Shown: piece by piece, positions 1 through 64,000 of the stretch
Position numbering within the stretch: position 1 is the first letter of the stretch
Layout: each line of letters starts with the position of its first letter
Assembly (NCBI RefSeq): GCF_012273515.2
Contig: NZ_CP050975.2
Span: 1,116,001 to 1,180,000, forward strand
Direction of reading: 5' to 3'
Source: Streptomyces sp. RPA4-2
Lineage (GTDB): Bacteria > Actinomycetota > Actinomycetes > Streptomycetales > Streptomycetaceae
Length of the DNA stretch: 64,000 bases
Notes under the pieces: generated by a model
Told to the model about the DNA's origin: nothing
Database searches by the model: none
Seen by the model: the letters and a program-made list of their open reading frames with translations, nothing else
Translations under genes and position numbers: made by a program

Positions 1-453
1 CTGACCAATCCGCTGGTCGGCGCCGCCGAGGCCAACACCGCGCGCTGGCGGGCGGCCGAGATCCCGGCCGCGAACGGTCACGGCACGGCTCGGGCGATCG
101 CCGCGCTGTACGGGATCTTCGCCGGGCGCGGGGCGCACGGCTCCCGGCAGGTGCTCTCGCCGGAGGCCGCCGAGCGGGTGCGCGAGGGACAGGGAAGCTG
201 CCGGGACCTGGTCCTGGGTGCCGGGTTCGAGCACGAGACGCAGGCCGGGCTCGGGCTGTGGCTGAGCGGGGCCAACGCCTCGTACGGACCCAACCCGAGG
301 GCTTTCGGACATGACGGCTTCGGCGGCTCCTGCGGTCTCGCCGACCCCGAGGCGGCGCTCTCCCTGGGGTACGTCATGAACCGCATGGGGCCGCACATCG
401 CCGACGACCCAAGGAAGATGGCGCTCGTGGACGCCCTCTACGGCGCCCTGTGA
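1..453 (+). CDS. Serine hydrolase of the beta-lactamase (class C)/esterase family, 3' part only
   Basis: Only the last 150 residues are in the window; the start and the SxxK and YxN catalytic motifs would lie to the left. The visible part has the family's third motif, an HxG-like GHDGFGG near the end, followed by the terminal helix containing LGYVMNRM, the arrangement seen in class C beta-lactamases, D-aminopeptidases and EstB-type esterases. Such proteins are acyl-serine hydrolases; the substrate cannot be told from this fragment. The reading frame is open from base 1 to a TGA. It is followed by about 145 bases of intergenic DNA with a regulator-type palindrome and then a GntR regulator in the same direction. 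Confidence 0.8.
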   Translation: MTNPLVGAAEANTARWRAAEIPAANGHGTARAIAALYGIFAGRGAHGSRQVLSPEAAERVREGQGSCRDLVLGAGFEHETQAGLGLWLSGANASYGPNPRAFGHDGFGGSCGLADPEAALSLGYVMNRMGPHIADDPRKMALVDALYGAL

Positions 454-519
454 GCACGCCGGAACCGCCACGAGCGCGCGGTCTGAAATCGGCCGAACCT
501 CCCGGCCGCCCTTCCCTCG

Positions 520-531
520 TGGTTTAGACCA
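520..531. promoter_or_regulatory. DasR/dre-like operator, TGGTTTAGACCA
   Basis: A 12-bp near-perfect palindrome, TGGTTTAGACCA, differing at one position from the symmetric TGGTCTAGACCA core recognised by the GntR/HutC-family regulator DasR. It lies 67 bases upstream of a GntR/UTRA regulator gene, where an autoregulatory site is expected. The binding protein may be DasR itself or the adjacent regulator; that assignment is inference. Confidence 0.55.
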
Positions 532-597
532 ATGCTAGATCTGGTCGCGCAATGAGCCCGCACGGCTACGTCTAGTCACCACGCAGGAGGCGCGGAC

Positions 598-1368
598 ATG
601 GCCCGCACCAGCCACCCGTCCGACATCCGTCCGTCCGACCGGCCCGCGCAGGACATCCACCCCTCCGGCCAGGAGACCCGGTACTCGCGGATCGCCACCC
701 AGCTCCTCGGTGAACTGCGCGACGGCACCGTTCCGCCCGGCGAACGCCTGCCGGGTGAGCGGGAGTTGGCGACCAGGTTCGGGGTCAGCCGGGAGACCGT
801 ACGCCAGGCACTCCAGCAGTTGCGGCTGGCCGGGCTGGTCTCCACCGACCGCCGAGGCAGCCACGCGACACTCCCCGGCAGTCACGCCGAGCACATCCCC
901 TCGCTGGACTTCCCGGTCGGCGCGCACACCCGGGAACCATGCGGCGTCCGGCACGCGCGGGTGACCTGGGAGGCGCCTTCGCCCGAGCACGCCCTGGCCC
1001 TGGGGCTCGCGCCGCGCCGCCCGACCCTCGTGCACCGCTACGAGTCGGCCGCGGCGGACGGCAGCGGGCTGCGTACGGCCGTCACCTCCTTCTCAGCGGT
1101 CGCGGTGACGGAGGTGGAGGAACTCGCCCGCTACCGCGACCGCGCGGACGGCACCGCCTCTGCGCAACTGCGGCGGGCCTACGACTGGATGCGCCGGGCC
1201 GGGCTGACCCTGCATCACCGGGACGCGATCACCCGGCTCCCCCAGTCCGTGCTGGTGACCCGGCGCGTGCACGACCAGTACGACCGGCCCCTGGAGATCA
1301 CCGACCTCGTCGTGGAGGCGCAACAGGACGCGCTCGTCTACGAGTTCACGCTGCCGGCGGCCGGCTGA
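598..1368 (+). CDS. GntR-family transcriptional regulator (HutC/UTRA type)
   Basis: 256 residues. After a hydrophilic N-terminus of about 35 residues there is a GntR winged helix-turn-helix (roughly residues 35-95) with the hallmark PGERLPGERELATRFGVSRE and TVRQALQQL segments. A UTRA effector domain (about 110-250) follows; it contains the usual HRY segment and ends with YEFTLPAAG. HutC-type regulators bind a small sugar phosphate or amino-acid-like effector and usually repress nearby genes. The ATG at 598 follows CAGGAGG, a strong ribosome binding site. A DasR-like palindrome lies upstream. No catabolic operon follows directly, so targets are unknown; the serine hydrolase upstream or the regulator itself are candidates. 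Confidence 0.9.
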   Translation: MARTSHPSDIRPSDRPAQDIHPSGQETRYSRIATQLLGELRDGTVPPGERLPGERELATRFGVSRETVRQALQQLRLAGLVSTDRRGSHATLPGSHAEHIPSLDFPVGAHTREPCGVRHARVTWEAPSPEHALALGLAPRRPTLVHRYESAAADGSGLRTAVTSFSAVAVTEVEELARYRDRADGTASAQLRRAYDWMRRAGLTLHHRDAITRLPQSVLVTRRVHDQYDRPLEITDLVVEAQQDALVYEFTLPAAG

Positions 1369-1507
1369 CCCAGCCCGGCGCCAACGGGTCCCGCGCCGGG
1401 TACCCCTGGCGGTCGGACAGCCGCGTCCCGGGCCGTACGGGGTGGCCGGCTCGGCGTCGCGTGCCGGTCGGTCACCCCGTTCGGGGCCGGTGTTCCCGGG
1501 TGGCCGC

Positions 1508-2206
1508 TCAGCCGGCACGGCTCGGCGTGGCGGGCCCGTCCGACTTGAGGCGGACGTGGATACCGTCCTCCTCGACCCGCGCCGAGGTGGCGCGCAGCCC
1601 CAGCGGATACTCCTCGGGGTCGGCCCGCTGTGCGACCGCGTCGCGGATCCGTCGCGCCATGGCGTCGGGGGCGGGCCTGCCCATGATCTCGACCGAGGTC
1701 ACCGTCATCCCGACGCGTCCGCCCACGGTCTCGGGCCGGACGGTCACGCTTCCCAGGCCGCCCTGCCCGATCAGCAGCGTCAGGGTGTCCCGGTCGGGGT
1801 CGGTACGCACTCCGGTGACCGGCAGGCCGCCGGAGTCCCCGGCCAGGCCGGCCACGGCACTCGACGGGACCAGCACCGTCACCCGCGCCGAGGCCACCTC
1901 GGCGCGTTCGGCACCGCCGCCGGTCAGCCGTACGCCCTCCAGCCGGGCGTGGAACGAGGCGTCTTGAATCCGGCCGATCCGCGCGTGCGCTCCGTCCACC
2001 TCGACGAACGGCAGCCTTTTGTCGACGAGTTGGAGGAGCGCGGGCCGGGACGAGAGCCCGATCTCGAGATCTCCGTCCGGCACCCGGGACGCCATCGCGG
2101 AACGGATGCGGTGCTGAAGCTCGGCGCGGGCGAGCAGTTCACCGCCCACCGGAAGGGCGACCAGGACGCCCACGCAGGCCAGGGCGGTCACGGTACGGCG
2201 CCTCAT
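1508..2206 (-). CDS. LmeA-like (DUF2993) phospholipid-binding protein
   Basis: 232 residues from the ATG at 2206, which overlaps the TGA of the upstream MMPL gene (ATGA), so the two are translationally coupled. An N-terminal hydrophobic segment (TVTALACVGVLVALPVGGE) acts as signal or anchor. The rest is beta-rich with the DUF2993 pattern, a repetitive lipid-binding fold. The mycobacterial member LmeA binds phosphatidylinositol lipids and supports mannan elongation in the periplasm. Coupling to an MMPL transporter suggests a role in handling an exported lipid or envelope component. A longer frame runs upstream to 2317, but the overlap and the signal segment favour 2206. Confidence 0.75.
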   Translation of the reverse strand: MRRRTVTALACVGVLVALPVGGELLARAELQHRIRSAMASRVPDGDLEIGLSSRPALLQLVDKRLPFVEVDGAHARIGRIQDASFHARLEGVRLTGGGAERAEVASARVTVLVPSSAVAGLAGDSGGLPVTGVRTDPDRDTLTLLIGQGGLGSVTVRPETVGGRVGMTVTSVEIMGRPAPDAMARRIRDAVAQRADPEEYPLGLRATSARVEEDGIHVRLKSDGPATPSRAG

Positions 2207-4446
2207 ACGGTCGTCTCCGTCCCACGGACCGCGGCGGATTCCGGCCGCCGGACCACAGCCGTCCCCTCGGGGTCCAGGCGCGGCAGGATGCGGTCCAGGG
2301 GACGCGGGAGCCACCAATTGGCCCTGCCGAACAGGTACATGGTGGCCGGGACGAGCAGCAGCCGCACGATCGTGGCGTCGATGACCACGCTCACGCCGAG
2401 CCCGAGCGCCATCATCTTGATCACCACGTCGGTGGAGAGCAGGAAGGCGAGGAACACGCTGGTCATGACGATCGCCGCGCAGCTGATGACCCGCGCGGTG
2501 GCGGCCAGTCCGCCGGCCACGCTCGCGTCGTTGTCACCGGTCTCGAGCCACATCTCACGGATGCGCGAGAGCAGGAAGATCTCGTAGTCCATCGAGAGCC
2601 CGAAGACGATGGCGAACATCATCATCGGGACGAACGACTCGACGGGCACGGGCTCGGTCACACCGAACAGGGCACCGCCCCAGCCCCATGGGAAGACGGC
2701 GACCACCACACCGTAGGCCGCGCCGATCGACAGCAGGTTGAGCACGGCGGCCTTGAGGGCCACGAGGAGACTGCGGAATACGCAGAGCAGCAGGACGAAC
2801 GCCGCGGCGACGACCACCCCCACGACCCACGGCAGCCGCTCCACCAGGGTGTCGCGGAACGCGATCTGGACGGCGGTGGTGCCGGTGACGTAGGCGTGCG
2901 CCCCGGTGCCGTCGAGTGCCCGCGGCAGCACCTGGTCCTCCAGCCGGTGCACCAGGGCGGTGGTGGTCGCGTCCTCCGGTCCCCGGCGGGGCACGACCGT
3001 GGCGGTGAGCAGGCCGCCGTCCGCAGCGGCGACCGGCCCGGTGACGGTGACGACGTCGGGGGTGCCGGAGAGCGCGGCGCGCACGTCGGCGGCGACCGCG
3101 TCCCGGTCCACGCCGGTCCCGTCCAGTGCGACGACCACCGTGAGCGGGCCGTTGGTGCCCGCGCCGAACCCGTCCGAGATCACGTCGTACGCCCGGCGCT
3201 CGGTGTAGTCCGTCGGGCTCGCGCCCGCGTCGATGTGACCGAGCCGCATGGAGGCGACGGGAAGCGCGAGGACTCCGAGAACCAGCAGGCCCACGACGAG
3301 GAAGAGCCAGGGCCTGCGTCCGACGGTCGCGGCCCAGCGGCGCCAGGTGTCGTCGTCGCCCTCGGACTCGGCCACCGGCCGGCGCACGCTCCAGCGGTCG
3401 ACGCGCGCGCCCGTCAGCCCGAGCAGCGCCGGTGTCAGGGTGAGCGAGGCGAGCGCGGCGACCAGCACGGTGATCCCGGCGGCGGCGCCCAGGCTGCCGA
3501 TGAACGAGACACCCGAGGCGTAAAGGCCGGCGAGCGCCATGGCGACCGTCGCCGCCGCGACCAGGACGGCCCGCCCGCTGGTGGCGAGGGCGCGCCCCGC
3601 CGCCTCCTGGGGGCCGGCCCCGGACGCGAGCAGTCCGCGGTGGCGCGTGGTGAGGAACAGCGCGTAGTCGAGACCGACGCCCAGTCCCATCATCGTGGCG
3701 AGGGTGGGCGCGGTGGCGCCGAAGGTGACGGCCGCGGCCACGAGTCCGAGGACGGCCACCCCGCCCGCGAGTCCGGCGACCGCGGTGACCAGGGGCAGGC
3801 CCGCCGCCGCGACACTGCCGAAGCCGAACAGCAGCACGACCACGGCGGTCACCAGGCCGATCGCCTCCGACAGTCCGTCGGCGGCCTTGGGCCGGGCCAG
3901 CTGGCCGAGGGGCCCGCCGTAGTCCACGCTCACGTGATCGGCGCGCAGGCCGGCGACGGCCCGGTCGACCCCGTCCAGGTACGAACGGTCGAAGGTCGCC
4001 GGGTTGTCGGCGAAGCGGACCGTGGCGTAGCCGCTCGTGCCGTCCGCGGAGACCGCGCCCGGCGTGGTCAGCGGACCGGCGACCGTGAGCACCTCGGGCA
4101 GCCGGCCGAGCCCGGCCATCGCGGCGTCGAGGGACGTCCGGTGAGCGGCGAGCCCGTCGTCCGCCTTCACGACGATCTGCGCGCCGACGCCCCGCAGATC
4201 GCTGCCGTGTTCCTCCAGCAGATCGGCGCCCCGCTGCGCGGTCGTGCCCGGCAGCGAGAACTCGTCCTCGTAGGTGCCGCCCCAGGCCCGGTCGGCGGCG
4301 AAGGCGGCGACCAGGACGAGCAGCCAGGCGACGATCACCCGGCGGGCGTGACGGGCGCACCACCGGCCCAGGCGGTGCAGCCCGCCGGACGGCGTGGTGG
4401 GGGGCGGATCGGGAGGTGCGGTGTCGGGAGCTGCGGAGGCAGTCAT
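2203..4446 (-). CDS. MMPL/RND-family transporter
   Basis: 747 residues, the usual size for a two-half MMPL protein. A transmembrane helix follows the N-terminal Arg-rich segment, then a large extracytoplasmic loop and a helix bundle with the RND signature GLDYALFL. The second half repeats the plan, with helices near LPWVVGVVVAAAF and the matching signature LSMDYEIFLLSRI. The paired Asp-Tyr motifs are the proton-relay residues of this family, which exports lipids or hydrophobic compounds. The start at 4446 (MTASAAP) is preferred over the long upstream extension, which reads through the divergent promoter region. The gene ends coupled to an LmeA-like lipid-binding gene and is divergent from a two-component system that may control it. 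Confidence 0.9.
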   Translation of the reverse strand: MTASAAPDTAPPDPPPTTPSGGLHRLGRWCARHARRVIVAWLLVLVAAFAADRAWGGTYEDEFSLPGTTAQRGADLLEEHGSDLRGVGAQIVVKADDGLAAHRTSLDAAMAGLGRLPEVLTVAGPLTTPGAVSADGTSGYATVRFADNPATFDRSYLDGVDRAVAGLRADHVSVDYGGPLGQLARPKAADGLSEAIGLVTAVVVLLFGFGSVAAAGLPLVTAVAGLAGGVAVLGLVAAAVTFGATAPTLATMMGLGVGLDYALFLTTRHRGLLASGAGPQEAAGRALATSGRAVLVAAATVAMALAGLYASGVSFIGSLGAAAGITVLVAALASLTLTPALLGLTGARVDRWSVRRPVAESEGDDDTWRRWAATVGRRPWLFLVVGLLVLGVLALPVASMRLGHIDAGASPTDYTERRAYDVISDGFGAGTNGPLTVVVALDGTGVDRDAVAADVRAALSGTPDVVTVTGPVAAADGGLLTATVVPRRGPEDATTTALVHRLEDQVLPRALDGTGAHAYVTGTTAVQIAFRDTLVERLPWVVGVVVAAAFVLLLCVFRSLLVALKAAVLNLLSIGAAYGVVVAVFPWGWGGALFGVTEPVPVESFVPMMMFAIVFGLSMDYEIFLLSRIREMWLETGDNDASVAGGLAATARVISCAAIVMTSVFLAFLLSTDVVIKMMALGLGVSVVIDATIVRLLLVPATMYLFGRANWWLPRPLDRILPRLDPEGTAVVRRPESAAVRGTETTV

Positions 4447-4577
4447 GACGGGATCATGGAAGCCCCAGGTGAGCGGTGCATCAGCGGAATGTTCGAGGAA
4501 TGTCAGGGCGCGCGGCCACGGGCCCGCGTACCGGCGCCGCCGGGCTAGCATCGAATTCCCGTACGACCCCTCGTACG

Positions 4578-4667
4578 GCGAGTCCCGTACGGCCCCACGG
4601 TCGTACTGCCAGTCCCCTGCGGCCCCACGGTCGTCCAGCCAGTCCCGTACGCCCCCGCGTACGGCCC
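4578..4667. repeat. Three 30-bp direct repeats in the divergent MMPL/two-component intergenic region
   Basis: Units begin at 4578, 4608 and 4638 with exact 30-bp spacing. Each starts with G(C)NAGTCCC; the first two share CGGCCCCACGGTCGT, and the third is more diverged. GTACG hexamer-like words are frequent around them (4560, 4573, 4586, 4645, 4658). The array sits between an MMPL gene and an OmpR-type regulator gene. A spacing near three helical turns would suit a multimeric response-regulator binding site, but it could also be a simple tandem duplication. Confidence 0.6.
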
Positions 4668-4732
4668 CCGTACGCATCCCCCCGCGCACGAGTCCCTCAC
4701 GGCTCCCGGTGCGCGGGGACGAGGAGCACCGC

Positions 4733-5419
4733 ATGCCGGACAGCAAGGGCCTCGTGCTGGTCGTCGAGGACGAGCGGCACATCGCCGACCTCCAGCGGCT
4801 CTATCTGACCCGTGAGGGCTTCGGTGTGCACGTCGAGACGGACGGCAGGGCGGGACTGGCGGCGGCGCGCCGACTGCGTCCCGTGGCGGTCGTCCTCGAC
4901 ATCGCGCTGCCAGGGCTGGACGGGATCGAGGTGTGCCGCAGGCTGCGCGAGGACGGCGACTGGACGCCGGTGCTGCTGGTCACGGCACGCGACGACGAGG
5001 CCGACCGCGTGCTCGGTCTGGAACTCGGCGCGGACGACTACGTCACCAAACCCTTCTCGCCCCGGGAACTGGTCGCCCGGGTCAAGACGGTGCTGCGCCG
5101 CGCTGCCGGACCACCCGAAGCCGCGGCCCGGCGCGTGGGCCGGGTCGCGGTCGACCCCGTGCGCCGCACGGCCGAGGCCGACGGACGGCCCGTGGAACTG
5201 ACGGCCACCGAGTTCGACCTGCTCGCCCATCTGCTGCGCCATCCCGGCCGGGTCTTCCCCCGCGAGCAGCTCCTCGCCCAGGTGTGGGGGCAGGCCGACT
5301 ACCGGGGCAGCCGGACCGTGGACGTCCATGTCGCGCAACTGCGCGCCAAGCTCGGTGACGCCAGCCCGATCCGGACCGTGCGGGGCGTCGGCTACAGCGC
5401 GGCGGATCCGGCGCGGTGA
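4733..5419 (+). CDS. OmpR/PhoB-family response regulator
   Basis: 228 residues. An N-terminal receiver domain (1-120) shows the acidic pair VVEDE, the phosphoacceptor Asp in VVLDIALPG and the conserved Lys in YVTKPFSP. The C-terminal winged helix (about 135-225) has LTATEFDLLAHLLRHPG and the terminal VRGVGY motif. The start at 4733 follows GAGGAG at 4721. The upstream open frame is not protein-like and reads through the repeat array. Its last codon overlaps the start of the histidine kinase (GTGA), so the pair is co-translated. Divergence from the MMPL/LmeA pair makes that pair a likely target. Confidence 0.93.
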   Translation: MPDSKGLVLVVEDERHIADLQRLYLTREGFGVHVETDGRAGLAAARRLRPVAVVLDIALPGLDGIEVCRRLREDGDWTPVLLVTARDDEADRVLGLELGADDYVTKPFSPRELVARVKTVLRRAAGPPEAAARRVGRVAVDPVRRTAEADGRPVELTATEFDLLAHLLRHPGRVFPREQLLAQVWGQADYRGSRTVDVHVAQLRAKLGDASPIRTVRGVGYSAADPAR

Positions 5420-6816
5420 GGGTCCCCCGGTACGGCGGCGGCCGGCTGTGGCGGCGGCCGGGTCCGATCACCCGCGGCATCACCCTGGTCACGACGGCGG
5501 TAGCGCTGGTCGCGGTGGTGCTCACGGGCGTCACCGCCTGGTATCTCGTCCGCACGGGCGCGGAGGCCCAGCAGCGCGACCAACTGGGCCGCCAGGCAGA
5601 GGTGCTGAGCCGGACGCCCGCCCTCTCGGAGCTCCTGCTCGACCGTGAGCAGCGGCTCGCGGGCTCCAACGGACAGCAGGTCGCGGTCGTCGTCCCCGGC
5701 GGGGAGACGGTGGGTCCGGCGACCGCGGCCGTGGACGACCGGACGCGGACGAGGCTGCTCGGCGGCGAGGCGGTGTCCACGGAGGCGTCCCTGAACGGCA
5801 CGCACGTCCTGGTCGAGGGGCGTCCCGCGCCCGGGGGCGGCGCCGTCGTGCTGACCCAGCCGTACGTCGTCGTCCACGACAGCGTGGCCCGGATGCGCAG
5901 GGCGCTTCCGCTCCCGCTCGCGGTCGGTCTGGTGGGCGGCGGCCTCGCCGGGCTGCTGCTGGCCCGGCGTCTGTCGCGGCCGCTCACCGCGGCCGCGACC
6001 ACCGCCCGGCGGCTGGCCGAAGGCGAGCGCGGGCTGCGTGCCGCGCCGGGCGGACCCCGTGAACTGACGGACCTCACCGGCGCGTTGAACGTCCTCGACA
6101 AGGCGCTGGCGCACAGCGAGAACCGGCAGCGGGAGTTCCTGCTCTCCGTCTCGCACGAGCTGCGCACCCCGCTCACCGCGACCCTGGGCTACGCGGAGGC
6201 GCTCGCCGACGGTGTGGTCGGACCCCAGGAACTCCCCATGGTGGGCGAGACCCTGCTCAGCGAGACCCGGCGGCTCGAACGCTTCGTGCAGGACCTGCTG
6301 GACCTCGCCCATCTGGAGACCGACGACTTCCGTGTCGAGACCCGGCCGGTGGATCTGGACGCGCTGGTCGGGAAAGCCGGCACCGTCTGGGCGGATCGCT
6401 GCGCGCGGCACGGTGTGGTCTTCCGGGTCGAGCGGCCCGGCCGTGCCCTGACCGTCGAGACGGACGGCGTACGGGTGCGCCAGATGATCGACGGCCTCGC
6501 GGAGAACGCGCTGCGGGTGACCCCGGCGGGCGCGCCCCTGGTGCTGGCCCTCACCCCGGACGGCGACGGTGCCCGGCTCCAGGTCCGCGACGGCGGTCCC
6601 GGGCTGACACCCGAGGACGCCGCGGTCGCCTTCGAACGCGGCACCCTGCACGCCCGCTATCAGGGCGTCCGGCCGGTCGGAACCGGCCTCGGCCTGGCCA
6701 TCGTGCACCGGCTCGCCCAGCGTCTGGGCGGTACGGTGACGGCACGGGGGCACGGCCCTGAGGGCGGCGCGTGTTTCACCGTACGGGTGCCGGGGCGGCC
6801 GGGGGCGACGGGTTGA
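5416..6816 (+). CDS. Membrane sensor histidine kinase, partner of the adjacent regulator
   Basis: 466 residues from a GTG that overlaps the TGA of the response regulator. Domains in order: transmembrane helix (about 20-43), extracytoplasmic sensor region, second helix (about 165-185), HAMP linker (LLLARRLSRPLTAAATTARR), a HisKA dimerisation domain with the phosphoacceptor in SVSHELRTPLTATLGYAEAL, and a HATPase_c domain with the N box GLAENALRV, G1 VRDGGPGLTP and G2 GTGLGLAIVHRL. All catalytic motifs look intact. It should autophosphorylate and transfer phosphate to the 4733-5419 regulator. The signal is unknown; the MMPL neighbour suggests envelope or lipid stress. Confidence 0.93.
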   Translation: MRVPRYGGGRLWRRPGPITRGITLVTTAVALVAVVLTGVTAWYLVRTGAEAQQRDQLGRQAEVLSRTPALSELLLDREQRLAGSNGQQVAVVVPGGETVGPATAAVDDRTRTRLLGGEAVSTEASLNGTHVLVEGRPAPGGGAVVLTQPYVVVHDSVARMRRALPLPLAVGLVGGGLAGLLLARRLSRPLTAAATTARRLAEGERGLRAAPGGPRELTDLTGALNVLDKALAHSENRQREFLLSVSHELRTPLTATLGYAEALADGVVGPQELPMVGETLLSETRRLERFVQDLLDLAHLETDDFRVETRPVDLDALVGKAGTVWADRCARHGVVFRVERPGRALTVETDGVRVRQMIDGLAENALRVTPAGAPLVLALTPDGDGARLQVRDGGPGLTPEDAAVAFERGTLHARYQGVRPVGTGLGLAIVHRLAQRLGGTVTARGHGPEGGACFTVRVPGRPGATG

Positions 6817-6879
6817 CCCACTGACCGCCTTCGGCTTCCGCACCCGTGCCGAGGCTCGCGTGTGTCTCCTCGGCCCTCC

Positions 6880-7800
6880 TCAGCCCTCGGTGACCCGGAT
6901 GATGCTCCGGCCCGGGACGCGCCTCCCGGGGGCGAAGACGGCGGCTGCCTCGGTCAGTGGCCGCACCTCGCCGATCCGTACGTCGAGTCTTCCGTCGCGG
7001 AGCCGCTGGGCGAGGTCCGTGAGGCGCGCGCGGTCGGGTTCCACGACGAAGAAGATCGCCCGCCCGTCCTCGGGCCGGACGGAAGGAGGCTGGGTGATCG
7101 TGACGAGCGTGCCGCCGGCGCGTACGAGTGCGGCCGAGCGGTCGAGGATGTCACCGCCGATCACGTCGAACACCACGTCGACCTGGTCGGCCTCCTCCAG
7201 TCGATCGGTCCCCAGGTCCAGGAACGCGTGCGCGCCCAGCGCGAGGACCGTCTCCCGGTCGGCGGACCGGCCGGTGCCGATCACGCGGGCTCCCGCCTCG
7301 CGTGCGAGCTGCACCGCGAGCGACCCGACGCCGCCGGCCGCGCCGTGGATCAGGACGGTCTGGCCGGTCGTGACGCGCGCGTGGTCGAACAGCCCCTGCC
7401 AGGCGGTCAGTCCGGAGATCGGCAGCGCGGCCGCCGAGGTGTGGTCGACGTCGGCAGGCAGCGGGGCGAGGTTGCGGGCCTCGACGGCGACGTACTCGGC
7501 CAGCGAGCCGTTGCGGGTCCAGTCGGTCAGTCCGTAGACCCGCTGGCCGACGGTGAGACCGGTGGTGCCGTATCCGAGCTCCGCCACGACGCCCGAGACC
7601 TCGTGTCCGGGCACGCTCGGAGTGCGGTCGCGGCCGGCGCGATCGGACCAGGTCGCGGGCCAGTCGAGCTCTCCGCGGGTGAATCCCGCGGCATGCACCC
7701 GCACGATGACGTCGTTCTCGGCGGCGTGGGGATGGGGCAGGTCCGTCAAGGTCAGGCCACTGGTGGCCGCGTCGCGGTCTCGGACGACGATGGCTTTCAT
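6880..7800 (-). CDS. NADPH:quinone reductase-like zinc-type alcohol dehydrogenase
   Basis: 306 residues from the ATG at 7800, with AGGAAC upstream. This is a medium-chain dehydrogenase/reductase of the quinone-oxidoreductase branch: a GroES-like N-terminal domain (DVIVRVHAAGFTRGELDW, PGHEVSG) followed by a Rossmann domain with the glycine-rich GAAGGVGSLAVQLAR. Structural zinc cysteines are absent, as expected for the quinone reductase branch. It probably uses NADPH to reduce quinones or enones. It lies 106 bases downstream of an HD-domain gene on the same strand, and both are divergent from a GlxA-type regulator. Confidence 0.9.
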   Translation of the reverse strand: MKAIVVRDRDAATSGLTLTDLPHPHAAENDVIVRVHAAGFTRGELDWPATWSDRAGRDRTPSVPGHEVSGVVAELGYGTTGLTVGQRVYGLTDWTRNGSLAEYVAVEARNLAPLPADVDHTSAAALPISGLTAWQGLFDHARVTTGQTVLIHGAAGGVGSLAVQLAREAGARVIGTGRSADRETVLALGAHAFLDLGTDRLEEADQVDVVFDVIGGDILDRSAALVRAGGTLVTITQPPSVRPEDGRAIFFVVEPDRARLTDLAQRLRDGRLDVRIGEVRPLTEAAAVFAPGRRVPGRSIIRVTEG

Positions 7801-7906
7801 CAACGTTCCTCTCTCGTTTCGGTGCCGGCCGGGCAGGCTGAGCGCGGCGTAACTGACGACGTGGACGGCGGAGAAGACCATCGGCCTGCTCCCGGCTTCT
7901 TCGAAT

Positions 7907-8545
7907 TCACTTCGACCAGGGCGCGTCCATGATGCGCTCGACCATGGTCGTGCGGCGGAAACCGGGTACGAAGTGTTCGAGCACGTCCGAGTTGACGGTC
8001 CCGTATGTGGTGTCGGGACGGTTCCTGAGCCCGTCGACAAATGCCTGGAGGAATTCCGTCTTGAATTCTCCGCGCGGATGGGCGGCGACGATCTCCTCCA
8101 CCTGGCCGCCGTCCAGCCCGTCCAGCCCGAAGCCCACCACGTCGGTGAGAACGCCGTAGTTCATGGCCGCCGTCTCCGGGCCCATCCGGCCGGGAATCCC
8201 CGGCGTCGTGTGGAGCGCGATCGTCGTCCAGACGACCTCGGCGGCGTCGGCGGGAAACCCGCGATCGAGCAGGAACTTGCGCGCGTGGTCGGCGCCGTCG
8301 AGTTCGAAGCGCTGCTCCTCGCCCGAGAACGGGGTCGCAAGGCCCGTGTCGTGAAACATGGCGGAGATGTAGAGCAGTTCCGGATCGGGCTGGAGGCCGA
8401 GCTTCCGAGCGTGAAGGCTGGCGAAGAGGAAAACACGCCGGGAGTGATGGAAGATGAGCGGCCCTGTCGTTTCCCTGAGGAAATCGGTGGCTTCCGCCAC
8501 TGCCGCTGTCTCGGGAATTTCCACCTCTGCGATGATGTCGTTCAT
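7907..8545 (-). CDS. HD domain-containing metal-dependent phosphohydrolase
   Basis: 212 residues from the ATG at 8545. The HD domain (about 30-150) has an N-terminal His in FHHSRRVFLFA, the metal-binding HD pair in SAMFHDTGLA, and further histidines (DHARKF, ALHTTPGI). Similar small HD proteins include cyanamide hydratase-like enzymes and phosphohydrolases; I cannot choose between them. The frame is open for another 24 codons upstream, but residues from 25 look like the family start. It is the first gene of a likely operon with the downstream oxidoreductase and is divergent from the 8685 regulator. Confidence 0.85.
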   Translation of the reverse strand: MNDIIAEVEIPETAAVAEATDFLRETTGPLIFHHSRRVFLFASLHARKLGLQPDPELLYISAMFHDTGLATPFSGEEQRFELDGADHARKFLLDRGFPADAAEVVWTTIALHTTPGIPGRMGPETAAMNYGVLTDVVGFGLDGLDGGQVEEIVAAHPRGEFKTEFLQAFVDGLRNRPDTTYGTVNSDVLEHFVPGFRRTTMVERIMDAPWSK

Positions 8546-8684
8546 GATGTCCACGCTTTCCGATGTGGTGTGTGACGAGTGACCGGTTCTTCTTCCGCCT
8601 TCTACGATGCCGACCACATGACCGGGGCCGCCGCATCGGAACGGCCATGAACCACTTGAATCCAGACACCGGAGGAACGGGACC

Positions 8685-9650
8685 GTGACCCTCGCCCCGC
8701 ACCGCGTCGTGATCCTCGTCTACGACGGGGTCAAACTGCTGGACGTCGCCGGCCCCGCCGAAGTATTCGCGGAAGCAAATAGACTGGGTGCCGACTACCG
8801 CGTCGCCCTGGTGTCGACGACCGGTGCCGACGTCGCCTCGTCGATCGGCATACGGGTCGCCGTCGACGGCGACCCCACCTCCGAGCCTGCCCCCGACACG
8901 TTCGTGATGCCAGGCGGGGACATCTACCCGAGAACGCCCGTGACACGCGATCTGGTCGAGGCCGCGGGGGCTCTGGCGGTCCGTTCCGGCCGGGTGGCGT
9001 CCGTCTGCTCAGGGGCGTTCGTCCTCGGTGCCGCGGGCCTCCTGGACGGCAAGCGTGCGACCACCCACTGGAAGGTCGCGGGGGAACTCGCCGCCCGGTG
9101 CCCGAAGACCCGCGTCGAACCCGACTCCATCTACGTTCGCGACGGCACCACGTACACCTCGGCGGGCGTCAGCGCCGGCATCGATCTGGCGCTGGCACTC
9201 GTCGAGGAGGACCACGGCCCCGACCTGAGCCGGGACGTCGCCCGCGCCCTGGTGGTCTATCTGCAACGGGCGGGTGGCCAGTCACAGTTCTCCGCGCCCC
9301 TTCAGGGCCCCCCGCCCCGGTCCCCGGCCCTGCGCAGCGTTGTCGACCTGGTGAGGGGTGATCCTGGCGGCAACCACTCCCTCGATGAACTCGCCCGGCA
9401 CCTCAACCTCAGCTCACGCCATCTGACACGGCTGTTCCGGGAGGAGATGTCCACGACACCGGCCCGGTACGTCGAGTCGATCCGGTTCGACATCGCGAAG
9501 GCTCTGCTCGACCAGGGCCACACCGCGACGCGGGCGGCGGCCCTGGCCGGATTTCCCGGATACGAGAGTCTCCGGCGGGTCTTCGCCCGGGAGTTGTCCA
9601 TCAGCCCCGCGGCCTACCAGCGCCGCTTCGGCACCGCCCGCCGCGCATAG
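8685..9650 (+). CDS. GlxA-type transcriptional regulator (DJ-1/PfpI domain plus AraC helix-turn-helix)
   Basis: 321 residues, GTG start with GGAGGAACG upstream. The N-terminal half is a DJ-1/PfpI glutamine-amidotransferase-like domain with the nucleophile-elbow Cys in VASVCSGAFVLGAAGLL. The C-terminal half is an AraC/XylS DNA-binding domain (about 225-320) with LARHLNLSSRHLTRLFREE and the terminal SPAAYQRRF. In this family the amidotransferase domain senses a ligand rather than catalysing. It is divergent from the HD-domain and oxidoreductase genes across a 139-base gap, the classic arrangement for a regulator of those two genes. Confidence 0.92.
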   Translation: MTLAPHRVVILVYDGVKLLDVAGPAEVFAEANRLGADYRVALVSTTGADVASSIGIRVAVDGDPTSEPAPDTFVMPGGDIYPRTPVTRDLVEAAGALAVRSGRVASVCSGAFVLGAAGLLDGKRATTHWKVAGELAARCPKTRVEPDSIYVRDGTTYTSAGVSAGIDLALALVEEDHGPDLSRDVARALVVYLQRAGGQSQFSAPLQGPPPRSPALRSVVDLVRGDPGGNHSLDELARHLNLSSRHLTRLFREEMSTTPARYVESIRFDIAKALLDQGHTATRAAALAGFPGYESLRRVFARELSISPAAYQRRFGTARRA

Positions 9651-9727
9651 AACCCCACGAGACGATCTCTCCGGGCCGGCCGCTCAGGGGCAGCGCCTGC
9701 CCGGTGCGCTGGCCTAAGGTCCCTTTC

Positions 9728-11317
9728 ATGACTTCGTTCCGTCCCGCCCCCGGCTGGCTGGCCGACGCCGTCTTCTACCAGATCTACCCGCAGTCCTTCG
9801 CCGACTCGAACGGCGACGGCATCGGTGACTTCCACGGGATCACCGAGCGCCTCGACCACCTCGCGTGGCTGGGCGTCAACACCGTGTGGCTCAACCCCTG
9901 CTTCGTGTCGCCGTTCCGCGACGCCGGATACGACGTCTCCGACCACCTGGCCGTGGCCCCCCGCCACGGCTCCGCCGACGACCTCGCCGAGCTGGTGGAC
10001 CAGGCGGGCCGGCGCGGCATCCGGGTTCTGCTGGACCTGGTCGCCGGGCACACCTCCGACGAGCACCCGTGGTTCACGGCCGCCGCCGACGACCCGGCCG
10101 ACGACCGCTACATCTGGGCGCCCGAGGGCCGCCCGGACGGCTTCGTCCCCTCCCCCGGCACGCGGCCGGGCGCGTATCTCCCCAACTTCTTCGCCTTCCA
10201 GCCCGCCCTCAACTTCGGCTACGCGCGCGGGAATCCGGCGGAGCCATGGCGCGGCCCGGTGGACGCCGAGGGCCCGCGCGCCAACCGGGCGGCGCTGCGT
10301 ACGATCATGGATCACTGGCTGGGCCTCGGCCTGTCCGGCTTCCGTGTCGACATGGCCGCGTCGCTCGTCAAGGACGACCCCGGGCGGCGCGAAACAGCCG
10401 CAGTCTGGGGCGAGTTGCGCCACTGGCTGGACGACGCGCATCCGGACGCGGTGCTGCTCTCGGAGTGGGGCGAGCCGGAGGTCTCCGTTCCCGCGGGCTT
10501 CCACGCCGACTTCTTCCTGCAGTTCGGCGGCGACACCGACGGGCTCGCGCTGCGGTCGCTGTGGAGCAACGGCACGGGGACGGTCAACGAGGCCTGGGAC
10601 CCGCTCGACTGCTTCTTCGACCCGAGCGGCCTGGGCTCGCCCGAGCCCTTCGTCGAGGCCTGGCGCCGGGCGTCCGGCACACTCGGCGCGAGCGGCTTCA
10701 TCTCCCTGCCCACCGCCAACCACGACTTCTCCCGCCTCAACTGCGGTCCCCGCACGGCGGAACAACTGCCGGTCGCCTTCGCCTTCCAGCTCACCTGGCC
10801 GACACTCCCGGCGATCTACTACGGCGACGAGATCGGTATGCGCTACGTCCCTGACCTGCCCGACAAGGAGGGCAGTGTGCTCGGCCCGCGCTACAACCGC
10901 GCGGGTTCGCGTACCCCGATGCAGTGGGACGACGGCCCGAACGCCGGCTTCTCCACCGCTCCGGCGGACCGCCTCTACCTTCCCCTCGACCCGTCACCGA
11001 CCCGTCCCAGCGTCGCCGCGCAGCGCGCCGACGAGAACTCGCTCCTGCACCTCGTCCGCCGCCTCATCGCCCTGCGCTCCGCCGCACCGGAGCTCGGCCC
11101 GGACGGCTCGGTGCAGGTGCTGCACTCCGGATATCCCTTCGTCCACCTGCGGGGCGGCCGCTATCTCGTGGTCCTCAACCCGGCGCGGAACGGTGTGAGT
11201 TGCACGCTCGACGGGGTCCGTGGCGCCCGGCCGCTGGAGACCGCCGGTGTCCGCCTCGACGGCTCCTCCGTCACCGCCGACGGTTTCGCGTACGGGGTCT
11301 TCGAACTCGACAGGTGA
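9728..11317 (+). CDS. GH13 alpha-glucosidase/alpha-amylase family enzyme
   Basis: 529 residues from the ATG at 9728. A (beta/alpha)8 GH13 catalytic domain starts with DAVFYQIYPQSFADSNGDG. Catalytic residues are visible: nucleophile Asp in GFRVDMAAS, acid/base Glu in VLLSEWGEPE, and the transition-state Asp in TANHDFSR. The calcium/substrate loop has the His of AGHTSDEHPWF. A short all-beta C-terminal domain follows, ending in GVFELDR. Length and the QIYPQSF start match oligo-1,6-glucosidase, alpha-glucosidase and trehalose-synthase-like cytoplasmic enzymes. There is no signal peptide, so it probably acts on imported malto-oligosaccharides. The gene stands alone, convergent with the ECF42 operon. 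Confidence 0.9.
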   Translation: MTSFRPAPGWLADAVFYQIYPQSFADSNGDGIGDFHGITERLDHLAWLGVNTVWLNPCFVSPFRDAGYDVSDHLAVAPRHGSADDLAELVDQAGRRGIRVLLDLVAGHTSDEHPWFTAAADDPADDRYIWAPEGRPDGFVPSPGTRPGAYLPNFFAFQPALNFGYARGNPAEPWRGPVDAEGPRANRAALRTIMDHWLGLGLSGFRVDMAASLVKDDPGRRETAAVWGELRHWLDDAHPDAVLLSEWGEPEVSVPAGFHADFFLQFGGDTDGLALRSLWSNGTGTVNEAWDPLDCFFDPSGLGSPEPFVEAWRRASGTLGASGFISLPTANHDFSRLNCGPRTAEQLPVAFAFQLTWPTLPAIYYGDEIGMRYVPDLPDKEGSVLGPRYNRAGSRTPMQWDDGPNAGFSTAPADRLYLPLDPSPTRPSVAAQRADENSLLHLVRRLIALRSAAPELGPDGSVQVLHSGYPFVHLRGGRYLVVLNPARNGVSCTLDGVRGARPLETAGVRLDGSSVTADGFAYGVFELDR

Positions 11318-11388
11318 GCCGTGGGCCCCCGGCCGGGCCCCGGTCGCGAGGGGACCCGCGGTCGGGGCGGAGCGCCGTCGAACCCGGG

Positions 11389-12654
11389 CTACCCGGATCG
11401 GCACTCCGCGAGGCGCCTCTCCAGAAAGCGCCGCTCGGCCTCGTTCTCGACCAGTTCCAGCGCCCTGGCGTACGCCTCGGCCGCCTCCGCCGTACGCCCC
11501 GTCCTGCGCAGCAGGTCCGCCCGGGTGGCGGCCAGCAGGTGGTATCCGTCCAGCTCGCCCGTCCGCTCCAGTTCCGCCACCAGCGCCAGCCCCGCCGCCG
11601 GGCCCTCGGCCATGCCCACCGCCACCGCACGGTTGAGCCGCACCACCGCGGAGGGCACGAGACGCGCCAACTCCCCGTACAGCGCGGCGATGTCGGCCCA
11701 GTCCGTCTCCCCGGCCGTCGCGGCGGTGGTGTGGCAGGCGGCGATGGCGGCCTGGATCTGGTACGGCCCCGGACGCCCACGGCGCAGGGCGGTCTCCAAC
11801 AGGGCGGCGCCCTCGTCGATCGCGGCCCGGTCCCACGCCGTACGGTCCTGGTCCTCCAGCGTCACCAGTTCACCGGCCGCGTCCACCCGGGTGGCCCGGC
11901 GGGAGTCGTGCAGCAGCAACAGCGCCAGCAGGCCGAGCACTTCGGGTTCGTCGGGCATGAGCAGGGCCAGCACACGGGCGAGACGGACCGCCTCCGCGCA
12001 CAGGCTCGCCCGCACCAGATCCGCTCCGGACGTGGCGGCGTACCCCTCGTTGAAGAGCAGGTAGACCACGCCGAGGACGCCGGTGGTGCGCTCGGGCAGC
12101 AGATGCGCGGGCGGAACACGGTAGGGGATCCCCGCGTTGCGGATCTTCCGCTTGGCCCGCACCAGCCGCTGTGCCATCGTCGCCTCGGGGACGAGGAAGG
12201 CGCGGGCGATCTCGGACGTGGTCAGCCCGGCCAGCGTCCGGAGGGTGAGGGCCACCCGGGCCTCGATGGGCAGCGCGGGGTGACAGCAGGTGAAGATCAG
12301 CCGCAGCCGGTCGTCCACCACTCCGCCGCCGTCTTCGTGTTCCGGGTCGTACGGTCCCTCGTGCCGCGCCAGCACCGCCACCTCCCGCAGTTTCTCCGCA
12401 CCCACCGCCTCCCGGCGCAGCACGTCCAGGGCGCGATGGCGCGCGGTCGTGGTCAGCCAGGCTCCGGGGCGGCGCGGAACCCCGTCGCGCCGCCACCGGT
12501 CCAGGGCCTGGGCGAAGGCGTCCTGCGCGCACTCCTCGGCGAGGTCCCAGTCGCCGGTCACCCGGATCAGGGTGGCGACGACCTGGCCCCATTCCTCGCG
12601 GAAGGCCGAGGCGACCGCGCCCTCGACGTCCCCCGCTCCCGGATTCCCGTTCAC
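11389..12654 (-). CDS. ECF42-type RNA polymerase sigma factor
   Basis: 421 residues from a GTG at 12654 that overlaps the stop of the YCII gene. Sigma region 2 occupies about 15-85 (EECAQDAFAQAL, PGAWLTTTARHRALDVLRR) and region 4 about 130-190 (LAGLTTSEIARAFLVPEATMAQRL). A long C-terminal helical extension (about 200-420, TPR-like) distinguishes the ECF42 group from plain ECF factors. In that group the sigma factor is regulated without an anti-sigma factor, through its own extension, and is encoded with DGPF proteins. Both upstream genes here are DGPF proteins, which fits. Confidence 0.92.
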   Translation of the reverse strand: MNGNPGAGDVEGAVASAFREEWGQVVATLIRVTGDWDLAEECAQDAFAQALDRWRRDGVPRRPGAWLTTTARHRALDVLRREAVGAEKLREVAVLARHEGPYDPEHEDGGGVVDDRLRLIFTCCHPALPIEARVALTLRTLAGLTTSEIARAFLVPEATMAQRLVRAKRKIRNAGIPYRVPPAHLLPERTTGVLGVVYLLFNEGYAATSGADLVRASLCAEAVRLARVLALLMPDEPEVLGLLALLLLHDSRRATRVDAAGELVTLEDQDRTAWDRAAIDEGAALLETALRRGRPGPYQIQAAIAACHTTAATAGETDWADIAALYGELARLVPSAVVRLNRAVAVGMAEGPAAGLALVAELERTGELDGYHLLAATRADLLRRTGRTAEAAEAYARALELVENEAERRFLERRLAECRSG

Positions 12655-12992
12655 TCCCAGACCGGCCGTACCTCCACCGAGCCGCCGGCCAGCGCCGCCG
12701 GGTGCCGGGACGCGAGCGCGATGGCCTCGTCGAGGTCGGCCACTTCGATGATGTCGATGCCCGCGACGTACTCCTTCGACTCCAGGAACGGCCCGTCGCT
12801 GAGCAGGACCTCGTCGCCCTGGACACGGACGGTCGTGGCGTCGGTGGACGGCCGCAGCCGCGCGCCGCCCTTGACCAGGTCGCGGCTGCGCACCTCCTCG
12901 ATGTAGGAGGTGAAGCGGGGGTCGTCGGCGATCTCCTCGGGGCTCAGCTCCTCACCGCCGACAGGGGTGCAGATGAACAGGACGTACTTCAT
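12651..12992 (-). CDS. DGPF (YCII-related) protein linked to ECF42 sigma factor
   Basis: 113 residues. A single YCII/DGPF domain, an alpha-beta ferredoxin-like fold, includes the signature SDGPF near residue 66 followed by ESKEYVAGIDIIEV. DGPF proteins are the conserved genomic partners and probable targets or modulators of ECF42 sigma factors; their biochemical role is not established. Its start overlaps the stop of the upstream DGPF-SnoaL gene (ATGA) and its stop overlaps the sigma start (GTGA), so all three are expressed as one tightly coupled unit. Confidence 0.9.
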   Translation of the reverse strand: MKYVLFICTPVGGEELSPEEIADDPRFTSYIEEVRSRDLVKGGARLRPSTDATTVRVQGDEVLLSDGPFLESKEYVAGIDIIEVADLDEAIALASRHPAALAGGSVEVRPVWE

Positions 12993-13738
12993 GACCGGCC
13001 CTCCTCGTTCCGTGTGACGGCGGATGCGTCGCCCGGGACCGACATGTGCTGGTGGACGATCTGCCAGCGGTCGCCGGCCAGCCGGTAGCCGGTGGTCACC
13101 CGCTCCGTGGTGTCCAGTTTCCCGCCGTCGGCGAGCGCGGCGCGCGTCCGTACGAGCGCGTGGCCGAACGCGATGCTCTCGTCGACCCGGATCCGGAGGT
13201 CGAGCACCTCGCGCTCGACCGGTCCGGCCACCCCGGAGAACCAGAGCTCCACCGCCTTGCGCAGGGCTCCGGCCCCGCTCTGTTCCCCAGCGCTGACGGG
13301 ATGGAAGACCTCGACGTCCGGCGCGTAGCAGGCCATCGCCCGGTCGACGTCGTGGTCGCGGACGGCGGCGGTCACTTCCGCGTCGAGCCGGCGGATCTCC
13401 CCTTCGGCGTCCTCGTCCTCCCAGAACGCGCGGACCTCCATGGCGCCGACGGACGCGACGGGGTGCTTCGCGGCCGCCTCGACGGCCTCCTCCAGGGTGG
13501 CGCACTCCAGGATGTCGTACCCGGCGACGTACTCCTTCGTCTCCGCGAACGGTCCGTCGGTGCGCAGCACCTCGCCGCCGCGCACCCGTACGGTGACCGC
13601 GTCGGCGGGCAGACGCAGGCGGTGGCCGTGCAGCCGTACGCTTCGTTCGGCGCTCAGCTCCTCGACCCAGGGTTCGACGGGGGCCATGCCGGAGGCGTCG
13701 GCGGTGTCGTCACCGCAGACCAGCAGCATGTACTTCAT
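12989..13738 (-). CDS. DGPF (YCII-related) domain fused to a SnoaL/NTF2-like domain
   Basis: 249 residues. The N-terminal YCII/DGPF domain (about 1-105) has MKYMLLVCGDD and TDGPFAETKEYVAGYDI. It is fused to a C-terminal cone-shaped NTF2-like domain of the SnoaL/DUF4440 type (about 115-240: EVTAAVRDHDVDRAMACYAP and a terminal GDRWQIVHQHMS). The C-terminal domain is typical of ketosteroid-isomerase-like folds that bind small hydrophobic ligands. It is the first gene of the DGPF-DGPF-sigma operon. The fusion may let a ligand-binding domain report to the sigma factor; that is inference. Confidence 0.88.
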   Translation of the reverse strand: MKYMLLVCGDDTADASGMAPVEPWVEELSAERSVRLHGHRLRLPADAVTVRVRGGEVLRTDGPFAETKEYVAGYDILECATLEEAVEAAAKHPVASVGAMEVRAFWEDEDAEGEIRRLDAEVTAAVRDHDVDRAMACYAPDVEVFHPVSAGEQSGAGALRKAVELWFSGVAGPVEREVLDLRIRVDESIAFGHALVRTRAALADGGKLDTTERVTTGYRLAGDRWQIVHQHMSVPGDASAVTRNEEGRS

Positions 13739-13894
13739 GGTTCCTCCCGGTGCTCAAGAGCTTCTTACACCCCACCGACGAACGGCAGCGCGCCGAATCG
13801 ACACGCCTCGCACATCTTTCGCGGACGGGGGGCGCACACGGCCTGCGTCCTACGGGGGGGGAGGCGCCCGATCCGCGGCGGGAGGAACGCCCGA

Positions 13895-15148
13895 TCAGCC
13901 GCGAGGGGCGCCGAGCCGCACCGGAAGCGCCCGCACGCTGTTGCCGACGAAGCTGGAGTGGCGGACGAGCCCGGCCTCGGGCAGGGCCGGTTCGAGATCG
14001 GGGAAGCGGGCGAACAGCCGCTCCAGCGCGATCGTCGCCTCCATGCGCGCGAGCGGGGCGCCCAGGCAGTAGTGGGCGCCGTGCCCGAGGGAGAGATGAC
14101 GGACGGCGTCGGGCCGGCCCGGCCGGGTGACGTCGAAACGCGCGGCGTCCGGACCGTGCACCGCCGGGTCCCGTCCCGCCGCCGAGTACCCGGCGAGCAC
14201 CGGGGTGCCCCGGGGGATCACCGTGCCGTCGATCGTGAGGTCCCGGACCGGATAGCGGAAGGGGAAATAGCTGACGGGCGCGTCCCAGCGCAGTGTCTCC
14301 TCGACCACGTCCGCCCAGCTCACCTCGCCCTCGAGGACCATCCGCAGCTGATCCCGGTGGCCGCACAGCGCCCGTACGGCGTTGGTGAGGAGGTTGAGCG
14401 TGGTCTCGTGCCCGGCGATGATCATCAGCACCAGGGTGCCGATGAGTTCCTCCTGGCTGAGCCGGTCGCCGTCCTCGTCGCGGGCCGCGATCAGCGCACT
14501 GGTGAGATCGTCGCCCGGCCGCTCGCCCCGAGCGGCGGCCACGGCCGTCAGCACGGCCACCAGTTCGCGGTTGGCCGCGAGCGCCTTCTCGGGTCCGATG
14601 TCCGTGGCGACCACCTGGTTCGACAGCCGGTGCAGCCGTTCGCGGTGCTCGGCGTCGACCCCGAGCAGTTCGCCGATGACCCCCATCGGCAGCGGCATCG
14701 CGAAGTGCCGCCGCAGATCGGCCACACCGCCGTCCCGACCGGCCGCCCGGGCCAGGTCGTCCAGCAGCTCGGCCGTCAACTCCTCGATCCGGGGCCGTAG
14801 TTCTTCCACCCGGCGTGCGGTGAACGCCTTGCTCACCAGTGACCGCAGCCGCCGGTGGTCGTCGCCGTCCGCGGTCGTCATCCCCCGCACGGTGGCGAAG
14901 GTCGCGAGCGGCCAGCCCGGCGCGATCCGGTCCTCCCGCAGCGCGGTGAAGTGCGTGGCTCCCTTGGCGACTTCGGGGTGCGCGAGGAAATCCCTCAAGG
15001 CCGCGTGGCCGAGCACGGCCATGCCGTCCACCTCGCCGGGCAGCACGACCGCGGCGACGGCGCCCCGCTCCAGGAGCCGCGCGTTGTCGGCGTGCGGGCA
15101 GCCGCCGGCCGGGTCCATACGGTGCGGCGTGCGGGGCGAGGTGTCCAC
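13895..15148 (-). CDS. Cytochrome P450
   Basis: 417 residues from a GTG at 15148 placed eight bases after AGGAGA. The I-helix oxygen-activation motif is LMIIAGHETTLN, the K-helix ExxR is EETLR, and the heme-binding loop is SLGHGAHYCLGAPLAR with the axial Cys. The first position of the heme signature is Leu rather than the usual Phe. It belongs to the soluble actinobacterial class I P450s of about 400 residues, which take electrons from ferredoxin; no ferredoxin gene is adjacent. Substrate unknown. It is divergent from a methyltransferase across a 255-base gap that contains a perfect palindrome GTCGTACGAC at 15181. Confidence 0.93.
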   Translation of the reverse strand: MDTSPRTPHRMDPAGGCPHADNARLLERGAVAAVVLPGEVDGMAVLGHAALRDFLAHPEVAKGATHFTALREDRIAPGWPLATFATVRGMTTADGDDHRRLRSLVSKAFTARRVEELRPRIEELTAELLDDLARAAGRDGGVADLRRHFAMPLPMGVIGELLGVDAEHRERLHRLSNQVVATDIGPEKALAANRELVAVLTAVAAARGERPGDDLTSALIAARDEDGDRLSQEELIGTLVLMIIAGHETTLNLLTNAVRALCGHRDQLRMVLEGEVSWADVVEETLRWDAPVSYFPFRYPVRDLTIDGTVIPRGTPVLAGYSAAGRDPAVHGPDAARFDVTRPGRPDAVRHLSLGHGAHYCLGAPLARMEATIALERLFARFPDLEPALPEAGLVRHSSFVGNSVRALPVRLGAPRG

Positions 15149-15403
15149 CGGTTCTCCTGACCACGACGGGAGGGACGGATGTCGTACGACGTGCGGTTCC
15201 GCGCAGATCGTACGGTCAACGAGAGGCGCTCGACGACTGGTTGGGCCACATCTTCCGGCCGTCGTGGCGGGCTCACCTGGAGTCCGGGCGGTTCCCGCCG
15301 GGCGGGGGTCTCCGGCGCGCGGCTCGTCCTTGGCGCACGGCCGGTTCCGGCGACGCGGGCGTTCCTCCCACCGACCGCCCTCCGCGCACGGTTGGATGGA
15401 GCC

Positions 15404-16261
15404 ATGACCGAAGAGCCCATGACCGACGAGCACACGCGGATGATGCGGGCCAACCAGGCCAACTGGGACGCGCGGACCCCCGTTCACCTCGCCAGCCACT
15501 TCTACGGGCTGCACCAGAGACTCGACCCCGCCCGCTGGTTCGCCGCCTTCGAGTGGGAGGACCTCGGCGAGCTGTCCGGCCGCGATCTGCTCCATCTCCA
15601 GTGCCACCTGGGCACCGAGACGATCGCCCTGGCCGAGCGGGGCGCACACGCCGTGGGGCTCGACATCTCCGAGGCCTCCGTGACGGCCGCGGCCGGCATC
15701 GCCGCACGGGCGGGCGCGGACGTCACCTACGTACGGGCCAACGTGTACGACGCCGTCGAGGCCCTGGAGGGGCGCCGGTTCGACGTGATCTACACCGGCA
15801 AGGGCGCCCTGTGCTATCTGCCCGACCTGGACCGCTGGGCGGCGGTCATCTCCCACCTGCTGCGCCCGGAGGGGCGGTTGTACATCGCCGAGTTCCACCC
15901 CCTGCTCAACTCGCTGGGCCCCAAACCGGCGCCGGGCGACGACGGCCGACTGCTGCTGCGCCACGACTACCTGGGCGGCCGCGACGCCGTGCACCGGGAC
16001 GCCACGTACACGTACACGGACGGACCCGCCGTGCGGGGTTCGACCGACAGCTACGAGTGGATGCACGGGCTGGGCGACGTCGTCAACGCGCTGATCGGAG
16101 CGGGGTTCGACATCCGGCGGCTGCGGGAGAGCGACGAACTGCCCTGGCCGCGCTGGCCGCAGATGACCCGTACACCGTCCGGCTGGTGGCGGCTGCCGGA
16201 GAGCGAGCCACGCATCCCGCTGCTCTACGGCCTGCTCGCCGGACACCGCACCGCGGACTGA
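15404..16261 (+). CDS. SAM-dependent class I methyltransferase
   Basis: 285 residues from the ATG at 15404; an in-frame ATG at 15419 is possible. A Rossmann methyltransferase core spans about 50-160: motif I is degenerate (LLHLQCHLGTETIALAERG in place of a GxGxG loop) but is followed by the acidic end of strand 2 in VGLDISEASV, then VRANVYDA and FDVIYTGKGALCYLPDL. These features match the methyltransferase type 11/12 families acting on small molecules. Divergent from the P450; a shared tailoring role is possible but nothing else in the region supports a cluster. Confidence 0.85.
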   Translation: MTEEPMTDEHTRMMRANQANWDARTPVHLASHFYGLHQRLDPARWFAAFEWEDLGELSGRDLLHLQCHLGTETIALAERGAHAVGLDISEASVTAAAGIAARAGADVTYVRANVYDAVEALEGRRFDVIYTGKGALCYLPDLDRWAAVISHLLRPEGRLYIAEFHPLLNSLGPKPAPGDDGRLLLRHDYLGGRDAVHRDATYTYTDGPAVRGSTDSYEWMHGLGDVVNALIGAGFDIRRLRESDELPWPRWPQMTRTPSGWWRLPESEPRIPLLYGLLAGHRTAD

Positions 16262-16322
16262 TGTACGCCGAAGCGCACTGAGGCACACCTCACAGCGACA
16301 TCTGGCCGTCAGGTGGTACAGT

Positions 16323-16343
16323 GCGTACAGCACTTGTGTACGC
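16323..16343. promoter_or_regulatory. Perfect 7-7-7 inverted repeat GCGTACA/TGTACGC upstream of the Rho paralogue
   Basis: GCGTACA at 16323-16329 and TGTACGC at 16337-16343 form a perfect inverted repeat around a 7-base spacer. It starts six bases after a TACAGT hexamer (16317-16322), overlapping its end region, that could be a -10 element. The symmetry is typical of a repressor dimer site. A small RNA hairpin is the alternative. It lies 222 bases upstream of the Rho start. Confidence 0.4.
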
Positions 16344-16564
16344 CCCGTCCCGGGCGCCGGTGCCGATCTTCCTTCTTCTCGCTGACCCGCCCGTCGTGTC
16401 CGACCGGCCGTCAGCTTCCTCGTACCACCTTCCGAGCACGCCCAGGCGTGGCTCCTCAGGTGGTCTCCCCGCCGTACGGAGGCGTGAGCACACCGCCTCC
16501 CCCCGGCACCTCCCCTTCCCTTCCTCATGACCTCATGAACCCGTCCTCGAAAGGACCCCCTCTC
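16344..16564 (+). other. C/T-rich untranslated leader of the Rho paralogue, possible rut-type autoregulatory region
   Basis: About 220 bases with no convincing gene. The last 90 bases are strikingly pyrimidine-rich and G-poor (for example CACCTCCCCTTCCCTTCCTC at 16508-16527), the composition expected of a Rho-utilisation site. Bacterial rho genes are commonly autoregulated by Rho-dependent termination in the leader, so this is a plausible autoregulatory region. The reading frame of the Rho gene is open back through it, with an in-frame ATG at 16535 and GTG at 16484, so a longer N-terminus cannot be excluded. Confidence 0.4.
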
Positions 16565-17707
16565 ATGACCACCACACTCGAACACCCTCCCGTACGACAG
16601 CACCTCCCGGCCCGCACCGCCGGTGTCCTCGACATCGCCCCGGGCGGCCAGGGATACCTGCGCGGCACCGGCACCTGCCTGCCCACATCGGCCGACGTCC
16701 AGGTGTCCGCCGCGCTGATCCGCCGTCACGGCCTGCGCAAGGGCGACACCGTCGAAGGCGTACGCGGCGGCCCCCGCGCCCTCACCGAGGTCGAACGGAT
16801 CAACGGCCGGGCACCGGAGGAACTGCGGCGCCGCCCCCACTTCCGCGACCTCACCCCGCTGCACCCCCGCGAACGCCTCCGCCTGGAACACCCGGCGAGC
16901 GGTATGGCCGGACGCGTCATGGACCTCGTCTCGCCCGTCGGAAAGGGCCAGCGCGGACTGATCGTCGCCCCGCCCAAGACCGGCAAGACGGTACTGCTCC
17001 AGCAGATCGCCGCCGCCGTCGCGGGCAACCATCCCCAATGCCGTCTGATGGTGGTCCTGCTCGACGAGCGGCCCGAAGAAGTGACCGACATGCGGCGCTC
17101 CGTCCGGGGCGAGGTCTACGCCTCGACCTTCGACCAGACGCCGAAGCAGCACATCGCGCTCGCGGAACTCGTCGTCGAACGTGCCAAGCGCCTCGTCGAA
17201 CAGGGCGAGGACGTCGTCATCCTGATGGACTCCCTCACCCGGCTGTGCCGGGCCCACAACAACGCGGCCGCCGCCGGTGGCCGCACCCTCAGCGGCGGCG
17301 TCGACGCGGCCGCGCTGCACGGCCCCAAGAAGCTCTTCGGCGCCGCGCGTCTCGCCGAGGAGGGCGGCTCGCTCACCATCCTGGCCACCGCCCTGGTCGA
17401 GACCGGCTCCCGCGCCGACGACTTCTTCTTCGAGGAGCTCAAGGGCACCGGCAACATGGAGCTGCGCCTCGACCGCCTGACCGCCTCCCGGCGGATCTTC
17501 CCGGCCGTCGACGTCACTCCGTCCGGCACCCGGCGCGAGGAACTCCTGCTGGCCCCGAACGAGTTGTCGGCCGTGCGCGGGCTGCGACGCGCCCTGCAGA
17601 CCCGGGACAGCCAGGCCGCCCTGGAGACCCTCCTGGAGCGGATGCGCGCCACCCCGGACAACGCGGCCTTCCTGCGCCAGGTCCAGCCCACCCTTCCCAC
17701 CGCCTGA
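16565..17707 (+). CDS. Short Rho transcription termination factor paralogue
   Basis: 380 residues from the ATG at 16565, with AAAGGA nine bases upstream. A degenerate cold-shock-type RNA-binding domain (about 18-85: GVLDIAPGGQGYLRG) is followed by the RecA-type ATPase: Walker A in VAPPKTGKTVLLQ, Walker B in DVVILMDSLTRLCRAHN, Q-loop LSGGVDAAALHGPKK, and the EEGGSLTILATALVETGSR and GTGNMELRLDR segments. The usual actinobacterial housekeeping Rho is much larger, with a Rho_N helical domain and a long Arg/Asp-rich insertion, both missing here. The catalytic set looks intact, so it should be an RNA-dependent ATPase. Whether a full-length Rho exists elsewhere cannot be seen. The leader is C-rich. 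Confidence 0.92.
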   Translation: MTTTLEHPPVRQHLPARTAGVLDIAPGGQGYLRGTGTCLPTSADVQVSAALIRRHGLRKGDTVEGVRGGPRALTEVERINGRAPEELRRRPHFRDLTPLHPRERLRLEHPASGMAGRVMDLVSPVGKGQRGLIVAPPKTGKTVLLQQIAAAVAGNHPQCRLMVVLLDERPEEVTDMRRSVRGEVYASTFDQTPKQHIALAELVVERAKRLVEQGEDVVILMDSLTRLCRAHNNAAAAGGRTLSGGVDAAALHGPKKLFGAARLAEEGGSLTILATALVETGSRADDFFFEELKGTGNMELRLDRLTASRRIFPAVDVTPSGTRREELLLAPNELSAVRGLRRALQTRDSQAALETLLERMRATPDNAAFLRQVQPTLPTA

Positions 17708-17806
17708 CCCCTCCCGGACGCGTTCGCGTGCGGCATCCGGGTGCTCGATCCGCTCGCTCGGGCCCGGCATCCCCGCGCAGAGCGACTCCGTTCCTACGTT
17801 TTCGGT

Positions 17807-18994
17807 ATGACTATCGGATTCGCACCCTGGGCTGCTGTCTCTCGCGCCGTCTCCTGCTCCGTCGTCTGCGTGGTCGGCGCGCTGGCCCTCGCCCCGGGCC
17901 CGGCCCTGGCGCACTCGGGCTCCGGCCGGAGTCCCGCTCCGGGCCTGTCGAGCCCCAAACCCTCCGAACCGCCGTCACTCCAGGCACCCGGAACCCGGGT
18001 ACTGCCACGGGCCGGGGCGCCCACGGTCCCCGACGTCTCCGCGCTCTCGTGGCTGGTGGCCGACGCCCGGACCGGTGACGTGCTCGCGGCGCACAACGCG
18101 CACCGCCGACTCGCGCCCGCCAGCACCCTCAAGACCCTGTTCGCGCTGACCGTGCTCCCGACGCTGCCCGGCACCGTCCGGCACACCGTCAAGGGGGCCG
18201 AGTTGCAGGGCATCGGGGAAGGCAGCAGCCTGGTGGGCGTCGCCGCGGGGCGCACCTACCGGGTCGCCGACCTGTGGCGCGGCGTCTTCCTCAACTCCGG
18301 CAGCGACGCCGTGCACGTGCTGGCCGCGATGAACGGCGGCTGGCAGAAGACCGCCGACCAGATGCAGGCCAAGGCCCGCGAGCTGGGCGCCCGCGACACC
18401 GAAGTCGTCTCGCCCGACGGCTACGACACACCCGGTCAGGTCTCGTCGGCGTACGACCTCGCCGTCTTCGGACGGGCCGGACTGCTCAACCCGGAGTTCG
18501 CGCGGTACTGCTCCACCGCCCAGGCCACCTTCCCGGGCGCCGACTTCCCGTACCGGATCGAGAACACCAACCGGCTGCTGACCGGAGCCGACGGGGTGGA
18601 GCCGTACCCGGGCCTGCTCGGGGTCAAGAACGGCTACACCACCAAGGCGGGCAACACGCTCGTCGCGGCCGCGCGACAGGGCGGCCGCACCCTCGTGGTC
18701 ACGGTGATGAACCCTCAGGCGGGCGGCGGGTTGACGGTGTACGAGGAGGCGCGGGCGCTGCTCGACTGGGGCTTCGCGTCCGCCGGGCACGTCGATCCCG
18801 TCGGGTCGATCCTCGAGGCCCGGACCCCCGCGCTGCCGAGGCCGGCCGCGCCCGCGCCTCCCACGCTCCCGGAGAACGACGGCGCCGACGTCGGCTGGCC
18901 GGAGACGGCCGGGATCATGGGCGCGGCCGGACTCGGCGCGGGCGGAGTGGCCTTCGCCCTGCGGCTCAAGAACGGGCGGGCCGGCCGCGGCTGA
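17807..18994 (+). CDS. D-alanyl-D-alanine carboxypeptidase (PBP5/S11 family) with atypical motifs
   Basis: 395 residues. Signal peptide (about 1-36, ending ALAPGPALAHS), a Pro/Ser-rich linker, then an S11 peptidase domain (about 75-310), a Pro-rich segment and a C-terminal hydrophobic helix (AGIMGAAGLGAGGVAFALRL) with a basic tail that would anchor it in the membrane. The active-site Ser-Lys is in PASTLKTLFAL. The second motif, normally SxN, reads SGS (LNSGSDAVH), and the third, normally KTG, reads KNG (GVKNGYTTKAG). It should trim pentapeptide stems outside the membrane if active. Its last 280 bases are antisense to the end of a glycosyltransferase frame. Confidence 0.9.
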   Translation: MTIGFAPWAAVSRAVSCSVVCVVGALALAPGPALAHSGSGRSPAPGLSSPKPSEPPSLQAPGTRVLPRAGAPTVPDVSALSWLVADARTGDVLAAHNAHRRLAPASTLKTLFALTVLPTLPGTVRHTVKGAELQGIGEGSSLVGVAAGRTYRVADLWRGVFLNSGSDAVHVLAAMNGGWQKTADQMQAKARELGARDTEVVSPDGYDTPGQVSSAYDLAVFGRAGLLNPEFARYCSTAQATFPGADFPYRIENTNRLLTGADGVEPYPGLLGVKNGYTTKAGNTLVAAARQGGRTLVVTVMNPQAGGGLTVYEEARALLDWGFASAGHVDPVGSILEARTPALPRPAAPAPPTLPENDGADVGWPETAGIMGAAGLGAGGVAFALRLKNGRAGRG

Positions 18995-20103
18995 CCCACC
19001 GGCAGCCACAGCAGCAGGCCCAGCGTGATCCACGTATAGGCGTTGCTGCCCAGGAATCCGTCGAGGCCGGAGGCGTCGTCGAACCACAGCCACACCACGC
19101 TGCTGCACAGGACCGCGTACAGCACGGCCGCGACCCGCGTACGGCGCCGGTGCAGCAGCACGGCGAAGGACGGCAGCAGCCAGACCAGGTGGTGCACCCA
19201 GGTGATCGGACTGACCAGGCAGGCGGCGAGCCCGGTGAGGGCGAACGCGGCCGTCCAGTCCTCGTCCGAGACGGCCCGCGAGGTCCGCCACGCCCACACG
19301 CTCAGGGCCAGCAGGACCGCCGTCGCCCAGGCGGCCCGGCTCGGTTCGCCCGGTGCCGCGAGCCGGGCCAGGACGCCCTGGAGCGACTGGTTGGAGACGT
19401 AGTCGAGACGTCCGATGCGGCCGGTGTCCCACAGCGCCTCGGTCCAGTACACACGCGACGGGCCCGGCGCCACCCACGCCGCCAGGGCGGTGGCGCCCGC
19501 GGTGACGGCCGTCGCGACCCCGGCCGCCCGCCAGCGCCGCGCGAGCAGCAGCAGGCCGATGAAGATCGCGGGGGTGAGTTTGACGGCCGCGGCCAGTCCG
19601 ATGCCGACGCCCGCCCGGCGGCCCCGGCCGGTGGACAGCAGCCAGGCGTCGCTCAGCACGAGGGCCAGCAGCAGCAGGTTCACCTGTCCGAAGCTGAAGG
19701 TGTCGCGGACGGGCTCGAACAGGGCGAGCGCGCAGCCGGCGAGGGCGAAGCCGAACCAGCCGTAGCGGCGCAGCGCCGGCCCGACGAGGATCCACACCAC
19801 GGCGGCCAGCGCCACGAGGTTGAGGAGCAGCGCGAGCGCGATCGCCGTGCGCTCTCCCACCAGTGCCATCGGCAGCATGGTGAGGGCCGCGAACGGCGGA
19901 TAGGTGAAGCCGTACGTCGTCCCCGGCAGCAGGTAGTCGTAGATGCCGCCGCCCTGATGGGTCCAGGCGTCGACGGTGCCGTAGTACACGCGCAGGTCGA
20001 ACCAGTCGCGCAGCAGCGGCACGGTGGCGGTGAACACGGCCACGGCGGTGGCCAGTACGCAGACGAGGAGCAGCCGCCGGCCGCCGGTCTCCGGCGCCCT
20101 CAC
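18715..20103 (-). CDS. GT87-family polyprenol-phosphate-dependent glycosyltransferase (membrane)
   Basis: 462 residues from a GTG at 20103 that overlaps the stop of the upstream glycosyltransferase. A polytopic membrane protein with about ten helices (LLLVCVLATAVAVFTATV, LALLLNLVALAAVVWILV, and so on) and the GT87/PimE-like features: an acidic residue after the first helix (DWFDLRVYYG), FTYPPFAAL, SFGQVNLLLLALVL and AAAVKLTPAIFIGLLL. Such enzymes transfer mannose or another sugar from polyprenyl phosphate to envelope lipoglycans outside the membrane. The natural protein probably ends near WLPVGQPRPARPF. No stop occurs there, and the frame runs a further 93 codons antisense through the carboxypeptidase gene, giving a low-complexity tail. 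Confidence 0.85.
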   Translation of the reverse strand: MRAPETGGRRLLLVCVLATAVAVFTATVPLLRDWFDLRVYYGTVDAWTHQGGGIYDYLLPGTTYGFTYPPFAALTMLPMALVGERTAIALALLLNLVALAAVVWILVGPALRRYGWFGFALAGCALALFEPVRDTFSFGQVNLLLLALVLSDAWLLSTGRGRRAGVGIGLAAAVKLTPAIFIGLLLLARRWRAAGVATAVTAGATALAAWVAPGPSRVYWTEALWDTGRIGRLDYVSNQSLQGVLARLAAPGEPSRAAWATAVLLALSVWAWRTSRAVSDEDWTAAFALTGLAACLVSPITWVHHLVWLLPSFAVLLHRRRTRVAAVLYAVLCSSVVWLWFDDASGLDGFLGSNAYTWITLGLLLWLPVGQPRPARPFLSRRAKATPPAPSPAAPMIPAVSGQPTSAPSFSGSVGGAGAAGLGSAGVRASRIDPTGSTCPADAKPQSSSARASSYTVNPPPA

Positions 20104-21509
20104 GCGGTCCCTCCCAGCATCGGGGGCCGCGGCCCGGTCACAGCCGCCTGACGGGCCTGCCAGAGGACGACGAGGGCGAGCGCTCCGCCGGAGACGGCCA
20201 GTACCACCTGGCCGACGTCCGCGGGCGCTCCGCTCGGCAGCACGGCGAGCGCGAGCACTCCGCTGGCGGCCGCGACGCGGTGGCGCACCGTACCGCTCGG
20301 TGCCGCCGCGGCGATGAGGAACAGGCCCCACAGGGCGTACCAGGGGCGGATCGCCGGTCCGAACACGGCGACCGCGCCCAGGCTGAGCCCCAGCGCGTAG
20401 ATGGGGCCCGGCCGCAGGCGCAGCCAGATGAACAGGACGACGAGCACGGTCACGACCAGTCCGGTCGCGTGCCAGGCGGGCATGGCGAGCGGTGCGAGGC
20501 CGCTGCCGAGGTCCCCCAGCACGGCGGCGGTGCCCCGGCCGAGCAGGCTGGTGAGCGACCAGTTGTGCGGGGAGACCGGGGTCTTCAGGGCGGCTATCCA
20601 GCCGTATCCGGTCCCGGCGGCCGCGGTGGCCGCGACGGTGGTGGCGAGCGCGACGCCCGCGGTGGTCAGGACGGTCCGCACCGCGCCGTGCCGCCCGCGC
20701 AGTGCCACGACCGCCAGCAGGCCGAGCACGGCGGGTGCCTTGACCAGGGCGGCGAGGGTGATGAGGACGACGCCCACGACGTGCCACCGGCCGCGTGCGG
20801 CGACCAGGCCGACCCCGAGCAGCCCGAGCATGATGGCGTCGTTGTGCGCGCCGGCGACCAGGTGCAGCAGGACGAGCGGGTTGAGCGCGCCGAGCCACAG
20901 CGCCGCGGCCGGATCGGCACCGCTGTGCCGGGCCAGCCGGGGCAGCGCCGCCGCCATCAGCGCGACACCGAGCAGGGCGACCAGGCGCATGCCGAGCAGT
21001 CCGGCCGGTATCTCGCCGCGGGTCAGGCCGGACAGCGCGGAGGCGACGGCGAGGAACACCGGGCCGTACGGCGTGGTGGTCTGCTGCCACACCGGTGCCA
21101 CCTCGTCGGCGAGCGGGCCGCCGAGTTGTGCGGGCCCGTGCGCGTAGACGTCGATGTGCGCGTCGACCATGGCGCCCTGGGCGAGATAGCTGTACACGTC
21201 CCTGCTGAACAGCGGCGGGGCGAGCAGCAGCGGGGCCGCCCACGCGGCCAGCACGAGCAGCAGGGCGCGCGGGGTGGGCGGTTCGGGGCCGCGCACGACC
21301 GTGCCGAGCAGTGCCCACGCGGCGATCAGCAGGACGACGCCGAAATACACCCCGACCAGCCCGAGTACCGCGCGGCTGGAGCCGGGGGCGAGGAGGTCGT
21401 GCGCGGGCAGGGCGCCGGCCGTCTCACCGCCCAGGGCGAGGAAGGCGGTGCCGGCCAGGCCCAGAGCCTGGCAGCGGCGGAGATCGACGGGGTAAGCCTT
21501 GGCCAACAC
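20100..21509 (-). CDS. MptB-like polyprenol-phosphomannose-dependent alpha-1,6-mannosyltransferase
   Basis: 469 residues with about twelve predicted membrane helices. Between the early helices lies LFSRDVYSYLAQGAMVDAH, with the Asp expected to be catalytic in GT-C mannosyltransferases, followed by TTTPYGPVFLA and LGALNPLVLLHLVAGAHND, segments typical of the MptB family. The family extends mannan cores of lipoglycans outside the membrane. The start is a GTG at 21509 with no clear ribosome binding site; a later start is possible. Its TGA overlaps the GTG of the GT87 gene, so the pair is coupled and probably builds one glycan. Confidence 0.85.
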   Translation of the reverse strand: MLAKAYPVDLRRCQALGLAGTAFLALGGETAGALPAHDLLAPGSSRAVLGLVGVYFGVVLLIAAWALLGTVVRGPEPPTPRALLLVLAAWAAPLLLAPPLFSRDVYSYLAQGAMVDAHIDVYAHGPAQLGGPLADEVAPVWQQTTTPYGPVFLAVASALSGLTRGEIPAGLLGMRLVALLGVALMAAALPRLARHSGADPAAALWLGALNPLVLLHLVAGAHNDAIMLGLLGVGLVAARGRWHVVGVVLITLAALVKAPAVLGLLAVVALRGRHGAVRTVLTTAGVALATTVAATAAAGTGYGWIAALKTPVSPHNWSLTSLLGRGTAAVLGDLGSGLAPLAMPAWHATGLVVTVLVVLFIWLRLRPGPIYALGLSLGAVAVFGPAIRPWYALWGLFLIAAAAPSGTVRHRVAAASGVLALAVLPSGAPADVGQVVLAVSGGALALVVLWQARQAAVTGPRPPMLGGTA

Positions 21510-21679
21510 TTGGGAAGCGTGTCAAGGGCGGGTGGCCGGAAAGCGACGTGATGCCCTCCGGGCGGGGGCGGTCGAGTTACCTCCGCGTGGCGTGCGGGTG
21601 CGCCGGGGCCGTCGCGGGGTTTCCCGTCTCTTTCCGGAGCGGGCGGGGGTGCCGTTCTCGCGGGCCGCGCCGCCGGTAC

Positions 21680-22621
21680 TCAGAACACCGACAGTCCGGT
21701 CAGTGTGGTGAAGCGGTCCAGGGCCGCCACCCCGGCGACCGAGTTCCCCCGCTCGTCCAGGCCCGGTCCCCAGACGCACAGGGTGCAGCGGCCCGGGACC
21801 ACCGCGATGATGCCGCCGCCGACGCCGCTCTTGCCGGGCAGGCCGACCCGGTAGGCGAACTCGCCGGCCGCGTCGTAGGTGCCGCAGGTGAGCATCACCG
21901 CGTTGACCTGTTTGGCCTGGCTGCGGGTGAGCAGCCGGGAGCCGTCCGCCCGGATGCCGTGCCGGGCCAGGAAGCCGGTGGCGAGCGCGAGGTCGGCGCA
22001 GGACGCCTCGATCGAGCACTGCCGGAAGTACTGGTCGAGGAGGACGGGCACCGGGTTGTCGATGTTGCCGTACGACGCCATGAAGTGGCCGAGGGCCGCG
22101 TTGCGGTCGCCGTGCCGGGCCTCCGAGGCGGCCACGTCCTTGTCGAAGGTGAGGGCGGCGTTGCCGCTCTCGGCGCGCAGGAACCCGAGCAGGGCGCCCG
22201 CCGCGTCGCCGGTCCGGGTCTGCAGCCGGTCGGTGACGACGAGGGCACCGGCGTTGATGAAGGGGTTGCGCGGGATGCCGTTCTCGTATTCCAGCTGCAC
22301 CAGCGAGTTGAAGGGGTTGCCCGAGGGCTCGCGGCCCACGTGCTCCCACAGCTCGTCGCCCTCGCGGGCCAGGTCGAGGGCGAGGGTGAAGACCTTGGTG
22401 ATGGACTGGGTGGAGAACGGCTGCCGCCAGTCCCCGACCCCGTACACCGTGCCGTCGAGCTCCGCCACGGCCATGCCGAAGCGCCGGGGGTCGCAGGCGG
22501 CCAGCGCCGGGATGTAGTCGGCGGGCCGTCCGCGGCCGGGTGTCTGTTCGATCTCGGTGGCGATGCGTTCCAGGACCGGCAGGAACGTCGGGGACGACAG
22601 CGACGCGGACATGATCACCAT
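21680..22621 (-). CDS. glsA: Glutaminase A (GlsA family)
   Basis: 313 residues from the ATG at 22621; an in-frame ATG at 22612 is an equally plausible start. The serine-dependent glutaminase fold (beta-lactamase-like) is complete: the Ser-x-x-Lys motif is in FSTQSITKVFTLAL, followed by NPFNSLVQLEYENGIPRNPFINAGA, with the C-terminal VGLPGKSGVGGGIIAV and LDERGNSVAG. It hydrolyses L-glutamine to glutamate and ammonia in the cytoplasm. There is no obvious functional link to its neighbours. Just upstream is a tandem-repeat tract that separates it from uppP. Confidence 0.95.
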   Translation of the reverse strand: MVIMSASLSSPTFLPVLERIATEIEQTPGRGRPADYIPALAACDPRRFGMAVAELDGTVYGVGDWRQPFSTQSITKVFTLALDLAREGDELWEHVGREPSGNPFNSLVQLEYENGIPRNPFINAGALVVTDRLQTRTGDAAGALLGFLRAESGNAALTFDKDVAASEARHGDRNAALGHFMASYGNIDNPVPVLLDQYFRQCSIEASCADLALATGFLARHGIRADGSRLLTRSQAKQVNAVMLTCGTYDAAGEFAYRVGLPGKSGVGGGIIAVVPGRCTLCVWGPGLDERGNSVAGVAALDRFTTLTGLSVF

Positions 22622-22748
22622 TGTGCCGCCCCGCCGGTCCGGATGCTCATCCGGCTCGGGCCGCCCGCGACGGGCGCGGCCCGCGACCGGCTCCGGCCTG
22701 GCGTGGCCGCCGGCCGAGCGGCGGGCAACGGCCCTTTCCCGGGCCGAG

Positions 22749-22853
22749 TCCGGTGGCGCTCTGTCCGGTGGCGCTCTGTCCGGTGGCGCCCTGTCCGGTG
22801 GCGAGGCCTCCGTGGCGCCGCCTTCGTGGCGCCGCCTTCGCGGCACCGCCTTC
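22749..22853. repeat. Two adjacent minisatellites (15-bp x ~3.7 and 14-bp x 3)
   Basis: TCCGGTGGCGCTCTG repeats at 22749, 22764, 22779 and partly at 22794. Directly after, GTGGCGCCGCCTTC repeats at 22812 and 22826, with one variant copy at 22840. They fill most of the gap between uppP and glutaminase. Both units share a GGTGGCG-type core and could derive from one another by slippage. Confidence 0.85.
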
Positions 22854-22902
22854 GGGGCATGAGGTCACGGAGATGACGGCGCGACCTCACGCCCCGCGGT
22901 GG

Positions 22903-23739
22903 TCAGCTGCTGAGGGTGCCCGTCGCGAGCAGTCCGAGCAGCGCCACCCCGATCACGATGCGGTAGATCACGAAGGCGTTGAAGGAGTGCTTGGCGACGA
23001 ACTTCAGCAGCCAGGCGATCGAGCCGTAGGCGACCACGAACGACACGATCGTGCCGACGGCCAGCGGCGCGGCTCCGACCCCGGTGCCCAGGGCGTCCTT
23101 CAGCTCGTAGATCCCGGCGCCGGTCAGCGCCGGGATGCCGAGGAAGAAGGAGAGCCGGGTCGCGGCCACCCGGTCCAGGTCGAGGATGAGCGCGGTCGAC
23201 ATCGTGGCGCCGGAGCGCGAGAAGCCCGGGAAGAGCAGCGCCAGGATCTGCGAACTGCCCACCAGCATCGCGTCCTTGAACGAGGTGTCGTCCTCGCCGC
23301 GCTTGTGCCGGCCCATCTGGTCGGCCGCCCACATCACACCACTGCCGACGATCAGTGAGGCCGCGACCACCCACAGCGAGGCCAGCGGCCCCTCGATGAG
23401 CGGCTTCGCGGCGAGGCCGACGACCACGATCGGGATGGTCGCGTAGATCACCCACCAGGCGAACTTGTAGTCGTGATGGTGACGCTCCTCCTTGTCGCGC
23501 AGTCCGAGCCCCCAGGCGGAGACGATCCGCACGATGTCCTTGAAGAAGTACACGAGCACGGCGGCGATGGCGCCGACCTGGATGACCGCGGAGAACCCGA
23601 CGACGGCGTCGTCGTCGACGGGGATGTTCATCAGCCCCTCGGTGATCTTGAGATGGCCGGTGGAGGAGACGGGGAGGAACTCGGTCACTCCCTCGACGAC
23701 TCCGAGGACGACGGCCTGACCGACGTTGATGACGCTCAT
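22903..23739 (-). CDS. uppP: Undecaprenyl-diphosphatase (UppP/BacA)
   Basis: 278 residues with about eight membrane helices. Signature segments are LGVVEGVTEFLPVSSTGHL near the N-terminus and FPGFSRSGATMSTALIL in the second half, the two catalytic motifs with the conserved Glu, Ser/His and Arg. The enzyme dephosphorylates undecaprenyl diphosphate to recycle the lipid carrier for peptidoglycan, and overproduction gives bacitracin resistance. It lies 71 bases downstream of the CrcB-DUF190-CrcB genes on the same strand, and the nearby carboxypeptidase and glycosyltransferases also use or modify envelope precursors. Confidence 0.96.
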   Translation of the reverse strand: MSVINVGQAVVLGVVEGVTEFLPVSSTGHLKITEGLMNIPVDDDAVVGFSAVIQVGAIAAVLVYFFKDIVRIVSAWGLGLRDKEERHHHDYKFAWWVIYATIPIVVVGLAAKPLIEGPLASLWVVAASLIVGSGVMWAADQMGRHKRGEDDTSFKDAMLVGSSQILALLFPGFSRSGATMSTALILDLDRVAATRLSFFLGIPALTGAGIYELKDALGTGVGAAPLAVGTIVSFVVAYGSIAWLLKFVAKHSFNAFVIYRIVIGVALLGLLATGTLSS

Positions 23740-23810
23740 GGAATCCAGTTCTGAGGAGTTGGTCGACAGTGCTGTAGACAGTCTTACTATGCCCGGGTCA
23801 CACGCAAGGT

Positions 23811-24185
23811 CTAGGCCCACACGGCTTGCGCGAACGAAACCCCCGCGAATGCCGCGCCGAGCCCGGCCGCCACGCTCACGATCACGTTCGCCGCAGCGTA
23901 GAACCCCGCTCCGGTCTCGGTCAGCCGTAGTGTCTCGTACGAGAACGTGGAGTACGTGGTCAGTGCCCCGCACAGACCGGTACCGAGGAACAGCTGAAGG
24001 TGTTGGCCCGCCGCGCCCGCCGTGACCGCGCCGGTCAGCAGGCCGAGAACCAGGCAGCCGACCACGTTGACCGTGAAGGTGCCCCACGGGAAGACGGTGT
24101 CGTGCCGGGTCTGCACCGCACGGTCGGTCAGGTAGCGCAGGGGTGCGCCGAGCATTCCGCCGACGATCACCAGCAGCCAGTTCAC
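23811..24185 (-). CDS. crcB: CrcB/FluC fluoride channel subunit (second of pair)
   Basis: 124 residues with four membrane helices. Family motifs are GGMLGAPLRYLTD, FPWGTFTVNVVGCLVLGLLTG (the conserved Asn) and GLCGALTTYSTFSYE (the Thr/Ser track and Phe-box residues). FluC proteins form dual-topology dimers that let fluoride leak out of the cell. The GTG start is two bases after the TAG of the DUF190 gene. Two different CrcB genes in one operon suggest a heterodimer with fixed opposite topologies. Confidence 0.93.
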   Translation of the reverse strand: MNWLLVIVGGMLGAPLRYLTDRAVQTRHDTVFPWGTFTVNVVGCLVLGLLTGAVTAGAAGQHLQLFLGTGLCGALTTYSTFSYETLRLTETGAGFYAAANVIVSVAAGLGAAFAGVSFAQAVWA

Positions 24186-24187
24186 AA

Positions 24188-24562
24188 CTACTTCTTACCC
24201 TCCCTGCCCGTTTCGCCGGACTCGGCGTCGCGGCCCGTGTACCGGACGACCTCACAGTCGTCGAGGATCACCAGCCCCTCCCCGACGAGTTCGTCGAGCT
24301 GCGGGAGGAAGGCGCGGACGCGTTCCTCGGTGTCCACGATGACGATCGCCACCGGAAGATCCTCGCTCAGCGACAGCAGCCGCGAGGTGTGGATCAGCGA
24401 GGAGGCGCCGAAGCCCTCGATCCCACGGAAGACGCTGGCGCCTGCCAGGCCCGCCGCGCGGGCGCGGTGCACGATCTCCGTGTAGAGCGGCCTGTGGTGC
24501 CAGACGTCGTTCTCGCCGATGAAGATCGTCACACGTAGGGCGCTGCCGGTCAGCCGGGTCAT
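24188..24562 (-). CDS. DUF190 protein between two CrcB genes
   Basis: 124 residues of a PII-like alpha-beta fold (DUF190): [44 protein letters not shown] is the family core with conserved GENDxW and RGxxGFG elements (longer stretch at about residues 9-52). DUF190 proteins are frequently encoded with CrcB and are thought to have a regulatory role like PII proteins; the mechanism is not established. The start overlaps the stop of the first crcB (ATGA) and it ends two bases before the second crcB, so all three are coupled. Confidence 0.92.
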
Positions 24563-25035
24563 CGCCGCCTCCCCGCCAGCGCGCGGCGGGTCACCGTGAC
24601 CGCGAGCCATACCGCCGTGAGCGCCGCGATCAGGGTCGCCGCGAGATAGGCGAACCCGGTCACGGGGTGACCCTCGTCGAGAAGTCCCCGGATGTCGACG
24701 GCGTAGGTCGAGAAGGTGGTGAATCCGCCGAGCACCCCGGTGCCGAAGAAGGGCCGCACCAGGCGGTGGGCCGCCCACACGTCGGTGATGACGACCATGA
24801 AGACGCCGATCAGGGCGCAGCCGGCGACGTTCACCCAGAACGTGGTCCAGGGGAAGCCGCCGGTCTCCACCGGCCACAGCCGGGCCGCCCCGTACCGGGC
24901 GGTGGCGCCGAGCGCTCCGCCGAGCGCGACCATCGCCACCACCGGCCCCTGGCCGTCCCAGGAGGACGCGCGACGGGCGGGCGGACCTACGGGAGCGTCG
25001 GGGGTGCCGACTCGCTCGGGGTGCGGGACTGTCAT
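24559..25035 (-). CDS. crcB: CrcB/FluC fluoride channel subunit (first of pair)
   Basis: 158 residues: a hydrophilic N-terminal extension of about 30 residues, then four helices with [32 protein letters not shown] and [15 protein letters not shown]. It is the first gene of the crcB-DUF190-crcB unit. It is clearly diverged from the second copy, in keeping with a heterodimeric channel. No fluoride riboswitch could be recognised in the 180 bases upstream. Confidence 0.93.
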
Positions 25036-25213
25036 GGACGTACTTCTCCTACTCGCCGGGCCTCAGGGGGCACACGTCATCGCAAGTAGGGACCGTTGGC
25101 GGCGGCCGAGCCGCGGTTCGGGTACGGCGGGCCCCACCGCCGCGCCGCGACGCAAGATCGCGGCCGGTGAACAGCGTACCGCCGGTGACGGTGGCCCCGC
25201 ACACCCGGATCGG

Positions 25214-26200
25214 TCACGGATGGCCGGCGTCCGGCGGCAGGTCGCAGACCGCGATCCCCCGCTCCCAGATGCTTCCCAGGACCAGGCGGCCGTCCGCCAC
25301 GCACACGCTGGTGACCATGCGGAACCGTGCGTGGCGGCGCTCCAGACGGTGGACGACGCGGCCCTCGTCGTCAACCGCGAGGACCCCGGTGGTGCTCGGC
25401 GGCCGGAACGGCGCGCGCACCGCGACACGGGCCGCCGCGTGCCGCAGGGCGGGACCGCGGCGGTGCAGGAGTTCCAGGGCGGGGACGCGGGGCCCGGCCA
25501 GGGCCACCCAGATCGGGCCGCCGGGCTCGCGCCAGAGGTTGTCCGGCTGTCCCGGCAGATCCTCGGCGAGGGTGTCGGCACGGCCCGCGGCCGGTCCGGT
25601 GAGCCGGACCCGGGTCAGACGCCGGGCGCCGGTCTCCGCGACGACGAGAAAGGACTCGTCGGCGGCCGGCGCGAGACCGTTGGCGAACTGCAGGCCCTCC
25701 AGGACCACCTCGGGTTCCGTGGCGCCGGGCGCCAGACGCAGCAGCATGCCCGTGCCGGTGTGTTCGACCAGATCCCCGATCCACCGGTCGAGCGGGTACC
25801 TGCGGCTGGAGACGGTGAAGTAGACGGTGCCGTCCGAGAGCGCGATCACGTTGCTGCAGAAGCGCAGGGGTGTGCCGGCCACCGTGTCCGCGAGGACCCG
25901 GACGGCGCCGTCGTGGACACGGACGCCGAGCAGCCCCCGGCGGGCGTCGCAGACCAGCAGGTCACCGTCCGGGAGAAGTTCGAGCCCGAGGGGCCGGCCT
26001 CCGGTCCGCGCGATCACCTGGACCCTGGTGCGAGCGGGGTCGGCGAGTCCCTCGACACGCAGGACGCGGCCGTCCTCGACGGCGGTGAGGATCCGGCCGT
26101 GCGGGTCGGCGACCACGTCCTCGGGGCCGTGGCCGCCGAGGGACACGCAGTGGCGCGGTACGAGGGCCGTGGGGCGGGCGGACTTCGGAGAGTGCGTCAT
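25214..26200 (-). CDS. SMP-30/gluconolactonase/strictosidine-synthase-like beta-propeller protein
   Basis: 328 residues forming a predicted six-bladed propeller. Family segments include GPEDVVADPHGRILTAVEDG, GRPLGLELLPDGDLLVCDA, DGTVYFTVSSRRYPL, LQFANGLAPAADESFLVVAE and DNLWREPGGPIWVAL. The order and the NGLA...VVAETG motif match the strictosidine synthase-like (adipocyte membrane-associated protein) branch, which has lactonase or esterase activities rather than alkaloid synthesis in bacteria. There is no signal peptide. The gene stands alone between the fluoride operon and a VOC gene. Confidence 0.85.
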   Translation of the reverse strand: MTHSPKSARPTALVPRHCVSLGGHGPEDVVADPHGRILTAVEDGRVLRVEGLADPARTRVQVIARTGGRPLGLELLPDGDLLVCDARRGLLGVRVHDGAVRVLADTVAGTPLRFCSNVIALSDGTVYFTVSSRRYPLDRWIGDLVEHTGTGMLLRLAPGATEPEVVLEGLQFANGLAPAADESFLVVAETGARRLTRVRLTGPAAGRADTLAEDLPGQPDNLWREPGGPIWVALAGPRVPALELLHRRGPALRHAAARVAVRAPFRPPSTTGVLAVDDEGRVVHRLERRHARFRMVTSVCVADGRLVLGSIWERGIAVCDLPPDAGHP

Positions 26201-26443
26201 GTCCGCCTCCGTACCCCCGCCGGCCCTTCTCCAACAGACGCCGGACCTCGGCGGCGCGGTACTCGGCGCGTCACCGCACCGTGCGCGGTCCGCGCGGTGC
26301 GGCCCGGAGCGGACGGATCGCCGCGAGGGGGACCGAGGTGGTCAGGATTCGAGAAGCCGTCGGGCGGTCCCCCGTCCTAGCGTGGAGGAGCCGGCGCGGT
26401 CCGTCGGCCGAACAGCAACGAGACACATCACCAGGGAGTCGCC

Positions 26444-26797
26444 ATGACCGCCGGCCTGAAGACCATCGTCTACCCCGTCAAGGACCTCGCACGGGCGAAG
26501 GCCCTGTTCAGCGGACTGCTCGGGGTGGAACCTTACGCGGACACCGCGTACTACGTCGGGTTCAAGGACGCCGGCCAGGACGTGGGGCTCGACCCCAACG
26601 GTCACGCCAAGGGAATGACCGGACCGGTTCCGTTCTGGCACGTCGACGACATCCGGGCCACCCTCGCCGGGCTTCTGGAGGCCGGGGCCGAGACGCTGCA
26701 GGACGTCCAGGACGTGGGCGGCGGCAGGCTGATCGCCTCGGTCAAGGACCCGGACGGCAACCTCGTCGGGCTCCTCCAGGACGCCCCCGGCGCATAG
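26444..26797 (+). CDS. VOC-superfamily (glyoxalase/bleomycin-resistance-like) protein
   Basis: 117 residues: a single vicinal-oxygen-chelate domain with paired beta-alpha-beta modules (KTIVYPVKDLARAKALFSG and PFWHVDDIRATLAGLLEAGA), ending in VKDPDGNLVGLLQDAP. The metal ligands typical of glyoxalase I are only partly present (His in FWHVDD; the terminal position is Leu rather than Glu), so catalysis is uncertain and drug- or ligand-binding is equally possible. ATG start after AGGGAG. Directly downstream lie a palindromic operator and a MarR gene; co-regulation is possible. Confidence 0.85.
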   Translation: MTAGLKTIVYPVKDLARAKALFSGLLGVEPYADTAYYVGFKDAGQDVGLDPNGHAKGMTGPVPFWHVDDIRATLAGLLEAGAETLQDVQDVGGGRLIASVKDPDGNLVGLLQDAPGA

Positions 26798-26823
26798 CAC
26801 CGGGCGGGCCCCGCCCGTAAAGA

Positions 26824-26842
26824 TGCAACCGCACTGGTTGCA
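26824..26842. promoter_or_regulatory. Perfect palindrome TGCAACC-GCACT-GGTTGCA, likely MarR operator
   Basis: Seven-base arms with a 5-base centre, 38 bases upstream of the MarR-family start codon at 26881. MarR proteins bind 16-20-bp palindromes of this size and usually autorepress. The TTGCAC at its right end could double as a -35 element, so binding would block the polymerase. Confidence 0.6.
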
Positions 26843-26880
26843 CGCTCAACGAACAGTGGCGGCTCTGTTACCGTGCAGAC

Positions 26881-27276
26881 ATGGCAGCGAACACGGCGGA
26901 TGAGGTCCGGCTCGAGGACCGGTGGCGGGACATCCTGTCGGTGCACGCGCGCACGATGTGCGAGATCGACCGCGCGCTGCATCCGCACGGTCTGGGCGCC
27001 AGCGACTTCGAGGTGCTGGACATCCTCGCCTCCGGGGAGCTCTCGCACGCGGGCGAACAGTGCCGGGTGCAGAACATCGCCGACCGTGTCCATCTGAGCC
27101 AGAGCGCCCTGTCCCGCCTGATCGGGCGGCTGGAGAAGGACGGACTGGTCCAGCGCACGGTGTGTGCGGAGGACCGGCGCGGAGTGTGGGTCGCGCTCAC
27201 CCGCAAGGGCCGTGACCTGCACGCCGAGGTGCGCCCGCTGCAGCGCGCCGTCCTCGCCCGCATGCTGGCCGGCTGA
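26881..27276 (+). CDS. MarR-family transcriptional regulator
   Basis: 131 residues. A winged helix-turn-helix fold with dimerisation helices: WRDILSVHARTMCEIDRALHPHGLGASDFEVLDILA, then the recognition region NIADRVHLSQSALSRLIGRLEKDGLVQR and the wing CAEDRRGVWVALTRKG (residues about 15-110; longest stretches are typical of the family). Three cysteines (in TMCEID, EQCRVQ and TVCAEDRR) raise the possibility of redox sensing as in OhrR-type members. A perfect palindrome upstream is the probable autoregulatory operator. Confidence 0.92.
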   Translation: MAANTADEVRLEDRWRDILSVHARTMCEIDRALHPHGLGASDFEVLDILASGELSHAGEQCRVQNIADRVHLSQSALSRLIGRLEKDGLVQRTVCAEDRRGVWVALTRKGRDLHAEVRPLQRAVLARMLAG

Positions 27277-27332
27277 GGGCCGCTCTTCGCGGACTCCCCC
27301 GTACACGGCCCGGACTACCCGGACCACCCGGA

Positions 27333-28445
27333 CTACGGGGTGGCCCGGGGCGGCGCCGCGTCTCCGGCGCCCGGGCGGCGGTCCATCGGCCGGGCCGGCG
27401 GGATGGGCGTGGCGGCGAAGTCCCGCGGTCCGGTCCACAGCGCGGGGACCGCGTCGCCGCGGCGGCACAACTCGTACGCGATCGCCTCGTAGTTGACCCG
27501 CCAGCCGTTGAAGTGGGGCCACGCCTCCCGCGCCGTCCGCTCGGCGGGGAAGCCCGCCGCGCGCACCATGGACACCGCCGCGTCGAACTCCGCGAAGGAC
27601 AGCTGGATCGGAGTGTCCGGGGCGGGGTCGGCGTCGTACGCGAAGCGCAGGGAGCGCGCGATGTCGCGCAGTGCGGTGAAGCCCGCGCGCAGGACCAGCC
27701 GGGCTTCGGGCGGGGCGCTGCCCGGGGTGAGGGCCAGGTGCAGGGCGGCCGCGTCCATGACGGAGACCAGACCGACGATCCAGCTGCGGTACGGCCGCGG
27801 GGAACGGAACGCCAGCAGGACCGGATACGTGGAGTGGCTCTCGCCGATGTCCGAGGCGAGCCGTTCCCAGGAGCGGTACAGCTCGGGGAGCGCGATCTCG
27901 GTGTCGACCAGCCACTGCCGGGCCAGGATCTCCGGCCCCCAGGCGGGTTCGCCGGCGCGCGACTGGAGCAGGGTCACCTCCAGTTCGCGGCGGTTGTAGG
28001 CCGCGTAAAGGGTGGGCAGGTAGGCGATCTGGAGGGCGATCACGACCGGTCCCGTGGCCGCCGCGAGGAAGTCGACGACGGACAGGTGCAGACGGTCACC
28101 GCTGGCGAAACCGAGCGTGAACAGGCTCGATCCGGCCTCTCGCACGGACTGGCTCCAGGTGAGCGCGGAGAGGGCGTGCAGCAGCAGTCCGAAGCCGAGC
28201 AGGGCACCGCCGAGCCAGCTCGCGAGCATGCCGACCAGCATGAGCGGGGCCAGCCAGGTCTGCGCGCGGTCGATGGCGTCGTAGCCGCCGCCGGGGGCCG
28301 CCAGGCGCAGGAGCCGACGCAGCCCGCGCCACCAGCGGATCACCAGCGAGGAGTAGAGCCCCCGCGGCACCACGAGGGTGCGCAGGATGCTGGCGAGCAC
28401 CAGGACGAGAAGCAGCCCGCCGGCGACGCCCGAGATCCAGTTCAT
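27333..28445 (-). CDS. Membrane protein with a potassium-channel-like pore segment
   Basis: 370 residues. Three or four N-terminal membrane helices (residues about 5-27, 65-90 and 120-145) include, between two of them, SSLFTLGFASGDRLHL, which resembles the pore helix and selectivity filter (T-x-G-[YF]-G-D) of two-helix potassium channels, but with an inserted AS before GD. After the last helix comes a soluble domain of about 200 residues (helical, with PELYRSWERLASDIGES and the terminal Pro-rich tail). I do not recognise a characterised homologue. An ion-channel-like or mechanosensitive role is possible; the odd filter makes selectivity uncertain. It is convergent with the MarR gene. Confidence 0.75.
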   Translation of the reverse strand: MNWISGVAGGLLLVLVLASILRTLVVPRGLYSSLVIRWWRGLRRLLRLAAPGGGYDAIDRAQTWLAPLMLVGMLASWLGGALLGFGLLLHALSALTWSQSVREAGSSLFTLGFASGDRLHLSVVDFLAAATGPVVIALQIAYLPTLYAAYNRRELEVTLLQSRAGEPAWGPEILARQWLVDTEIALPELYRSWERLASDIGESHSTYPVLLAFRSPRPYRSWIVGLVSVMDAAALHLALTPGSAPPEARLVLRAGFTALRDIARSLRFAYDADPAPDTPIQLSFAEFDAAVSMVRAAGFPAERTAREAWPHFNGWRVNYEAIAYELCRRGDAVPALWTGPRDFAATPIPPARPMDRRPGAGDAAPPRATP

Positions 28446-28490
28446 GCGGCCATTGTCACGCCCGGCACGGGCCGGACGGCGCGACGGATC

Positions 28491-28586
28491 CGGTACCTGC
28501 GGATGGCGGTACCTACAGTTGCCGGTACCTACAGTTGCCGGTGCCTACGGATGCCGGTACCTACAGTTGCCGGTGCCTACGGATGC
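28491..28586. repeat. 16-bp minisatellite, six units of two alternating kinds
   Basis: Units of 16 bp start at 28491, 28507, 28523, 28539, 28555 and 28571. Three read CGGTACCTACAGTTGC, two read CGGTGCCTACGGATGC, and the first is an intermediate form. It is intergenic, just upstream (on the minus strand) of the channel-like membrane protein gene. Confidence 0.9.
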
Positions 28587-28682
28587 CGGGTGCGTCCGCG
28601 CGCGGGCCGGCGGTGCTCATGGCGACGGCGGGCGCCCCTCGACCGGATTTTTGTCGAGGGCCCGTCGCCGCGTCGCTCCGGA

Positions 28683-29102
28683 TCAGACGCCCGGGCGGGC
28701 CAGGAGGGTGCGGACGCCCTCGGAGGTGAGCGTCAGACCGTGCGGCGAACTCGCGTCGATGGTGAGCGCCAGATCGCCGGACGGCCACTGCGAGGCCAGC
28801 GCGCCCAGGGGAACCATCCGGTAGCGGGAGACGAAGGGCAGCAGCCCGGCCATCTCCAGCTCCGAGGTGAACACCGGCACCACCTGCTCCCCGCCCGGCT
28901 GGTCGAGGACCGGCAGCGCCACGGCCGCGGGATCGGTGGCGTCCTGCTCGCTCGCGTCGTCCGGTACGGGAACCAGCACCTCGCTGCCGGCCAGCGTGTC
29001 CAGTGCCACCACGTCGCGGGTGTTCTCCGCGAGGGTGTCCAGGGCCCGCTGGGCCGGGGTCGCGGGCGTCGGCCGGTGGTGGTCGTTCGAGGGTGTGTCC
29101 AT
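28683..29102 (-). CDS. SseB-family protein
   Basis: 139 residues from the ATG at 29102. The N-terminal part (RALDTLAENTRDVVALDTLAGSEVLVPVPDD) and the later QVVPVFTSELEMAGLLP and LALTIDASSPHGLTLTSEGV segments match the SseB N-terminal domain as found in many Streptomyces proteins. The enteric SseB name derives from an enhanced-serine-sensitivity phenotype; the function in actinobacteria is unknown. No signal peptide or membrane segment. It lies between the channel-like gene and GtrA on the same strand, with gaps too large to claim coupling. Confidence 0.8.
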   Translation of the reverse strand: MDTPSNDHHRPTPATPAQRALDTLAENTRDVVALDTLAGSEVLVPVPDDASEQDATDPAAVALPVLDQPGGEQVVPVFTSELEMAGLLPFVSRYRMVPLGALASQWPSGDLALTIDASSPHGLTLTSEGVRTLLARPGV

Positions 29103-29201
29103 GGCAGATCCCCATGAGTAGCGGTCGGACCGCCCGGCACGTGATCCGTCCCGGGCGCGGTTCCCGTCGCGCGTACCCATCCACGGCCGGGACATTCCGC
29201 G

Positions 29202-29585
29202 TCAGGACGACGGAATCATGATCGCCCGGCTGGCGAGGAACGTGAACGGCACGGCCACCGCCGAGGCGAGCAGCGCCGCGGTCCGGGACTCGCAGTGGCC
29301 CACCTCGACCAGGAAGTGCAGGGCGAGCGTGGAGACGACCAGGTTCGTGGCGGTGGCGAGCGGGAAGCGCACGAACTTCCGCAGGGTGGGACGCGTCCGG
29401 TAGGTGAAACGCGCGTTGAGGAAGAACGAGACGACCGTCGCCCCGGCGAACGCCACGAGATGGGCGACCAGGTAGGGAAGGACCGTCAGCAACGTGAGGT
29501 AGAAGCCGTAGTACACCGCGGTGTTGGCCACGCCGACCACGGCGAACCTGAGGAACTGGCCGCCCATCAGCCGCTGCCGGAGCAA
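29202..29585 (-). CDS. GtrA-family membrane protein
   Basis: 127 residues with four membrane helices, starting with the family's FLRFAVVGVANTAVYYGFY and with the middle segment AGATVVSFFLNARFTYR. GtrA proteins are small flippase-like partners for polyprenyl-linked sugar transfer to the cell surface, such as glucosyl or arabinosyl carriers. The annotated start is a TTG; an ATG at 29567 (MGGQFLRFA) fits the family better and would give 121 residues. It is divergent from the RNA-repair operon. Confidence 0.88.
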   Translation of the reverse strand: MLRQRLMGGQFLRFAVVGVANTAVYYGFYLTLLTVLPYLVAHLVAFAGATVVSFFLNARFTYRTRPTLRKFVRFPLATATNLVVSTLALHFLVEVGHCESRTAALLASAVAVPFTFLASRAIMIPSS

Positions 29586-29833
29586 CGCCGGGGCCGCGCG
29601 GACGGTGGCCGCCGGTCGAGACGTCGAGAGAAAAGTCCGATCATGTCCTCATCATTGAAGCAGAGCCGGGAGGGCTCCCGGTCCACTCCCCTCCCTTGCC
29701 CTGCCCCGCCGTGACGGCACGGCCCGGAAAACCAGGCGCCGTCGCCGGACCGGACGATTACAGTCGGCGCTCTCATTTCCGGAACCGTGCCGTGACCGGG
29801 GCCGCGCCGTTTTTCACTGGGGGACAGAGCACC

Positions 29834-31672
29834 ATGGGGTCCGACCGTTCAGGCCTGCCCGGCGGGGGTGTGCGTGTGCACTACCCGCGTACCCCGCATC
29901 TGCCCTGGTCACCGGGGGCGACCTCGGACGACGTACGGGTAGCGGACCTGGCGGGTCTGCGGGACCTGGAGGTGGTGGTCACCGAAAAGCTCGACGGGGA
30001 GAACACCACCCTGTACGCCGACGGACTGCACGCCCGGTCGCTCGACTCGGCGCACCATCCGTCGCGGGCGTGGGTGAAGGCTCTGCAGGGACGCATCGGC
30101 GCGGCCCTTCCGCCCGGGTGGCGGGTGTGCGGTGAGAACCTGTACGCGCGGCACTCGATCGCGTACACCGAACTCGACAGCTGGTTCTACGGGTTCTCCG
30201 TCTGGGACGGTGAGCGGTGCCTGGGCTGGGACCGGACGGTGCGGTTCCTGCGGCGGCTGGGCGTTCCGGTGCCGCGGGTGCTGTGGCGGGGCGTCCTCGA
30301 CGAGCGGGCCGTACGGGCCCTGCGCGTCCTGCGGCTGGATCCCGCCCGGCAGGAGGGGTACGTCGTACGGACCGTCGAGGGCTTCGGACACGAGGAGTTC
30401 GGCCGCCGGGTGGCCAAGTGGGTGCGGCCCGGACATGTGCGGACCGACACGCACTGGATGCACGCCGAAGTGGTGGCCAACGGGCGGGGCACTGCCGCCG
30501 CGCTGTGGGACGTACGGTCGGGCGCGGCCCCCGACGCCCGGGCACTCGCGGCGGCGACGGGAACAGGGTCGGAGACGGAACCGGCAACGGGGTCGGAGAC
30601 GGGACCGGCAACAGGTTCGGGGACGACCGAGGAGGCATCCGCCGACGATGCCGTCGTCGCGGAGGTGTCCGCCAGGCTCGATGTGCTGGGGCGGACCGGG
30701 GACACCCGGCTGACGGGCGTCCTCGCCGCCCTGCTGCACGGCCGGCGCCGTGCCGGGCTGGCTCCCCGGCTGGCCGGACCGCTCGGCATGCCGTCGGCAC
30801 GGCGGGTCGCGGACCTGGTCGGGCTGCAGTCCCTGCTGCGCCGCCCCTACCCCGACGAGGAACGGCGTGCCGGACTGGGGCGCATGGCCGTCGCGGCCGA
30901 CCTGGGCGTACTGCACGCGGTCGCCGGGGCCGTCGCCGTCACCGAGGGCGCCGCGGCGCGCGAACAGGTCGACTGGTCGGCACTGCACGCGGAGGAGGCG
31001 GGGCTCCTCGGGGAGGAACCGTTCGAGCGGCTGCGCGCGAGCCTGCACCGTGCCCTCACCGGCCTCGGCGACGCGGACGCGGCCGACCGCTGCTGGGCAC
31101 AGGCACGGGCGTCCTACGCCGCGGGCCACCTGGCCGGCGCGGAGGCGGCCGTGGCGGCGACCTGGCGGCTGCGGAGCGGCGCCTTCCCCCGGCTGATCCA
31201 TTTGGTGGGCCCGTCGGGCAGCGGCAAGAGCACGTTCGCCGCCGGACTGCCCGGGATCGACGCCCGTGTCTCCCTGGACGACCTGCGCTCGGCGCGCGGC
31301 TCACGCTCCGACCAGCGGGCCAACGCGGACGTCCTCCGCGAGGGCCTGCGACGGCTGGACTCCGCGCTCGCCGCCGGTCCCGCGACCGTGGTGTGGGACG
31401 CCACGTCGCTCGGCCGGCACCAGCGTTCCCTGGTGGACGCCGTGGCGCACCGCCGTGACGCGCTGATCACCCAGGTGGTCGTGCTGGCCACGGACGACGA
31501 GCTGACCGGGCGCAACGCCGAGCGGACGCACCCGGTGCCACCCGAGGTGCTCGCCGCACAACTGCGCCGGTTCGACCCGCCCTACCCGGGTCAGGCCCAC
31601 CGAACGTGGTACGTCGGCGCGGGCGGAACCGTGGACGACGCCGACGGCACACTGGACGGAAGCGAGCGGTGA
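29834..31672 (+). CDS. RNA ligase fused to polynucleotide kinase (RNA end-healing and sealing enzyme)
   Basis: 612 residues from the ATG at 29834; GTG at 29876 ([11 protein letters not shown]) is another good start. The N-terminal half (about 15-220) is a T4 Rnl2-like nucleotidyltransferase: the AMP-accepting Lys52 in motif I TEKLDGEN, motif III-like [10 protein letters not shown], motif IV EGYVVRT and motif V AKWVRP. A helical linker with a low-complexity [12 protein letters not shown] stretch follows. The C-terminal part (about 450-600) is a P-loop kinase of the polynucleotide-kinase type: Walker [10 protein letters not shown] (459-467), then DDLRS and [13 protein letters not shown]. It should phosphorylate 5'-OH ends and ligate RNA. 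Its TGA overlaps the next ATG by one base, so it is coupled to the MJ1316-EEP-2H-PAP gene. Confidence 0.88.
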
Positions 31673-34600
31673 TGCGTACCAGCGACGAGATCTACCACCG
31701 GGTCCGCTGGGACCCGCGCTTCGACCCGGCCCGGTTCGTGCTGGGTGTCCACCAGCGCGGGGCAGCCCCCAAGCGGGTCCCGCTGCCCGCCTTCGTGCCC
31801 GGGGGTGACATCCCCTGGCACCGGGTGCTGTTCGTCGAGGCCGACGGCGAGGTGGTGTGGGACCGGGCCACCGGTACCGACCGCATCGACATGTCGACCG
31901 CCGGGCGGGTGCGGACCCCGCGCCTTCTGCGGGCCCCGTTCTTCACGGCCGACACGCCGCACGTGTGGGACGACGCGGCGGCGCGGTGGCGTGCCCCCGG
32001 CCGTACGGAGGCGACCGCGGACGCGACCCGTCTGCGGGTGCTGACCTGGAACACGCTGTGGGACCGCTACGACAGCGACCGCATCGACACCGACCACCGC
32101 CGGCCCCTGCTGCTCGCGGCCCTGGAGGACGCCGACGCCGACGTCATCGCACTCCAGGAGGTCGAGGCCGGCCTGCTCGACCTGCTGCTGCGGGCCCCTT
32201 GGATCCGCGCCGCCTACACGGTGGGCAGCGACCCCCGAGGGAAACGGGTCGACGACACCGGACTGCTGCTGCTCAGCCGGCTGCCCGTGCGGGAGGCCGG
32301 CCATCATGCGCTCGGGCCGCACAAGGGCGTCACCGCCCTCACCCTGGAGACGGCGTCCGGCCCGCTCGTGGTGGCCGCCACCCACCTCAGCAGCAACCAC
32401 TCCGACAACGGCCCGGCCCGCCGTGAGGCCGAACTCGCGCGCATCGCCGAGGGACTTGCCGACGTAGTCGGTCCGCTGATGCTGCTGGGCGACTTCAACG
32501 ACGGCGACGACGGCCCGGCCGGACCCGCCGCCGCCCTCCAACTGCGGGACGCCTGGACCGAGGTGCGCGGGCCCGCCGACCAGAGCCCCACCTTCGACCC
32601 CGCCGTCAATCCGCTGGCCGCGGTCTCCTCGCTCTCCGGCCGTTCCTCCCGGCTCGACCGGATCCTGCTGCGGGGCCGCGCGCTCCGCCCGACGGACGTG
32701 GCCCTGCGGGGCGACTCCCCCGGTCCCGGCGGGCTGTACGTCTCCGACCACTTCGGTGTGGAGGCGGTGGTGGGCCTGGGCGGGGCCGATGTCGCCACGG
32801 CCCGCGACGGCGCCGGATCCACGCCGGATCCCGGCTCCGCTTCCGGCCTCGGCCCCCCTTCCGGCCTCGGCTCCGAAGGCGCCGAACACGCGGTTGGCGA
32901 CTTCGCAGCCCGCGAGGCCCTCGACCCCGGTCCGACCGCCCGGACGGCGGTGGCGTGGCTGCCTTCCGAGGATCTGTGGCCGGTGATCCAGGAACTCCGG
33001 CGGGCGTACGACCCGCAGGCCCGTCGCTGGCCGCCGCACGTCAACCTGCTCTTCGGCTTCGTCCCGGAATCCGCGTTCGAGCGGGCCGTCCCGCTGCTGT
33101 CCCGGGTCGCGGCCGCGTCACCGCCGTTCGACATCCGGCTCGGCGGTGTGTACGCCTTCGGACACCGGGACGCCGCCACGGTGTGGCTCGACCCGGCGGG
33201 GGCCGGCCCGGAGCCGTGGGCGCGGTTGCGTGCCGCGCTGGAACAGCGGTTCCCGCGGTGCCGGGGCCGTGCCGAGGGATTCACCCCGCATCTGACCCTG
33301 GGCCGGGTACGGGACACGCGGCCCGTCGTCGCCGACTGCGCCGCGCGGCTCGGCTCCGCCGTCCCGGCCCGGGTCGGGCACCTCGTCCTGCTCTCCCGTC
33401 GGGGCGCGGAACCGATGCGTCCGCGGGCGACGGTCGCACTGGGCACCGGTGAGGTGCGATGGCTGCCCGACCCGGCCACCGCCACGGCCACCACGGCTGC
33501 GACGGGGACCGCGGTCGCCGTCGGCGGCACGGCCGCCACCGCCACCGCCGTGCCGCCGGACGACCGTGGTGCCGAGCACACCGCGCGGTGCCTCTGGGAC
33601 GCACTCGGCGAAGGAACCGTGCACGTCGTGGGGTCCCGGCGCATGGGCGGCGCGCTGCCCGGAGCCGATCTGGACCTGGTCGCGGCCCTGCCCGGCGTCG
33701 TCGACATGGCGGACGTCCAGGCACGGGTGACCAGGGCCCTTCCGGGCGCCACCCGGGTACGGCAGGTGACCGGCGCCCGGGTGCCGGGGCTGCGGCTGAG
33801 CGTCGGCGGACTCGGTGTCGACCTGAGCGTGGTCGCCACCGGCCCCCTGACTCCCGCCGAGGCGGTGGACCAGCGCGCCGGGCTTGGCGCGCCGGCCGCG
33901 ACCGCCCTCAGCGCGGTCAGCGACGCGGACGCCGTACGGAGCGCGGTCGGCGGCCGGCACGCCGCGTTCGCCCGGCTGGCCGCGGAGGTCAAGGCCTGGG
34001 CGAAGGCGCGGGGTCTCGACTCGGCACCGTTCGGCGGGCTGCCGGGCCTCGCCTGGTCCGTCCTCGCCGCCCGTACGACCCGCGAGGCGGACGTCCTGTC
34101 CCCGGCCGGACTGCTGCGGGACTTCTTCGGGACCTGGGCCGCATGGGACTGGCGCGACCCGGTCGGGCTCGACCCGGTCGGGCGCGGTTCGGTGGGGCGC
34201 GGCGGTCCCGTCGGGCTCAGTCACGTCGGCCTCGGTCCCGTCGACCAGCCGTCTTCCGCGGTGTCGGTCATGACCCCGACCGCCCCGGTCCGCCTCTGCA
34301 CGGCCCAGGTCGGTCCCGGCTTCCGCGACCTCCTGGCGGACGAGCTGTACCGCGCCTGGGACATCCTGGAGACCGCCGCGCGGACCGGCGCCGATCCCCT
34401 GCCCGAGCTGCTGTCACCCCCGCCGCTGCACCGCCGGCACGCCGCGTGGCTGGTGGTGGGCCTGCGTGCGGCGGGGACGGAGGAGTTCGAGGAGACCCGG
34501 GGGCGCGTGCGCGGGCGCGTACGGGCCCTGCTCACCGCTCTGGAGGACGCCGGGACGCCCGACGCGCACGCGTGGCCCCACCCGTTCGAGGAGGGCCCGG

Positions 34601-34776
34601 CGTCGGCGGCGTACGCCATCGGGCTCGGCCGCGACCCCCTCGGCACGGCCCGGCTCACCGGGATCACCCGGAGATGGGGCAAGGGGCTGCCCGGGGTCGT
34701 CACCGAGAGGGCGGAGTGCGGTGACGTGCCCACCCTCCGCTCCCCCGGCCACGTTTTTCCGGCACACCGGGAATAA
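31672..34776 (+). CDS. Four-domain RNA-repair protein: MJ1316 - EEP phosphoesterase - 2H phosphoesterase - poly(A) polymerase
   Basis: 1034 residues. In order: an MJ1316 (DUF504) domain (about 1-72; [31 protein letters not shown]), thought to read cyclic or phosphate RNA ends; an EEP nuclease/phosphatase domain (120-370) with N127, E163 (QEVE), H238 (THLSS), D274/N276 (GDFND), D329 and D359-H360 (SDHF); a 2H/LigT domain (about 425-600) with the two histidine motifs HVNL (456) and HLTL (540); and a nucleotidyltransferase (640-730) with GSRRMGG and the metal Asp pair D666/D668 plus D717. After that come helices and [13 protein letters not shown] and YAIGLGRD, resembling the central and RNA-binding parts of eukaryotic poly(A) polymerases. 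Linkers are Ala/Thr/Gly-rich. Coupled to the ligase-kinase; probably opens cyclic phosphates, trims and tails RNA ends. Confidence 0.88.
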
Positions 34777-34891
34777 GCGGGCTCTTCGCGGGAAACACCT
34801 CTCATTTCTCGTCGGGCGGGTTTGGGACGGCCCTCACAGGTCAGCCGTAATAGTGGATCGCACAGTCAATGCGGTAAGGACGTGATCTGCA

Positions 34892-35065
34892 GTGACCAAG
34901 CACCAGAAGTCACAGGCGAAGACGGAACAGGCCAAGGGCAAGGCCAAGGAAACCGTCGGCCGCACCGTCGGCAACGAGCGTATGACCGCCGAAGGCCGGG
35001 CGGAGAAGGCAAAGGGTGACACCCGTCAGGCCAAGGAGAAGATGAAGGACATTTTCCGGCACTGA
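34892..35065 (+). CDS. CsbD-family small stress protein
   Basis: 57 residues from a GTG at 34892 with AAGGA upstream. A Lys/Ala/Glu-rich helical protein with the CsbD pattern: KGKAKETVGRTVGNERM, TAEGRAEKAKGDTRQA, KEKMKDIF. Homologues are general-stress proteins under SigB-type control in Bacillus and are abundant in Streptomyces; the molecular role is unknown. It is directly followed by a strong hairpin terminator and then by an anti-sigma-type ATPase gene, in keeping with a stress-response island. Confidence 0.9.
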   Translation: MTKHQKSQAKTEQAKGKAKETVGRTVGNERMTAEGRAEKAKGDTRQAKEKMKDIFRH

Positions 35066-35082
35066 GGGTCACGCGCTGCATC

Positions 35083-35121
35083 GGGCCCGCCGCACGCGCA
35101 TGCGGCGGGCCCGCTTCTTTT
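35083..35121 (+). terminator. Strong intrinsic-type terminator after csbD-like gene
   Basis: A perfect 12-bp stem (GGGCCCGCCGCA pairing with TGCGGCGGGCCC) with a 6-base loop, followed by GCTTCTTTT. The T-rich tail is unusual for Streptomyces and makes an intrinsic terminator likely. Confidence 0.85.
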
Positions 35122-35138
35122 GAGCAAGGAGTGAGGAA

Positions 35139-35594
35139 ATGTGCGGAGAGTACCGGGCGCACGCCAACGACACGATGCCTGATCCGCCCGAGTCGCACTC
35201 CCCCGGACCGCGCAGCCCGGCCGAGGTGCGTGAGGCCGTACGGCAGGCGCTCGACAGCGCGCGACGGTCGCGCGGCCCCGGGGCGACGACCGATGCGACA
35301 GCCGTCGGTGACGTCCTGCTCGTCGCCTCCGAACTCACCACCAACGCGATGCTGCACGGCGGCGGGGTCACGGCGTTCGAGGTGATACCGGGCGAGCGTG
35401 AGGTGCGCCTGTCGGTGAGCGACCGCAGCGACGACATGCCGACACCCGTGCGACGCGCCGGCGGTCCCGGCACCTTGCAGATCGGCGGCCATGGCTGGCC
35501 GATCATATGCCTGCTGGCCTGCGACATCATGATCTCGTATCTCCGTGCGGGAGGAAAGCGCATCACGGCCGTCGTACCGCTTTCTCCCCGGTAA
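35139..35594 (+). CDS. ATP-binding protein of the RsbW/SpoIIAB anti-sigma (HATPase_c_2) type
   Basis: 151 residues. Histidine-kinase-like ATPase fold without a phosphoacceptor domain: the N box is ASELTTNAMLHGGG, followed by VRLSVSDRSDD (G1-like) and PGTLQIGGHGWPIICLLA (G2-like). The DxGxG of the G1 box is degenerate (DRSDD), so ATP binding may be altered. Streptomyces encodes many such orphan anti-sigma-like proteins that are set against SpoIIE-type phosphatases. Start ATG with GAGTGAGG upstream. It sits in an island with CsbD, a second HATPase, Wbl and ANTAR genes. Confidence 0.88.
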   Translation: MCGEYRAHANDTMPDPPESHSPGPRSPAEVREAVRQALDSARRSRGPGATTDATAVGDVLLVASELTTNAMLHGGGVTAFEVIPGEREVRLSVSDRSDDMPTPVRRAGGPGTLQIGGHGWPIICLLACDIMISYLRAGGKRITAVVPLSPR

Positions 35595-35714
35595 TGAACC
35601 GGTCGCGGCCCGGATGAGCCGGACACGGAGGCACACACCTTTCTTCCGGGTATTCGAGGACATGAGAGCCACCGAAACCATCACCCGGTCGTCCGGGGTC
35701 AGCCGGGAGGAAAA

Positions 35715-36236
35715 TTGTCGGAGTCGGCACATGACGAGGCCCGTCGCGGTGCGGAGCGCGCACGGGGCGACACGGGGCGTGAGGAGACCGAGGAGGAGAG
35801 GGCCGACCGCAAATGGGGTGACCTCCTCCAGGAGATCCGGGTCGCCCAGACCGGAGTGCAGATCCTGTTCGGATTTCTGCTCACGGTCGTCTTCACACCC
35901 CGGTACACGCAATTGGAACAGATGGACAGAACGATCTACATCGTCACGGTCGTTCTCGGGGCCTCCGCCACCGGGGCACTGATCGGCCCGGTGTCCCTGC
36001 ACCGGATCGTCGCCGGCAGACGGGTGAAGGAGCGGGCGGTCGTATGGGCGTCACGGCTGACGCTCGCGGGGCTCGTGCTGCTGCTCGCGACGATGACGGC
36101 GTCGCTCCTGCTGATCCTGCGGGTCGCCACCCACGACGCCTATGTGCCCTGGCTCGTCACGGGGATCGTCGCCTGGTACCTGTTCTGCTGGTTCGCCGTA
36201 CCGATGTGGGTCCGCAGCCGCCACACGACGTCGTGA
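35715..36236 (+). CDS. DUF6328 membrane protein
   Basis: 173 residues from a TTG start decided by the strong GGGAGG six to eight bases upstream. A charged N-terminus (EETEEERADRKWGDLLQEIRVAQTG) is followed by four membrane helices: VQILFGFLLTVVFTP, TVVLGASATGALIGPV, LTLAGLVLLLATMTASLLLIL and WLVTGIVAWYLFCWFAVPMW. The LLQEIRVAQTGVQILFGFLL block is the family hallmark. Function unknown. It converges on a small hypothetical gene, with a hairpin overlapping both ends. Confidence 0.85.
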   Translation: MSESAHDEARRGAERARGDTGREETEEERADRKWGDLLQEIRVAQTGVQILFGFLLTVVFTPRYTQLEQMDRTIYIVTVVLGASATGALIGPVSLHRIVAGRRVKERAVVWASRLTLAGLVLLLATMTASLLLILRVATHDAYVPWLVTGIVAWYLFCWFAVPMWVRSRHTTS

Positions 36237-36246
36237 CCCTTCCGCG

Positions 36247-36267
36247 GGCCCTCACGCGGTGAGGGCC
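36247..36267. terminator. Perfect 9-bp hairpin shared by two convergent genes
   Basis: GGCCCTCAC and GTGAGGGCC pair around a 3-base loop, between the stop of the DUF6328 gene and overlapping the stop codon of the minus-strand gene at 36252. It can act in both directions; there is no T tract. Confidence 0.6.
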
Positions 36268-36590
36268 TGCCGGGGCACACCGGGCGAAGAGGGGGATGCG
36301 CCCCGCACGGCGGGGCGTACCGGATAGGTGGTCTTGCCCGGGTCCACCACCGGGTCCCCCAGCACGATCCGGCCCGCCGCGTGCAGCGCGTCGCACTCGT
36401 CGGTGGGCAGGGCGACGTAACACCCTCCCCGCCCGGCGCCGGCATCCATGGGCTGCCAGTAGCCGTACCGGCGTCGCCCGCTGGCCTGCACGGTGAGGCA
36501 GACGGGAGCACGCTGCACGGTGATGAGACGCAGCACCTCGGCACCGTCGGGGCCGAGCGGAGCGGATGGGCGCGGGAGGGCTCGGAGCAT
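36252..36590 (-). CDS. Small hypothetical protein
   Basis: 112 residues. Central part: RRRYGYWQPMDAGAGRGGCY and VALPTDECDALHAAGRIVLGDPVVDPGKTTYPVRPA. No membrane helix or signal peptide. The regular codon use, the aromatic conserved-looking core and the TDECDALHAAGRI helix argue that it is a real gene, but I do not recognise a characterised family. It could be a small DNA- or ligand-binding protein; nothing decides this. Confidence 0.6.
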   Translation of the reverse strand: MLRALPRPSAPLGPDGAEVLRLITVQRAPVCLTVQASGRRRYGYWQPMDAGAGRGGCYVALPTDECDALHAAGRIVLGDPVVDPGKTTYPVRPAVRGASPSSPGVPRQALTA

Positions 36591-36774
36591 CGTCAGCGGT
36601 CTCCGTTCAGGGCTCGCGGCACGGCGCGGCGATGGGGGGCGGGCGTCATGTGCGGGCGGCCTCTCGACGGACGGGTGCGATCACGTACCGCGGGGAGCGG
36701 AAACGATCTTCGTTGCTGATCGGCATTGTTGCGGACGGCACTGACAACGCGAAGGCGGCGCTCGCGGAGCCGGT

Positions 36775-37125
36775 TCACCGACGGCGGACCGCCGTCTCCG
36801 TCCGATGCGCTCGAGCGGTCAGCTCGCCCTGGACGAAGGGGTCGTGGTCGGGGTCGTACGCCCCCGCGTGATCGGCGAGCGCCTCGGTGATCCGCTCCCA
36901 CTCCTCGACCTCCGCTCCCGCGATCAGCGCCTCCTGGCCGGTGAGCGTGTCGCTCCGGGCCGTCTCCCGGGCTGCCTCCAACGCGGCCTTCGCCTCGTGG
37001 TGCCGCATTCCGGTGGCCGTACGGCACACGCGTGCCCAGGCGGCACGTTCCTCCTCGGAGGGCTCACGCACCTCGTCGTCCGTCACGTCGCCGCGTGCTG
37101 ACGCTCGGTCCTGCTCCAGGCTCAC
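36775..37125 (-). CDS. Small acidic hypothetical protein
   Basis: 116 residues from a GTG at 37125 with GAGGTGGAG upstream. Highly charged and helical (REPSEEERAAWARVCRTATG, AALEAARETARSDTLTGQEA, VEEWERITEALADHAGAYDP). No known domain recognised. The Ser/Glu/Arg-rich composition and helical periodicity suggest a small coiled or helical-bundle cytoplasmic protein. The upstream longer frame to 37275 lacks a good ribosome binding site. It lies between two genes of the stress/anti-sigma island. Confidence 0.65.
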   Translation of the reverse strand: MSLEQDRASARGDVTDDEVREPSEEERAAWARVCRTATGMRHHEAKAALEAARETARSDTLTGQEALIAGAEVEEWERITEALADHAGAYDPDHDPFVQGELTARAHRTETAVRRR

Positions 37126-37291
37126 TGCTCCACCTCGTTCAGGTGTACGGAACTGATGTGTCCTACAGCAGTCCCGTGTGCCCCCGCCTGGAGAACCGAC
37201 ACCTGCCGGGAGCGACGGGACCGTACGGGGAGCAGCCCGCGGTACGCCCGGAGGTGGCCGCCCGCCCCTCGACAACCCTGGGACCGGGCGG

Positions 37292-37774
37292 TCACCAGGG
37301 CAGCAGGGCGTGCACGTCCTTCCCGTCGGGGCGCACCACGACGCTCACCCGATGACAGAGCGCGCGGACGAGGTGCCAGCCGATGCCGCCCGCGCCCCGG
37401 GACGGGTTCATGCGGCGGGGCGTGGGCGGCGTGGTGCTGCTGTCGCGCAGGGTCACCTGCACGCCGTCGCCGGTGGGGCGTACCCGCAGTTCGAAGGGGC
37501 CGGGAGCGTACTGGATCGTGTTGGCGGCCAGCTCCGTCACCACCAACAGGACGTCGTCCCAGTACTCGGGCGACGCGGGCGGTGACGCTCGTGCGAGGAC
37601 GCGCAGATATCCCTCCGCCGAGAGGCGGGCGTCGGTCACGTCGCGCAACTGACCGGGAAAGACCACGGCGAGGCTCTCCAACTCCTCGTCCGACGGCCGC
37701 TTGTCCCCGCTCGGATCACTTTCCATCACGTCTGCCCCGGACTCGTCGGCGGGATCTCTGCTCTTGCTCCACAT
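37292..37774 (-). CDS. ATP-binding anti-sigma-type protein (HATPase_c_2)
   Basis: 160 residues from the ATG at 37774 (GTG at 37777 also possible). After an acidic N-terminus, the fold begins with LAVVFPGQLRDVTDARLSAEGYLRVLAR, then the N box LLVVTELAANTIQYAPG, the VTLRDSST strand and the G2-like RGAGGIGWHLVRALC (all within residues 35-150; the G1 box is degenerate). It resembles RsbW-like serine kinases/anti-sigma proteins. It is a different sequence from the 35139 protein. Next to the Wbl gene and in the same direction, 66 bases downstream. Confidence 0.88.
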   Translation of the reverse strand: MWSKSRDPADESGADVMESDPSGDKRPSDEELESLAVVFPGQLRDVTDARLSAEGYLRVLARASPPASPEYWDDVLLVVTELAANTIQYAPGPFELRVRPTGDGVQVTLRDSSTTPPTPRRMNPSRGAGGIGWHLVRALCHRVSVVVRPDGKDVHALLPW

Positions 37775-37840
37775 CACGCGGACGCCACCTTTCGTGCGCT
37801 CCTGCCCACGCGCCGGCCCCACTCGTTCAGTACGGCGGCG

Positions 37841-38101
37841 CTAGGTTCCGGCGTCCCTGGCGGCACGGCCGACCGTGCGCCGCCTCAGCGCGCGCCGTTC
37901 GTTCTCGCTCGTCCCGCCCCAGACACCGATGGTCTGGCCCGTGTCGAGCGCCCAGCGCAGGCACTCGTCACGGACGGGACACCGCCGGCAGACGGCCTTC
38001 GCCTCCTCGACCTGCGGCAGCGCGGGGCCCGTGCTGCCGATGGGGAAGAAGAGGTCGGGGTCGACGGTGCGGCATGCCGCCGATTCGCGCCAGTTGTCCA
38101 T
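37841..38101 (-). CDS. WhiB-like (Wbl) iron-sulfur regulator
   Basis: 86 residues, with GGAGG eight bases before the ATG. The four cluster-binding cysteines are C10, C38, C41 and C47 in the CxxC-type pattern (RRCPVRDEC), followed by the turn GVWGGTSENERR and a basic C-terminal tail RRRTVGRAARDAG. Wbl proteins hold a [4Fe-4S] cluster, bind the principal sigma factor and control development, stress or antibiotic genes in actinobacteria. Which Wbl subfamily it belongs to cannot be decided by eye. It may be co-transcribed with the HATPase gene downstream. Confidence 0.96.
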   Translation of the reverse strand: MDNWRESAACRTVDPDLFFPIGSTGPALPQVEEAKAVCRRCPVRDECLRWALDTGQTIGVWGGTSENERRALRRRTVGRAARDAGT

Positions 38102-38345
38102 GGGAACCTCCTGCGATCACGGTGGTGCCTTCGTCGGACTTCGGTCCCCCTTCGGGTCACCGTTGATCCACGGGTGAAACACAGGGTCTTGCCGGGACAG
38201 CATTGATTGAACGCGAAATGACACCGGCGGCCGTGCGCGGGCACGCCCTCCGGGGGCACCCGTGGGGCGCGACGAGGAAGCGCGGGTGGCAAAATGGGAT
38301 CCCTGGCGGGCGACGACGCGGCTTCAACAGCAGAGCAGGTGGCAC

Positions 38346-39050
38346 ATGTCACATGAGCCCGGCGAGGTCTGGGAACAGTTCGCCGTCGCCCTGGCGGAAA
38401 TGGCGCGCGACCTGCTGGCCCAGGACTCGGTCCAGGACACCCTGGACCGCATCGTGGAGCACGCCACGGTACTGATCAACGGCTGCGACGACGCGGGCAT
38501 CCTCACTGTGCGACGGGGCGAGGTGCACGCTCTGGCGGCGACGAGCGACGTGGTGCGCCGCGCGGACCGGGTCCAGCAGGACCTGCGGGAGGGCCCCTGC
38601 TTCGACGCCGTGACCGACCGTCAGCAGATCTACGCCATCGAGGACTTGAGCCGGCCGCACGAACGCTGGTCCCGCTTCGCCCCCGAGCTGAGGAAACTGG
38701 GCATGGGGAGCGTGATGGGCTTCCTCCTCTTCACCGAGGACGACGAACTGGGCGCCCTCAACCTGTACTCCCACCGGCCGCGCGCCTTCGACGAGACCGC
38801 CCGGCAGGCCGGCTGGATCCTCGCCTCGCACGCGGCCGTGGCCTTCTCGGCGGCCCGCACGCACCAGCAGCTCGGCGACGCCCTGGAGACCCGTCACGAG
38901 ATCGGCGAGGCGATGGGCATCCTCATGGAGCGCTACGGGCTGCCCGAGAACGCGGCCTTCAAGGTGCTCAAGAAGGCGTCACAGGACCGCAATGTCAAAC
39001 TGCGCGAGATCGCCCGCCAGGTCTGCGAGACGGGCGAGAAGCCGGGCTGA
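38346..39050 (+). CDS. GAF-ANTAR domain protein (RNA-binding antiterminator type)
   Basis: 234 residues from the ATG at 38346, AGGTGG upstream. A GAF sensor domain (about 15-160: VEHATVLINGCDDAGILTVR, REGPCFDAVTD, MGSVMGFLLFTEDDELGALN) is followed by an ANTAR domain (about 170-230: TRHEIGEAMGILMERYGLPE and FKVLKKASQDRNVKLREIA). ANTAR domains bind tandem hairpins in nascent RNA and prevent termination. The pattern HEIGEAMGILMERYG is the hallmark. In Streptomyces such proteins usually act as stand-alone sensors. It is convergent with the diaminopropionate operon; no target RNA can be named. Confidence 0.93.
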   Translation: MSHEPGEVWEQFAVALAEMARDLLAQDSVQDTLDRIVEHATVLINGCDDAGILTVRRGEVHALAATSDVVRRADRVQQDLREGPCFDAVTDRQQIYAIEDLSRPHERWSRFAPELRKLGMGSVMGFLLFTEDDELGALNLYSHRPRAFDETARQAGWILASHAAVAFSAARTHQQLGDALETRHEIGEAMGILMERYGLPENAAFKVLKKASQDRNVKLREIARQVCETGEKPG

Positions 39051-39156
39051 CCGCCGCAAAAGCGGTACGGGGCGCCCGGGTTTCGCTCCCCGGCCCGGCA
39101 CCCGACGGTTCACGCGGGCGCGGACCGGGGACGGACGCGGGGTTCAGCGGCTCGGT

Positions 39157-40200
39157 TCAGCGGCTCCGGTGCCGGGGCGGCGTGTCCGGCGTGTCGGGTG
39201 GGTCCGGCGTCGGCCGTTCCCTGCGGTGGCCGACGGCCACCTGTTCGGGGTCGAGAATGTTCTCGCCGTAGAGATCCTGCAGCCAGTTGGTCTGGTAGAT
39301 GGTGTCGAGGTAGCGCTCGCCGAGGTCGGGGGCGATGGCCACCGCGGTGATGCCGGGCGTGTCCCGCCGGTTCAGCCAGTCCATGGCGCCGCTGACCACC
39401 GTCCCGGTGGAGCCGCCGAACAGGAAGCCGCGACGGGCCAGCCGGTGGCACGTACGGATGGTGTCCGCCTCCTCGACCCGGATCACCTCGTCCACGAAGG
39501 ACTCGTCGAGCAGCGGCGGCCGCATGCTCATGCCCAGCCCCGGGATCATCCGGCGGCCCGGTTCGCCGCCGAAGGCCACCGAGCCGACGCTGTCGACGGC
39601 GACGATCCGCACCGGCCGGTGCCACTTCCGGAAGTAGCGCGCGCAGCCCATCAGGGTTCCGGTGGTGCCCGCCCCGACGAACAGGACGTCCAGGCCCGGG
39701 AAGTGGCTGGCGATCTCGGGCGCCGTCGTGCGGTAGTGCGCCTGCCAGTTGCCCGGGTTGGTGTACTGGCTGAGCCACACGTAACGGTCGTCCGACGCGC
39801 ACAGCGCGCGGACGTAGTCGATCCGCGCGCCGAGGAAACCCGCGTTGGCGTCCAGTTCGGAGATGACGTGCACCTCGCTGCCGAGCGCCTCCATCAGCAG
39901 TCGGGTCGAGAGGTTGCACCGGGAGTCCGTGACGCACAGGAACTGGTAGCCCTTGCTCGCGGCGATCATGCTCAGCGCCACGCCCAGGTTCCCGGACGAC
40001 GACTCCACCAGGATCGAGTCCGGCTTCAGGATCCCTTCGCGCTCGGCGCTCTCCACCATCTCGTTCGCGGCCTTCAACTTGATGGAGCCGGCGAAGTTGA
40101 AGCCTTCGCACTTCAGATACAGCGAGCGCCCGAAGATCGACTGGAGGTCGACGTAGAGCTGGCTTTCGTTGAAGGCGTGGGGAGCGGAGATGACGGGCAC
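39157..40200 (-). CDS. sbnA: SbnA-like N-(2-amino-2-carboxyethyl)-L-glutamate synthase (diaminopropionate pathway)
   Basis: 347 residues from a GTG at 40200 preceded by AGGAGG. PLP-dependent fold type II, cysteine-synthase-like: the PLP-binding Lys in FNFAGSIKLKAANEM, the substrate loop ESSSGNLGVALS, the phosphate-binding loop GAGTTGTLMGC, and the GGSTGT end. SbnA condenses O-phospho-L-serine with glutamate; SbnB then releases L-2,3-diaminopropionate. The Pro-rich tail (TPDPPDTPDTPPRHRSR) is an extension. It is the last gene of a five-gene operon beginning at 48284. The sbnA-sbnB pair in NRPS operons is diagnostic of diaminopropionate supply. Confidence 0.94.
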   Translation of the reverse strand: MPVISAPHAFNESQLYVDLQSIFGRSLYLKCEGFNFAGSIKLKAANEMVESAEREGILKPDSILVESSSGNLGVALSMIAASKGYQFLCVTDSRCNLSTRLLMEALGSEVHVISELDANAGFLGARIDYVRALCASDDRYVWLSQYTNPGNWQAHYRTTAPEIASHFPGLDVLFVGAGTTGTLMGCARYFRKWHRPVRIVAVDSVGSVAFGGEPGRRMIPGLGMSMRPPLLDESFVDEVIRVEEADTIRTCHRLARRGFLFGGSTGTVVSGAMDWLNRRDTPGITAVAIAPDLGERYLDTIYQTNWLQDLYGENILDPEQVAVGHRRERPTPDPPDTPDTPPRHRSR

Positions 40201-40238
40201 GGTGGGCCTCCTGATGCCAGAGCTGAGGTGGTTCCGCT

Positions 40239-41318
40239 TCAGCCGTACCGACGCAGGTCGTGGAAGAAGTCGTCGACGAGTCGGAGGTCCCCCTTGCGGG
40301 CCACTTCGTCGTAGACGTACTTGCCGACGGCGAGGTCGAGGACACCGAGCCCGAAGGGCGAGAAGATCACGGTCCGGTCGGCCGGCGGGGTCACCCGTCC
40401 GGTCAGGACGTCGTCGAGGGTGCCGTCCAGGAAGTCGCGGCCGCCGGTGAGCTGTTCGGCCAGGTGGGGTGAGGTGTCGGCCTTCAGGCAGTGCTCGACG
40501 TCGTCGACGATGTTGGCGGCGGCGAGCAGGATCTCGGGGGCGAGATCGCGCAGCGACACGTTCAGCACCAGGGGGTGGTGGGAGAACCAGTCCGGGTCCG
40601 TGACATGGGGTTCGCCGGCGACGGTCGCGAAGACCACCAGATCGCTGGCGCGGATCAGCTCCTCGGCGCTGTCGTGGACCGTGATCCGAGGGGCGTGTCC
40701 GGCGGTTCCGGCCTCCCGCAGGTATCCGGAGAAACCCGCGGCGCTGTCGGCCGACAGATCGTGCACACCCACGGTGTCGAAGTCCCAGCCGGTGCGGGCC
40801 AGGAACGTGTGGATGTAGCGGGCGATGAGACCGGTGCCGACGAATCCGACCCGGGTCGGGCGGGGGCGGCCGCGGCTGAGCGCGTCGGCCGCCAGCGCGG
40901 CGGACGCCGCTGTCCTGGTGGCGCTGATGACGGAGCTCTCCAGGCAGGCGAAGGGGTAGCCCGTGTCGTGGTCGTTGAGGACGAGGACCGCGGAGGCCCG
41001 GGGGATGCCCGCCTGGACGTTGCCCGGGAAGCTGGAGATCCACTTCATGCCGTCCACCCGGATCGGCCCGCCGATGGACGCGGGCAGCGCGATGATCCGG
41101 TCCGCCGGGCGGTCGGGGAAGCGCAGGAAGTACGAGGGCGGATTGACCGAGTCCCCCGCGCCGTGCAGCCGGTAGGCGGCCTCGACGAGTTCCACGATCT
41201 GTCGCTCGCGTCCACCGAGTGCTTGCTGCACCTGCGCGCCGGAGATCACCGCGAAGGTGGGCGCCGGGGTGGAACGGGGAGTGGCGGCCTCGGTGAGAGG
41301 AGAGGGCAGGACGGTCAT
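40239..41318 (-). CDS. sbnB: SbnB-like 2,3-diaminopropionate synthase (ornithine cyclodeaminase family)
   Basis: 359 residues. Ornithine cyclodeaminase/mu-crystallin fold: substrate domain with NPPSYFLRFPDRPADRI and GMKWISSFPGN, Rossmann domain with VGFVGTGLIARYIHTFLA, and the SSVISATRTAA and FSPFGLGVLDLAVGKYVY segments. SbnB oxidatively hydrolyses the SbnA product with NAD+ to give L-2,3-diaminopropionate and alpha-ketoglutarate. Its start overlaps the stop of the TauD gene (ATGA), and SbnA follows after 38 bases. The alpha-ketoglutarate by-product is the co-substrate of the adjacent dioxygenase. Confidence 0.94.
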   Translation of the reverse strand: MTVLPSPLTEAATPRSTPAPTFAVISGAQVQQALGGRERQIVELVEAAYRLHGAGDSVNPPSYFLRFPDRPADRIIALPASIGGPIRVDGMKWISSFPGNVQAGIPRASAVLVLNDHDTGYPFACLESSVISATRTAASAALAADALSRGRPRPTRVGFVGTGLIARYIHTFLARTGWDFDTVGVHDLSADSAAGFSGYLREAGTAGHAPRITVHDSAEELIRASDLVVFATVAGEPHVTDPDWFSHHPLVLNVSLRDLAPEILLAAANIVDDVEHCLKADTSPHLAEQLTGGRDFLDGTLDDVLTGRVTPPADRTVIFSPFGLGVLDLAVGKYVYDEVARKGDLRLVDDFFHDLRRYG

Positions 41319-42319
41319 CGCCGGCCCCCCTCGGGGGTGGGGCGGCGGTCGGCGGCCCGCTGGGGCTCGGCCATGGCGACCAGCACTTCGCGGTCCCCGG
41401 TGAAGGCCTCCCGGCTGTGTGCGGTCCGTACGTTGTCGACCAGCAGCATGTCGCCTGCCTGCCAGGGCTCACGTCGGGTGTGGTCCTCGTAGGTGGCGTT
41501 GATGAGCTGGACGACGTCCTCGCCGATCGGGGAACCGTCTCCGAAGCGGGTGTTGAACGGCAGCCCGTCCTCGCCGTAGACGTCCACCAGGTACTCGCGC
41601 ACCTCGGGGGCCAGCGTCCACTCGTTGAGGAACGCGATCTGGTTGAACCAGCAGCGCCTGCCGGTGAGCGGGTGCCGCACGACCGCGTCGCGGCGCTGCC
41701 GCGTGCGCAGGGACCCGTCGGGCTCCCAGGTGAAGTCGATGGCGTGGTCGCGGCAGTAGCGCTCGATGGCGGCGTGGTCCTCGGTACCGAACGACTCGGT
41801 CAGGGAGGCGCCGATCTCGTCGTTGTAACTGCGCGTGAGCAGCCAGCCCTCGCGCTCGAACCGCTCGGTCAGCGCGGCGGGCAGCGCCTCGAGCACCCGC
41901 TCGGCGTCGGCCACCGCGGTCGCCCCGCCCTGGCCGGGCGCGCTCAGGCAGGCGAACAGCATCAGGCCGGGGAACTCCAGCCGGTAGCTCAGCTCGTGGT
42001 GCATGCACATCGGCTGATTGGCAGGCCAGGTGGAGGAGGAGTACAGCCCTGGCCCGCGGACCTGCCGGGGGGCGAACGCCTCCCTGTCCTCCATCGGGTC
42101 GCCGCCCAGTCCCCTGAAGACGGCACCGACCTGCTCCGCCGCCCGCAGTCCCAGGCCCCGGACGAGCAGTGCGCCGTGCTCCGCGACCTGGCCGCGCAGC
42201 GCCTCGCGGTTCTCGGCCGCCCAGGCGGGCGCGTCACCGGGGGCGTCGACACGCAGGATCGGGGGCTTGCCGGGGTGCAGATCCGCCTCCGGCAGGGCTG
42301 CCAGGAACGAGGACGACAT
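41315..42319 (-). CDS. TauD/SyrP-type Fe(II)/alpha-ketoglutarate dioxygenase
   Basis: 334 residues. TauD/clavaminate-synthase fold: the iron facial triad begins with HHE in MCMHHELSYRLEFPG, and the distal His is in VDNVRTAHSREAF with the alpha-ketoglutarate-binding Arg shortly after (TGDREVLVAM region). Segments such as FNQIAFLNEW and NATYEDHTRREPWQAGDMLLV match the SyrP-like group that hydroxylates amino acids, often while they are tethered to a carrier protein. A plausible substrate is diaminopropionate on the NRPS T domain; epoxidation, as by the dapdiamide-type dioxygenase, is an alternative. Coupled to sbnB by ATGA. Confidence 0.88.
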   Translation of the reverse strand: MSSSFLAALPEADLHPGKPPILRVDAPGDAPAWAAENREALRGQVAEHGALLVRGLGLRAAEQVGAVFRGLGGDPMEDREAFAPRQVRGPGLYSSSTWPANQPMCMHHELSYRLEFPGLMLFACLSAPGQGGATAVADAERVLEALPAALTERFEREGWLLTRSYNDEIGASLTESFGTEDHAAIERYCRDHAIDFTWEPDGSLRTRQRRDAVVRHPLTGRRCWFNQIAFLNEWTLAPEVREYLVDVYGEDGLPFNTRFGDGSPIGEDVVQLINATYEDHTRREPWQAGDMLLVDNVRTAHSREAFTGDREVLVAMAEPQRAADRRPTPEGGRR

Positions 42320-42394
42320 CGGGATTCCTTTCGGTTGCCGCTCACGAGGGGTGAGGCCGCTCAGGGGTGGGGTCCGCTCAGGGGTGAGGTCCGC

Positions 42395-45300
42395 TCACGT
42401 GGGTGAGGGGGAGGCGAGCAGTTCGGCGGCGTCCAGGACCGCCTGTGCGGCCGCGTCCGGGCGGGTGCGCGGGAAGTAGTGGCCGCCGTCGGCGAGTTCG
42501 CGCAGTTCCACCTGTTCGGCCAGGAGCTGCCAGTCGCGGTAGCGGTCGGCGAACCCCGCCGTGTGGTCGTCGTCGGCGGCGACGACCACGGTGACCGGCA
42601 CGGAGAGCCTGACCGCTGGAGGGCTCTCCAGGGCGTCGGTCAGATAGCGGTGGGCGGCCACGCAGTCGTTCCGGTAGGCGGCACCGATGTGTTCGGCGTG
42701 GAGCGCGTTCAGCTCACCGAGCTCGGTGTACCCGCTGTCCGAACTCAGCCCGGCGGCGATCTCGGCGTTGCTCCGCCCCGCCAGTTCGATGAGCGCCGCA
42801 CGCCGGTCGCCGGCGGTGCCCAGGAGCTGGGCGCCCAGGAACACCCGGGGCACGTCCACTCCCCGCTCCCGCAGCAGCCTCGCCGTCTCCAGCGCCGGGG
42901 CGGCGCCCGAGGAATGCCCCCAGAGCACGACCCGGGTCAGCCCGCGCCCGACGATCTCGCTGACGACCTGCCGGGCCACCTGTGCCAGCGGCGCGAACGG
43001 CTCTGCGTCGGCGGCCAGGTCGTGACCGGGCGGCTCGACGGCGTAGACCGAGGGTCCGTGGCCCGTGGCCGCGAGGGCGTCGGCCATCGGCCGGAAGTTG
43101 ACGGCGTTGCCGCCCGCGTGGGGGAAGCACACCAGGGCGCACTCCGAGGGGCCGTCCGGTTCCGCGAGCGGCTGCAGCAGTTCGTGGCGCCGGCGTACGG
43201 CGCCGTCGAGGAGCGCGGCGAGGTCGGCGAGCACGGGGTGGGCGGTGATGTCCTTGAGGGACACCGCGCGGTCCAGGGCGACGGTGAGTTTCACGGCCGT
43301 CAGCGAGGTGCCGCCGGAGTCGAAGAAGTGGTCCCGCCGGCCGACGCTGTGCTCGGGTAGGCCCAGCAAGTCGGCCCACACGCCGGCCAGTTTCCGCTCG
43401 GCAGGGGTGTGCGGAGCGCTCCCGCTCTCTGCCTCGCGGTCGTCGGCGGCACCCGTCGCGGTCTGTTCGGCCAGCGCGGTCAGGGCCTTTGTGTCGATCT
43501 TCCCGTTGGCGGTCAGGGGCAGGCTCTCCTGCCGGTGGAAGGCGGAGGGGATCATGTAGGCGGGCAGTACGGCGCCCAGCGCCTCGCGCAGCACGTCCGT
43601 GGGAAGGGACCGGCCGCAGTAGTAGGCGATCAGGTGCGTGCCGCCGGCCGACTCGGCGACCACCACCGCGCCGTCCCGGACACCGGGCACCCGCAGCAGG
43701 GTGTTCTCGATCTCGCCGATCTCGATGCGGAAGCCTCGGATCTTGACCTGGTTGTCCCGGCGGCCGAGGAACTCCAGCGAACCGCCCGGATGCCAGCGTC
43801 CCCGGTCGCCGCCCAGATAGAGCCGCTCCCCCGACCGGTAGGGATCCTTCCGGTACGCCTCGCGGGTCCGCTCGGGGTCGTTGACGTATCCCCGGCCCAC
43901 GCAGACCCCGGAGAACGCGATCAGTCCCGGGGCGCCGAGCGGCACCAGCGCCAGGTGTTCGTCGACGACGTAGACGTGCACGTTGTTGACCGGGCGCCCG
44001 AGCAGCACACGGTCCGGGACGCCGTCCATGATCTCGTGGTTGGTGTCGTCCGAGGTCTCGGTCAGCCCGTAGGCGTTGACGAGCCCGATCGCCGGCTGGA
44101 TCGCGAACCAGCGCTGGACCAGCTCCCGCTTCAGTGCCTCTCCGGTCACCGACACCCGGGTCAGGTCGGGCAGTTCACGGGGGTGCTGCTCCAGGTACGA
44201 CACCACCACCTCCAGGTAGGAGGGCACGACCTGCGCCACCCCCACCCGGCCCTGGACCAGCGTGTCGACGAACCGCTCCACGTCGACGATCACCTGCTGT
44301 CCGACGAGCAGCGTCCGGCCGCCCACCAGCAGCGCGGCCAGCAGCTGCCACAGCGAGATGTCGAAGCACTGGGGGGCCGTCTGCGCCACCACCCGGTCCT
44401 GGTCGATCCCGAGGTCGTCGATCTTGGCGTAGAGGTGGTTGAGCATGCCCGCGTGCTCGCACATCGCGCCCTTGGGCTCGCCGGTGGAGCCGGAGGTGAA
44501 GTAGATGTAGGCCAGTTGACCGGCCGTCACCTTCACCCCGAGGTCACTGTCGTCGTGCTGTTCCTCGTACGCCGTCCCCGCCAGCAGCCTCTCGACGCCC
44601 GGAAGCGCGCCCAGCGCCCGGTCGAGCGTGCCGGTGCTGCCGGACTCGGTCAGCACGAGCCGGCAGCCGGCACGCGCCAGGGTCGCCTCGATGCGTCCCG
44701 CGGGGAAGTGGGGCTCGATCGGCAGATAGACGCCGCCGGCCTTGAACACCGCCAGCACGGCGGCCAGCCAGTCGAGGTTGCGTTCGGTGACGACGGCGAC
44801 CGCTTCCTCGCGGCCCAGTCCGCGCGCCAGCAGGGCCCGCGCGAGCCGGTTCGCGCGCGCGTTGAGCTCCCCGTACGTCCAGGCCCGCTCGCCGTGGACC
44901 GCCGCCACCGTCTCCGGGTGCCTGCGCGCCCGCTGCTCGAACAGCTCGTGCACCCGTCCTTCGGGCAGCGGTCGGCGCGGTCCGGCCAGTGCCTGGAGCT
45001 GGTACCGCACCTCCTCGGGCGACAGCAGACTCTGCCGTGCGTGATCGGCGTCCGCGTCGGCGGCCATCAGCGTGAGCGCGGCGAGGTGGTGGCCGGCGAT
45101 CCGGGCCGCGCACTCGGCGTCCAGCACCTCGGTGCGGTACCGCAGCCGCAGCACCGGATCCGCGCCGCGATCGCACCAGCCGACATCCAGCACCACGTCC
45201 GCGGGCAGGACGCCCGCCGTCCCGGCGGGGTCGAACGTGATCTCGTACGACGGCCCGGTCGTCCCCGACTCCCGGCACAGCGCGTCCACGGCGAAGTCCC

Positions 45301-45673
45301 GGTGTGCCAGCAGGTCTGCCTCGGCCCCACGGACGCTCACCAGGAGCCGGCGCCACGACTGCTGGGCGACGGTCAGCCGGCAGGGCAGCGGACCGGCGTC
45401 CGTCCCCGCGGCGGTGTATCCCGTCACCACGTCCCGCTCGCCGGACAGCACGGCCAGTACCTTCGCGTGCGCGGCCAGCAGCACCGAACTCACCGGCGCG
45501 CCCACATCGCGCGCCAGGGCGCGCACCGCCTCCATCACGTCGCCCGGCACCAGCGCCTCGTACTCGGCCACACCGGCGACCGGCTCCCGCGACCACCGTG
45601 GGGCCGGGGTGAATCCCCCGGCGGCCAGTACACGGCTCCAGTACTCCCGGTCCGCCTCCACGTTCGCTCCCAT
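42395..45673 (-). CDS. Non-ribosomal peptide synthetase: truncated C - A - T - TE
   Basis: 1092 residues, GAGGAAGG before the ATG. Residues 1-220 match only the C-terminal lobe of a condensation domain (DREYWSRVL, SSVLLAAHAKVLAVLSGE); the HHxxxDG active site is missing. The A domain (about 230-735) has YIYFTSGSTGEPKG, FDISLWQLL, NAYGLTETSDD, YLGGDRGRW, KIRGFRIEIGE and NGKIDTK. By eye the specificity pocket reads D-I-W-S-S-T-A-D-D-K; two Asp residues suit a basic amino acid such as diaminopropionate (inference). T domain near 788 (FFDSGGTSLTAVKL). TE domain (850-1090) with GHSSGA and the GGHYFPRT His, of the type II-like alpha/beta hydrolase kind. Thirteen bases downstream of the Pls-like gene. 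Confidence 0.93.
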   Translation of the reverse strand: MGANVEADREYWSRVLAAGGFTPAPRWSREPVAGVAEYEALVPGDVMEAVRALARDVGAPVSSVLLAAHAKVLAVLSGERDVVTGYTAAGTDAGPLPCRLTVAQQSWRRLLVSVRGAEADLLAHRDFAVDALCRESGTTGPSYEITFDPAGTAGVLPADVVLDVGWCDRGADPVLRLRYRTEVLDAECAARIAGHHLAALTLMAADADADHARQSLLSPEEVRYQLQALAGPRRPLPEGRVHELFEQRARRHPETVAAVHGERAWTYGELNARANRLARALLARGLGREEAVAVVTERNLDWLAAVLAVFKAGGVYLPIEPHFPAGRIEATLARAGCRLVLTESGSTGTLDRALGALPGVERLLAGTAYEEQHDDSDLGVKVTAGQLAYIYFTSGSTGEPKGAMCEHAGMLNHLYAKIDDLGIDQDRVVAQTAPQCFDISLWQLLAALLVGGRTLLVGQQVIVDVERFVDTLVQGRVGVAQVVPSYLEVVVSYLEQHPRELPDLTRVSVTGEALKRELVQRWFAIQPAIGLVNAYGLTETSDDTNHEIMDGVPDRVLLGRPVNNVHVYVVDEHLALVPLGAPGLIAFSGVCVGRGYVNDPERTREAYRKDPYRSGERLYLGGDRGRWHPGGSLEFLGRRDNQVKIRGFRIEIGEIENTLLRVPGVRDGAVVVAESAGGTHLIAYYCGRSLPTDVLREALGAVLPAYMIPSAFHRQESLPLTANGKIDTKALTALAEQTATGAADDREAESGSAPHTPAERKLAGVWADLLGLPEHSVGRRDHFFDSGGTSLTAVKLTVALDRAVSLKDITAHPVLADLAALLDGAVRRRHELLQPLAEPDGPSECALVCFPHAGGNAVNFRPMADALAATGHGPSVYAVEPPGHDLAADAEPFAPLAQVARQVVSEIVGRGLTRVVLWGHSSGAAPALETARLLRERGVDVPRVFLGAQLLGTAGDRRAALIELAGRSNAEIAAGLSSDSGYTELGELNALHAEHIGAAYRNDCVAAHRYLTDALESPPAVRLSVPVTVVVAADDDHTAGFADRYRDWQLLAEQVELRELADGGHYFPRTRPDAAAQAVLDAAELLASPSPT

Positions 45674-45686
45674 CGAATGGCCTTCC

Positions 45687-48284
45687 TCAACTCGCCGTAG
45701 CCGCGTTGCTGCCGGCCGAGTACGTTCCCGCCGCCGCGCCGACGCCGTCGGGGTGCGCCGGGGCGGTCGTGGTCTCCACGGCGGGGTTTCCTCCCCAGTG
45801 CGCGAACGAGGGGACCTCCTCGCCCTTCATGAGGAAGGAGTCGGGTGCCAGCACGGCGCCGTCACCCATCGTCACGCCGTAGTGCACATGGGAGCCGACC
45901 CCGAGGGTGCAGCCCGCACCGAGGGTGGTGCGGTCCGACTTGAACGTGCCGTCCTCCTGCGAGTGGCACTGGATCTTGCTTCCGGCGCTGAGCGTGCAGT
46001 CGTCCCCGATGGCGGCGAGTGTCCGCTCCGTCAGATAGCAGCCGTCGTCGAAGACCCGGCGTCCGATACGCACGCCCAGCAGCCGCCAGATCACGTTCTT
46101 GAAGGGGGTCCCGTTGAAGATGTTGAGGTAGTGGTCCGGCACCTTCCACAGGCGCTCGTGCCACCAGAAGTACGGGTCGTAGATGGAGCACAGTCGCGGG
46201 CTCAGCCTGCCGAACCAGGCGACGCAACGTTCCACCAGGACGAAGTACAGGGCGGTGAACGTCAGGGTGATCGCCACGTACGCGCCGATCACGATGTGCC
46301 CGAGGACTCCGTAGAGGCTGACGGAGGCGAGGGCGAACGCCGTGAGCGCCAGGGTGTGCAGCCAGCGCAGGAACAGGAAGAGCGCCATCGAGCGGAGGTT
46401 GTAGCGGTTCTTCGCGGCGAGGTTGCGGCGCAGTTCCCCACCGGTCCTGAGGTGGTCGAACCGGGAGTCGCGCTCCACCGAGCGGGGGATCTCGAAGCAC
46501 GGTGATCCGAGCAGCCCGACACCCGTACGGACCTCGCCGTCCAGGGGAACCATCACCTTCGTCGCGAGCAGACAGTTCTCTCCCGTCCGGCCGCCGGCGG
46601 GATAGGCGATGTTGTTGCCGAGGAAGTTGCGCGGCCCGATCGTCGCCCGGGACACCCGGAAGGACGTGCTCGAGAAGTCCGCGTTGATGAGCGAGAGGCC
46701 GTCCGCGATCATCGTCCCGCTGCCGACGGTCGCCAGGAGCGGGGTCTCGTGCTGCATCTCCGACCCGAAGTTCGACCCGGTCTGCTCGACCTCCGACAGG
46801 TCGTACCCGAGGCCGCGCAGGTAGGGGACGATGTAGGAGCTGTCACCGAAGAGCCAGGCGAAGAACCGGATGTTCGTCATGGTCGTCGTCGCCCGGTGCA
46901 GCGCGTACTGGAAGCCGTACAGCGGATAGACCCTGTCGGGCTCGATGGCGAGACTCAGCAGGCGCGGCAGGGTGAACAGGGCGACGAGACCCAGGACCAC
47001 GAAGCCGAAGAACAGCGCGAGGGACAGCACCAGGGCGTCGACGAGGAAGCCCGGCGACGTGATCGCGGGCGTGGCCGCGTCCAGCCGCTCGCCGAGCGCC
47101 GGGATCTGGGTGAACAGCATGTACATCCCGCCGACGGCCAGCGGGAGGTACAGGAAGAACAGCTGGAGCAGGCCGGCGATCGCGAACCAGGCCCGGCGGG
47201 GGTTGCCGCAGGCCGCCGGCGCGACCCGCACGTGGTCGATCCGGGTGGGTTCCGCCGGGGAGCCGTGCCGCCGCTCGCCGTCCGGGACGACCTGGCCGCG
47301 GTACAGAGCGGACGAGTGGCCGAGCTGGGCTCCGTCCCCCATCGCCGTGTCGATGTCGAGGACGGTCTTCTCGCCGACGAACACGTCCCGGCCGAGGGTG
47401 ACCCGGCCGGTCTCGATCCGCCCCGAGTGCGCCCGGTAGCAGAGGAAGAACGAGTCCTTGCGGATCACCGTCCCGGAGCCGATCGTGAGCAGGTCGGTGC
47501 AGACGGGGACCGAGCGGGAGAGGATCGTTACTCCACTGCCGATGCGCGCGCCGAGCGCGCGCAGATACAGCACGTACAGCGGATTACCGACAAAGAAGAT
47601 CATCGGATTGGCATGGAGCAGTGCCTTGACGAGCCAGAAACGCAGATAGGTCAGACTCCAGACGGGGAATTCACGCGGCTTCCAGCGGCCGATGAGAATC
47701 CATTTGGCGACGATCGGGAATCCGCACAGCGCGATGAATCCGAGGCCGCCGAACAGGAACGACCGCGCGTAGACGCCGGCCAGGCCCGAACCGGCGGCGA
47801 TCCATTCGTAGCCGCGGGCGGCGACCAGGCCACTGAAGAAGGAGTACCCGAGGAAAATCAGCAATTGCGCGGTTCCGCACAGGACGTAGCGCCACGTGCT
47901 CGGCCGCGGCGCCGGGGTCGGCGACGGTGCCGGCACGGACGGCGCCACGGGGAGCGACCCGTCGACCGGGGCGGGGACGACCTCCGCGAGAGCCGTCGCC
48001 AGGCTTCGGATCGTGGGGTACCGGTAGATGTCCTTCATCGACGCGGACGGCAGATCCGCCCGCTTCCTGACCCGCGCGCAGAACTGGGCCATGACCAGCG
48101 AGTTGGCCCCGAGGTCGTCGAAGAAGTGGCTGTCGACCGGCACGTGCTCCGCGGAGACGACGCCCGCCAGTACTTCAGCGAGTTTCCGCTCGGTCTCGGC
48201 CGTCGTCGGGTCGGCACTGCTCGGCCTGGCCGCGGCTGCTTCGTCCGGTCCGACTATGAAGACCTCGGAGGACTGCTCCACCAT
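45687..48284 (-). CDS. Carrier protein - membrane - hexapeptide protein, Pls/PosA-type NRPS terminal domain
   Basis: 865 residues from the ATG at 48284, with AGGAGG four bases upstream. A T (carrier) domain (about 30-115) with the phosphopantetheine Ser62 in FFDDLGANSLVMAQ, a Pro-rich linker, then the NRPS terminal domain known from Pls/PosA poly-amino-acid synthetases: several membrane helices (TAQLLIFLGYSFFSGLVAA, LLQLFFLYLPLAVGGMYML, LVLSLALFFGFVVLGLVAL) alternating with left-handed beta-helix hexapeptide segments (TIGSGTVIRKDSF, TLGRDVFVGEKTV, TLGAGCTLGVGSHVH). The adenylation domain of full-length Pls is absent here and is instead on the next gene. It probably acts at the membrane in peptide-bond formation or export. 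First gene of the operon. Confidence 0.9.
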   Translation of the reverse strand: MVEQSSEVFIVGPDEAAAARPSSADPTTAETERKLAEVLAGVVSAEHVPVDSHFFDDLGANSLVMAQFCARVRKRADLPSASMKDIYRYPTIRSLATALAEVVPAPVDGSLPVAPSVPAPSPTPAPRPSTWRYVLCGTAQLLIFLGYSFFSGLVAARGYEWIAAGSGLAGVYARSFLFGGLGFIALCGFPIVAKWILIGRWKPREFPVWSLTYLRFWLVKALLHANPMIFFVGNPLYVLYLRALGARIGSGVTILSRSVPVCTDLLTIGSGTVIRKDSFFLCYRAHSGRIETGRVTLGRDVFVGEKTVLDIDTAMGDGAQLGHSSALYRGQVVPDGERRHGSPAEPTRIDHVRVAPAACGNPRRAWFAIAGLLQLFFLYLPLAVGGMYMLFTQIPALGERLDAATPAITSPGFLVDALVLSLALFFGFVVLGLVALFTLPRLLSLAIEPDRVYPLYGFQYALHRATTTMTNIRFFAWLFGDSSYIVPYLRGLGYDLSEVEQTGSNFGSEMQHETPLLATVGSGTMIADGLSLINADFSSTSFRVSRATIGPRNFLGNNIAYPAGGRTGENCLLATKVMVPLDGEVRTGVGLLGSPCFEIPRSVERDSRFDHLRTGGELRRNLAAKNRYNLRSMALFLFLRWLHTLALTAFALASVSLYGVLGHIVIGAYVAITLTFTALYFVLVERCVAWFGRLSPRLCSIYDPYFWWHERLWKVPDHYLNIFNGTPFKNVIWRLLGVRIGRRVFDDGCYLTERTLAAIGDDCTLSAGSKIQCHSQEDGTFKSDRTTLGAGCTLGVGSHVHYGVTMGDGAVLAPDSFLMKGEEVPSFAHWGGNPAVETTTAPAHPDGVGAAAGTYSAGSNAATAS

Positions 48285-48788
48285 TCGACCTCCTGAGAAG
48301 ACATTTCGGCTCCCGATTGCCACGGGCGGCCGGTCCGGTGTCCTCACGCTCCGGCGAATGGCCCGACCGAGCCGTTTCCGAGCCACGAGACCGTACTCTC
48401 TTACGTGATCGCGAAACCGTGGACTTCAGTCTCATTCGTCCACCGTCAGGCTGCCACTCCGAATCGACCGCTTGGATACCACGGCACCGTACGACAAGCC
48501 TCTGCTCGTTGGCCCCCCGCACCGTTGGAGTAACGCGCGCTTCACCCGAATGGCGGTCAATTGCGTCAAGCCCCGGGGAAAACCGCGGTGAAACCCCGAG
48601 GAAACCCCGATAAAAGGGGAGCCGCCGGCGACCGGCTCCCGGCACCTTCGATCCCGCCTCCGGAGAGAGCCCGCTCGGCACGCCGTGACGACACCGCAGA
48701 CGAGTTCCTCTCCCGTCGGGAGAGGGGTGAAGGGGGACATGGGTGTGGTGGCCGGCCCGTCCGGTCGGCGCCCTGGCAAGATGGCGGC
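48285..48788. other. Intergenic region carrying the diaminopropionate operon promoter(s)
   Basis: About 500 bases with no convincing gene on either strand; GC-skewed codon periodicity is lost. On the minus strand, around 48565-48600, there are GGGGTTT-type repeats (three copies of a G4T3 word) next to TTGACG, which could be part of a promoter, but no clear -10 is visible. It must contain the minus-strand promoter for the five-gene NRPS operon and probably a plus-strand promoter for the VOC gene. Confidence 0.4.
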
Positions 48789-49142
48789 ATGGAACGTGTG
48801 CTGGGAATCGGTGGGTACTTCATGAGGGCCGCGGACCCGGCGGCCCTGAGCGCCTGGTACCGCGACTGCCTGGGCCTCGACGCCGACGAGCACGGTCTGT
48901 GGCGTCAGGGAGACGGGCCGACGGTGTTCGCGACGTTCGAGTCCGGCACCGACTACTTCGGGTCCCCCGCCCAGCAGGCCATGCTCAACTTCCGCGTCCG
49001 CGACCTGGACGCGATGCTCGCGCAGTTGCGGGCCAAGGGAGCGGACGTGGCCGACGAGACGCAGGACATGGAAGGGGTCGGCCGATTCGGCTGGGTCACC
49101 GATCCCGAGGGCAATCGGGTCGAGCTGTGGCAGCCTGCCTGA
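48789..49142 (+). CDS. VOC-superfamily protein (glyoxalase-like)
   Basis: 117 residues. One vicinal-oxygen-chelate domain: GIGGYFMRAADPAALSAWYR, LNFRVRDLDAMLAQLRAKGA and the C-terminal FGWVTDPEGNRVELWQPA, where the terminal Glu (VELW) is a metal ligand of this superfamily. It is unrelated in detail to the 26444 VOC protein. The ATG at 48789 lacks a strong ribosome binding site. Function could be metal-dependent isomerase/lyase or drug binding. No operon partners. Confidence 0.85.
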   Translation: MERVLGIGGYFMRAADPAALSAWYRDCLGLDADEHGLWRQGDGPTVFATFESGTDYFGSPAQQAMLNFRVRDLDAMLAQLRAKGADVADETQDMEGVGRFGWVTDPEGNRVELWQPA

Positions 49143-49247
49143 CCGGGTCCCGCCGCGGGCGTTGACGTGCTGCTCCACGCGGGTGGTGAGGTGCCGACGG
49201 CCCACCGGGCCGCCGTGGTGCGAGCTTTGGTCCGGCCCCCGTAACCA

Positions 49248-49270
49248 GTTACTGCTAATCTAGAAGTAAC
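49248..49270. promoter_or_regulatory. Operator-like element GTTACT...AGTAAC containing ACTGCTAA, upstream of the AlkD-like gene
   Basis: A 6-bp inverted repeat (GTTACT at 49248 and AGTAAC at 49265) that includes ACTGCTAA. The complementary word TTAGCAGT occurs twice in the promoter region of the HxlR gene at 51055 and 51099. The shared word suggests that the HxlR regulator, or a common factor, also controls the AlkD-like gene 100 bases downstream. Confidence 0.45.
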
Positions 49271-49371
49271 GGGTTCGGGGAGCGCGCCCCACTGCGGTCC
49301 ACACCCCGCACCAGGAGCTTCTTCCGAACCGTCCCCCTGAGTTCCGCGTGCGCGGAGACAAGGAGCGTCAC

Positions 49372-50478
49372 GTGCCGCTGGCCGAGGAACTGCTGGGATC
49401 GGCGGCGGTGGCCGGTCTCGCCGACTGCCTCGACAGGGCCGGCCGGCCGCGCGACGGGCAGGCCGTACGCGCGTGCGGGGAGAGGCTCGACGGACTGGCC
49501 CTGCGTGAACGCAGCGATCTGCTGCGGGATGTCCTGACGGCGCACCTCCCCGAGGGTTACACCGCGACCCAGACCGTCGTTCGCACGGCGCTCGCGGATC
49601 CCGGGTTCACCGGGTGGATGATCTGGCCGGTGACGGAGGCGGTCGTCACGCGCGCCCTCGAGGACGACGATCACGACGCCTTCGAGGCGGCACTGCACCT
49701 GCTGGCGGACCTGACCCCCCGGCTGACCGCGGAGTTCGCGATCCGGCGGATGCTCAGAGCCGATCTCGAGCGGAGCCTGCGCGTCGTCCGGCGGTGGACC
49801 GACCATCCGGACGAGCACGTGCGGCGCCTGGCGAGCGAGGGAACACGGCCCCGGCTGCCGTGGGCGGTCCGCGTCCCCGCACTCCTGGACAGCCCCGAAG
49901 TCACCCGTCCCCTCCTGGACGCGCTCTACCGCGATCCGTCCGAGTACGTGCGGCGCTCCGTGGCCAACCACGTGAACGACATCAGTCACGCCGTCCCCGA
50001 CCTGGCCGTCGAGGTCGCGGCCGGGTGGAGCGCGGCGCCGGACGAACACACGCCCCGAGTCGTACGACACGCGCTGCGCACGGCGGTGAAGAAGGGGCAC
50101 CCCGGGGCACTGGCCCTGATGGGCTTCGAGCCCGCGACGGAGGTCGCCGTCTCCGGCCCGCAGCTGGGCGAGGACCGGGTGACCATGGGCGACGAGATCA
50201 CTTTCGCGTTCGACGTCGCCAACGAGGGGGCGGCACCCGCCAAGCTGGTGATCGACTACGTGATCCACTACCAGAAGGCGAACGGCAGCACCGCACCCAA
50301 GGTCTTCAAGCTCACCACCAGGACGCTGGAGGCGGGCGAACGCGTCTCCATCAGCCGTCGGCACTCGTTCAGGAGGATCACCACCCGGGTCTTCCATCCG
50401 GGGGCGCACGCCCTGGAGCTCCAGGTCAACGGTGAAGTCCGTGGCCGCGCGGAGTTCACCCTGCTCGCACCGGCCTGA
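49372..50478 (+). CDS. AlkD-like DNA alkylation repair HEAT-repeat protein with C-terminal Ig-like domain
   Basis: 368 residues from a GTG at 49372, AAGGAG six bases upstream (a weaker GTG lies at 49348). The N-terminal two thirds is a HEAT-repeat solenoid typical of AlkC/AlkD glycosylases: WMIWPVTEAVVTRAL, FEAALHLLADLTPRLTAEFA, RRWTDHPDEHVRRLASEGTR, PLLDALYRDPSEYVRRSVAN. The C-terminal third (about 260-368) is a beta-sandwich of the CARDB/Ig type (VTMGDEITFAFDVANEGAAP and FHPGAHALELQVNGE). AlkC-type enzymes excise 3-methyladenine; the extra Ig-like domain occurs in some AlkC members. An HxlR-type operator word lies upstream, so alkylation or oxidative stress control is possible. Confidence 0.88.
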   Translation: MPLAEELLGSAAVAGLADCLDRAGRPRDGQAVRACGERLDGLALRERSDLLRDVLTAHLPEGYTATQTVVRTALADPGFTGWMIWPVTEAVVTRALEDDDHDAFEAALHLLADLTPRLTAEFAIRRMLRADLERSLRVVRRWTDHPDEHVRRLASEGTRPRLPWAVRVPALLDSPEVTRPLLDALYRDPSEYVRRSVANHVNDISHAVPDLAVEVAAGWSAAPDEHTPRVVRHALRTAVKKGHPGALALMGFEPATEVAVSGPQLGEDRVTMGDEITFAFDVANEGAAPAKLVIDYVIHYQKANGSTAPKVFKLTTRTLEAGERVSISRRHSFRRITTRVFHPGAHALELQVNGEVRGRAEFTLLAPA

Positions 50479-50520
50479 CCAGGGCTTCACCGGAGATGTG
50501 ACGGTGACCGGCGGGGACGG

Positions 50521-51015
50521 TCAGGCGCCGTTCGCCGGGTCCGCGTACCGGGTCCGCATGGCCTCGCTCGCGGCCGGGCCGGCCGTGAAGACGAACTCGT
50601 CCGTGTCGACACGCCGCCCCGTCGTCCGGTCGACGACCACGGGATCCGCCTCGGCGCCCGTCCGCGCGTCGACCAGGATCATGGCCCGCTCGCCCGCGTC
50701 GAGCCGGGAGTTGCCCCAGGCGGCGAGGGCGACGATGACCGAGCGCAGGGAACGGCCGTACTCCGTGAGGACGTACTCGTAGCGGTCCGGGTGGGTCTGG
50801 TACAGGCGACGCTCGAAGAGTCCTTCGGCCACCAGGGACTTGAGCCTGCTCGTCAGCATGCTGGACGAGATACCGAGGTTCTCCTGGAACTGATCGAACC
50901 TGGTGAAGCCGTCGAACGCGTCGTGCAGGATCAGCAGCGTCCACCACTCGCCCACGTGCTGGACGGTCCGGGACAGCGGGCACTCGCGGTCTTCCAGGCG
51001 AATTCGGGCCGGCAC
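50521..51015 (-). CDS. HxlR-family transcriptional regulator
   Basis: 164 residues. HxlR winged helix fold: the conserved Cys12 (DRECPLSRTVQHVGEWWTLL), then FTRFDQFQENLGISSSMLTSRLK as the recognition region and the wing YQTHPDRYEYVLTEYGRSL. A C-terminal extension (115-164) binds no obvious cofactor. The conserved Cys in this family senses electrophiles or redox in HypR-like members. It is divergent from the NTF2-like/SDR genes across a region with two operator-type inverted repeats, and is probably autoregulatory and their repressor or activator. Confidence 0.92.
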   Translation of the reverse strand: MPARIRLEDRECPLSRTVQHVGEWWTLLILHDAFDGFTRFDQFQENLGISSSMLTSRLKSLVAEGLFERRLYQTHPDRYEYVLTEYGRSLRSVIVALAAWGNSRLDAGERAMILVDARTGAEADPVVVDRTTGRRVDTDEFVFTAGPAASEAMRTRYADPANGA

Positions 51016-51055
51016 GCGCGCCCCCTTCCGTTCCGTCGCCTACAGGGCTCTACCT

Positions 51056-51109
51056 TAGCAGTAGTAACTGCTACAGTCGAAGTCAGTCACTTCTGATTTA
51101 GCAGTGACT
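51056..51109. promoter_or_regulatory. Two inverted-repeat operators between the HxlR and NTF2-like genes
   Basis: First, a perfect palindrome TAGCAGT-AGTA-ACTGCTA (51056-51073). Second, AGTCACT (51084-51090) with AGTGACT (51103-51109), a 7-bp inverted repeat that again includes TTTAGCAGT. The two flank the midpoint of the divergent promoter region, an arrangement typical of HxlR repressors. Confidence 0.65.
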
Positions 51110-51169
51110 CGGCGCGATGCGCCCTGTCCACACGGCAGCCACGCCCACCCGAGCTCCGAGGAACATCCC

Positions 51170-51514
51170 ATGTCACCCGTCACACTCGACACACTCCCCC
51201 AGGCCGTCACCCGTTATCTGGCCGCCCATCGTCTGCACGAGACCGCGGCGGAGCTCGCGAACTTCACCCCGGACGCCACGGTGACCGACGACGGGACGGC
51301 CCACAGCGGCATCGACGCCATCGAGCGGTGGATGAACCGCACCGCCGGCGAGTACAGCTACACGATCGAACCCATCGCGGTCCACGAGACCTCCGACCGG
51401 GAGTACACGGTCACCCAGCGGCTCGAAGGCGACTTCCCCGGCGGGGTCGTCGACCTGCGCTTCCGGTTCACCCTGCGCGACGGACTCATCGAGCGGCTCG
51501 TCATCGAGGGCTGA
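51170..51514 (+). CDS. NTF2/SnoaL-like domain protein
   Basis: 114 residues with GAGGAAC before the ATG. A single SnoaL-like domain: YLAAHRLHETAAELANFTPDATVTDDGTAH, GIDAIERWMNRTAGEYSYT and VDLRFRFTLRDGLIERLVI (longest stretches residues 15-60). This fold covers small isomerases, hydrolases and ligand carriers, so function is open. It lies in the same direction as an SDR 137 bases downstream and is divergent from HxlR; the pair is a probable HxlR-controlled operon. Confidence 0.85.
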   Translation: MSPVTLDTLPQAVTRYLAAHRLHETAAELANFTPDATVTDDGTAHSGIDAIERWMNRTAGEYSYTIEPIAVHETSDREYTVTQRLEGDFPGGVVDLRFRFTLRDGLIERLVIEG

Positions 51515-51651
51515 GCCCCCACGTCCGCCGCCGACCCGCGCGCAAGGTCGCGCTCACCGCGCGGAACGCACCAGGACGAACGAGCCAGAACGAAGCAGAA
51601 CGAAGCAGAACGAAGCAGAAGGAACGAGAAGGAAGCCGAGGGAAGCAGGCC

Positions 51652-52494
51652 ATGAAGACGTGGTTCATCACCGGGGGAACCCCTGGCGGATTCGGTTCGG
51701 CCTACGCGGACGCGGCCCTGGAACGCGGCGACAACGTCGTCCTCACGGCACGCAGGCCGGAACTGCTCAGGGAGTGGGCCGTACCTCACGGCGACAGGGT
51801 GCTGGTCCTGCCACTCGACGTCACCGACACCCAGCGGATCGAGGACGCCGTCACAGCGGCGGAGGCACGCTTCGGCGGCATCGACGTCCTGGTCAACAAC
51901 GCCGGACGGGGCTGGTACGGGTCCGTCGAGGGCATGCCCGACGACGCCGTCCGGCGCACCTTCGAACTGAACTTCTTCGCCGTCGTGGCCGTCCTGCGCG
52001 CCGTTCTGCCCGGCATGCGCGCCCGGCAGAGCGGATGGATCGTCAACATGTCCTCCGTGGCCGGCCTGAGGGGAGTCACCGGCTTCGGCTACTACTCCGC
52101 CACCAAGTTCGCGCTCGAGGGGCTCACCGAGGTGCTGCGCGAGGAAGTGGCGCCGCTGGGCATCCGGGTCCTCGCCGTGGAGCCCGGCGCCTTCCGCACC
52201 CGGGCCTACGCCGGTTTCGCGGACGAGCCGGTGGCCGAGACCGTGGACGCCTACCGGCCGCTGGTGGAGTCCGTACGGGACTTCATGATCACGCAGGACG
52301 GCAACCAGCCGGGCGATCCCGTCCGCGCCGTCCGCGCCGTGATCGAGGCCCTCGACGAGGAGGAGCCTCCGCCCAACCTCGTCCTGGGCGGCGCCGGATA
52401 CGACGCCGTGGTCGAGCGGCTCGACGCGACTCTCGCCGGCATTCGCGCACGCGAGGCCGTCTCCCGCGGCGTGGACTTCCCGGCCTCCGGATGA
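51652..52494 (+). CDS. Short-chain dehydrogenase/reductase
   Basis: 280 residues. Classical SDR: cofactor loop TGGTPGGFGSAYADAAL, NADP-binding Arg in LTARRPEL, NNAG motif (LVNNAGRGWYG), catalytic Ser in VNMSSVAGL and YxxxK in YYSATKFALEG. It should oxidise or reduce an unknown alcohol/ketone, probably with NADP(H) given the Arg-Arg pair. The upstream leader contains three perfect 10-bp repeats (CGAAGCAGAA at 51591, 51601 and 51611), giving a purine-rich region. Likely co-transcribed with the NTF2-like gene and controlled by HxlR. Confidence 0.93.
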   Translation: MKTWFITGGTPGGFGSAYADAALERGDNVVLTARRPELLREWAVPHGDRVLVLPLDVTDTQRIEDAVTAAEARFGGIDVLVNNAGRGWYGSVEGMPDDAVRRTFELNFFAVVAVLRAVLPGMRARQSGWIVNMSSVAGLRGVTGFGYYSATKFALEGLTEVLREEVAPLGIRVLAVEPGAFRTRAYAGFADEPVAETVDAYRPLVESVRDFMITQDGNQPGDPVRAVRAVIEALDEEEPPPNLVLGGAGYDAVVERLDATLAGIRAREAVSRGVDFPASG

Positions 52495-52529
52495 GCCGAG
52501 GACCGTCCCGGGACGGACCGGCGCGCAGC

Positions 52530-52574
52530 GCTCAGGGGCTGCCGCCGGACCGCGTCCGGCGCCAGCCCCTGAGC
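52530..52574. terminator. Long bidirectional hairpin between convergent SDR and hypothetical genes
   Basis: GCTCAGGGGCTG (52530-52541) pairs perfectly with CAGCCCCTGAGC (52563-52574), with an inner GCCGGA/TCCGGC stem. No T tract; consistent with a Streptomyces I-shaped terminator serving both genes. Confidence 0.8.
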
Positions 52575-52588
52575 GGGCCGGCGGGTGG

Positions 52589-52846
52589 CTACTGCTCGCG
52601 CTGCTCGGTGCGATTGAGGCCCCGGGCGATCTCCTGGAGGATCTCCAGTTCCTGTTTCCCCGTCATCTCCGCGAGTTGACGCAGAAGCAGAGCGCACAGT
52701 CCCGTCACACCGTCCGCGACCTGGTCGAGGTTCCCGTCCGACTCCGCGCGCTCCATCATGTACTTCGTCATGAGGTTGTCGCCGGAGACGTAGGCGGTCA
52801 TGGCCTCGATACCGAGGCGTACGCGGTCGTAGTCGTTCGTCGTCAT
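52589..52846 (-). CDS. Small conserved hypothetical protein
   Basis: 85 residues: YDRVRLGIEAMTAYVSGDNL, MTKYMMERAESDGNLDQVAD and LCALLLRQLAEMTGKQELEI. Mostly helical and acidic, without cysteines apart from one, and without membrane segments. The pattern (Arg-Leu-Gly-Ile-Glu-Ala, then two helices) occurs in small Streptomyces proteins of unknown function. It ends against a bidirectional terminator and is divergent from the SpoIIE-type phosphatase. Confidence 0.7.
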   Translation of the reverse strand: MTTNDYDRVRLGIEAMTAYVSGDNLMTKYMMERAESDGNLDQVADGVTGLCALLLRQLAEMTGKQELEILQEIARGLNRTEQREQ

Positions 52847-53152
52847 CGCGCCACCGTCGCATGCCGCGCGCGATCATGCCACTGTCCGCCGAGGAGGAGC
52901 GCTCCCCCGCCGCCCCGTTTCCCCGGCCGCCCCGTTCCGACGTTCCGCGCCCGGGCCCTGCCCCAGGGGGAACCGGGCGGGGACGCGGGTCCGGTACGCC
53001 ACCCGCGTACAGCGTTACGGGGCAGTCGGCAACCGGAACGAAGTGGTTCCGGTTGCGGCGCCGTTGAGGCTCGGGTGGCGCGTACGGCGGCGCGGCGTGA
53101 GAATCCTGCGAGGCGCGGTTTCGGGCGAAACGTGGACGATAGGGTTTCCACC
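52847..53152. other. Intergenic region between divergent genes, no gene seen
   Basis: About 300 bases. No frame shows coding character, and no clear palindrome or promoter hexamer pair was recognised. It should carry the promoters of both the small hypothetical gene and the phosphatase. Confidence 0.4.
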
Positions 53153-53551
53153 ATGAACGCACGGCTGGCTCTGCTGCGTACAGTGGCCCCCGGAGTCACG
53201 GAGAGTGACATCTTCCGGTTGGCGCTGCAGCACGCGCTGGGAGAGCTGGGCGCCCTGGGCGGAACGATCCATCTTCGTGGCCCCATGTCCATGCTGCGCA
53301 TGGTGTCGTCAGCCGGTCTCCCGCCCGCCCTCACCCAGGCCTGGGAGATCGTCGACCAGGAGGGTCCGCTCGCCCCGGCCCGTGCCCTGCAGCGGGGCAG
53401 CGGCGTGTGGGTGCCCCTGCCCGCCACCCTGCCGCCCGCCGGTCCCGCCGGGCCCGGTAGCCCCCGGCGGAGCCCGCCGAGGCCGTCTGGCCCGGCACCG
53501 GCCTGGCCGCCGTGCCGCTGTTCGGCAGGGACCGCGGCATCGGTGCGCTGA
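53153..53551 (+). pseudogene. N-terminal GAF fragment of the SpoIIE-type phosphatase, separated by a frameshift
   Basis: Frame 2 encodes MNARLALLRTVAPGVTESDI, LALQHALGELGALGGTIHLR and WEIVDQEGPLAPARAL, the beginning of a GAF domain, then degenerates into a Pro/Arg-rich end. The rest of the same GAF domain (EAVWPGTGLAAVPLFGRDRG) continues in frame 1. The two frames join if one C is added to the CCCCC run at 53461-53465, giving GSPPAEPAEAVWPGTG. The whole original gene would run from 53153 to 56118 (about 990 residues). It may be a real mutation, a phase-variable tract or a consensus indel. Confidence 0.75.
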
Positions 53552-56118
53552 CCGTGCTCATGGGTGACGCCGGGGAGCCCAGCCCTGAGCAGTGGGACTT
53601 CCTGCGGGCCGTCGTCACCTGGGCCGAGGAGCGCATGGTCGAGGCACCGCCGCCGTCCGGGCCCTCGCACGCGGAGCTGAACAGGGAGCATCTGCGGGAG
53701 GCGCTGAAGGAGGTCAGCGTCGGATCGTGGGACTGGGACATCCGGACCGGCGAGCTGATCTGGGACGCGGCGGCCCTGGAGCTCTACGGCACCCTGCCCG
53801 CGGACTTCACCGGCAGGATCGAGAACTGGATGCGGATCGTCCACCCCGACGATCTGGCACCGACTCTCGCGGCGGCGGAGCGGGCCATCCGGGACCACGG
53901 CGTGTTCGAGGCCGAGTACCGGGTGCGCAAACGGGACGGCACCTGGGGCTGGACCCAGACCCGCGCCGGCGCCACGTACGACGAGAACGGCGAACCGCTC
54001 CGGATGGGCGGCCTGGGATGGACCAGCGACGAGTCCCGCTCCGCCCGTGACGCGCTCAGCCGGGCCCTGCGCCACATGAGCGACGGCTTCCTCTCGGTGG
54101 ACGACGAATGGCGGATCACCTTCGCCAACCTGGAAGCCGAACGCACGCTGGGTTTCTCCGAGGAGGAGCTGTTCGGACGCGTCCTGTGGGACCTGCCCGC
54201 CGCCCAGCAGGTTCCCGGGCTGGAGAGCCAGTGCCGCACGGCCGCCGCGAAGGAGAAACCCGCCAGCTTCGATGTGCACATGCGGGACAGCGGGCGCCGT
54301 TACCAGGTGCGCCTCGTCCCGGGGCCCGACGGCCGCACCCTCTACTTCACCGATGTCACCGAGAGACGGCGCATGGAGGAGGAACGCCTGGCCGCCGAGC
54401 TCGCCGCGTCCGCACGATCGGCCCGGATCAGCGAGCTGACCACCGCACTCGCCAAGGCGACGACCTCACGCGATGTGGTGGACGCCGTCGCCCGGCGGGT
54501 GCTGCCCCCCTTCGCGGCCGCCGGCCTGCTGGTCCAGGCCGTCGAGAACGACCTGCTCCGCAACGTCGGAGCCGTCGGGTACCCGGCCGACCTCCTCGAC
54601 CTCCTCGACAACCGCCCCCGGACTCCCGGCGACCCGTCCTGGGACGCGATCGCGTCCGGCCGGCCCCTGTTCCTGGCCTCGGTACAGGAGATGACCGCGC
54701 ACGCGCCCTCGCTGGCCCACCGGACCGACCGCACCGACAAGCAGGCGTGGGCGTTCCTGCCGCTGACGGCGTCCGGCCACACCTTCGGGGTGTGTGTCCT
54801 GTCCTTCGACCGTCCACGGCGCCTCACCGACGAGGAACGCACCCTCCTGGCGACCATCAGCGCGCTCGTCGCCCAGGCCCTGGAGCGGGCCAGGCTCTAC
54901 GACGCCGAGCACACCCGCTCCCGCGAACTCCAGCGCAGCCTCCTCCCCCAGGTCCTCCCCAATCTGCCCGCGTGCACGGCCGCCGCCCGCTACCTCCCCG
55001 CCGGACAGGGCATGGACGTGGGCGGCGACTGGTACGACGTCATCCCGCTCTCCGGCGGCCAGGTCGCCCTCGTCGTCGGCGACGTGATGGGGCACGGCCT
55101 TCCCGAGGCGGCCACCATGGGACGGCTGCGCACCGCCGTGCACACCCTGGCCGACCTCGAACTGCCCCCCGACGAGATCATGAGCCGCCTCAACGACATC
55201 GTCGGCGGCATGGGCGAGGGCTCGTACGTCACCTGCCTGTACGCGCTCTACGACTCCACCACCCAGATCTGCTCCATCGCCCGTGCCGGGCACCCGCCGC
55301 CCGCGCTGGTCCACCCCGACGGCACCGTGCACTTCCCGGAGCTCTCCACCGACCCGCCGCTGGGCGCGGCGGAGCCGCCCTTCGAGACGGTCGAGCTGCC
55401 GGTGCCCGAGGGGAGCCTGCTCGTGCTGTACACCGACGGTCTGGTCGAGTCGGCGAAGCGGGACATCGACGAGGGCATGGCGGAGCTCGCCGAACTGCTC
55501 CGCACGGTCCGCAAGAACGGCACCGACACGGACCTCGACCATCTCTGCGACATCCTGACGGCCGGTCTGCTGCCCGCCGAGCACCAGGCGGCCGACGACG
55601 CGGCGGTGCTCGTGGCCCGCCTGCACGCCCTGACCGGCGACCGGATGGCCTCCTGGCCCCTCCCCGAGGACCCGCGGGCGGCCGGCCAGGCCCGCCGGCA
55701 CGTCCGGGAGCAGCTCACCCGCTGGGGGCTGGACAGCCTCACACCCACCACGGAGCTCCTCGCCAGCGAGCTGGTGGGCAACGTCGTACGCCACGCCAAG
55801 GGCCCGCTCCGTCTGCGTCTGCTCCGCAGCGCCGGGCTGATCTGCGAGGTCTTCGACGGCAGTCTGACGATGCCCCGCATCCGCCGCGCGACCGACACCG
55901 ACGAAGGAGGGCGCGGCCTGCAACTGATCACCGCGCTCTCCCAGCGCTGGGGCACGCGCTACACCACGACGGGCAAGTGCATCTGGACCGAACAGCCGCT
56001 GCTCGGCGCCGACGGCCACAAGGACGTGCCGCCCGAGGCCCTGGACCGGATGTTCCCGGGCGCCGAGGGATTCGACGTGGACCTGGAAACACTCCTGCGG
56101 GAGGAGCCCGACGAGTAG
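53512..56118 (+). CDS. PAS-PAS-GAF-SpoIIE (PP2C) phosphatase with C-terminal HATPase
   Basis: 868 residues as the intact frame; the natural start is probably 53153. After the end of a GAF domain come a PAS domain (about 65-175: SWDWDIRTGELIWDAAA, HPDDLAPTL, WTQTRAG), a second PAS (180-285: HMSDGFLSVDDEWRITFAN), a GAF (290-455), the PP2C/SpoIIE phosphatase (460-690) with metal-ligand motifs GGDWYDVIPL, VGDVMGHGLPEAATMGRL and LYTDGLVE, and an RsbW-like HATPase (710-845: SELVGNVVRHAKGP, GGRGLQLI). Such multi-sensor proteins dephosphorylate anti-anti-sigma factors and carry their own anti-sigma-like kinase. The two HATPases in the 35-38 kb island are possible counterparts (inference). Confidence 0.9.
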   Translation: MPLFGRDRGIGALTVLMGDAGEPSPEQWDFLRAVVTWAEERMVEAPPPSGPSHAELNREHLREALKEVSVGSWDWDIRTGELIWDAAALELYGTLPADFTGRIENWMRIVHPDDLAPTLAAAERAIRDHGVFEAEYRVRKRDGTWGWTQTRAGATYDENGEPLRMGGLGWTSDESRSARDALSRALRHMSDGFLSVDDEWRITFANLEAERTLGFSEEELFGRVLWDLPAAQQVPGLESQCRTAAAKEKPASFDVHMRDSGRRYQVRLVPGPDGRTLYFTDVTERRRMEEERLAAELAASARSARISELTTALAKATTSRDVVDAVARRVLPPFAAAGLLVQAVENDLLRNVGAVGYPADLLDLLDNRPRTPGDPSWDAIASGRPLFLASVQEMTAHAPSLAHRTDRTDKQAWAFLPLTASGHTFGVCVLSFDRPRRLTDEERTLLATISALVAQALERARLYDAEHTRSRELQRSLLPQVLPNLPACTAAARYLPAGQGMDVGGDWYDVIPLSGGQVALVVGDVMGHGLPEAATMGRLRTAVHTLADLELPPDEIMSRLNDIVGGMGEGSYVTCLYALYDSTTQICSIARAGHPPPALVHPDGTVHFPELSTDPPLGAAEPPFETVELPVPEGSLLVLYTDGLVESAKRDIDEGMAELAELLRTVRKNGTDTDLDHLCDILTAGLLPAEHQAADDAAVLVARLHALTGDRMASWPLPEDPRAAGQARRHVREQLTRWGLDSLTPTTELLASELVGNVVRHAKGPLRLRLLRSAGLICEVFDGSLTMPRIRRATDTDEGGRGLQLITALSQRWGTRYTTTGKCIWTEQPLLGADGHKDVPPEALDRMFPGAEGFDVDLETLLREEPDE

Positions 56119-56214
56119 CGGCACCGGGCCGGGGCCGTGCGCTCCGCCTGGCCCGTCGTGCCGTACACCTGCGTCGCGCCGCGTCTTGTTCCCGTCGGTC
56201 GTTGTGCGCATCGG

Positions 56215-57244
56215 TCACCGGTTCGTCGGCGGTGTGGCGGGCCCGGCGGACGCGTTCGTCGCGGCGGCGGCACAGCGGCGGGCCAGGAGCGCGAAGGCGT
56301 CCCTGAGCTCGGCCGGCTCCACGACCTGGATGTCGGTGTCGAACCGGCAGAGGGCGGCGGCCAGTCCGGGCCATGACCACGCGCCCAGGACGAGTCGGCA
56401 GCGTTCCGGGCCGAGTTCCTCGACGACTCCGTCGCGGGTGTACGTGGACACGACGGACGCGGGCAGGTCGAGGATCACCTCGCCGGTGCAGGGCCGGCCC
56501 GCGGAGCCGTCGGAGCCCTGGAACCTGCTCGCGACGAAGGCCGCCACCTCCCCTCCGGGCAGTTCACGCGGGGTGAACCGGGGCCCGGTCGGGGTGCGCG
56601 GGGTGATCCGGTCGACGCGGAAGGTACGCCAGTCGTCCCGGTCGAGGTCCCAGGCGACGAGGTACCAGCGTCCGCCCCAGGTGACGAGGTGGTGGGGTTC
56701 CGCCCGGCGGGGGCGGGCCGCGCCGGGGTCGGCTCCGGCGATTTCCCGCGCGGCGGCGAGGGGGTAGTCGAAGCGCAGCACCTCGCGGGTCTGGACGGCC
56801 GCGCCGAGCGTCGCGAGCAGCCGGGCGTCGGCAGCCGTGTCCGGGCCGGTCCCCGCGCGCTCGACGGCGGTGACCCGGAGGGCGTCGACGCGGTGGCGCA
56901 GCCGTCTTAAGCATGACCTGCCGGACGGTGTTCAGCGCGCGCACCGCGGCCTCCTCGACGCCGGCACCGGTCGTGCCGACGGTCTGGAGCGCGACGGCGA
57001 GGGCGACGGCCTGGTCGTCGTCGAACAGCAGCGGCGGCAGCTCCGTACCGGCGTCGAGGCGGTAGCCCCCGTCAGGACCTTTCGTGGCCGCCACGGGGTA
57101 GCCGAGCCCGCGCAGGCGGTCGACGTCGCGGCGCACGGTGCGCGGGCTGACCTCCAGCCGTTCGGCCAGCGACTGCCCCGGCCAGTCGCGGCGCGCCTGA
57201 AGCAGGGACAGCAGGGTCAGCAGTCGCGCTGAGGTCTTCGGCAT
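56215..57244 (-). pseudogene. WYL-domain HTH regulator (YafY/DeoR-like), interrupted by a frameshift
   Basis: The 5' part (57244 down to about 56910) encodes a DeoR-type helix-turn-helix: RLLTLLSLLQARRDWPGQSL, LEVSPRTVRRDVDRLRGLGY, GTELPPLLFDDDQAVALAV, VRALNTVRQVM. The remainder, in another frame (56215-56900), encodes the WYL domain: LRFDYPLAAAREIAGADP, PHHLVTWGGRWYLVAWDL, WRTFRVDRITPR and PTG...FTPRELPG. Joining them needs one base removed near CTTAAGA at 56903-56911, where an expected MxxRLRHRVDAL is spoilt by an unusual AT-rich CTTAAG. The intact protein would be about 330 residues and would sense a ligand through WYL. Divergent from the DinB gene, its likely target. Confidence 0.8.
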
Positions 57245-57306
57245 GACGCCCATGTTGCCCCGAGCAGCGGACACTACCTGACCGCTTCTCCTGGGACCGT
57301 GGTCCT

Positions 57307-57924
57307 GTGCCGGACGACGAGAACGACCAGAAGGACCCGATCACCGTGACTGTCACGACCACCCCCTCCACGACCCTCGACGGCGAGCGGGCCGACCTGC
57401 TCGCCGAACTCGCGAGCGTGCGCTCCGCCCTGACGAACACGGCGCGCGGTCTCGACGACGGGCAGGCCGGCGAACGGCCGACGGTCAGCGCGCTGTGCCT
57501 GGCCGGCCTGATCAAGCACGTCGCGTCCATCGAGGACGCGTGGATGCGGTTCGCGGTCGAGGGCCCCTCGGCGATGCGTTTCGACCTGCCCGAGGGTGTC
57601 ACCTGGGCCGACTTCGCGGCCGGAACCGCCCGTGAGTTCCCGCGCTGGGCGATCGACCACCAGAACAACTTCGTGATGCTGCCCGGCGAGACGCTGGCCG
57701 GGATCGTCCAGGGCTACGAGGGGGTCGCCGCCCGCACCGAGAGGACCATCGCCTCCGTACCCGACCTGTCGGTGACACATCCGCTGCCGGAGGCGCCCTG
57801 GAACGAGCCGGGAGCGGTGTGGAGTGTGCGCCGGGTGCTGGTGCACGTCATCGCAGAGACCGCCCAGCACGCCGGGCACGCGGACATCCTGCGCGAGACG
57901 CTCGACGGACAGAAGTCGACCTGA
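57307..57924 (+). CDS. DinB-family (DUF664-type) metal-dependent protein
   Basis: 205 residues from a GTG at 57307; a GTG at 57346 preceded by AAGGA would give 192 residues and may be the true start. Helical DinB/YfiT-like bundle: LLAELASVRSALTNTARGLD, ERPTVSALCLAGLIKHVASIE and the C-terminal VRRVLVHVIAETAQHAGHADILRE (His triad pattern: His in IKHVAS, HVIAE and AQHAGH). These three histidines form the family metal site. Members are thiol-dependent transferases (mycothiol/bacillithiol) or have unknown activity. Divergent from the WYL regulator, which probably controls it. Confidence 0.88.
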   Translation: MPDDENDQKDPITVTVTTTPSTTLDGERADLLAELASVRSALTNTARGLDDGQAGERPTVSALCLAGLIKHVASIEDAWMRFAVEGPSAMRFDLPEGVTWADFAAGTAREFPRWAIDHQNNFVMLPGETLAGIVQGYEGVAARTERTIASVPDLSVTHPLPEAPWNEPGAVWSVRRVLVHVIAETAQHAGHADILRETLDGQKST

Positions 57925-58170
57925 CCGGCGCGGGATCCCCGCCGGACGGGACCGTCGGCCTCACCGGACGCCGCGGGTCGGTCGACCCGGTAGGGGTCAC
58001 GTCCGCGCCGGTGGCAGTCGTCACCGGCGCGGTCGCGGGGCGTCCGGACCGACCGGCAGTGCCTGGGCCCACGGGTAGTGCCCGCACCGGCCGGCAGAAC
58101 CTGCACAGACCGGTGGTGTCCGGGGGACCCGCCCGCGCACGGAACACACACGGAACCGAAAGGAGTGGCG

Positions 58171-59279
58171 ATGACCGTGCTCGACAGCCGGGCGCTCAAC
58201 CGGGCCACGCTCGCCCGGCAGTTGCTGCTCGATCGTGCCGGCGTGCCGGTCCTCGACGCCGTCGCGCACCTCTGCGGTCTTCAGGCGCAGGAGCCGCAGG
58301 AACCCTTCGTCGGGCTCTGGTCGCGGTTGCGGGCGTTCGACCCTGCGGTGCTGTCGGACCTGCTGGTCCGGCGGAGCGTGGTGCGGACCCACCTCATGCG
58401 CCGCACCGTCCACCTCGTCACCGCCGACGACGCCCTGGCATGGCGGGGCCGCCACGACGCCATGCTGCGGCAGCGGGTGCTCGGGAACTACCGTCGCGAG
58501 CTCGGGGGCACGGACCTCGACGAACTCGCCGCGGCGGGGCGGTCGGTGATGGCCGACGGCGAGCCCCGGTCGATGGCGGAACTCGCGCGGGCGCTCGCCG
58601 GACGCTGGCCGGAACCGGGGCCGCGGGCGCTGGGCGAAATGCTGGTCGCCGCGCTCGTCCCGATGGCGCAGTTGCCGCCCCGCGGGCTGTGGCGGACCAA
58701 GGCGGGGGTGCGCAACGTCCCGCTCTCCTCCTGGCTGGGCCGGGAGATCGACCGGCCCGCCGGTGACGGCGCCGATCCGGTCGGCCAGGCACTGGTACGC
58801 CGCTACCTGGCCGCCTTCGGTCCCGCGGCCTCGGCCGATCTGCGCGCCTGGTGCGGTCTGGCCGGGCTGCTTACCGCGTGACCGCGGTCCGCGAGGAACT
58901 GGTCGTCTTCCGCGACGAGCGCGGCCGGGAGCTGCTGGACCTCCCGGGTGCGCCCCGCCCCGACCCCGACACACCCGCCCCGGTACGGTTCCTGCTTAGA
59001 GCGTTCGACAACGCGATCCTCGGTTACCACGTCCGCGGCCGGATCATCGACGACGCCCACCGCGGTCTGTCGGTCGCCGGTGAACGTGTCGTGCTGGTCG
59101 ACGGGCGGGTCGCCGCGATCTGGAACGTCGGCGCCGGCATCGGCGCCGTGGTCGTCACCCCGCTGCGCCGTCTCTCCCGTGCCGAGCTCGCCGGCGTCGC
59201 CGAGGAGGGAAGGGAACTGGCCCTGTTCCTCTCCGAGAACGACAGCGATCGCGTACGGGTCGCCGCGTCGCCTGGCTGA
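58171..59279 (+). pseudogene. Winged-helix DNA-binding (HTH_42, AlkZ-like) protein with a frameshift
   Basis: The first frame (58171-58881, AAAGGAG before the ATG) encodes TLARQLLLDRAGVPVLDAVA, HLCGLQAQEPQEPFVGLWSR, VVRTHLMRRTVHLVTADDAL, and stops in LRAWCGLAGLLTA. A second frame continues as VTAVREELVVFRDERGRELL, RAFDNAILGYHVRGRI, VVLVDGRVAAIWNVG to 59279. One base (a G after ACCGCG at about 58878) restores a single protein of about 370 residues of the winged helix DNA-binding superfamily that includes AlkZ-type glycosylases. Unusual codons CTT (58869) and CTT-AGA (58995) lie near the break. The QAQEPQ motif is the AlkZ catalytic-type QxQ. Function may be retained if the shift is an artefact. 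Confidence 0.75.
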
Positions 59280-59337
59280 GCGGCCGGGCGGCCGGGCGGC
59301 GGTTCGGGGAAAGGGGCACCCGAATTCCTGTTTTCGA

Positions 59338-59400
59338 CATTCACCTTGGACATTCACCTCCGGCATTCACCTTCGACATTCACCTCCGGCATGCACCTTC
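59338..59400. repeat. 13-bp minisatellite CATTCACCTYSGR, five units
   Basis: CATTCACC starts at 59338, 59351, 59364 and 59377, with a variant CATGCACC at 59390. It lies between a frameshifted winged-helix gene and hchA, about 140 bases upstream of the latter. Confidence 0.85.
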
Positions 59401-59541
59401 GGCTTCAGCCACAACCTGCCGGGACGGTCCGGTCGCAGTAGCATGGGGTGATTCAACTCGACGTCACAGTCACACCAATTCCTCCGGTCGCGCACCCCAT
59501 TCGTAGCCACCGACGAGCCGGGCAGGAAAGAAGGTGTTCGC

Positions 59542-60423
59542 ATGTCTCACGCCGTAGGCGGTCTGAGCAAGGATCCCACGCCGGATCCGGCGGAGGAGAA
59601 CGCGTTCTTCCCTTCACCTTATTCACTGAGCAAGTACACCTCACCGAAGACGAATTTCGACGGAGTGCAGCACAAGGGCGCCTACACCGAGGGAAAGTGG
59701 AAGGTGCTCGTGATCGCGGCCGGGGAACGCTACGTACTGGTGGAGAACGGGAAGATGTTCTCCACCGGAAACCACCCGGTCGAGATGCTTCTCCCGCTTC
59801 ACCACATGATGGAAGCGGGCTTCGACGTCGATGTCGCCACCCTGCAGGGCTACCCCGCGAAACTCGAACTGTGGGCCATGCCGCGCGAGGACGAAGCGGT
59901 GATGTCCACGTACGAGGCACTGAAACCGCAGCTCAAGCAGCCCAGGAGGCTCTCCGAGGTCATCGCGCACGGACTTGGGGACGACTCGGACTACCTGGCG
60001 GTGTTCATCCCGGGCGGGCACGGAGCGGTGGTCGGCCTGCCGACGAGCGAGACGGTGGGGCGGACGCTCGACTGGGCCCTGGACAACGACAGGTTCGTCA
60101 TCACCTTGTGCCACGGACCGGCCGCTCTTCTCGCCGCCACACTGGGTAAGGACGAGTCGCCGTTCAAGGGGTACTCGGTCTGCGTCTTCCCCGACGCACT
60201 CGACGAGGGGCCGAACCTCGAGATCGGCTATCTCCCGGGGCGCCTGCCCTGGCTCGTCGCCGACCTCCTGAGCGAGCAGGGTCTGAAGATCGTCAATGAC
60301 GACATGACCGGCCGGACCCACCGGGACCGGAGGCTCCTCACGGGCGACAGCCCTCTCGCCTCCCACAGCCTCGGTCTACTCGCGGCGGACGCTCTCGTCG
60401 AAGCGGCCCGGTCCGCCGGCTGA
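59542..60423 (+). CDS. hchA: Hsp31-type chaperone/glyoxalase III/deglycase (DJ-1/PfpI family)
   Basis: 293 residues, AAAGAAGG upstream. Hsp31-type member: the N-terminal extension [21 protein letters not shown] and [30 protein letters not shown] precede the DJ-1 core, with [16 protein letters not shown] and the nucleophile Cys in [18 protein letters not shown]. The Cys, the His of CHG and a Glu/Asp should form the catalytic set. The protein acts as a stress-induced holdase, methylglyoxalase and deglycase in E. coli. Preceded by a 13-bp minisatellite and an AT-rich promoter region. No operon partners. Confidence 0.93.
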
Positions 60424-60536
60424 CCCCTGGGTTCGCGGATCGTCGCGCGCGTGGTCGCCGCGGAGCGTCCAGGTATCGGACCACGGCCGGATCGCCTCTC
60501 AGCATGGCATGAAATCGTTCCTTAAATAGGAGACTT

Positions 60537-60557
60537 ATGGGAAACATGACTTTATGA
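60537..60557 (+). other. Six-residue leader ORF (MGNMTL) with a TTA codon, overlapping the SDR start
   Basis: ATG GGA AAC ATG ACT TTA TGA: the stop overlaps the SDR start in ATGA. The leader ATG has AGGAG four bases upstream, a far better ribosome binding site than the SDR start itself. TTA is the rare bldA-dependent codon in Streptomyces, here the last sense codon before the coupled start. That could make SDR translation dependent on bldA tRNA. Evidence is structural only. Confidence 0.45.
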
Positions 60558-61240
60558 GCGTTCATTTCATTACCGGTGCGAATTCGGGTATCGGGGCGGC
60601 GGTGGCTCGGCTGCTTGCGGCGCGCGGGGAGGAACTGTGGCTGCTGGCCAGGGATACGGGTCGGGCGAAGGCCCTGCGTGCCGCATTCCCCGGCAGCCGC
60701 ACGCTGGTGGCCGACCTAGCCGTGCCCGGGGAACTGGCGGCCGCACTCGAACTCCAGGGATTGCCTGAGCAGTTGGACTCGCTGCTGCACGTGGCCGGTG
60801 TCCTGGAGCCCGGTGCGGTGGCACAGTTGGGAGCCGGACCGTGGCAGGAGATCTGCGCGGTGAACCTGCTGGCACCCGCAGAGCTGACCCGGCTGTTGCT
60901 CCCGGCGCTGCGCACCCGGCGGGGGCACGTCGTGTTCCTCAACTCCGGTGCGGGCCTGCACGCTCCACCGGGACTGGCCGCGTACGCGGCGTCGAAGTTC
61001 GCCCTCAAGGCACTCGCCGAGTCGCTCCGCGCGGAGGAGTACCAGCACGGTGTCCGCGTGACGTCCGTCTACCCCGGAGAGGTCGACACACCGATGCAGG
61101 CCGAACTGCACGCCCGGCTCGGCATCGCCTACGACCCCGCCACCTGTCTCACCGTGGATTCCGTCGCCCGGGTGGTGGCGGGCGCGTTGGACCTGTCGCG
61201 GGACGGGACGGTGAGCGATCTGATGCTCCGCCCCGGCTGA
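60554..61240 (+). CDS. Short-chain dehydrogenase/reductase
   Basis: 228 residues. SDR motifs: cofactor loop TGANSGIGAAVARLLA, LADLAVPGEL, LLHVAGVLEPGA (in place of NNAG), catalytic Ser in FLNSGAGLHA and YAASK in AAYAASKFALKALAES, ending with VYPGEVDTPM. The replacement of NNAG by HVAG is a variant. No clear substrate. Start by ATG at 60554 or coupled from a mini-ORF with the TTA codon. Upstream DNA (60425-60536) is unusually AT-rich. It converges on an ABC exporter across a minisatellite. Confidence 0.9.
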   Translation: MSVHFITGANSGIGAAVARLLAARGEELWLLARDTGRAKALRAAFPGSRTLVADLAVPGELAAALELQGLPEQLDSLLHVAGVLEPGAVAQLGAGPWQEICAVNLLAPAELTRLLLPALRTRRGHVVFLNSGAGLHAPPGLAAYAASKFALKALAESLRAEEYQHGVRVTSVYPGEVDTPMQAELHARLGIAYDPATCLTVDSVARVVAGALDLSRDGTVSDLMLRPG

Positions 61241-61331
61241 GCGGACGGAAGCGGGCGGGCCGGATTCCGGTCCTCCCGGCGCACACTCCACACCCGCCAC
61301 GCCGGCCGCACCCGCCACACCGGTCGCGCCG

Positions 61332-61421
61332 GCCGCGTCTGCTGTGTCTGCTGCACCCGCCGTGTCTGCCGCGTCCGCCGTGTCTGCCGCGTCCGCCGTG
61401 TCTGCCATGTCTGCCGCGTCC
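61332..61421. repeat. 9-bp minisatellite (GCCGYGTCY), ten units
   Basis: Ten consecutive 9-mers such as GCCGTGTCT and GCCGCGTCC, alternating so that the effective period is 18 bp over much of the tract. It fills the gap between the convergent SDR and ABC genes. On the minus strand it could encode an Ala-Asp-Thr-like repeat, but no gene is evident. Confidence 0.85.
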
Positions 61422-61445
61422 GCCGGGCGGTCGTCGGCGGTGGGG

Positions 61446-63410
61446 TCAGTCCGTGGAGTCGAGGTCCCCTCCGTGGCCGCCGACCAGCGCCCGGTATCCG
61501 GGGGCGGTGGCCAGCAGTTCGCTGTGGGTCCCCACCAGGGCACGGTCTCCGTCGAGGAACAGGACACGGTCGGCGCGACGCGCGGGACCGGGCCGGTGAG
61601 TGATGGTGACGACCGTGCCGGGACGGGTGCGAAAGGCTTCTTCCACGTGCAACTCCGCCTGCGCGTCCAGGTGGCGGGTGGCCTCGTCGAGGATGACCAG
61701 CCGGGCCGGCGAGAGATGGGCGCGGACGAGGGCGATGATCTGACGCTCGCCCGCGGACAGCGCGGCCGGATCGACCGTGGCCTCCAGTCCGCCGAGGCGT
61801 TCCACCAAAGGACCCGCGCCGAGGGCGCGTACGGCGGACATCACGTCCCGCTCCGGCGCGCGGGGACACAGCCAACGCAGGTTCTCCTGGAGCTCGCCCG
61901 CGAACACATAGGCGTCCTGCGGCAACAGGACCCGGACACGCGCCAGTTCCCGGGCGGTGAGCGGGCCCGCCGCGGCGCCGCCGAGCACGACGTTCCCCCG
62001 GTCCGGCGGGACGTCGCCCGCGAGTACGTCCGCGAGGGTGGACTTGCCGACCCCCGAGGGGCCGACCACGGCAAGGTGCTCCCCGTCGTGCAGGGTGAGG
62101 TCCAGGGCGTCGAAGACGGGATCCGCGGCGGCTCCGTAGGAGTAGGAGATGCCGCGGAGGCGGACGGACCCGTCGACGGGGCGGTGCCCACGGTTGCCGT
62201 CCACGCCGTGCTCCCCGTCCATGATGTCCGCGCCGTCCACGCCGTCCACACCGGTCCGTGGACCGTACGCGTCGACGGAGGTGGGCGGTGGCTGGGAGGC
62301 GGCGGCGAGGCGCTCGGCGGCGACGGCGAGGCGCAGCCAGGACGATCCCACGCCCTGGACGAGCAGCCGCAGGGCCGGTTCCAGCGTCCCGGTGAGGTAG
62401 GCCAGTACACCCATGACCTCGCCGGGGGTCAGCCCTCGGCGTACCAGGGCCGGGGCCGCCAGGACGACGAGCAGGAGCGGCAGGTGTGCCCCCAGCGCGA
62501 CGAGGAGCCGTCGGACGGCTGCCGTGACCGCCAGCGCGCGGTTCGCGCGGACGCCGGCGGCGATGGCGGCGAGCAGATCCTGTTCCGTGGGCCGGCGGGC
62601 TCCGCAGGTGACGATGTCACGCAGCGCGGTCAGGGTGTCGGCGCACAGGCGCGCCAGGTCCTCGTCGGCGGCGAACGCCTCTCGCTGGCGCCGCATCGTG
62701 ACCGGAGTGGTCGCCGCGAACCCCGTCAGCGCGAGCAGCAGCGGTACGGCGATCAGCGGGGTGGCCGCCGGGGCGAGCATCGCGGTGCCGCCCAGCACGG
62801 CCACCGCCGTGAGGGCGAAGTGGGAGACGATGAGCAGCTGTCCGGCGGTGGCGTCGCGAACCGCCTCGACCTGGCGGGTCAGTTGGGCCACGGCCGTGGC
62901 GGCGGACGCGTCCGGGCGGCCGCGGGCCGCGACAGCCCGGTGCAGCAGGCCCGACACCAGTCGGCGTACCAGCCGGTCGCGCATCGGCTCGACGACGTGC
63001 GCGAGTTGGGGGTAGGTCTGGCGGGTCGCCCACGCGCCGATCAGCGCCGCCGTCGCGAACACGGCGAGCCAGCACATGGCCTGGCCCGGCCGGTGCTCGA
63101 GGAACCCGCGGTCGACGGCCAGGGCCATCGCCTTGCCGGACACCAGGGCCGGCAGGGCCGACAGCAAGGTCCACGCGAGCAGCCGCAGAATCGCCGGCCG
63201 GCTTTCGGTGAAGGCCGAGCGCAGCACCTCGGTGGCGGCACGGGCGGGCCGCCGCGGGACGGGGTCGGCGGCCGGGGCAGCGTCTTCATGGGCCGCAGGG
63301 GCCGTGCGGGTGACGGGAGTTACGGGGGCGCGTGCGGGTGTGCTCCCCGGTGACGGGCGGCGGGCGGGAGGGTCCGCGGCACGGACCGCCGGTGTCGTGT
63401 CGTCAGTCAC
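61446..63410 (-). CDS. ABC exporter half, intact nucleotide-binding site (heterodimer partner)
   Basis: 654 residues from a GTG at 63410 that overlaps the TGA of the upstream ABC gene by eight bases. Six membrane helices (about 75-330) are followed by a nucleotide-binding domain: Walker A VVGPSGVGKST, Q-loop LLPQDAYVFAGELQ, a slightly altered signature LSAGERQ, Walker B LVILDEAT with the catalytic Glu, and H-loop VTITHRP. The long Ala/Pro-rich N-terminus (1-60) is probably a cytoplasmic extension. With the degenerate partner upstream it forms a type IV heterodimeric exporter (TM287/288-like). Substrate unknown. Confidence 0.9.
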   Translation of the reverse strand: MTDDTTPAVRAADPPARRPSPGSTPARAPVTPVTRTAPAAHEDAAPAADPVPRRPARAATEVLRSAFTESRPAILRLLAWTLLSALPALVSGKAMALAVDRGFLEHRPGQAMCWLAVFATAALIGAWATRQTYPQLAHVVEPMRDRLVRRLVSGLLHRAVAARGRPDASAATAVAQLTRQVEAVRDATAGQLLIVSHFALTAVAVLGGTAMLAPAATPLIAVPLLLALTGFAATTPVTMRRQREAFAADEDLARLCADTLTALRDIVTCGARRPTEQDLLAAIAAGVRANRALAVTAAVRRLLVALGAHLPLLLVVLAAPALVRRGLTPGEVMGVLAYLTGTLEPALRLLVQGVGSSWLRLAVAAERLAAASQPPPTSVDAYGPRTGVDGVDGADIMDGEHGVDGNRGHRPVDGSVRLRGISYSYGAAADPVFDALDLTLHDGEHLAVVGPSGVGKSTLADVLAGDVPPDRGNVVLGGAAAGPLTARELARVRVLLPQDAYVFAGELQENLRWLCPRAPERDVMSAVRALGAGPLVERLGGLEATVDPAALSAGERQIIALVRAHLSPARLVILDEATRHLDAQAELHVEEAFRTRPGTVVTITHRPGPARRADRVLFLDGDRALVGTHSELLATAPGYRALVGGHGGDLDSTD

Positions 63411-64000
63411 CGGCGGAGGCCTTCACAGGAGCCGGCCGGGGACCGGGCGTTCCGCCGTCGAGCACGTCACGGTACGCGGCGAGTGGCCAGAGTTCGTCGT
63501 GGGCGGCGACGGCGCGGACGCGGCCCTCGTGGAGCCAGGCGACCCGGTCGGCCGCGGCGGCCACGGTGGCGCGCCGGGTGATGTACAGGACGGTCCGCCC
63601 GGCCGTCTCCTCGCGCAGGGCGCGCAGCGCCGCGGCTTCGGTGGCGCCGTCCAGGCCGCAGGTCGCGTCGTCCAGCACGATCAGCCGGCTGTCGCGGGCG
63701 AACGCTCTGGCCAGGCCGAGGCGCTGGCGTTCTCCGCCGGACAGGACGAGGGAGGACATCGGCGTGCGGTAGCCGTCCGGCAGCCGGCGGATGAAGGTGT
63801 CGGCCTGCGCGGCCCGTGCCGCCCCGCGCAGCCGCCACGGCGGCGGGGGGGCCGGGCCGAGGCCGAGCGCGTCCTGGACCGTGGCGCCGGTCAGCACCGG
63901 GTCGGCGAAGGCGCAGGAGATCGCGGTGGGCAGTTCGTCGGGGTGGATCGTCGTCAGCGGGACGCCGTCGAGCGTGACGGTGCCCTCGTCGGGTTCGGTG
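63403..64000 (-). CDS. ABC exporter half with degenerate catalytic site, 3' part only
   Basis: Only the nucleotide-binding end is in the window (199 codons); the start is beyond 64000. Visible motifs: signature LSGGERQ, Walker B RLIVLDDAT in which the catalytic Glu is Asp, and a switch region YITRRAT in which the H-loop His is Arg. These two changes mark the degenerate site usual in one half of heterodimeric ABC exporters; the downstream partner has the intact residues. Its stop overlaps the GTG of that partner. Confidence 0.88.
   Translation of the reverse strand, partial: TEPDEGTVTLDGVPLTTIHPDELPTAISCAFADPVLTGATVQDALGLGPAPPPPWRLRGAARAAQADTFIRRLPDGYRTPMSSLVLSGGERQRLGLARAFARDSRLIVLDDATCGLDGATEAAALRALREETAGRTVLYITRRATVAAAADRVAWLHEGRVRAVAAHDELWPLAAYRDVLDGGTPGPRPAPVKASAGD

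Follow-up and report, generated by a model that had tools for sequence, protein, structure and literature searches.

A candidate RNA end-healing, sealing and tailing operon in Streptomyces that pairs a ligase-kinase with an MJ1316-EEP-2H-poly(A) polymerase fusion

We describe a pair of adjacent genes in a 64,000-nucleotide stretch of the Streptomyces sp. RPA4-2 genome (hereafter, the window) whose products, judged from their sequences, probably constitute a two-protein end-healing, sealing and tailing system for RNA with 2',3'-cyclic phosphate ends. The gene pair is best read as an operon for healing and sealing RNA ends, an interpretation partly supported by the domain homologies, conserved catalytic residues, degraded HD site, genetic linkage and co-occurrence documented here. 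Both open reading frames proposed in the first-pass annotation of this DNA are present, and the operon comprises the following features:

29759..29764, + strand: TACAGT, candidate -10 element, preceded in the window by a degenerate box (GAAAACCAGGCGCC)
29870..31672, + strand: gene 1, ligase, degenerate HD domain and polynucleotide kinase; 600 aa from GTG 29870 (612 aa if from ATG 29834)
29969..30424, + strand: RNA_ligase domain (PF09414; Pfam E 6e-34), with nucleotidyl lysine K52 (K40 in 600-aa numbering)
30497..31183, + strand: degenerate HD domain, homologous to that of HD-Pnk/DRB0098 (hhalign probability 98.5, E 1.2e-14)
31193..31582, + strand: 5'-OH polynucleotide kinase-like P-loop domain (AAA_33; Pfam E 4e-22), with K465
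31670..31674, + strand: TGATG stop/start overlap
31672..34776, + strand: gene 2, MJ1316-EEP-2H-PAP, 1034 aa
31672..31866, + strand: MJ1316 domain (PF04457, E 1.5e-18), predicted to recognise 2',3'-cyclic RNA ends
32041..32751, + strand: EEP phosphohydrolase domain, TDP2-like (Exo_endo_phos, PF03372, E 1.8e-17), with N127, E163, H238, D274, N276, D329 and H360
32962..33408, + strand: 2H phosphoesterase domain (2_5_RNA_ligase2, PF13563, E 1e-34), with motifs HVN (H456) and HLT (H540)
33547..34731, + strand: canonical eukaryote-type poly(A) polymerase (PAP), with palm (G654 S655, D666, D668, D717), central domain and C-terminal domain

All six Pfam matches lie above their curated cut-offs. The one-base overlap between the genes claimed at the outset was borne out at the TGATG, and an identical overlap occurs in 30 of the 39 loci in which the gap was measured, which suggests translational coupling. 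The ATG at 29834 initially taken as the start of gene 1 is probably 12 codons early; the GTG at 29870 is likelier because six near-identical gene 1 proteins among the matches listed (P0124-P0129) are 600 aa long and because the N-terminus of the Deinococcus radiodurans protein DRB0100 (MRVKYPS) aligns with VRVHYPR of gene 1. With this start K52 becomes K40, sharing its number with the adenylated lysine of DRB0100.

The two catalytic lysines previously assigned to gene 1, K52 of the ligase and K465 of the P-loop, are both invariant in 30 aligned gene-1 proteins. The ligase is of the DRB0100 type, carrying the KLDG lysine and showing 56% identity to DRB0100 over 206 residues; DraRnl (taken as DR_RS15930) was rejected as a relative, matching at an E of only 0.01, and DRB0100 is therefore preferred. 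DRB0100, the closest relative of this ligase to have been assayed, binds AMP at K40 but failed to join any DNA or RNA substrate offered to it (PMC1997131).

Between ligase and kinase, gene 1 holds an HD domain that the earlier description had missed. The HD domain of HD-Pnk proteins has 2',3'-phosphoesterase activity. Six of the nine His/Asp positions conserved in Deinococcus are kept in none of 140 gene-1 proteins, and no single protein retains more than three of the nine, with the choice of those that bind metal being our own assignment. The HD domain, the expected cleaner of 3' ends, is thus probably dead in gene 1, and the 2H and EEP domains of gene 2 could replace its function. This takeover argument is weakened by DRB0098 itself, for which, in the same study, 3'-phosphatase activity could not be proven and mutation of the HD motif was without effect (PMC1997131).

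Gene 1 looks like a fusion of the Deinococcus pair DRB0100 and DRB0098 (HD-Pnk), which in D. radiodurans belong to the operon DRB0100-DRB0099-DRB0098, encoding ligase, PARG and HD-Pnk. Ligase and HD-Pnk keep their order in the fusion and the adenylated lysine its place, whereas neither gene of the window carries a PARG domain, the HD site of gene 1 is degraded and the partner is gene 2, which has no match in Deinococcus plasmid records and was not seen in the four Deinococcus loci read.

Gene 2 combines in one 1034-residue chain the four domains originally attributed to it, matched by PF04457, PF03372, PF13563 and PF04928. A role for MJ1316 in binding 2',3'-cyclic RNA ends is stated, with reference to a 2016 survey, in a later publication (PMC6514570). 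The EEP domain possesses the EEP fold and the catalytic motifs TWN, LQE, GDxN and SDH, and is present in all 31 aligned gene-2 proteins (fragmented copies were left unaligned). Its label of nuclease is not established, PDB and fold matches placing TDP2 as the nearest solved structure; a CCR4-type assignment was discarded, the profile search placing TDP2 at 1e-8 and CNOT6L at 0.04. This greater likeness to TDP2, which is a tyrosyl phosphodiesterase, speaks somewhat against a part in RNA end healing. The domain resembles TDP2/EEP phosphohydrolases (ANGEL2, Nocturnin, CNOT6L) in its TDP2-like fold and EEP catalytic residues, and differs from them in being fused between MJ1316 and 2H domains. In the pathway proposed here, a phosphatase would be a better fit than a nuclease. 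ANGEL2, an EEP enzyme, takes off 2',3'-cyclic phosphate by way of a 2'-phosphate intermediate (PMC13247085); its absence among the fold matches listed for the gene 2 domain excludes nothing.

The TDP2-like fold also bears on a different reading, in which the operon would mend DNA or mixed DNA/RNA breaks with a TDP2-like EEP domain, a PNK-like kinase and a ligase from a radiation-induced Deinococcus operon. DRB0100 is strongly induced by gamma-irradiation and lies with DRB0098 and DRB0099 in a putative repair operon (PMC1997131, PMC11833690). We regard DNA repair as quite improbable, given the failure of DRB0100 to ligate DNA and the lack of any exact GAAC-N4-GTTC box, as would befit LexA control, within 250 bases upstream of the 41 starts examined. 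MJ1316, 2H and canonical PAP are, moreover, RNA-directed families.

The catalytic residues of gene 2 had been described as intact, which is too strong for the 2H domain, whose first motif reads HVN rather than HxT/S; the EEP and PAP active sites are invariant in the aligned sets, as are the ligase and kinase sites of gene 1. Of the 27 gene-2 proteins that have the 2H domain, 23 carry HVN and four HVT as the first motif, and all carry HLT as the second; H456 and H540 are kept in these 27 of 31 proteins, the other four having no 2H domain. Across loci, the 2H domain is missing in 4 of 44, all four of which keep EEP and PAP.

The terminal domain, first described as a nucleotidyltransferase or poly(A) polymerase, can be refined by PDB and fold matches to the canonical eukaryotic kind. 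Both the central domain (PAP_central, Pfam E 9e-10) and the C-terminal domain of canonical PAP, which is RRM-like in the eukaryotic enzymes, are present. D666 and D668, singled out earlier as catalytic, are invariant together with the palm GS and the third Asp in 31 gene-2 proteins, as well as in all 113 of the longer proteins related to a Calothrix (cyanobacterial) homologue. In bovine poly(A) polymerase, the active-site Lys and Tyr near ATP are K228 and Y237. The Lys position corresponds to K774, kept in 31/31 gene-2 proteins, and the Tyr position to D783 in 30 of 31 actinobacterial proteins, with Tyr in 72 of the 113 Calothrix-type proteins; given the alignment of the eukaryotic Tyr with Asp783, the preferred nucleotide of the gene 2 polymerase is uncertain. 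Gene 2 thus departs from the eukaryotic enzymes (PAP alpha/gamma, yeast Pap1, Pla1) in this substitution, in being bacterial and in its fused end-healing domains.

In a phylum-wide sample, PF04928 occurs in 3 of 296 genomes, the window's genome included and two of them above the cut-off, and the full system is therefore rare overall. Genes 1 and 2 were found in the identical 16 of 61 genomes. Where gene 2 is unbroken, gene 1 immediately precedes it in 38 of 39 loci (two of these cut by a contig end), and distances in the two genes track each other, with a Mantel r of 0.91 for 22 pairs with the window. Fungi may have MJ1316-EEP-2H-PAP fusions as well. Cyanobacterial proteins share the four-domain order of gene 2 at about 28% identity and retain its catalytic residues: in the 113 Calothrix-type proteins, N127, E163, H238, D274, N276 and D329 of the EEP domain are kept in 113/113 and H360 in 112, while in the 2H domain H540 is kept in 112 and H456 in 110, with three gaps, and the first motif ends in N in 64 proteins and in T in 46.

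This distribution raises the alternative that gene 2 is mainly a factor for RNA 3'-end processing or tailing, as a decay mark or in quality control, to which ligation would be an actinobacterial add-on. Catellatospora has gene 2 but not gene 1, as does the single cyanobacterial plasmid read (a Calothrix record), and PAP_central is among the domains listed for the best 120 of 1244 matches. According to two reports, Streptomyces have no PAP I and their tails are apparently made by PNPase; one of the two describes a Streptomyces cavourensis strain that acquired pcnB by transfer (PMC5872136, PMC8208693). The near inseparability of the two genes in sampled actinobacteria nevertheless makes this alternative distinctly unlikely, and MJ1316 and 2H point to cyclic rather than ordinary 3'-OH ends.

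Sealing could also follow a Trl1-like route, in which the product of the 2H domain would keep a 2'-phosphate through sealing by the ligase, until a KptA/Tpt1 encoded in the genome removes it, with EEP and PAP serving, for instance, to trim and re-extend. The combination of ligase, kinase and 3'-end phosphoesterase mirrors the fungal and plant tRNA ligases as well as Pnkp-Rnl-Hen1, from which the operon differs in its DRB0100-type ligase and in placing 2H in a second protein; neither Hen1 methyltransferase nor metallophosphoesterase domains were found by Pfam in gene 1 or gene 2 proteins. The window's genome encodes KptA, as do 18 of 19 MJ1316-positive genomes, yet 25 of 42 genomes without MJ1316 have it too. 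Together with the ligase type, the universal presence of EEP in the aligned proteins and its retention with PAP at the four loci lacking 2H argue against this route, which we consider unlikely.

Burroughs and Aravind reportedly proposed MJ1316-linked RNA repair systems in a 2016 survey, and LENG9 is one such protein. MJ1316-linked RNA repair has already been proposed in print, and the operon is a variant of it: gene 2 likewise fuses MJ1316 to RNA-repair domains, and MJ1316 adjoins 2H in a minimal Streptomyces form without EEP, PAP or gene 1 (3 of 61 genomes), whereas EEP and canonical PAP in the same chain may set gene 2 apart from these proteins. The operon is unnamed in the titles and abstract openings of the open-access literature searched, where we found no measured activity for any of its proteins.

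Many relatives carry ahead of the operon a promoter-like element, TTATTCGRTGGATC-N17/18-TACAGTGA, which is the only one of its kind in 12 of the 14 genomes selected; the window's own copy is degenerate and falls below threshold. The Y-RNA neighbour envisaged by the first-pass annotation did not materialize, no Rfam RNA reaching gathering score in 26000-38500, and neither did a conserved neighbour gene. The largest other gene clusters cover 13, 10 and 8 of 53 loci, are multi-genus and lie at scattered positions on both strands; the three examples scanned (a short-chain dehydrogenase, a zinc alcohol dehydrogenase and a SpoIIE-type phosphatase) belong to large general families, and these neighbours are therefore taken as chance company, bearing in mind that the neighbour gene calls (GC3) are rough and small genes may escape them. 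A phage or viral origin was dismissed, gene 2 having no match in 50,697 phage records and two scans of viral contigs yielding no confirmed relative, as was membership of a known defence family, PADLOC finding nothing for gene 2 and only a pair of weak hits for gene 1, the better at E 0.0012.

The degenerate promoter box and the degraded HD site might indicate that this lineage carries a decayed or largely inactive system, as might the operons broken at four loci (L044, L049, L050 and L051) and, in genome G044, a gene-1 copy that is displaced and interrupted by one in-frame stop. Set against the invariant active sites noted above and gene frames that stay unbroken across many genera, decay seems most improbable.

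For the RNA end-healing, sealing and tailing system that we favour, we infer the following substrate and order of steps. The broken RNA may be tRNA or mRNA cut by toxins, as the first-pass annotation supposed. MJ1316 would capture RNA with a terminal 2',3'-cyclic phosphate, the 2H domain would open the ring to a 2'-phosphate, and EEP would remove it (or the cyclic phosphate directly) to leave a 2',3'-OH end. The gene 1 kinase would phosphorylate the 5'-OH partner RNA, the ligase-like domain, adenylated on K52/K40, would join both ends, and PAP would extend or tag the 3'-OH where bases were lost or the partner is missing. This agrees with a published pathway logic in which ring opening by 2H is succeeded by a linear phosphatase and then by kinase and ligase, with bases put back by nucleotidyltransferases (PMC7824862). 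Gene 1 would descend from a DRB0100-like ligase and an HD-Pnk with a decayed HD phosphoesterase, 3'-end healing having passed to gene 2. Only tentatively do we go further and picture a self-contained heal-seal-or-extend machine, in which the eukaryote-type PAP rebuilds or tags decyclised ends, 3' healing has moved from the dead HD domain to the partner, and a promoter in many actinobacteria has this operon as its single target.

If this picture is true, some Streptomyces and filamentous cyanobacteria, which are said to tail RNA via PNPase, would gain a dedicated tailing polymerase, and the actinobacterial RNA repair toolkit would be unusually complete in two proteins. The swap of a degraded HD domain for a 2H and EEP healing arm would also explain why the two genes travel together.

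The window (G000:C1:1116001-1180000) covers 64 kb of a genome assembled as one contig of 9.86 Mb, and the best named protein matches of both genes, among the matches listed, come from Streptomyces. The features considered here are as follows.

29759-29764: possible -10 part of a promoter-like element that reads TTATTCGRTGGATC-N17/18-TACAGTGA in relatives and is degenerate here
29870-31672: gene 1, head to tail with gene 2; Pfam RNA_ligase and AAA_33 kinase domain
31672-34776: gene 2, head to tail with gene 1; Pfam MJ1316, Exo_endo_phos (EEP), 2_5_RNA_ligase2 (2H) and PAP_central

The two genes overlap by one base (TGATG). A profile search placed all the domains that the first-pass annotation had named in them above the curated Pfam cut-offs, and its coordinates and residues proved correct except for the start of gene 1, which it had set at 29834 and which is probably the GTG at 29870. 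Six near-identical gene-1 proteins among those listed (P0124-P0129) have 600 aa, versus 612 for the earlier start, and the N-terminus of DRB0100, the Deinococcus radiodurans ligase, aligns with this GTG. A start scan over 40 loci and the window provides no independent support, because how far a start lies from the YPR motif decided which one was picked. With the GTG start, the key lysine, formerly K52, would be numbered 40, as is the lysine that is adenylated in DRB0100 (K40). Immediately downstream of gene 2, on the same strand, lies a gene for a CsbD-like small protein (34892-35065), and a small nonribosomal-peptide-like cluster occupies 40239-48386, encoding an AMP-binding/PCP/thioesterase protein, a PCP-hexapeptide protein, a TauD dioxygenase and an ornithine cyclodeaminase.

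The ligase part of gene 1 shares 56% identity over 206 residues with DR_RS15960 of D. radiodurans plasmid MP1. We identify this protein, from its sequence and context, as DRB0100, because it opens with MRVKYPS, in agreement with the primer used to clone DRB0100 in the available text of PMC1997131, and because its neighbours encode a PARG and an HD-kinase protein, the neighbourhood described for DRB0100 in the accessible part of PMC11833690. The same plasmid (L085, 6001-11867) carries a second RNA ligase, DR_RS15930, less than 6 kb from DR_RS15960 and only distantly similar.

In the Deinococcus kinase gene an HD domain (PF01966) precedes the kinase, and this domain can be aligned over 220 columns with the region of gene 1 between ligase and kinase (hhalign probability 98.5, E 1.2e-14). 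We defined the HD site as nine His/Asp positions conserved across four Deinococcus proteins, with metal-binding roles assigned by us, and scored it in 140 of 141 gene-1 proteins, leaving out one shorter than 500 aa. Six of the nine positions are kept in none of the 140; the others are the H of HD (121/140), the D of HD (21/140) and one H of HHH (94/140). No protein keeps more than three, and gene 1 of the window retains the H of HD alone. Given this loss of the HD site, gene 1 has most likely lost the ability to clean 3' ends. Two further predicted phosphoesterases are present in gene 2, and we infer that 3'-end healing may have been swapped from gene 1 to gene 2. HD-Pnk of Runella reportedly acts as a 2',3'-phosphoesterase. 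The swap argument should not be leaned on heavily, since the HD-motif mutants H81A and D82E of DRB0098, the Deinococcus HD-Pnk, showed no reduction in the available text of PMC1997131, which leaves the phosphatase of that protein open.

Protein searches returned at least 1244 relatives of gene 2 and at least 1331 of gene 1, lower bounds because about 8000 candidates were scored for each gene; the best 120 were listed for each, and all four domain families are present in the domain list of the best 120 gene-2 matches. In 296 genomes sampled evenly across the phylum, two have a PAP_central match over the cut-off, the window's own among them. Of the 61 genomes in the set of relatives, 19 contain MJ1316; gene 1 (E < 1e-90) is present in 16 of these and in none of the genomes that lack MJ1316; the remaining three (G003, G004, G006) encode a short MJ1316-2H protein and lack gene 1. 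A long gene-2 frame (902-1329 aa) is present in 15 of the 16, a contig end truncating gene 2 in the sixteenth (G049), and domain models recover the complete four-domain protein in nine, the window's genome and eight others. The pair is disturbed in two of the 16. In G044 gene 1 sits on a separate contig and carries one stop; in G012 its ligase and kinase halves (G012:C1:8841896-8842948 and 6010958-6011710) are separated by about 2.8 Mb, with gene 2 still preceded by the kinase half, through either a rearrangement or an assembly error.

A scan of named genomes yielded 45 loci, one of which (L053) matched none of the domain models. By our reading, 35 of the remaining 44 have an unbroken four-domain gene 2, four (L037-L040) an unbroken frame without 2H, four (L044, L049, L050, L051) a broken operon and one (L031) a frame break within PAP. 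Hosts of the broken operons are Nonomuraea endophytica, two Saccharothrix species and Thermomonospora catenispora. Gene 1 lies immediately upstream in 38 of the 39 loci with unbroken gene 2, counting two copies (L009, L043) that run into a contig end; the sole exception is Catellatospora (L028), whose genome contains only a weak ligase match (39% over residues 5-158, E 4e-10). The one-base overlap recurs in 30 of 39 loci with a measured gap. Protein distances of the two genes are correlated (Mantel r 0.91, 0/999 permutations; 22 pairs, window included), which shared descent alone could explain.

Three of the 2H-less loci, all Streptomyces, form one clade and the fourth, from Actinoallomurus, is placed elsewhere in the tree, so that 2H was probably lost at least twice. 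Among Calothrix-type matches the precomputed domain list gives P0335, P0350 and P0361 without 2H (two of the three contigs are under 3,300 bases) and P0320, P0336 and P0356 without MJ1316, P0356 also lacking EEP. According to the accessible part of PMC13247085, ANGEL2 deals with cyclic ends by itself; by analogy, loss of 2H fits an EEP domain that may handle such ends alone, which falls short of proof. A minimal form (L065, L066, L067, L082 and plasmid matches H5-H8), in which MJ1316 and 2H stand together with neither EEP nor PAP and gene 1 is missing, was seen in 3/61 related genomes, and partial matches of this type lie on four Streptomyces plasmids. The cyanobacterial gene-2 homologue resides on a conjugative plasmid, Calothrix brevissima plasmid2 (L081, 11995-25082), near DrmC-like (DISARM), GmrSD-like and dynamin-like genes.

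When 40 loci and the window were scored, the promoter-like element, with at least 16 of its 22 positions matching, was found about 40 bases upstream of gene 1 at 26 of the 41 sites (many of L010-L052 bear it) versus 0.05 expected from Markov shuffles, a comparison that overstates the case because the consensus was derived from the very sequences scored and the loci share ancestry. In 14 genomes picked for having the element at their operon, a looser pattern has a single occurrence in each of 12, by coordinates the one ahead of the operon, and is absent from two; the strict pattern occurs in 10 of the 14, and reversed-pattern controls gave none. A similar strict pattern had no match in the 61 related genomes, 16 of them operon-bearing, and the box is degenerate in the window itself, both of which count against the generality of the element.

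This kind of system is already known; in the available text of the literature searched, the main survey excepted, we found no mention of a ligase-kinase with a probably dead HD domain paired with an MJ1316-EEP-2H-PAP protein. We consider it fairly probable that the operon heals, seals and tails RNA, the weakest links being the putative ligation, unproven even for DRB0100, the role of the EEP, which could be a different one, and the putative RNA substrate. Following the repair logic in the accessible part of PMC7824862 and the domains of both genes, 2H and EEP would mend 2',3'-cyclic ends, the kinase and ligase would join the strands, and PAP would extend 3'-OH ends.
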